The notes under the pieces are model-generated. The model had not been told where the DNA came from and did not search any database. It saw nothing but the letters and a program-made list of their open reading frames with translations. A DNA stretch of 22,073 nt from a virus: IMG/VR virus record IMGVR_UViG_3300044237_000942, positions 1-22,073 of that record; one strand, given 5' to 3'. Positions 1 to 22,073 of this stretch are shown piece after piece. How positions within the stretch are numbered: position 1 is the stretch's first letter; every line of letters starts with the position of its first letter. Position numbers and translations under genes: made by a program.

Positions 1-1
1 A

Positions 2-97
2 GAAAATTATGGTGATTTCAAGATTACAGATGAAGAAACAAATATCAAAACCTCCTTTAAAGAAGAAAAAGAAGAAGGTAAAAAAGAAAGCTGGTAA
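2..97 (+). CDS. C-terminal end of an upstream gene (partial, alternative frame A)
   Basis: This open frame enters from the left edge and stops at TAA 95-97. It encodes about 31 residues beginning ENYGDFKITDEETN and ending in a Glu/Lys-rich tail (KEEGKKESW). The start and most of the protein lie outside the window, so no function can be given. Codon choice is ordinary for this genome. A second open frame covers nearly the same bases and ends at 101, overlapping the next start. The purine-rich run at 59-90 gives charged residues in either frame. I cannot tell which frame is the real upstream gene, or whether both are used. Confidence 0.4.
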   Translation, partial: ENYGDFKITDEETNIKTSFKEEKEEGKKESW

Positions 98-101
98 GTA
101 A
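30..101 (+). CDS. Short lysine-rich ORF or end of upstream gene (alternative frame B)
   Basis: This frame is open from the left edge and has ATG codons at 9 and 30. It ends MKKQISKPPLKKKKKKVKKK followed by AGK and TAA at 99-101. The stop shares its last A with the next gene's ATG at 101, the TAATG coupling used at most other junctions here, which favours this frame. If it starts at 30 it is a 23-residue, strongly basic peptide; otherwise it is the basic tail of a longer protein. Basic tails like this often contact nucleic acid, but that is speculation here. No clear ribosome binding site precedes ATG 30. Confidence 0.4.
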   Translation: MKKQISKPPLKKKKKKVKKKAGK

Positions 102-766
102 TGGCAGTTTCTGGAAGCAAAGATTTTGAATTAGATGTAGCAGAATATATCGAAGAAGCTTATGAACGTTGTGGTATAGAGGTTCGGACAGGGTATGATT
201 TAAAAAGTGCCAAAAGATCCTTAAATCTTTTATTAGCAGAATGGGCGAACAGAGGTTTAAATCAATGGACAATCAAACAAAGAACGTTAAGTCTAACTTT
301 GGCTGATGGTGAATATGATTTGGGTACAGATGTTATTGATGTACTCTCTGCGGTTGTAAGAAGAAGTGGTACAGATTTAACCATGCAAAGGATAAGTAGA
401 GATGCTTTTTTAGCTATTCCTACTAAAACAACACAAGGAAGACCCACACAATATTTTTTAGATAGACAGTTAACACCTAATTTAAAAATATGGCCTATTC
501 CAGAAAATAGTACAGACACAATTATTTATGATGCCATTACCAGAATGGATGATGCGGATACACAAGTAAACACATTAGATTTACCTTTTCGTTTTTACCC
601 TTGTTTAGTCGCAGGTTTGGCTTATTATATTTCAATGAAACGATCTCCAGAAAGAGTTCAGTTATTGAAAACAGTATATGAAGAAGAGTTTCAAAGAGCC
701 GCAGCAGAGGATGATGATCGAGTTTCTTTAAAACTACAACCTGATATGCAGTATTTGAGGTTATAA
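101..766 (+). CDS. Head-tail connector/adaptor protein, P22 gp4-like
   Basis: 221 residues. The N-terminal half contains the pattern IEEAYERCGIEVRTGYDLKS, then ARRSLN-type and WANRGLNQWT segments (about residues 18-57). This pattern recurs in marine phage proteins that sit between portal and tail and resemble the P22 gp4 tail accessory factor. That family is mostly helical and forms a ring under the portal. The middle (about 60-150) is predicted to be beta-rich, and the end is acidic and helical (EEEFQRAAAEDDDR). ATG 101 overlaps the upstream stop, and its own TAA overlaps the next ATG at 766, so translation is probably coupled. P22 gp4 is shorter and has peptidoglycan hydrolase activity; I see no basis for claiming that activity here. 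The connector role is inferred from sequence pattern and position. Confidence 0.55.
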   Translation: MAVSGSKDFELDVAEYIEEAYERCGIEVRTGYDLKSAKRSLNLLLAEWANRGLNQWTIKQRTLSLTLADGEYDLGTDVIDVLSAVVRRSGTDLTMQRISRDAFLAIPTKTTQGRPTQYFLDRQLTPNLKIWPIPENSTDTIIYDAITRMDDADTQVNTLDLPFRFYPCLVAGLAYYISMKRSPERVQLLKTVYEEEFQRAAAEDDDRVSLKLQPDMQYLRL

Positions 767-1071
767 TGACACGATATGCTTCTAACAAAAATGCTTTTGG
801 TATATCAGATAGATCTGGATTTAGGTACAGATTAAGGGATATGAAGAAGGAATGGAATGGTTTGATTGTAGGTCCAGATGAGTTTGAAGAAAAACATCCT
901 CAACTTCATCCAAAAAAACAACCTGCTGATCCAGAATCTTTACGAGAACCGAGACCAGACACTAGGGAGACACTAAAAGTTTTTGTAAACAAAGACACAG
1001 TGGAAACTCCTAATGCTACTTTAATACGAGGTATTTCTAAAGTAGGGGAAGTTACGGTGACAACATCATGA
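766..1071 (+). CDS. Small conserved phage structural protein ending VGEVTVTT
   Basis: 101 residues, basic at the N-terminus. It carries the pattern ISDRSGFRYRLRDMKKEWNG (residues 13-32), then a Pro/Lys-rich stretch with DEFEEKHPQLHPKKQPADPE. I associate this pattern with small proteins next to the connector gene in marine phages. Function is unknown. The last residues, VGEVTVTT-S (93-101), nearly match the end of the 97-aa protein at 17848-18141, which suggests a shared docking or strand-exchange tail. Start ATG 766 overlaps the upstream TAA, and the TGA at 1069-1071 overlaps the next ATG at 1068. Probably a neck or tail component, inferred from context only. Confidence 0.6.
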   Translation: MTRYASNKNAFGISDRSGFRYRLRDMKKEWNGLIVGPDEFEEKHPQLHPKKQPADPESLREPRPDTRETLKVFVNKDTVETPNATLIRGISKVGEVTVTTS

Positions 1072-1715
1072 GCTTTACTCTTGCTACGTTAAAATCAGCT
1101 ATACAAGATTATACACAAAATGATGAAACTAATTTTGTTTCTAATCTTAATAATTTTATAAGATTAGCAGAAGAAAGAATATTTAAATCTGTACAATTAA
1201 ATTATTTTAGAAAAAACGCTGCAGGTTCAATGTCTTCTGGAAATAGATTTCTTGCTTGTCCTACTGATTTTATAGCACCTTACTCTTTGAGTATAACAAA
1301 TAGCAGTAATATAGAATTTTTGTTGTTTAAAGATTTAGATTTTATTCAAACGTATACACCAGACTCTTCTACTACAGGTGTTCCTAAATATTATGCTCAA
1401 TTTGATGTAGATAATTTTATACTAGCTCCAACTCCAAATGCTAATTTTACAACAACGTTAAGTTACTTTTATCGACCCGCAAGTTTAACTGCAGGAGCGG
1501 ATAGTGGCACTACTTGGATTAGTGAAAATGCAGAAGTGGCTCTTTTGTATGGTTCTTTAGTTGAAGCCTATATATACATGAAAGGTGAACAAGATGTTCT
1601 TAGTGCATATAATTCTAAGTTTACTGAAGCGTTATCGAGAGTAAAAAGTCTTGGTGAAGCTAATGAAGTTTCTGATACCTATAGAACTGGTTTAATTAGA
1701 AGGCAAAAAACATGA
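1068..1715 (+). CDS. Phage adaptor-family protein (head-tail joining)
   Basis: 215 residues. The pattern includes an N-terminal helical part with LNNFIRLAEERIFKSVQ (about 27-43), a beta-rich centre with SSGNRFLACPTDFIAPYSL (about 56-74), GVPKYYAQFD, ILAPTPNA and SYFYRPASLT. The C-terminal helices contain EVALLYGSLVEAYIYMKGEQ. This matches a family common in tailed phages of many hosts and usually labelled phage adaptor or head-tail protein. Its role is probably to bridge the connector and the tail hub. It sits directly after two other neck-type genes and overlaps both neighbours by four bases (ATGA at 1068 and 1712). The family call rests on remembered sequence pattern; the exact structural position is not shown. 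Confidence 0.6.
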   Translation: MSFTLATLKSAIQDYTQNDETNFVSNLNNFIRLAEERIFKSVQLNYFRKNAAGSMSSGNRFLACPTDFIAPYSLSITNSSNIEFLLFKDLDFIQTYTPDSSTTGVPKYYAQFDVDNFILAPTPNANFTTTLSYFYRPASLTAGADSGTTWISENAEVALLYGSLVEAYIYMKGEQDVLSAYNSKFTEALSRVKSLGEANEVSDTYRTGLIRRQKT

Positions 1716-2005
1716 TTACAGATGCTTTGAATATGTCAAAAGATTTTTCTGTTGGTATTAAAACAATAGACAATAGAGGATTTACACCAGAGGAGGTAGC
1801 AAAAAGATGTGTAGACAAAATTATATCTATATCTGATTCAGCACATCCTGCGATTCAAGAACAAGCTAGAGAATATAAAAATAGTTTAGAAAAAGTAATT
1901 GCTCATTATATGAAAGAGGCTATTAAAAGTGATAGAACTACTGTATATAATGCTATTAAAGATTCTGGTAATATAAAATTGGCAGAGTATATAAGGAGAT
2001 TATAA
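1712..2005 (+). CDS. Small helical phage protein, function unknown
   Basis: 97 residues, mostly alpha-helical by composition. It contains FTPEEVAKRCVDKIISISDS (24-43), then HPAIQEQAREYKNSLEKVIAHYMKEAIKSDRTT and a basic end (AEYIRRL). Similar small proteins with an FTPEE..VDKI..I pattern occur in marine phage structural operons. None has a role I can name with confidence. AGAAGG upstream of ATG 1712 is a reasonable ribosome binding site, and the start overlaps the previous TGA. A second ATG lies at 1730, six codons further in, so a slightly shorter product is possible. Its place between adaptor and fibre genes fits an assembly factor or a minor structural protein. Confidence 0.6.
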   Translation: MITDALNMSKDFSVGIKTIDNRGFTPEEVAKRCVDKIISISDSAHPAIQEQAREYKNSLEKVIAHYMKEAIKSDRTTVYNAIKDSGNIKLAEYIRRL

Positions 2006-2442
2006 TGGCTTTTACTAATAATTTTTTATGCACATCTTTTAAAGTAGAATTGTTAAAAGGAGTTCATAATTTTAGTTCTTCTGGTGGTAATACCTTTAAC
2101 ATAGCTTTATATGATAATAACGCTAGTTTTAATGCTTCAACTACGGCCTACACTACTAGTAATGAAATAAGTGGAACTAATTACACTGCTAAAGGTCAAG
2201 CACTTAATCCAGTAACTCCAACTTCAAGTGGAACAACGGCTATTGTTGATTTTGCTGACGAAACTTTTTCAAGTGTTACCATATCTAACGTAAGAGGAGC
2301 TTTGATATTTAACGACACTGCTTCTGGTGATCCTGCAGTTGCTGTATTAGATTTTGGTGCAGACAAAGCGGCTAGTAGCGGTGATTTTACAATTGTTTTT
2401 CCAACGGCAGATGCGAGTAATGCGATCATAAGGATTGCGTAA
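2005..2442 (+). CDS. Small beta-rich virion protein preceding the fibre block
   Basis: 145 residues, rich in Thr, Ser, Ala and Asn, and almost certainly beta-structured. It begins MAFTNNFLCTSFKVELLKG, with FNIALYDNNASFNASTTAY near residues 30-48 and a hydrophobic GALIFND segment near 97-103. It ends in ADASNAIIRIA. I recognise this as a family found beside tail-fibre genes in uncultured marine phages, but it has no assigned function. It is preceded by AAGGAG (1993-1998) with good spacing to ATG 2005. Its TAA overlaps ATG 2442 of the first long fibre, so the two are probably made together. It may be a fibre base, cap or decoration protein; that is inference. Confidence 0.6.
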   Translation: MAFTNNFLCTSFKVELLKGVHNFSSSGGNTFNIALYDNNASFNASTTAYTTSNEISGTNYTAKGQALNPVTPTSSGTTAIVDFADETFSSVTISNVRGALIFNDTASGDPAVAVLDFGADKAASSGDFTIVFPTADASNAIIRIA

Positions 2443-4733
2443 TGGCCTTAGTTTTAAAAGATAGAGTAAAGGAAACTACAACAACAACGGGTACAGGAGC
2501 AATAACTCTTGCTGGTGCTGTTAGTAACTTTCAAACTTTTACTTCTGTCCTTTCTAATGCTGATACCACTTACTATGCTATTATTGACGATACTAATAAT
2601 GAATTTGAAGTTGGTTTAGGAACCTTTGCATCAAGTGGAACTACTCTCACTAGAACCACTATATTAGAAAGCTCTAACTCCGGTAGTGCGGTAAATTTAG
2701 GTACAGGCACTAAACAAGTGTTTATGACGTATCCTGCAGAGAAATCTGTGTTTCTTGATGCTAATAATCATGTAGAACTTACTGGTGGAGCGATATCTCT
2801 TAAAAATGCAGGGTCACAATCTCGTATTGATTTTTACTGTGAATCAAGCAATGCACATTATGCTAGACTACAAGCACCAGCACACTCTGCTTTTTCTGGA
2901 AATGTTACAATTACTCTTCCTGCAACGACAGATACACTTGTGGGAAAAACAACGACAGATACATTAACTAATAAGACATTAACAAGTCCTACTATTTCAA
3001 GTCCTGCCATAACTGGAACAGCTACATTTGGTGGTTCTAGTGGAGTAAGCATATCTCAAGGTGCAGTATCTATAAAAAATGGTGGTACTCAATCCTATGT
3101 AGATTTCTACTGCGAATCAAGTAACGCTCACTATGCAAGGCTTCAAGCACCAGCTCATTCAGCTTTCAGTGGTAACATTACTCTTACCTTACCTGCAACA
3201 ACCGACACTTTAGTAGGTAAAACAACTACAGATACTCTTACAAATAAAACACTTACAAGTCCTACAATTAGTGGTGCATCCACAACAATAGCAAGTCCTG
3301 CGATTACTGGCACTGCAACTTTTGGTGGAGCTAGTGGTGTAAGTATATCACAAGGTGCAATTTCAATAAAAAATGGTGGTACTCAGTCTTATGTAGATTT
3401 TTATTGTGAGTCATCAAATGCTCACTACGCAAGATTACAAGCACCCGCACATTCGGCTTTTAGTGGTAACATTACTCTAACAATGCCTGCTACTACTGGA
3501 ACAATTGCATTAACCTCCGATGTTCAAACAACAGAACAAATACAAGACCTTATAGGAGCCATGTTTAGCTCCAACACAGAAACAGGTATTACAGTTGATT
3601 ATCAAGATGATGATGGTACGATTGATTTAGTTATTGCTGATGCATCTACAAGCGCAAAAGGATTGGCTTCATTTTCTTCAGATGATTTTAGTGTAAGTTC
3701 TGGTGCAGTTACGATTAAGTCTAGTGGTATTACAAATACACAACTTGCAGGATCAATAGCTAATTCTAAACTAGCAAATTCTTCTGTAAGTTTTGGAGGA
3801 ATATCTTTAGCTTTAGGTGCTTCTGATGCGACACCTGCTTTTGATTTATCTGACGCAACAAATTATCCAACAAGTAGTTTGTCTGGTACAATTACAAATG
3901 CACAACTCGCAGGTTCTATCGCTAATTCTAAACTAGCTAATAGTTCAATTACAGTATCAGATGGTTCTAATACAACTGCCACTGCGTTAGGTGGCACAAT
4001 AACATTTTCTGGAACGAGTAATGAAGTTGATGTTGCAGAGAGTTCTGGAACGATAACAGTTGGTTTACCTAATGATGTTACAGTAAGCAACAATCTTACA
4101 GTTTCAGGAAACTTAACTGTATCTGGTACGACCACACAAACAGGCGCTGTAACCACAAACGATAACTTTAATATATTATCTAATAACAATAGTGCTAATA
4201 ACACAGATTTTGGTTTGGCAGGTAAATACGTAGAATCTAGCACAACAAAATATGCAGGTATTTTTTATGATGCTTCAACTGACAATACTTTTAGATTATT
4301 TTGTGATACTCAAACAGAACCATCTACAACAGTAAATACAAGTGCTACTGGATATGCAGCTGCTAATTTAATTATAGGTGCTTTAACCGCTTCTGGTATA
4401 ACTATTGGATCCACCGCAGTTAGTGCTACAGCTGCTGAATTAAATATACTTGATGGAGTAACTGCTACTACTTCTGAATTGAATATACTTGATGGAGTAA
4501 CTGCTACTACTTCTGAATTGAATATACTTGATGGTGTAACTTCAACAACCTCAGAGTTAAACTTACTTGATGGAGACACATCTGCAAGTTCTTCTATAAC
4601 TATAGCAGACGCTGATCGATTTATTGTAAATGATAATGGAACTATGAAACAGATAGCAGCATCAGATTTAAAAACATACACAGTTGCAGCATCGGCAGAC
4701 GATGCAACAGCATTAGCAATCGCATTGGGGTAA
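2442..4733 (+). CDS. Tail fibre/adhesin 1, repeat-rich, without S74 chaperone
   Basis: 763 residues. The N-terminal module (about 1-107, MALVLKDRVKETTTTTGTG to the VFMTYPAEKSVF segment) is a widespread phage structural start domain, probably the virion attachment part. Residues 118-355 hold nearly three copies of a 91-98-residue module that includes SSNAHYARLQAPAHSAFSGN. A Ser/Thr/Asn-rich beta shaft follows, with two NAQLAGSIANSKLANSS-like segments. Near the end are four tandem 13-residue units of ELNILDGVTATTS type (666-717), then a tail containing DADRFIVNDNGTMKQIAASD. This end is common in marine phage fibres. No S74 Ser-Asp pair and no terminal coiled-coil are present, unlike the four later fibres, so trimerisation must depend on something else. 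It probably binds a surface receptor or forms a shaft. The fibre role is well supported; the target is unknown. Confidence 0.8.
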   Translation: MALVLKDRVKETTTTTGTGAITLAGAVSNFQTFTSVLSNADTTYYAIIDDTNNEFEVGLGTFASSGTTLTRTTILESSNSGSAVNLGTGTKQVFMTYPAEKSVFLDANNHVELTGGAISLKNAGSQSRIDFYCESSNAHYARLQAPAHSAFSGNVTITLPATTDTLVGKTTTDTLTNKTLTSPTISSPAITGTATFGGSSGVSISQGAVSIKNGGTQSYVDFYCESSNAHYARLQAPAHSAFSGNITLTLPATTDTLVGKTTTDTLTNKTLTSPTISGASTTIASPAITGTATFGGASGVSISQGAISIKNGGTQSYVDFYCESSNAHYARLQAPAHSAFSGNITLTMPATTGTIALTSDVQTTEQIQDLIGAMFSSNTETGITVDYQDDDGTIDLVIADASTSAKGLASFSSDDFSVSSGAVTIKSSGITNTQLAGSIANSKLANSSVSFGGISLALGASDATPAFDLSDATNYPTSSLSGTITNAQLAGSIANSKLANSSITVSDGSNTTATALGGTITFSGTSNEVDVAESSGTITVGLPNDVTVSNNLTVSGNLTVSGTTTQTGAVTTNDNFNILSNNNSANNTDFGLAGKYVESSTTKYAGIFYDASTDNTFRLFCDTQTEPSTTVNTSATGYAAANLIIGALTASGITIGSTAVSATAAELNILDGVTATTSELNILDGVTATTSELNILDGVTSTTSELNLLDGDTSASSSITIADADRFIVNDNGTMKQIAASDLKTYTVAASADDATALAIALG
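2793..3508 (+). repeat. Three diverged copies of a 91-98-residue module in fibre 1
   Basis: The copies start at 2793, about 3066 and about 3360 (protein residues 118, 209 and 307); the third is shortened. A 21-residue core, ESSNAHYARLQAPAHSAFSG plus N, is identical in all three. Its codons differ at 14 of 21 positions between copies 1 and 2 and at 10 of 21 between copies 2 and 3, all synonymous. Copies 1 and 2 also share TTDTLVGKTTTDTLTNKTLT. Confidence 0.9.
4437..4592 (+). repeat. Four tandem 39-bp units (ELNILDGVTATTS) in fibre 1
   Basis: Units start at 4437, 4476, 4515 and 4554. The first two differ by one base (tta/ttg in codon 2). The third differs in the last five codons, and the fourth has become ELNLLDGDTSASS. 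The gradient of identity points to recent unequal duplication at the first two units. Confidence 0.9.
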
Positions 4734-4736
4734 GAT

Positions 4737-5096
4737 ATGGCAAATACATTTAAGGTAAAAACAAACGCAGCCATGCCTGCTTCATCTGGTACACCTTTGA
4801 CATTATATACTTGTCCAGGAACAGATACGAACACAAAAGCTGTTGTTTTAGGATTGATTCTTTGTAATGTTCATACCTCTCAAGTTACTGTTAGTGTGCA
4901 TTTAGAGTCTAATACAAGTGATACTGAATCTAATGAAAATGTAAAATTACTAAGTGATGTTCCTATACCAGTAGGAAGTTCTTTAGAAGTTTTAGCTGGT
5001 AATAAAGTTGTATTGCAAGGCACTGATGTTATGAAGATAGATTGTTCTGTTGCTGCTAAAATAGACGCAACTCTTAGTGTTATGGAGATCACATAA
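4737..5096 (+). CDS. Small beta-rich phage structural protein
   Basis: 119 residues. It begins MANTFKVKTNAAMPASSGTP, then TLYTCPGTDTNTKAVVLGL and alternating hydrophobic strands (QVTVSVHLES, SLEVLAGNKVVLQ, TLSVMEIT). Proteins of this size and pattern are common next to tail-fibre genes in cyanophages and other marine phages; no function is established that I know of. An all-beta fold is likely. ATG 4737 lies three bases after the stop of fibre 1, and its TAA overlaps ATG 5096 of fibre 2. Its place between two fibre genes suggests a collar, adaptor or decoration protein for one of them. Confidence 0.6.
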   Translation: MANTFKVKTNAAMPASSGTPLTLYTCPGTDTNTKAVVLGLILCNVHTSQVTVSVHLESNTSDTESNENVKLLSDVPIPVGSSLEVLAGNKVVLQGTDVMKIDCSVAAKIDATLSVMEIT

Positions 5097-6982
5097 TGGC
5101 CTACATTGGTATTGATGCCAAAAAAGATATTAGATTAAACGCCACCTCTGATTTAGATCTAACGTCTGATAGCACTACTATTAAATTTGGTGCTGATGAT
5201 GATGTTACACTGACTCATGTACATAATACTGGATTATTATTAAACTCAACAAATCAATTTCAATTTGGTGATAGTGGTACATACATACACCAATCTGCTG
5301 ATGGTGTTTTAGATTTAGTTTCTGATACAGAGATTGAGATAAATGCAACAACAATAGATATAAATGGTAATGCAGATATAAGTGGTAATGCTACGATTGG
5401 TGGATCAACTGTTACTGATAGTAATATGTTAAATATACAAGGAGATGGTTCTTCTGTTAATGTAGGTGCTGTTTTTAATAAAACGAATAGCACTGCTCAG
5501 ATATGGTCTACACAAGTAAGAAACTCAGATAATGCTTTTTTAATTCATAATTATACTGCAAATTCAACTCCTTTAATTATATCAACGGCAGGAGCAGCTA
5601 CTTTTAATTCTACTGCTACTTTTGGTGGGAACATTACAACATCTGTTGATAACACTGTTATAGCTCCTTATGGGTCGTTTGTAGGGTTTGTTAAGAAAAG
5701 TGGCACAGCAGGTTCTATTTCTTATGCTAGTTCACAAAGTTTAATATTTTCACAATCTGATGCAAGCTCTTTGTCTGATCCATCAAGTGAAACTTATAGT
5801 GAAAAAATGAGGATAGATTCTGATGGTGATATTTTTATAGGAACAAGTTCAGATATAGCACCTACAAATGGAACTAATTTATATATTTCTGATGGTACTG
5901 TTAGCCGTTTTGGGTTGGAAAAAACTGGTAGTGACGCAAGAAAATTTTCAATTGGAAATGGAGGTACATATTTAAACATTTATGATGAAACTGCTGATGC
6001 AGAACGCATGAGGATAGGGTCAGGTGGAGAAGTAGCAATAGATACTGATACTTTTTACGTAGATGCAGCTAATAATAGAGTTGGTATTAGATCAACTAAT
6101 CCTCATGCTTTTTTTGATGTTAAATGTGGCTCAGATTCAAGAGTTTTATTTATAGATAGTGGTGGTGATCCAGAAATTGTTGCTATTAATGACGCAAATA
6201 CAGCTTATGGACATTTACTACTTGATGGTAATACTATTCGTTTTAAAATTTCTAATAATGAAAAAATGAGGATTGATAGCTCTGGTCATGTTTTTGTTGC
6301 AAAAACTAGTTCAGCATTAGCTACTGTTGGATCAGAGCTTTTAAATGATGGTAGAATTGTTGCTACGGCAGATAATCAGAATGTTTTATTAATTAATAGG
6401 AAAACTTCTAATGGCAGTCTTGCTACTTTTTACAAAGATGGCAGTGAGGTAGGAAATATTGTAACAGAAGCAGATACTATTTCAATTGGATCAGGTGACA
6501 CTGGATTAAAGCTTGTTCCCTCTCTTGATGCGTTATTACCCTATAATAATTCAAGTCTTTCTAATCGTGATGATGCTATTGATTTAGGTTATAATACTGT
6601 ACGTTTTGATGATATTTATGCAACTAATGGAACAATTCAAACGTCAGATGAAAAAGAAAAAAATACTATAGTAGACAGTGATTTAGGTTTAGATTTTATT
6701 AAAAGACTTTCTCCAAAAAGTTATAAATTTAATAATAAAACTAGAACTCATTATGGATTAATTGCTCAAGATGTTGAAACTGTATTATCTGACATAAGTA
6801 AATCAAACACTGATTTTGCAGGTTTAATTAAAGGTGATATTAGTGAAAATCAAGATGGTAGTAATTATCGTTATGGCCTTAGGTATACAGAATTAATTGC
6901 ACCTATGATTAAAGCATTGCAAGAAGCAAATGAAAAAATAGAAACATTAGAAGCAAGAATAGCTAAATTAGAAGGAGGATAA
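5096..6982 (+). CDS. Tail fibre 2 with C-terminal peptidase S74 chaperone
   Basis: 628 residues. The N-terminal part (MAYIGIDAKKDIRLNATSD onward) is a beta-rich attachment and shaft region. The motif (E/K)(K/R)MRI followed by a Gly-containing turn occurs at residues 236, 303 and 389. A module with DAIDLGYNTVRFDDIYATNG precedes the chaperone. The S74 domain starts at S517-D518 in TSDEKEKNT, with the partner Lys at 522; in the endosialidase family cleavage falls between that Ser and Asp. GLIAQDVETV and YTELIAPMIKALQEANEKIE follow, then a coiled-coil ending LEARIAKLEGG. The domain is about 111 residues, normal for the family. The chaperone trimerises the fibre and is released. The last codons contain GAAGGAGG (6971-6978), the ribosome binding site of the next fibre. 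Receptor unknown. Confidence 0.85.
   Translation: MAYIGIDAKKDIRLNATSDLDLTSDSTTIKFGADDDVTLTHVHNTGLLLNSTNQFQFGDSGTYIHQSADGVLDLVSDTEIEINATTIDINGNADISGNATIGGSTVTDSNMLNIQGDGSSVNVGAVFNKTNSTAQIWSTQVRNSDNAFLIHNYTANSTPLIISTAGAATFNSTATFGGNITTSVDNTVIAPYGSFVGFVKKSGTAGSISYASSQSLIFSQSDASSLSDPSSETYSEKMRIDSDGDIFIGTSSDIAPTNGTNLYISDGTVSRFGLEKTGSDARKFSIGNGGTYLNIYDETADAERMRIGSGGEVAIDTDTFYVDAANNRVGIRSTNPHAFFDVKCGSDSRVLFIDSGGDPEIVAINDANTAYGHLLLDGNTIRFKISNNEKMRIDSSGHVFVAKTSSALATVGSELLNDGRIVATADNQNVLLINRKTSNGSLATFYKDGSEVGNIVTEADTISIGSGDTGLKLVPSLDALLPYNNSSLSNRDDAIDLGYNTVRFDDIYATNGTIQTSDEKEKNTIVDSDLGLDFIKRLSPKSYKFNNKTRTHYGLIAQDVETVLSDISKSNTDFAGLIKGDISENQDGSNYRYGLRYTELIAPMIKALQEANEKIETLEARIAKLEGG
6950..6978 (+). repeat. 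29-bp exact repeat, copy 1 (end of fibre 2)
   Basis: Identical over 29 bases to 11430-11458 at the end of fibre 4. It encodes EARIAKLEG and part of the next Gly in the terminal coiled-coil, and includes the ribosome binding site. The end of fibre 3 (about 9272-9299) is a diverged version. Confidence 0.9.
6971..6978 (+). promoter_or_regulatory. Shine-Dalgarno site inside the end of fibre 2
   Basis: GAAGGAGG is part of the codons for the final Glu-Gly-Gly of fibre 2 and lies four bases before ATG 6983. It is a near-perfect anti-16S match and decides the start of fibre 3. Comparable sites end fibre 3 (GAAGGAG at 9293-9299, before ATG 9307), fibre 4 (GAAGGAGG at 11451-11458, before ATG 11464) and fibre 5 (GGAG at 14926-14929, before ATG 14937). 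Confidence 0.8.
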
Positions 6983-9304
6983 ATGCCATACTTAGGCAAA
7001 TCACCATCACAAGGCGTAAGGACCAGATTTCAGTTTACCCCTAATGCAGGTACAACTGCTATTAATGGTGTTGATGCTAATAATCTTACTCTTTCTTTTA
7101 CCGATGGTAATTACGTAGATGTATACCTTAATGGTGTTATGCTTAAAGCAGGTGTTGATTATAATACTACTACGGCAAATCAGGTAACACTTAGTAGTGG
7201 AACTGTAGCAAGTGATGTTGTTGATATTGTGGTGTATGATACCTTTAGTTTATTTGGTGGCACACTAGAGGGTAATGTTAAAGTAAACAATGGTACGTTT
7301 AATGTAACAGGTGCAGTAGATTTTGATAGTACACTTAATGTAGATGGAGTAGTAACAACTGATGGTGCTACACATGATGGTGACGTAACCTTCACTGGTG
7401 CAAACTACAATGCTGTTTGGGATAAGTCCGATAATGCCCTAGAGTTTGGAGATAATGCCAAAGCTGTTTTTGGTGCAGGAAGTGATTTAATTATTCAACA
7501 TGATGGAAGCAGAAGTATAATACAAGACAATGGTACTGGTAATTTAAGAATACAAGCAAATAATCTTGAACTTAAAAATGCAGATAACTCTCACGACTAT
7601 GTTTTTTGTTCAAATGGTGGTGCAGTAGAACTTTATCACAATAATTCTAAAAAAATAGAAACAACATCTAGTGGTGTTACTGTTAGTGGTTATGCTTATA
7701 TTACGGAAAATTCAGGCACTACACAACTTTATCTAAGATCAAATTACAATAGCACTGGGCCAGCTATACAAGGAGCAACAAATCATCCTTTAATGTTTTT
7801 AACTAATAACAGTGAAAAAATGAGGATAGATAGCTCTGGTCGTGTTGGTATTGGCACAGGTAGTCCTAGTCAATTAATGGAAATAAGTTCTTCATCTGAC
7901 CCTAAAATACGCATAAATAATTCTTCCACTTCTTTATCTGCTAATACAAGCATTGGTGGTCTTGAGTTTAATACAAATGATGCGAGTGAAGGGGGAACAG
8001 GTATTGGCGCAAGTATAGAGGCTAAAGCTTCAGGAAATTTTGGGTCAAATCAACAAGGTCTATACTTAGCTTTTTCTACTCGTGATTCAGGTTCAAGTGA
8101 AACCAACACAGAACGCATGAGGATTGACAGCAGCGGTAATGTTGGTATTGGAGAAACCAGTCCTGACACACTACTTCACATAAGTGGCGCACCTGATAAT
8201 AAAGTAATTACAATGGATCAAAGTGGAAGACAAAGTGCTATAGGCACTTACTTTTCTTCTGGATCAACCGACAGTCGCATTGATTTTTATGTTTCTAATG
8301 GGAATACAGACGGCACTGCAAATAAGAGAGTGTCCATAATGGGTGATGGTCGTGTAGGCATAGGAACAGATTCACCTCAATTTGGTGGAAGTGGTGAAAC
8401 TAGTTTAGACGTTACTGGTCCAATATTATTTCGTGGTGCAATTGTTGCACATCAAACAAATGCTGGAGCTTTAGAATATTCTGGTAATTTATTTAAGATC
8501 AGAGCTTATGGTGCTAGTTCTGGAGATGGAAAAATTTCTTTTCGTGCAGGAGGAGGTGGTGGTTCTACAGATGTAGAAGCAGCTACTATTGATGGTAATG
8601 GAAAACTTATATGTTTTGGTACTGCTGTTGCATATGCTTTAGAAGCACGAAATTCTAATGCAAATCCTTATGGTCAATTTATACAGTTTACAGGAGGCGC
8701 ACCAGATAATAATACAAATCAATTTTTAGCTTGTTCAGATAATTCAACAACAAGATTACAAATAACGGCTGATGGTGACGTACAAAATCACGATAACAGT
8801 TATGGTTCTATTTCTGATGAAAGAATTAAACAAGATATTGTAGATGCTAATTCTCAATGGGATGATATTAAATCAATTAAAGTTAGAAATTTTAAAAAGA
8901 AAGATGATGTTGACCAATATGGTGATAAAGCTTGGACACAAATTGGTGTCATTGCACAAGAGATAGAAACAGTAAGTCCTAAACTTATCAAAGAAAGCTC
9001 ACCTTCTGCTAGTGATATAAAGCACAGTGCAGAGTTTGGAACATTGTATACTAAAGATGATGCTGAAACTCAAGATGCTGTTTTATATACAAGTGATGAT
9101 GAAGAAGTAAAAAGTGGTGATAAAGAAGTAGGAGATATTAAAACTCCATCAACTAAACAAATAGGTGAAGTTAAAGAAATAAAAGAAAATGTAAAAAATG
9201 TAAGTTATTCTGTTCTTTATATGAAGGCAGTTAAAGCCTTGCAAGAAGCAATGACAAGAATAGAAACATTAGAAGATAAAGTAGCTAAATTAGAAGGAGC
9301 TTAA
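6983..9304 (+). CDS. Tail fibre 3 with C-terminal peptidase S74 chaperone
   Basis: 773 residues. The N-terminus (MPYLGKSPSQGVRTRFQFTP to about residue 92, with VDVYLNGVMLKAGVDY) is a start module shared by many marine phage fibres and probably anchors the fibre. Residues about 167-235 hold a recurring module with DLIIQHDGSR, GNLRIQANN and VELYHNNSKKIETTSSGV. The (E/K)xMRI-Gly motif is at 278 and 377, with a variant KRVSIMGDGRVGIG at 448. A Gly-rich part (RAGGGGGSTDVEAATIDGNG) follows. The S74 site is S611-D612 in SDERIK, with Lys 616, the canonical form. The chaperone is long (about 162 residues) because of a charged insert at about 684-739, seen in related S74 domains. It ends YMKAVKALQEAMTRIETLED and KVAKLEGA, a coiled-coil. 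ATG follows the previous TAA directly. Receptor unknown. Confidence 0.87.
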   Translation: MPYLGKSPSQGVRTRFQFTPNAGTTAINGVDANNLTLSFTDGNYVDVYLNGVMLKAGVDYNTTTANQVTLSSGTVASDVVDIVVYDTFSLFGGTLEGNVKVNNGTFNVTGAVDFDSTLNVDGVVTTDGATHDGDVTFTGANYNAVWDKSDNALEFGDNAKAVFGAGSDLIIQHDGSRSIIQDNGTGNLRIQANNLELKNADNSHDYVFCSNGGAVELYHNNSKKIETTSSGVTVSGYAYITENSGTTQLYLRSNYNSTGPAIQGATNHPLMFLTNNSEKMRIDSSGRVGIGTGSPSQLMEISSSSDPKIRINNSSTSLSANTSIGGLEFNTNDASEGGTGIGASIEAKASGNFGSNQQGLYLAFSTRDSGSSETNTERMRIDSSGNVGIGETSPDTLLHISGAPDNKVITMDQSGRQSAIGTYFSSGSTDSRIDFYVSNGNTDGTANKRVSIMGDGRVGIGTDSPQFGGSGETSLDVTGPILFRGAIVAHQTNAGALEYSGNLFKIRAYGASSGDGKISFRAGGGGGSTDVEAATIDGNGKLICFGTAVAYALEARNSNANPYGQFIQFTGGAPDNNTNQFLACSDNSTTRLQITADGDVQNHDNSYGSISDERIKQDIVDANSQWDDIKSIKVRNFKKKDDVDQYGDKAWTQIGVIAQEIETVSPKLIKESSPSASDIKHSAEFGTLYTKDDAETQDAVLYTSDDEEVKSGDKEVGDIKTPSTKQIGEVKEIKENVKNVSYSVLYMKAVKALQEAMTRIETLEDKVAKLEGA

Positions 9305-9306
9305 AC

Positions 9307-9642
9307 ATGGCAGCAACGTGGACAATAACAAGCACTCAATATGACATCAAAGGGTCAAAAGGTGATAATCAAATAACTACATTACATTGGGAATGCACAG
9401 ATAGTGAGGATGTAACAACTGATGGTGAAACTGTAACGCATAGTGGTAGAGTTTATGGTTCAATAGCTATACCAGAACCCTCAGGTACGTTTATAGAATA
9501 CGCAAAAGTAACACATGATAATTGTGTAACTTGGTGTAAAGCTATTATGGGTGATGATCAAGTTAAGGCTTACGAGGATTCAGTACAAAATCAGATAAAT
9601 CTATCAAAAACGCCCACACATGGTAGTGGAAAGCCTTGGTAA
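9307..9642 (+). CDS. Small conserved phage protein between fibres 3 and 4
   Basis: 111 residues beginning MAATWTITSTQYDIKGSKGD, with HWECTDSEDV near residue 29, GSIAIPEPSGTFIEYAKVTH in the middle, and an amphipathic end with CVTWCKAIMG, DDQVKAYEDSVQNQINL and KTPTHGSGKPW. The plan (beta start, W.K..LG, Lys-Thr-Pro near a final Trp) matches small proteins that accompany tail fibres in marine cyanophages, which I believe form a DUF family without known function. Three Cys residues (HWEC, NCVTWC) are unusual for a phage cytoplasmic-phase protein, but no metal site is evident. GAAGGAG at 9293-9299, inside the end of fibre 3, serves as its ribosome binding site. Confidence 0.6.
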   Translation: MAATWTITSTQYDIKGSKGDNQITTLHWECTDSEDVTTDGETVTHSGRVYGSIAIPEPSGTFIEYAKVTHDNCVTWCKAIMGDDQVKAYEDSVQNQINLSKTPTHGSGKPW

Positions 9643-9659
9643 TTTAAAAGGATTTTAAT

Positions 9660-11462
9660 ATGAGTAGAGCCAGAGACATTGCTAATCTACAAAGTGGTGG
9701 CGTTATAAATGACGCTAGTGCAGACCTAGACTTTCGTATTGAGAGTGGTGGTAATGCTAATATGTTATTTGTAGATGGTGGTAACGATGTTTTAGTTATA
9801 GGACAAAACGCACCAGACACTACCATATCAGGTAGTAAACCTGCTTTTCAAGTTATTGGTTCTGGATTTGATGGAATGGCTGCTATAACTAGAAGAGATA
9901 GTGGTGTTTATGGACCAGCCTTAATACTTTCTAAAAGTAAAAGTACAACTCCAGATAATTATTCAATAGTCGCAAATGGTGACACTCTTGGTGGTATTAC
10001 CTTTATTGGTGATGATGGTACAAACCTTGATACTTATGGTGCTACAATACAAGCAGTAGTAGATGGCACACCGGGTGAAAATGATATGCCTACAAGACTT
10101 GTTTTCTCAACAACTGCTGATGGTGCAGCTAGTCCTACTGAACGCATGAGGATAGATAGTTCTGGTAATGTAGGTATTGCCATGACACCAGACAGTGCTG
10201 TTAAGCTAAGTGTAAGTGGTGCAATTGGACCAACAAACGGATCAGAATCTGCACCAACACACACTTTCTATAGTGATGCAGACACTGGAATGTTTAGAGC
10301 TGCTGCAAACACACTTGCATTTGCTACTGGAGGTAGTGAACGTATAAGAGTATTTGCTACAGGTAGTGTAGCTATTGGTAGCGATACACCGGGAATAGGA
10401 AATGATTCAGGCACAGAGTTAACTGTATCTCATGGTACAGAAGCAAGTATAACTATAAGATCAGGAACAAGTAATCATGGAAATATTTATTTTTCTGATG
10501 CTACTTCAGGTACAGCCGAGTATGTAGGATTTATAAGATATAATCATGGTTCTAACTATATGATGTTTCAAACTAATGGATCAGAACGCATGAGGATAAG
10601 TTCTGCAGGTGACGTATCTATAGGAACTTCAGTATCCCCACCAGTAGGTTTAACAATAACAGCAGATGAAGATAATCATGGTGTTAATCTAACGAGACTA
10701 GCAGATAGTGGTAATCCCTCAAATGGAGAAGAATTAGGAAGTTATGCTTGGAATAGTAACGCTGAAGCAAGTAATAGTCTAGCTAGTGCTGAAGCTAAAA
10801 TTACAGCAGTTACTACACAAGCTCATAGTGGAACTGTTGCAGGAACAATAATGAAGTTTTATTGTAAACCAGATGATGTTGGTCCGGGTTCTGCTCCATA
10901 TAATGTAATGAATATGAATGGTTATGCTTTAATGATTAAAGCTACTGCTAACACTACAAATGTATTTGGTGCTTCTAAATTTTTTATTAATGCTGAAAAT
11001 CAAAATAATGGTATGATTATTGATAATGCTAGAGAAAATTATACTGGTTATGGGTTTCAAGCAAATGATAATACAGGAACTAGGTATCCTATGTACATTG
11101 TTAATGGAGATGGAACTAATGTAGGTTCTATTTCAATGACAAGTACTGCTACAGCTTTTAATACTTCTTCTGATTATCGTTTAAAAGAAAATGTTAATTA
11201 TGATTGGGATGCAACTAGTACGATCAAACAATTAAAGCCTTGTAAGTTTAATTTTAAAACAGATACAGATAATACTATTACAGGTTTTTTAGCACATGAA
11301 GCACAATCTGTTGTATCTAATTGTGTAATAGGTGAAAAAGATAAAGTAAACGATAAGGGTAATGCAGAATATCAAAGCATAGACCATAGTAAATTAGTAC
11401 CATTATTAGTAAAAACAATACAAGAACTTGAAGCAAGAATAGCTAAATTAGAAGGAGGTTAG
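9660..11462 (+). CDS. Tail fibre 4 with C-terminal peptidase S74 chaperone
   Basis: 600 residues. It begins MSRARDIANLQSGGVINDAS, a common phage fibre start. The (E)R(M/I)R(I/V)-Gly motif occurs at residues 161, 227 and 309. The second copy lies in the widespread module SDADTGMFRAAANTLAFATG-GSERIRV. A mixed-beta region with YNVMNMNGYALMIKATANTT follows. The S74 site is S504-D505 in SSDYRLKENV, with Lys 509, a canonical match; the chaperone of about 96 residues continues with FLAHEAQSVV and ends LVKTIQELEARIAKLEGG. AAAAGGA before ATG 9660 is the ribosome binding site, after a 17-base gap. The 3' end is identical over 29 bp to the end of fibre 2, though the rest of the two chaperones differs clearly. 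Receptor unknown. Confidence 0.85.
   Translation: MSRARDIANLQSGGVINDASADLDFRIESGGNANMLFVDGGNDVLVIGQNAPDTTISGSKPAFQVIGSGFDGMAAITRRDSGVYGPALILSKSKSTTPDNYSIVANGDTLGGITFIGDDGTNLDTYGATIQAVVDGTPGENDMPTRLVFSTTADGAASPTERMRIDSSGNVGIAMTPDSAVKLSVSGAIGPTNGSESAPTHTFYSDADTGMFRAAANTLAFATGGSERIRVFATGSVAIGSDTPGIGNDSGTELTVSHGTEASITIRSGTSNHGNIYFSDATSGTAEYVGFIRYNHGSNYMMFQTNGSERMRISSAGDVSIGTSVSPPVGLTITADEDNHGVNLTRLADSGNPSNGEELGSYAWNSNAEASNSLASAEAKITAVTTQAHSGTVAGTIMKFYCKPDDVGPGSAPYNVMNMNGYALMIKATANTTNVFGASKFFINAENQNNGMIIDNARENYTGYGFQANDNTGTRYPMYIVNGDGTNVGSISMTSTATAFNTSSDYRLKENVNYDWDATSTIKQLKPCKFNFKTDTDNTITGFLAHEAQSVVSNCVIGEKDKVNDKGNAEYQSIDHSKLVPLLVKTIQELEARIAKLEGG
11430..11458 (+). repeat. 29-bp exact repeat, copy 2 (end of fibre 4)
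   Basis: Identical to 6950-6978. It encodes the last turns of the coiled-coil and carries GAAGGAGG for the next gene (ATG 11464, five bases downstream). Confidence 0.9.
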
Positions 11463-11463
11463 A

Positions 11464-11670
11464 ATGACTGAAGAAGCACAAAATATTATTAATATAGATG
11501 GAAAAGAGTATAATCCTACTGACATGAGTGAAGAGCAAAGATACCTCATAGCTCAAATACGAGATCTACAAACTAAAGCAAACCAGGCTAAGTTTCATTT
11601 AGATCAACAACAAGTAGCGTTAAACTTCTTTACTAATAAACTAATAGAGTCATTAAATAAGAAAGAATAA
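11464..11670 (+). CDS. Small coiled-coil protein, DUF6447-like
   Basis: 68 residues. IINIDGKEYNPTDMSEEQRY (8-27) is followed by one long helix (LIAQIRDLQTKANQAKFHLD..QVALNFFTNKLIESLNKKE). A short INIDGKEY strand before a coiled-coil helix matches a small family in cyanophages and other marine phages that I recall as DUF6447, of unknown function. It is probably oligomeric through the helix. Its start is served by the GAAGGAGG inside fibre 4, and its TAA overlaps ATG 11670. Its place just after a fibre gene suggests a fibre assembly chaperone or adaptor; this is inference. The family label is from memory of the pattern. Confidence 0.6.
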   Translation: MTEEAQNIINIDGKEYNPTDMSEEQRYLIAQIRDLQTKANQAKFHLDQQQVALNFFTNKLIESLNKKE

Positions 11671-12371
11671 TGTTTGGTCATCACTCACTTTCAGAAACAT
11701 CTTTTGCAACTGATGCTATTGATTTATTCTTTACACCAACGGGTGTAAGTGGCACTGGATCAACTTTTGCAAGTGATTATACAATAAACACTAGTTCAAG
11801 TATTTTTGTGCTAGGAACAGAAGGTTTTACGGGAACAGGATCGGCTCCTGTGTTAGGAGCAGATGGTTTAGAAATAACGTTTTCAAAAATTGAATCAGCT
11901 ATTGCAGAACTTGCAGTAGAAAATCAAGCAGCAGCCAATGCTAGTTTTGCCGCTGCTTCTGTTGCGGGCAATGTTCTTTTTCAAAGTCAAGCTTCAGACG
12001 ATTTAATTGATGATTTAAGTTCTGTCCTTTCTTTTTCAGAAACAGATTCAGTATCAGATACTGCAGCGCAAAATACGGCTAACCGTTCTTTATTTGGAGC
12101 TTTAGTTGCAAGTTTAAATGGTGCGGGTATTCAGACAACAAATGTAGGTGTCCAAGGCACAATGGAAATCGGTAGAGTTCTTGTGTGGGGCAATCTTGAA
12201 ATTACACAAGATCCGAGTTATAGTGAAGTTGTACCAAGTCAAACACCAAGTTTTAGTAATGTCACACCAAGTCAAACACCAAGTTTTAGTAATGTCACAC
12301 CAAGTCAAACACCAAGTTACTCTTCAGTAACTCCGAGTCATAGTCCATCTTGGGACCAACAAGAAGCATAG
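11670..12371 (+). CDS. Phage structural protein with C-terminal PSQTPS repeats
   Basis: 233 residues. It begins MFGHHSLSETSFATDAIDLF, with Gly/Thr/Ser-rich strands (about 20-75), an Ala-rich helical part (AIAELAVENQAAANASFAAA, about 88-107) and MEIGRVLVWGNLEITQDPSY near 170-189. From residue 189 it carries three 11-residue repeats of PSQTPSFSNVT type and a partial fourth, ending PSHSPSWDQQEA. Similar proteins with a VWG...DPxY part followed by PSxxPxW repeats occur in uncultured marine phages. The repeat looks like a proline-rich extended stalk with an aromatic residue in each unit, so a flexible or carbohydrate-contacting tail is possible. Function unknown. ATG 11670 overlaps the previous TAA, and eight bases separate its TAG from the last fibre. 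Confidence 0.6.
   Translation: MFGHHSLSETSFATDAIDLFFTPTGVSGTGSTFASDYTINTSSSIFVLGTEGFTGTGSAPVLGADGLEITFSKIESAIAELAVENQAAANASFAAASVAGNVLFQSQASDDLIDDLSSVLSFSETDSVSDTAAQNTANRSLFGALVASLNGAGIQTTNVGVQGTMEIGRVLVWGNLEITQDPSYSEVVPSQTPSFSNVTPSQTPSFSNVTPSQTPSYSSVTPSHSPSWDQQEA
12234..12353 (+). repeat. 33-bp tandem repeat (PSQTPSFSNVT)
   Basis: Units start at 12234, 12267 and 12300, with a partial unit from 12333. Units 1 and 2 are identical in DNA; unit 3 keeps its first 18 bases and then diverges (PSQTPSYSSVT); the last is PSHSPSW. Exact identity of two units suggests recent slippage, so copy number may vary between strains. Confidence 0.9.
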
Positions 12372-12379
12372 GATAGAAA

Positions 12380-14944
12380 ATGAGTACATTTGTTAATGAT
12401 CTAAGATTAGAAGAAATAGGTTCTGGAGAACGTTCTGGTACATGGGGTACAGCTACAAATACGAACTTATCTCTCATAGCGGAAGCTTTCAGTTATGGAA
12501 CTGAAACAATGGGCGATGCTAATACAACGATTACAATGTCAGACGCTGTTAGTGATGAGGTACGTTCTTTATATTTAAAAATAACCTCTAGTGCAGATTT
12601 AACTACGACAAGAGTTGTTACCCTTGCTCCAAATGCTGTTAGTAAGGTTTGGATTATTGAGAATGCTACAAGTGGTAGTCAAATTATAACTATTAAACAA
12701 GGTAGTGGAGCTACAGTAAATATTCCAAATGGTTCTGTAAAAGTTATTGCTACAGATGGTGGTGGCACAAGCGGTGCGGTATTTGATTTATTTACTGATT
12801 TAGATGTAGCAGGAACCTTTGCAGTAGCAGGGAATACCACAGTGGGTGGTACTCTGACCTCTACAGGGGCAGTAACAGCCAATGCTGGTGTATCTATAGA
12901 TAATATAACAATTGATGGTACAGAAATAGACTTATCTTCTGGAGATCTAACACTCGATGTAGCAGGGGATATTGTTCTTAACTCAGATGATGGAATTATC
13001 TTTTTAAAAGATGATACAGCTACTTTTGGATCCTTAAATAATTCAAGTGGTAATTTAATCATTAAATCAGGAACCACAACGGCAGCTACCTTTAGTGGAG
13101 CGAATGTAACTCTCGCAGGTACGGTGGTAACTGGTGGACTAACAACTTTAGGTGGTAATCTTATTATACCTAATGATGGAAATATTGGTTCTGTAGGAGA
13201 TACAGATGCTATTGATATTGATAGCAATGGTGTAGTGACCATGAACCAGATACCCGTATTCAGTGCAGGTATTAACGTATCTGGTGGTACGATTATAGGC
13301 ACATTAGCTACAGCTGCACAGACAAACATAACTTCTGTAGGTGCGTTGGGAGGTGGTAGTATATCTTCTGGCTTTGGAGCAATTGACAATGGAAGTAGTA
13401 ATATTACAACAACAGGTACAATTTCTTTTGGATCCTTGACCGATGGCACAACCACCATAACTAGCGTAGATCAAGATATTTCATCTGTAAGTAGTAGTCA
13501 TGATACTTTAGCAACAGCAAAAGCAATAAAAGCTTACGTAGATAGTCAAACCGTTACGGCAACAGGTCTTAGTGGCATTGGAACTGAAAACGTACATATT
13601 GGAGGAAGTTCATTAGCTAATATTACAAGTGATGCTGTCAGAAATGTTGCTTTTGGACAAGAAGCAGGTACTGCAATAACTTCAGGAGACCTAAATGTTG
13701 CCGTAGGGTATCAAGCTTTACAATCTGCTACAACAGATTCACAACACGTAGCTGTAGGATTAGGTGCATTAGGTAACACTAATCAAGCTACCTCTGGAGA
13801 TGGTCACAATGGAAATGTGGGAGTAGGAACATATGCAGGTGCTACTAACATTACTGGAAGACAACAAGTTTTTGTTGGAACTCGTTCTGGTAGATACATA
13901 CTTGGTGGACAAAATACATCATGTGGTCATGGCGCGTTAGAGGGAGTTTTTAATACTGACACTTCAGATGTTCAACAGTGTGCAGCTGTTGGTTTTAATG
14001 CGTTGTCTGCTATTACTACAGGAGACAGTAATACGGCTGTTGGAGCTAGTGCAGGATCTAAAATAACCACAGGACATTATAATGTTTTAGTTGGACAAGA
14101 AGCTCATGGTCCTACTACAGGAGATAATAATGTAGCTGTAGGTAGAGGAGCTTTAAGTACTAATTTAACATCTGGAGATGATAATGTAGCTATTGGATTT
14201 GAAGCAATGAGATATGTTTCTGGAGCGCAAAATGTAGCTGTAGGGTATCGTGCTTTGCTAGGAAGTTCTAGCACTGCTATGTCTGGATCATCTAATGTTT
14301 GTATTGGTTATAATGCAGGAGGAGGACAAACTGGTAATATAAGTGATAATGTTTATATAGGAGGTAATTCTGGTGCTAATGCAACAAACGAATATAATGT
14401 AGCTATTGGTTTTAGAACTCTTCAAAATGCTACTGGAGAAAAAAATACAGTTATTGGTTGGCAAGCAGGAAATGATATAACTTCAGGTAGTAATTTAACT
14501 TGTGTAGGTTATAACGCAGACCCCTCTTCTAATAGTGCAACTAATCAAATAACTTTAGGTGATGCTAATGTTGCAACTTTAAGATGTAACACTCAAACAA
14601 TAAGTAGTCTATCAGATATAAGAGATAAAAAAGATGTTAAAGATATTGATATTGGATTAGACTTTGTAAATGATCTTCGCCCTGTAAATTTTACTTGGGA
14701 CAGACGAGATGGTTCTATGAATAATATAAAGAGTCAAGGATTTATTGCTCAAGAGGTAGATCAAATTCAACAAAAGCATGATTGTGAAGATTATCTTCAA
14801 GCAGTTATGAAAGAAAATCTTGATAAACTTGAGATGTCTTATGGAAAATTTGTTCCTGTTTTAGTTAGTGCAATTCAAGATCTTTCAAAACAAAATAAAC
14901 AATTAGAAAATCGTATTTTAGAATTGGAGAAAAATAATGTCTAG
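12380..14944 (+). CDS. Tail fibre 5: YadA-head-like beta-roll plus S74 chaperone
   Basis: 854 residues, the longest fibre. The N-terminal module (about 1-135) contains LRLEEIGSGERSGTWGTATN and VWIIENATSG, a start seen in many phage fibres. A beta shaft follows (about 135-400, LDVAGTFAVAGNTTVGGTL onward). Residues about 422-730 carry many repeats of N-V-A-(V/I/F)-G-x-x-A/G type (NVAVGYQAL, NVAVGRGAL, NVAIGFEAM, NVAVGYRAL, NVAIGFRTL), the signature of the left-handed parallel beta-roll of YadA-type trimeric adhesin heads. NQITLGDANVATLRC leads to the S74 site S745-D746 in LSDIRDKKDV, with Lys 750; GFIAQEVDQI and a coiled-coil (LSKQNKQLENRILELEKN) follow. Position 5 of the site is Asp where Leu/Ile is usual. 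It overlaps the next gene by eight bases. Probably a trimeric receptor-binding fibre. Confidence 0.85.
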   Translation: MSTFVNDLRLEEIGSGERSGTWGTATNTNLSLIAEAFSYGTETMGDANTTITMSDAVSDEVRSLYLKITSSADLTTTRVVTLAPNAVSKVWIIENATSGSQIITIKQGSGATVNIPNGSVKVIATDGGGTSGAVFDLFTDLDVAGTFAVAGNTTVGGTLTSTGAVTANAGVSIDNITIDGTEIDLSSGDLTLDVAGDIVLNSDDGIIFLKDDTATFGSLNNSSGNLIIKSGTTTAATFSGANVTLAGTVVTGGLTTLGGNLIIPNDGNIGSVGDTDAIDIDSNGVVTMNQIPVFSAGINVSGGTIIGTLATAAQTNITSVGALGGGSISSGFGAIDNGSSNITTTGTISFGSLTDGTTTITSVDQDISSVSSSHDTLATAKAIKAYVDSQTVTATGLSGIGTENVHIGGSSLANITSDAVRNVAFGQEAGTAITSGDLNVAVGYQALQSATTDSQHVAVGLGALGNTNQATSGDGHNGNVGVGTYAGATNITGRQQVFVGTRSGRYILGGQNTSCGHGALEGVFNTDTSDVQQCAAVGFNALSAITTGDSNTAVGASAGSKITTGHYNVLVGQEAHGPTTGDNNVAVGRGALSTNLTSGDDNVAIGFEAMRYVSGAQNVAVGYRALLGSSSTAMSGSSNVCIGYNAGGGQTGNISDNVYIGGNSGANATNEYNVAIGFRTLQNATGEKNTVIGWQAGNDITSGSNLTCVGYNADPSSNSATNQITLGDANVATLRCNTQTISSLSDIRDKKDVKDIDIGLDFVNDLRPVNFTWDRRDGSMNNIKSQGFIAQEVDQIQQKHDCEDYLQAVMKENLDKLEMSYGKFVPVLVSAIQDLSKQNKQLENRILELEKNNV

Positions 14945-15176
14945 AACAGATGAGGAAAAATCTACCCATTATTCTGCAATGAGTGATAGTGTAGAAGTAA
15001 TCAATGATATTATTGATGGATCTAAAATTCCTAATGCTACCACTGAAGAAAAAAAAGAACGTGTGGCTCGTAACTACACTCATTTAGAGGGGATGGTTGC
15101 ATTAGACGATTGGGGTGATGAAGACATGACAGCATCTAATAAAGCTATTATAGATGGTAAAGCTTACGTAGGATAA
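14937..15176 (+). CDS. Small acidic protein following fibre 5
   Basis: 79 residues, acidic, mostly helical. It begins MSRTDEEKSTHYSAMSDSVE, with RVARNYTHLEGMVALDDWGD (43-62) and a final EDMTASNKAIIDGKAYVG. The pattern RN..HLE.M.A...W..ED (M/L)...N.AI..GK occurs in small proteins beside tail-fibre genes in cyanophages; the role there is not established to my knowledge. ATG 14937 lies inside the end of fibre 5 in another frame, with GGAG at 14926-14929 as ribosome binding site, so it is probably made together with that fibre. A fibre-specific assembly factor is a reasonable guess. Confidence 0.6.
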   Translation: MSRTDEEKSTHYSAMSDSVEVINDIIDGSKIPNATTEEKKERVARNYTHLEGMVALDDWGDEDMTASNKAIIDGKAYVG

Positions 15177-15177
15177 T

Positions 15178-17337
15178 ATGCCTTTAACTAGATTACAGTT
15201 TAAACCTGGTATTAATAGAGAAACAACCTCATCCTCTAATGAGGGTGGCTGGTTTGACTCAGATAAAATAAGGTTTAGATTTGGTTATCCAGAAAAAATA
15301 GGAGGTTGGGTAAAATATTCAACTGAATCTTTTTTAGGTAAATGTAGAGCTTTAAAAGCTTGGATGGCCTTGGACAATACTAAATATTTAGGTGTAGGAA
15401 CTAGTAACAAATATTACATTGAAGAAGGTTTAACTTTTTCTGATATTACACCTCTTAGATTAACAACAGATGCAGGTGATATTTCAGCCATAAACGCTGC
15501 AAGCACGACAATAAACGCTAGTATTAATGATTCCGCAAGAACGATATCTTTGGCAAGCACTACTAATTTTGCTCCAAGTGGATTTGTAAAAATAGGATCA
15601 GAAGAAATAAAATATGATTCTATTGATACAACCAATAATGATTTATTGTCTTGTACTAGAGGGGTACATGGAACAACGGCGGCTAGTCATAGTTCTGGTG
15701 CAGCTGTTGGAACCTCAACTTTGAAAGTTACTCATACAAGTCATGGTGCAACTGTGAATAGTTTTGTCACAATCAGTGGTGCAGCGTCTTTAGGTGGGAA
15801 TATGATAGGAGCAGGTGACAGTAGCACAGATGTCCTTAATCAAGAGTATCAAATAGCTGCCGTAGAAGTTGGTAACGCCAATACTTATTATATCAATGCA
15901 AGAACAGCTGCTACAACTATAAAAAGTTTGACATCAAATGGTGTTGTAACGTTTGGTGCAGGAACATTGGTTTACTCTACTTCTAGTGATTCTGGAACTG
16001 GTGGTTCAAGTATCGTGGGTAGATATCAAGTGAATGTAGGATTGGATGATTCTCTTACCTCACTTGGTTGGGGTGCTGGACCTTGGAACGCAGGAACTTG
16101 GAACACAACTGTGTCTACAGTAGATACCATGAGAATATGGAGCCACGATAATTTTGGTCAAGATCTATTAATTAACGTTAGAGATGGCGAGATAGGTTAT
16201 TGGAGAAAGGACAATGGAACAAACACAAGAGCTGTTTTATTAAATTCACTATCGGGTTCTACTCTTGCTCCAACTGTCGCTAAACAAATTATGGTTTCAG
16301 ATATAGATAGACACGTTATTGTCTTTGGTTGTGATGGAGAAACAAGTATTGGTACACAAGATCCTTTGTTAATAAGGTTTGCTGATCAAGAGAGTCTTAC
16401 GGATTGGAAAACGGAAGCAACAAACACTGCGGGAGAACTTAGAGTTGGTTCTGGTTCTGAAATAATTATGGCTGTAGAAACGAGACAACAAATCCTTGTT
16501 TTTACAGATGTGTCCTTACACTCTATGCAGTTCATTGGTCCACCTTTTACTTTTGGTATTTCTACTATTGCAGAAGGCATTACTGTTGCGGGTCCATTGG
16601 CGGCTGTTTCTGTAGAAAACAGTGTGTTTTGGATGGGTCAAAATGAGTTCTATGTTTTTTCCGGTTCTGTACAGAGATTACCATGCACTGTAAAAGATCA
16701 CGTTTTTAGTGATTTTAATACAGAACAAATAGAAAAAGTTGTAGCGGGATTAAATTCTGAATTTGCTGAAATATGGTGGTATTATCCATCTGCTAATGCC
16801 ACAGAAAATGATAAATATGTTATTTTTAATTACGAACAAAAAATATGGTATTTTGGTTCTTTGAACAGAACTGTTTGGATGGACAGAGGCGTTAAATCTT
16901 TACCTATAGCTGCTTCGGCTGATTATCATTTGTATAATCATGAAACGGGTTTTGACGATGGCAGTACGAGTCCTTCCAGTGCTATATCCGCTCATATTCA
17001 ATCTAGTCAGATAGATATAGGAGAGGGAGATAGGTTCTTGCTTCTTTCTAAAGTATTACCAGATATTACCTTTAGAGATTCTACTAGTAGCACTCCCAAA
17101 GCTAATTTAACTTTCTTTACTAAAAACTTTCCCGGTAAAGGATTTGCTCAAAACCAAGCGGGTTCCGTAACACAATCCGTGGCGGGTTCGACCTCGGTCA
17201 TTGAACAATTTACTGAAGAACTTAATTTAAGGTTGCGAGGGCGATCTTTTTCGTTAAAAATAGATTCATCCGAGAAAGAAGTTACTTGGAGACTAGGAAC
17301 TCCAAAAGTAGATATAAGACCAGATGGAAGACGATAA
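15178..17337 (+). CDS. Tail hub/DNA-stabilisation-type protein (P22 gp10- or T7 gp12-like)
   Basis: 719 residues. It begins MPLTRLQFKPGINRETTSSS followed by EGGWFDSDKIRFRFGYPEKIGGW, a start typical of tail-hub proteins of podoviruses (P22 gp10, T7 gp12 type), though longer than P22 gp10. An insert around residues 120-185 holds a module with EIKYDSIDTTNNDLLSCTRG-VHGTTAASHSSG, a recurring phage segment. The later half is beta-propeller-like by composition (VFGCDGETSIGTQDPLLIRF, FWMGQNEFYVFSGSVQRLP, VIFNYEQKIWYFGSLNRT). It ends ITF...SEKEVTWRLGTPKVDIRPDGRR, a C-terminal pattern seen in marine phage relatives. It would close the connector channel and hold packaged DNA. It begins one base after the previous TAA, and its own TAA overlaps the ATG of the terminase gene. 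The hub role is inferred. Confidence 0.6.
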   Translation: MPLTRLQFKPGINRETTSSSNEGGWFDSDKIRFRFGYPEKIGGWVKYSTESFLGKCRALKAWMALDNTKYLGVGTSNKYYIEEGLTFSDITPLRLTTDAGDISAINAASTTINASINDSARTISLASTTNFAPSGFVKIGSEEIKYDSIDTTNNDLLSCTRGVHGTTAASHSSGAAVGTSTLKVTHTSHGATVNSFVTISGAASLGGNMIGAGDSSTDVLNQEYQIAAVEVGNANTYYINARTAATTIKSLTSNGVVTFGAGTLVYSTSSDSGTGGSSIVGRYQVNVGLDDSLTSLGWGAGPWNAGTWNTTVSTVDTMRIWSHDNFGQDLLINVRDGEIGYWRKDNGTNTRAVLLNSLSGSTLAPTVAKQIMVSDIDRHVIVFGCDGETSIGTQDPLLIRFADQESLTDWKTEATNTAGELRVGSGSEIIMAVETRQQILVFTDVSLHSMQFIGPPFTFGISTIAEGITVAGPLAAVSVENSVFWMGQNEFYVFSGSVQRLPCTVKDHVFSDFNTEQIEKVVAGLNSEFAEIWWYYPSANATENDKYVIFNYEQKIWYFGSLNRTVWMDRGVKSLPIAASADYHLYNHETGFDDGSTSPSSAISAHIQSSQIDIGEGDRFLLLSKVLPDITFRDSTSSTPKANLTFFTKNFPGKGFAQNQAGSVTQSVAGSTSVIEQFTEELNLRLRGRSFSLKIDSSEKEVTWRLGTPKVDIRPDGRR

Positions 17338-17855
17338 TGGCAAAACAAACTGTTCAACAACAGAAAATAGCGAAAGAAGTAGAGACTCGCTTAGATCGAA
17401 AACTTACCAATAGACAACGTGAGTTTGCAAAATATTATGTAGAAGGTATTTATTCCAATGCAGAATGTGCAAGAAAAGCAGGTTTCTCACCAAAAGTTGC
17501 GAATACAGTAGCGCATCATTTATTAAGTGGTATTAAGTACCCACAAGTTCCAGAGTATATACAAGAATTAAGGCAAGAAACCGAAAGGCGTTATGGTGTC
17601 ACCATCATGGGTCAACTCAAAAGATTGAGTGAGCTATCAAAAGGTGCAGAAGAAGCAGGGCAGTTTTCAGCATCTATCAACGCTGAAAAAATAAGATCGG
17701 CATTGGGTGGATTGACCATAGATAGAAGAGAAACTGTTCATTCTCTCGATGATCTAACTAGAGAAGACATTGTTTTGCGTTTAGAACAGTTACAGAAGAA
17801 ATATCCTCAAGCTTTTATTGAGGGTGATTATAAGGAGATCAAGGACAATGGCTAG
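17337..17855 (+). CDS. terS: Terminase small subunit
   Basis: 172 residues from ATG 17337, which overlaps the previous TAA and is the natural start; a longer reading with a TTG at 17286 would run inside the upstream gene and is not preferred. Residues about 20-60 give KLTNRQREFAKYYVEGIYSN-AECARKAGFSP, the T.RQ..F...Y..G.N...A...AG helix-turn-helix pattern of terminase small subunits. A central part (YIQELRQETERRYGVTIMGQ) follows, with an amphipathic C-terminal helix (LTREDIVLRLEQLQKKYPQA). It binds the packaging start site and recruits the large subunit, which is not in this window. Finding it between the tail hub and the ejection-type genes, rather than beside a large subunit, is notable. 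It overlaps the next start by eight bases. Confidence 0.82.
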   Translation: MAKQTVQQQKIAKEVETRLDRKLTNRQREFAKYYVEGIYSNAECARKAGFSPKVANTVAHHLLSGIKYPQVPEYIQELRQETERRYGVTIMGQLKRLSELSKGAEEAGQFSASINAEKIRSALGGLTIDRRETVHSLDDLTREDIVLRLEQLQKKYPQAFIEGDYKEIKDNG

Positions 17856-18141
17856 AAATCTTGCTTTACCTTTTTTCCCATCTCCACCAGATCAATACAC
17901 CAAAGACTACATGAACCAAGTTGTTCAATCTTTTGCTCTGTATTTAACACAAATACAAAATCCTGGTGAGGGCCGAACTTCTGAAATGACGTTTACTACT
18001 TTAAAAAATCACGATCAAGGATTAGAGGTAGGAGCTATATTTAATCATGGTGGTTTCGTTAAGATAACAGAATCTAACAAGCCTCATCCCGCAACGAATG
18101 TAGGTACAGGGTCAGTGGGATCTGTGACAGTTACAACGTAA
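17848..18141 (+). CDS. Small conserved phage structural protein ending VGSVTVTT
   Basis: 97 residues from ATG 17848, preceded by AAGGAG (17832-17837); an in-frame TTG at 17818 is less likely. It begins MARNLALPFFPSPPDQYTKD, with QVVQSFALYLTQIQNPGEGR as a helix (24-43) and EVGAIFNHGGFVKIT near 60-74. It ends TNVGTGSVGSVTVTT. The order (Pro-rich start, helix, N.P..G, G.IF...G.(V/L)KI) matches small proteins of marine phages that lack a known function. The C-terminal eight residues nearly match those of the 101-aa protein at 766-1071. Its start lies inside terS, so the two are translationally coupled. Probably structural. Confidence 0.6.
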   Translation: MARNLALPFFPSPPDQYTKDYMNQVVQSFALYLTQIQNPGEGRTSEMTFTTLKNHDQGLEVGAIFNHGGFVKITESNKPHPATNVGTGSVGSVTVTT

Positions 18142-18153
18142 CGACCCTATAGT
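18124..18153 (+). promoter_or_regulatory. Candidate promoter in the only intergenic gap
   Basis: GTGACA (18124-18129) and TATAGT (18148-18153) are each one base off the sigma-70 consensus, with 18 bases between them. The same place holds CGACCCTATAG (18142-18152), which resembles the core of single-subunit phage RNA polymerase promoters (SP6 GACACTATAG differs at one base). The two readings compete. Both are short matches in AT-rich DNA, and the -35 box lies inside the upstream gene. Confidence 0.3.
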
Positions 18154-18162
18154 AATTTAAAG

Positions 18163-18182
18163 AAACATCTGCTAAGATGTTT
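18163..18182 (+). other. Perfect 7-bp inverted repeat (hairpin) before the ejection genes
   Basis: AAACATC, loop TGCTAA, GATGTTT. It is AT-rich and followed by AAAATTAA rather than a T-run, so it is a weak rho-independent terminator at best. It sits 18 bases upstream of ATG 18201 and just before AAGGAG (18189-18194). It could be an mRNA processing or stabilising hairpin, or a partial terminator. Confidence 0.45.
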
Positions 18183-18200
18183 AAAATTAAGGAGAGATGA

Positions 18201-18947
18201 ATGTTCGGATTAGATAAGATACTAGGATCTTTAGGTGGAGGGGGCATCTTAGGGTTTCTTGGTCCTGTTGGACTACTTACAGGCATTGCTTCTTTAGCCT
18301 CTGGAAAGAAAAGTATTGGTGAAGCTGCAAGAGATGCTATGTTGGGAGGAGTGGCAGGAAAAGCTCTTGGCATTGGTTCTTTTGGTGATATTGGACAAGT
18401 TTTAGGAACAGGTGGCAAAGGAAAAGTTGCGACAGGGGCGGCAGATGCAACTAAACTTTCTCAAGCTTATGGAGGAGGTGAAGGTTCTAAAAAGTTTTTA
18501 TCAACTGCTAGTAAAGGAATTATGGACAGGATTGCAAAAGATCCATTTAAAGCAGCCACACAAGCTGCAACGCTCTATGGTATCTTTGGTGCTTTAGGAG
18601 AGAACCAAGATCCTCCACCTCAATTTACTGCAGCAGATATGGAAACTCTTCCAGATTACGAGGGTAGAGTTTTTCAAGGTATGCTAGACCCGTTTACTGG
18701 TAGATATGATCGTCCTATTCCTGTACGTGCCAGAGAAGGAGGATTTATCCAAGGTCCTGGGACCAAGACCTCTGACAGTATTGATGCGGGGATTTATCAA
18801 AATGGTAGGAAAGTTCAAGAAGCTAAATTATCCGATGGTGAGTTTGTCATGAGGACAGATGCTGTCGAAGGACTAGGCGGTGGTGATCGAGCCAAAGGTG
18901 CTGCTAGGATGTATGCTTTACAAAATCAATTTTCAAGGATGGCCTAA
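18201..18947 (+). CDS. Probable internal virion/ejection protein with GPGT..SDSI motif
   Basis: 248 residues. The N-terminus has a Gly-rich hydrophobic stretch (LGSLGGGGILGFLGPVGLLT, then GIASLASG; about 8-35) that could insert in a membrane. A Gly/Ala-rich part follows (about 40-120), then LPDYEGRVFQGMLDPFTGRY near 148-167. The end (179-248) contains EGGFIQGPGTKTSDSID and, after a short insert, AKLSDGEFVMRTDAVEGLGG. The GPGT.TSDSI...LSDGEFV motif is common at the ends of phage structural proteins that lie next to ejection genes. It is the first gene after the only intergenic gap, with AAGGAG six bases before ATG. A membrane-active protein injected with DNA is inferred from composition and context. 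Its TAA overlaps ATG 18947. Confidence 0.55.
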   Translation: MFGLDKILGSLGGGGILGFLGPVGLLTGIASLASGKKSIGEAARDAMLGGVAGKALGIGSFGDIGQVLGTGGKGKVATGAADATKLSQAYGGGEGSKKFLSTASKGIMDRIAKDPFKAATQAATLYGIFGALGENQDPPPQFTAADMETLPDYEGRVFQGMLDPFTGRYDRPIPVRAREGGFIQGPGTKTSDSIDAGIYQNGRKVQEAKLSDGEFVMRTDAVEGLGGGDRAKGAARMYALQNQFSRMA

Positions 18948-19948
18948 TGTCAACATATACACAAATACAAATGAAGAAGCTTCCCGGTTATGAGGAAAAA
19001 GCTAAAAAAGATATACTAGCCGAAGCAGAAGCACTTTTCTTAGATTCAAAAAAGAATTTTGTTCCTGCTGACATTGAATTAGCTGACTTATCGGAAGGCG
19101 AGAAGGCTGCCATAAAGAAAGCTTATGCGGGAGTGGGTTCTTATCTTCCTATGATGCAGGCAGGATCAGATACTATAGGTACGGGTATCGATGCCTATAA
19201 CAAAGCTCTTGATTATAGTGCGTTAGGTATTCCAACCATTGGTGCTTCTATGAAGATGTACGATCCGACTTCCTATAAAGGATTTATGGATCCTTATACA
19301 GAAGATGTCATTAAACAAACAGAAAAAGATTTAGCTAGGCAACAAGATATTCAACAACAAAAACTTGATGCGGGTGCAGTAGGTGCAGGTGCATTTGGTG
19401 GTAGCAGGGCTGCTGTTGCGGATAGAGAATTAGCTCGTGATTATTCTGACAGAGCGGCAAATTTAGCTGCTAAACTTAGATCTACTGGTTTTCAACAAGC
19501 ACAGAAACAAGCACAAAGTGCCTTTGAAGCTCAACAAAGAAGATTACAAGGTGCGGGTAGATTATATGGTGCTTTGGGTCAAGGTATTGGTTCTTTGGCA
19601 GGGGGCATGACTAAATCTGGATTAGCACAATCAGCATTGGGTGAAGCTCAACAAAGAGCTATGATGGGTGATTTAGGAATGTTAGCAGGATATGGTGGTC
19701 TAGAAAGACAATACAATCAAGCGGGTCTTGATGCGTACAGAACAAATCTAATGAACAGACAGATGGAGCCATACAGACAACTAGGTTTTTATGCCGATAT
19801 GTTATCTGGTGTTCCTTCAACCTCTACGACTTATGGAACAACGTATCAGCCTCCACCAAGTCCTATGTCACAAATAGCAGGTATAGGTTTGGGTCTGGGT
19901 GGACTTCAACAATCTGGTTACTTTAATGGTGGGTTATTTAGTTCATGA
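18947..19948 (+). CDS. Probable internal virion/ejection protein, Gln/Ala/Gly-rich
   Basis: 333 residues, largely helical. It has an N-terminal charged part (AKKDILAEAEALFLDSKKNF), DPTSYKGFMDPYTEDVIKQT near 105-124, and a long Gln/Ala-rich helix with AGAVGAGAFGGSRAAVADRE (about 141-160). That segment recurs in internal virion proteins of marine podoviruses. The later part (FQQAQKQAQSAFEAQQRR, GGMTKSGLAQSALGEAQQRA, LMNRQMEPYRQLGFYADMLS) is again helical, and a Pro/Gly/Leu-rich end contains PPPSPMSQIAGIGLGLGG. The helix-and-Gly composition fits ejected proteins that assemble into a conduit in the host envelope. Both junctions overlap, as TAATG at 18947 and ATGA at 19945. The function is inferred. 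Confidence 0.55.
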   Translation: MSTYTQIQMKKLPGYEEKAKKDILAEAEALFLDSKKNFVPADIELADLSEGEKAAIKKAYAGVGSYLPMMQAGSDTIGTGIDAYNKALDYSALGIPTIGASMKMYDPTSYKGFMDPYTEDVIKQTEKDLARQQDIQQQKLDAGAVGAGAFGGSRAAVADRELARDYSDRAANLAAKLRSTGFQQAQKQAQSAFEAQQRRLQGAGRLYGALGQGIGSLAGGMTKSGLAQSALGEAQQRAMMGDLGMLAGYGGLERQYNQAGLDAYRTNLMNRQMEPYRQLGFYADMLSGVPSTSTTYGTTYQPPPSPMSQIAGIGLGLGGLQQSGYFNGGLFSS

Positions 19949-22073
19949 TAGTATCTAACAGAAAATTATTTAAAAAAAGACCAGCAAGAGATAACTTAAA
20001 TGAAATTGCGGGGATCATGGCATCTTCACCAGAACTAATGAACGAGGTTCAAAGGTTTGATAATGGTGGGAATGTTCAGTTACCGGGATCAGTAGGATCG
20101 ATTGTTCAACTGTTAGATGCGGTAAAAAGCATTCAATTACCAGAACTTACTGTAAGACCTGGTAGTTTTATGGATAAAATAGGAGCGTCTTTATCTGGTA
20201 AAAAAGAAGTACCATTAGATCCAGATGAAATAGCAGCTAGAACCTCTGCACAAAGAGGAACGACAGTTGTTTCAGAAAAACTAGGTGAAAGAGGATACGC
20301 TGTTTTTAGAAATGGTTCTCTTGTTGGTTATCAATCTGTGGATTCAGCACCATCTGTTCGCACAACGACAATAAATAGAAGAGATATAGATCCAAAGTTT
20401 GCATATGATAGAGGTGTTGCAGAAAGAATAGGAGCAATGGATAAAAGCACTCCTCTTAGAGAAGATGCAGCAGGACTTGCAGAAGGTATCGCAGGATTAC
20501 TTAAAACACCTATAACAACTATTAAGGATATGACATCAGATTTATCTAATTATTTTTTTGGACCAAGTGTTTCAGCTAAAAAAGATATCGATGATCCTAC
20601 AACTGCCTATCCTACAGGAGTTGATATAGGCACGATTGCTGATGATGTCGGACGCACACCAGAATTTACGTCTGGTCAAATAACCAGAGTTAAAGATCCA
20701 GAGGGTTTTAGAGATTTAGAGTCTTCGTTGTTGCAAGGTTCTGAACCAATGTCAGATCCAGAAGAAATACAAAAAATGATTGATGCCATACGTATTGGAG
20801 AAACAGAACAAGCCTTAAAAGAGAAGAGGATACGAGAGGGAGAAGAAGCTACAGAAAGAATGAAAGGCCCAGTGCCACCAACGACAGATTTAGGTACAAG
20901 GTTAGAAAGGGTTAAAGCAGAGAGAGATGCTATTGAAGCTAAAGAACAACAAGATGATCTTAGAGCAAGACTTGCTGGACAAACTAAAGATGTAAAAGGA
21001 TTTACAGATCCAACTTCCTTAGAAGAAGTTTTAAATAGAAGACAAATCACTAACGAAATGGGTGGTATAGATCCTAGAGTAGATATGCCTCCTGGTGCTT
21101 TTCCCAAAGGAACAAAACAACCTAGTTTAGAACAGCCTAAACCTAGTGAAATAGATGAAAAAGATACAGAAACATTTGATGCTATGGGAGACATAGCTGA
21201 TCCTAATCAGAAACAAAACTTTGGCACTGTAAATCAAGTTGTTCAACAAACTACTGGCACAGATATAAAATCTCTTATGGAAGAATTCACAAGTCAAGCA
21301 CCAGAGTACGAAGGAATGAACAAAGGTATGGCAATTGCTAAAATCGGTTTTGCCATGGCTGCAGGTCAAAGTCCTAATGCACTTACGAACATAGCTAATG
21401 CTTTATCTATGGGTGCAGATATGTTTCTTAAAGATGATAAGGAAAAGCAAGCCTTTAACAGACAAATTAAACTAGCTGCTTTGCAATATGGTCTTGGTGA
21501 AATTAGTAAAGAAAGAGCGCAAGCTAGATCAGATGCAAGAAGTTTTCAACAATTTGTAGATAAGGATGGAAACCCCGTTCTTGTTCCTTTGAGTGAAATT
21601 ATGAAAAGTGGTGGACTTCTTCCAGAGGGATTACAATACAAGGATTTGTTTTTAGAGAATGTAAAAGCTGCTGATGAAAAACTAAAAGCAATACTAGATG
21701 CTAAAGATAAACTAGTTATGTCACCATCAGATCAACGTGCAGAGTTAGAACTTTATGAAAAAGCCGTGGTGGACTTTCAACAATCTACAAACATGGTTGA
21801 ACTTACTAAAAAGTTATTACTTCAAGTTAATGACGAAGGTAACAAAATTAATACTTTGGGCGCAGCTTTTAAAGATGTAGCTAATAAAGCTTTTCAAGCA
21901 GCAGGTATAAAAACAGATAAAAAATATAAGAATCTTGCAGACTTTCAAGCTGATTTAAAGATAGCCTTTCAAGCCTTAATACCTTTAAAATTAGGAAAAA
22001 CACAAAGTGCTAATTCTATTTCTGACAGAGATGTTGATCTTTTAGCACAAGCCTATTTTGGTGCAGCTGCCTC
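19945..22073 (+). CDS. Large probable ejection/internal virion protein (partial, runs off the end)
   Basis: ATG 19945 overlaps the previous TGA (ATGA). The frame stays open to the last base, at least 709 codons, so the C-terminus is missing. The N-terminus is basic (MIVSNRKLFKKRPARDN) with EVQRFDNGGNVQLPG near 35-49, a start I associate with large structural proteins of uncultured marine phages. A charged, Pro-containing, probably flexible part follows (about 200-420, LKEKRIREGEEATERMKG and VKAERDAIEAKEQQDDLRAR). A better-ordered helical part starts near residue 462 (MAIAKIGFAMAAGQSPNALT, then NIANALSMGADMF and KQAFNRQIKLAALQYGLGEI), then more helices. No lysozyme or transglycosylase motif is seen in the visible part. 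As third in a row it would suit the largest ejection protein. Function inferred. Confidence 0.6.
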   Translation, partial: MIVSNRKLFKKRPARDNLNEIAGIMASSPELMNEVQRFDNGGNVQLPGSVGSIVQLLDAVKSIQLPELTVRPGSFMDKIGASLSGKKEVPLDPDEIAARTSAQRGTTVVSEKLGERGYAVFRNGSLVGYQSVDSAPSVRTTTINRRDIDPKFAYDRGVAERIGAMDKSTPLREDAAGLAEGIAGLLKTPITTIKDMTSDLSNYFFGPSVSAKKDIDDPTTAYPTGVDIGTIADDVGRTPEFTSGQITRVKDPEGFRDLESSLLQGSEPMSDPEEIQKMIDAIRIGETEQALKEKRIREGEEATERMKGPVPPTTDLGTRLERVKAERDAIEAKEQQDDLRARLAGQTKDVKGFTDPTSLEEVLNRRQITNEMGGIDPRVDMPPGAFPKGTKQPSLEQPKPSEIDEKDTETFDAMGDIADPNQKQNFGTVNQVVQQTTGTDIKSLMEEFTSQAPEYEGMNKGMAIAKIGFAMAAGQSPNALTNIANALSMGADMFLKDDKEKQAFNRQIKLAALQYGLGEISKERAQARSDARSFQQFVDKDGNPVLVPLSEIMKSGGLLPEGLQYKDLFLENVKAADEKLKAILDAKDKLVMSPSDQRAELELYEKAVVDFQQSTNMVELTKKLLLQVNDEGNKINTLGAAFKDVANKAFQAAGIKTDKKYKNLADFQADLKIAFQALIPLKLGKTQSANSISDRDVDLLAQAYFGAAA

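Follow-up and report, generated by a model that had tools for sequence, protein, structure and literature searches.

Short conserved N-terminal peptides hook a second receptor-binding protein in KP34-like, K1-5, and SP6 phages (PMC6872550). In the Alteromonas phages A5 and V22, a fiber is encoded together with a chaperone that works in trans and resembles the intramolecular chaperones of the S74 type, and this fiber-plus-chaperone module is common to unrelated phage families (PMC10579305). Tail fiber variability in marine phages is also already known (PMC3909814). Cleavage by S74 chaperones has been described for the T5 fiber, where the scissile bond is Thr1263-Ser1264, i.e., before the serine, which is not seen in the mature fiber; Lys1269 (+5), Arg1250 of the neighboring chain (-14), and Asp1239 (-25) take part, and serine is kept as the last residue only in the phi29 model (PMC4690869).

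Here, we analyzed the 22,073-base IMG/VR virus record IMGVR_UViG_3300044237_000942 (referred to as the window), for which four self-cleaving S74 fibers in one operon, and a fifth fiber without the chaperone, had been predicted. We found no published description of this four-S74 array in our literature search. The genes are named F1 to F5, g4737, and g11670, and the main point of comparison is a sister virus, IMGVR_UViG_3300030389_001641 (G002, 56.9 kb).

Organization of the locus

The five-gene array forms one gapless gene block once the two small open reading frames next to F4 and F5 are counted (Table 1), in agreement with the compact operon originally predicted. It is flanked upstream by tail adaptor genes and downstream by a tail nozzle gene, which is the position expected for the host-recognition locus of a short-tailed phage. 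Judging from these adaptor and nozzle genes of an uncultured fragment, the phage is probably short-tailed and P22/LUZ24-like. A search of the window found no RNA elements or tRNAs. Promoter-like sites between genes numbered 48, fewer than the 61 expected by chance, and no terminator pattern stood out between genes: 10 terminator-like sites were found in the region versus 6.9 expected, and the two plus-strand sites within the array both lie inside coding sequence. An invertible or switchable cassette was considered and rejected, given that there are no notable paired inverted repeats and none flanking any gene. The conserved protein g11670, which lies between variable fibers, had no PHROG match.

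Table 1. Features of the fiber array and its flanks. Residue pairs give the Ser and Lys of the S-D-x-x-x-K site.
Feature	Position	Strand	Evidence
Tail adaptor-type genes, upstream of array	101-766 and 1068-1715	+	PF24175 SU10_adaptor above cut-off, 54.3 and 88.7 bits
F1 (adaptor or fiber), slot 1, 763 aa, lacks S74, header ~1-110, C terminus ATALAIALG	2442-4733	+	phrog_30742 tail fiber
g4737, 119 aa, constant companion of fiber array, candidate adaptor	4737-5096	+	phrog_26609/1276, function unknown
F2, slot 2 fiber, 628 aa, S517/K522	5096-6982	+	PF13884, 42.2 bits
S74 domain of F2	6644-6793	+	Six-frame search
F3, slot 3 fiber, 773 aa, S611/K616, header ~1-110	6983-9304	+	PF13884, 39.0 bits
S74 domain of F3	8813-8989	+	Six-frame search
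DUF7936 protein, 111 aa, array companion	9307-9642	+	PF25590, 76.9 bits
F4, slot 4 fiber, 600 aa, S504/K509, header = nonapeptide MSRARDIAN	9660-11462	+	PF13884, 30.3 bits
S74 domain of F4	11169-11327	+	Six-frame search
Small ORF, 68 aa, fills F4-g11670 gap	11464-11670	+	Within 11430-13590, 92% identical in sister
g11670, 233 aa, PSxSxVTPSQTP repeats	11670-12371	+	94% identical in sister
F5, slot 5 fiber, 854 aa, S745/K750, swap junction near 13590	12380-14944	+	PF13884, 42.9 bits
S74 domain of F5	14612-14779	+	Six-frame search
Small ORF, 79 aa, overlaps F5 end, fills gap up to nozzle gene	14937-15176	+
Tail nozzle protein (P22 gp10 / LUZ24 type)	15178-17337	+	phrog_3287 full length; PDB 8zkk/8zkm, E 2.6e-7; 9nwi_Y, E 5.9e-11

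As predicted, F1 carries no S74 domain (Pfam). Its label as a fifth fiber is uncertain because F1-type relatives, which span 112 to 1243 aa, can be as short as 112 to 127 aa. Many proteins of this type (header type H1) have ATALAIALG, or a motif resembling it, at the C terminus, and the length range together with the shared end motif suggests adaptors with constant ends.

S74 domains and predicted cleavage

Peptidase_S74 (PF13884) matches are C-terminal in F2, F3, F4, and F5, score 30.3 to 42.9 bits against a curated cut-off of 22 bits, and begin at the very serines that had been named; a six-frame search of the window returned exactly these four domains. Lysine is found at +5 from the serine in all four. 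The S-D-x-x-x-K site occurs once per protein in F2 to F5 and not at all in F1, and it is kept in 103 of the 106 S74 domains collected here. S-S-x-x-x-K replaces it in three S74-like domains (L192, 10001-11899; L204, 9852-11561; L214, 3718-5646). The (I/L)AxE/D-type segments and coiled-coils expected to follow each site can be read by eye as LIAQDVE, VIAQEIE, FLAHEAQ, and FIAQEVD and as heptad-like C-terminal tails.

The mechanism predicted for the individual S74 tips has a firm basis in what is known of the family: the tips of slots 2 to 5 would fold with the help of the C-terminal chaperone, which would trimerize the fiber and afterward release itself by a cut at the serine, activated by the lysine at +5. 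A cut strictly between Ser and Asp, as first proposed, does not agree with the T5 fiber, in which the bond precedes the serine (PMC4690869). F2 matches the T5 spacing throughout (T516, S517, K522, R503 at -14, and D492 at -25) and matched a T5-type fiber chain at an E value of 0.0033. F3, F4, and F5 keep the serine and lysine and have no arginine at -14, so their cleavage chemistry is less certain. This arginine is present in only 18 of 110 S74 proteins collected here and therefore does not define the family. No solved relative of the F4 S74 domain was found by sequence search.

Origin and distribution of the S74 tips

The S74 domains of F2 to F5 share 27 to 45% identity over their aligned parts and branch at four distinct positions of a tree built from 104 domains (105 columns, with many forks open), which bears out the view that they are not recent copies of one another. 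The proposed pairing of F2 and F5 in one chaperone subtype did not hold up: the best score of F2 is with F3, and F2 and F5 sit apart in the tree. Mapping slot labels on the tree needed 34 changes (minimum, 4; shuffled mean, 41.5), indicating that tips move between slots and are weakly tied to slot. In the sister virus, the S74 domains of F2 and F4 are identical at 94 of 115 residues (82%), the result of recent copying or exchange within that genome.

Among nonredundant relatives, S74 occurs in every slot yet is optional, with frequencies by header type of 1/22 (H1), 16/25 (H2), 19/64 (H3), 14/18 (H4), and 35/155 (H5). The nozzle relatives CRP-901, HTVC023P, DSL-LC04, HTVC027P, and 023Pt_psg01 have no S74 domain, and neither do HMO-2011 and P-SSP10. 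One is found in T7-like pelagiphages and several cyanophages, two in P-SSP2, NATL1A-7, CRP-212, P-SSM2, P-TIM68, and S-N03, and three in S-SRM01 and the cultured phage CRP-235. The generalization that podoviruses usually carry one or two fiber types is therefore too simple for marine ones, given the three S74 proteins of CRP-235 and the two each of CRP-212, P-SSP2, and NATL1A-7. Uncultured relatives mostly have zero to two S74 domains, and G064 has three. The 61-kb contig G062 has up to four distinct S74 domains, two of which are alternative slot 3 tips, probably from different strains; an initial count of six was reduced, because two of them were repeats of genes present at either end of the contig. 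S74 fiber arrays are hence not unique to the window, and its four domains within 22 kb are the highest number among the genomes examined here.

Constant headers and exchanged tips

Assemblies G001 and G012 also contain the four-S74 array, as do the overlapping fragments L089 and L090; all of these are near-identical and probably represent one population. The sister virus, whose array flanks are about 91 to 95% identical to the window at the nucleotide level, has the same order (F1, g4737, F2, F3, DUF7936, F4, g11670, F5, and nozzle) and three S74 domains versus four in the window, its F3 tip being without S74 and followed by phrog_6228. The N-terminal headers are constant between the two viruses: the first 100 residues of F1 are identical, F3 is 91% identical over 150 N-terminal residues, and F5 is 99.5% identical over the first 200 residues in all but one block. 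The F2 header can be compared over only ~18 residues, where the sister contig breaks. The distal fiber parts fall to about 25 to 50% identity or are replaced.

Nucleotide conservation between the window and the sister virus accordingly comes in islands. One (6945-7703) covers the F2 end and the F3 header; another (9304-9686) covers DUF7936 and nine F4 codons, with F4 identity stopping at 9686; and a third (11430-13590) extends from the F4 end to F5 residue 404, after which conservation resumes from 15170. A further relative (L012), 97% identical in the nozzle region, has the same F5 junctions and a different tip, so that the 13590 to 15170 junction is the same in two different relatives. In L171, the F2 header is joined to a different shaft and to a tip that lacks S74. 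The ends of G062 (L334, 3641-8351; L335, 14280-18990) are 99.5% identical over 4.7 kb, after which the slot 3 fiber differs; this looks like strain-level tip variation caught in one assembly. The pattern of constant headers and exchangeable tips, which the original prediction had missed, is partly common to different viruses. The five headers are mutually unrelated in pairwise alignment (z of 2.2 or less), consistent with the unrelated N-terminal modules noted earlier.

Companion genes and candidate helpers of non-S74 tips

We surveyed 40 loci, some of them near-duplicates, that have a slot 3 header and at least 4 kb of upstream sequence. Within 7 kb, a g4737 relative was present in 39 of the 40, a slot 2 fiber in 35, DUF7936 in 20, and a slot 4 fiber in 10; in control loci, a g4737 relative was present in 5/51 and 5/48. 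Part or all of the header and companion set occurs in other podovirus-type backbones (L337 and L338). A siphovirus-type contig with a tape measure and a lambda J-like protein (L336, from G064) has slot 2, 3, and 4 fibers, all three with S74. Tags similar to MSRARDIAN are found on the S74 fiber of three T7-like pelagiphages, as M(S/T)NARDKAN, and in CRP-235 and CRP-212, as M(T/S)KARTLAD. Sequence searches found no solved relatives of g4737, DUF7936, or the F3 header.

The gene directly after the non-S74 F3 of the sister virus belongs to phrog_6228 (e.g., L013, 2754-3008), an 84-residue family of unknown function that has members in 68 phage records, the majority from cyanophages and pelagiphages. 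It follows 21 of 145 non-S74 fibers and none of 77 S74 fibers; within slots 2 to 4, the counts are 15/46 and 0/44 (P = 1.6e-5, a significance inflated by shared ancestry). The other 124 of the 145 non-S74 fibers are without it. In four cultured phages, phrog_6228 lies between a non-S74 fiber and a later S74 fiber. We infer that phrog_6228 is a candidate trans chaperone; the main alternative is a small tip protein, and the mutual exclusion of S74 and phrog_6228 may reflect each merely traveling with its own tip family.

Proposed assembly and alternatives

We favor, with reasonable confidence, an explanation in which five separately docked fibers or adaptors are made together, with slot-specific headers, an exchangeable shaft and tip, and S74 as an optional tip chaperone. 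The constant N-terminal header would set the slot by docking the fiber either onto the adaptor/nozzle tail or onto the fiber next to it, and the constant stretch of slot 4 is just nine residues. The shaft and tip behind it would be exchangeable between viruses and between slots, and other viruses would fill the same slots with non-S74 tips, some followed by phrog_6228 as the candidate trans chaperone. Simultaneous assembly and header-based docking seem likely.

The original prediction left two readings open, several appendages built together or alternative fibers competing for one socket. The latter, in which the array is a gene reservoir from which one or two fibers are mounted per virion, would account for the interchangeability of tips between slots and for the cost of building several long fibers together. 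We consider it unlikely, because the headers are mutually unrelated and slot specific, the sister virus has the slots in the same order, and there is neither a terminator pattern between genes nor a pair of inverted repeats flanking any gene, all of which fits fibers built together better than a single shared socket. That some of the four S74 fibers are decaying or nonfunctional copies is very improbable: such arrays often recombine, yet all frames are intact, the catalytic residues are kept in all four, and the genes are identical or nearly so in other assemblies. Slightly less probable again is that several viruses were joined into one chimeric array during assembly; strains do become mixed in assemblies of loci like this one, as the G062 ends illustrate, but the same order was recovered in G001, G012, L089, and L090 and the same slots in the sister virus.

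A branched assembly would refine, not contradict, the explanation of fibers made together. F1 (or F5) alone would sit on the tail, and F2 to F4 would hang on F1/F5 or g4737 by their short N-terminal peptides, an arrangement put forward for multi-receptor phages of Klebsiella (PMC6872550). The short conserved headers, down to the nine residues of F4, and the near-constant presence of g4737 at slot 3 loci favor this arrangement, as does the F3 header, whose nearest, weak fold matches are fiber anchor/branch domains. Its model (mean pLDDT, 80; residues 1 to 8 disordered) matched podovirus fiber N-terminal and tail-complex chains (LME-1, P-SCSP1u, HRP29, Kp9, and T7 gp17) and residues 1 to 335 of CBA120 TSP4 in Foldseek searches; with E values of 1.8e-3 to 0.1 and a TM score of about 0.4, the likeness is suggestive only. 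The F1 header gave no meaningful match in a fold search, and against branching, Pfam, fold, and solved-relative searches with F1 and g4737 turned up no T4 gp10-like branching domain. We regard branching as a serious possibility that falls somewhat short of an even chance.

More tentatively still, the N-terminal address tags, g4737, and DUF7936 could form a portable, slot-coded adhesin cassette, a standard docking set that works on a number of tail types (those of at least two podovirus lineages and of a siphovirus) and takes interchangeable tips, each with a cis (S74) or trans (phrog_6228) chaperone. If fibers are indeed docked by slot and made together, the host range of marine short-tailed phages would be set by recombining tips, several at once, onto fixed docking headers, which would explain how these abundant phages track varied surfaces with one backbone. 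There would also be a testable rule for fiber folding, with a built-in versus a separate helper, and the header tags would allow such arrays to be found and compared in metagenomes where fibers are otherwise unalignable.

Comparison with known systems

F2 to F5 share with the T5 L-shaped fiber pb1 and the K1F endosialidase the serine, the lysine at +5, and a C-terminal chaperone that is predicted to be trimeric here; the N-terminal parts are unrelated. To our knowledge, T5 and K1F each have a single S74 fiber type. A5 and V22 differ from the window in having one fiber and one trans chaperone, with no multi-slot array. The pelagiphages HTVC168P, HTVC134P, and Bylgja have a second fiber with S74 and a tag much like that of F4, and phrog_6228 after a non-S74 main fiber; unlike the window, they have a single S74 fiber and a T7-like main fiber. 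The cultured Roseobacter phage CRP-235 (52.7 kb) resembles the window in having several S74 proteins (three versus four), a KARTLADF-tagged second S74 fiber, and an adjacent protein that is DUF7936-like by eye, whereas its main fiber has the header MAGYTRQS. A short conserved N-terminal peptide on a secondary fiber is seen in F4, as nine codons kept in the sister virus, and similar tags occur in cultured phages.

The Klebsiella multi-receptor phages KP32, KP34, and phiK64-1, together with K1-5 and SP6, likewise have several receptor-binding proteins that dock by short conserved N-terminal peptides and whose distal parts can be exchanged (PMC6872550). These systems differ in having depolymerase spikes, and that of phiK64-1 is far larger (up to 11). 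The likeness to these phages is one of layout. We regard the array as a host-recognition locus of a known type, densely loaded with fiber genes.
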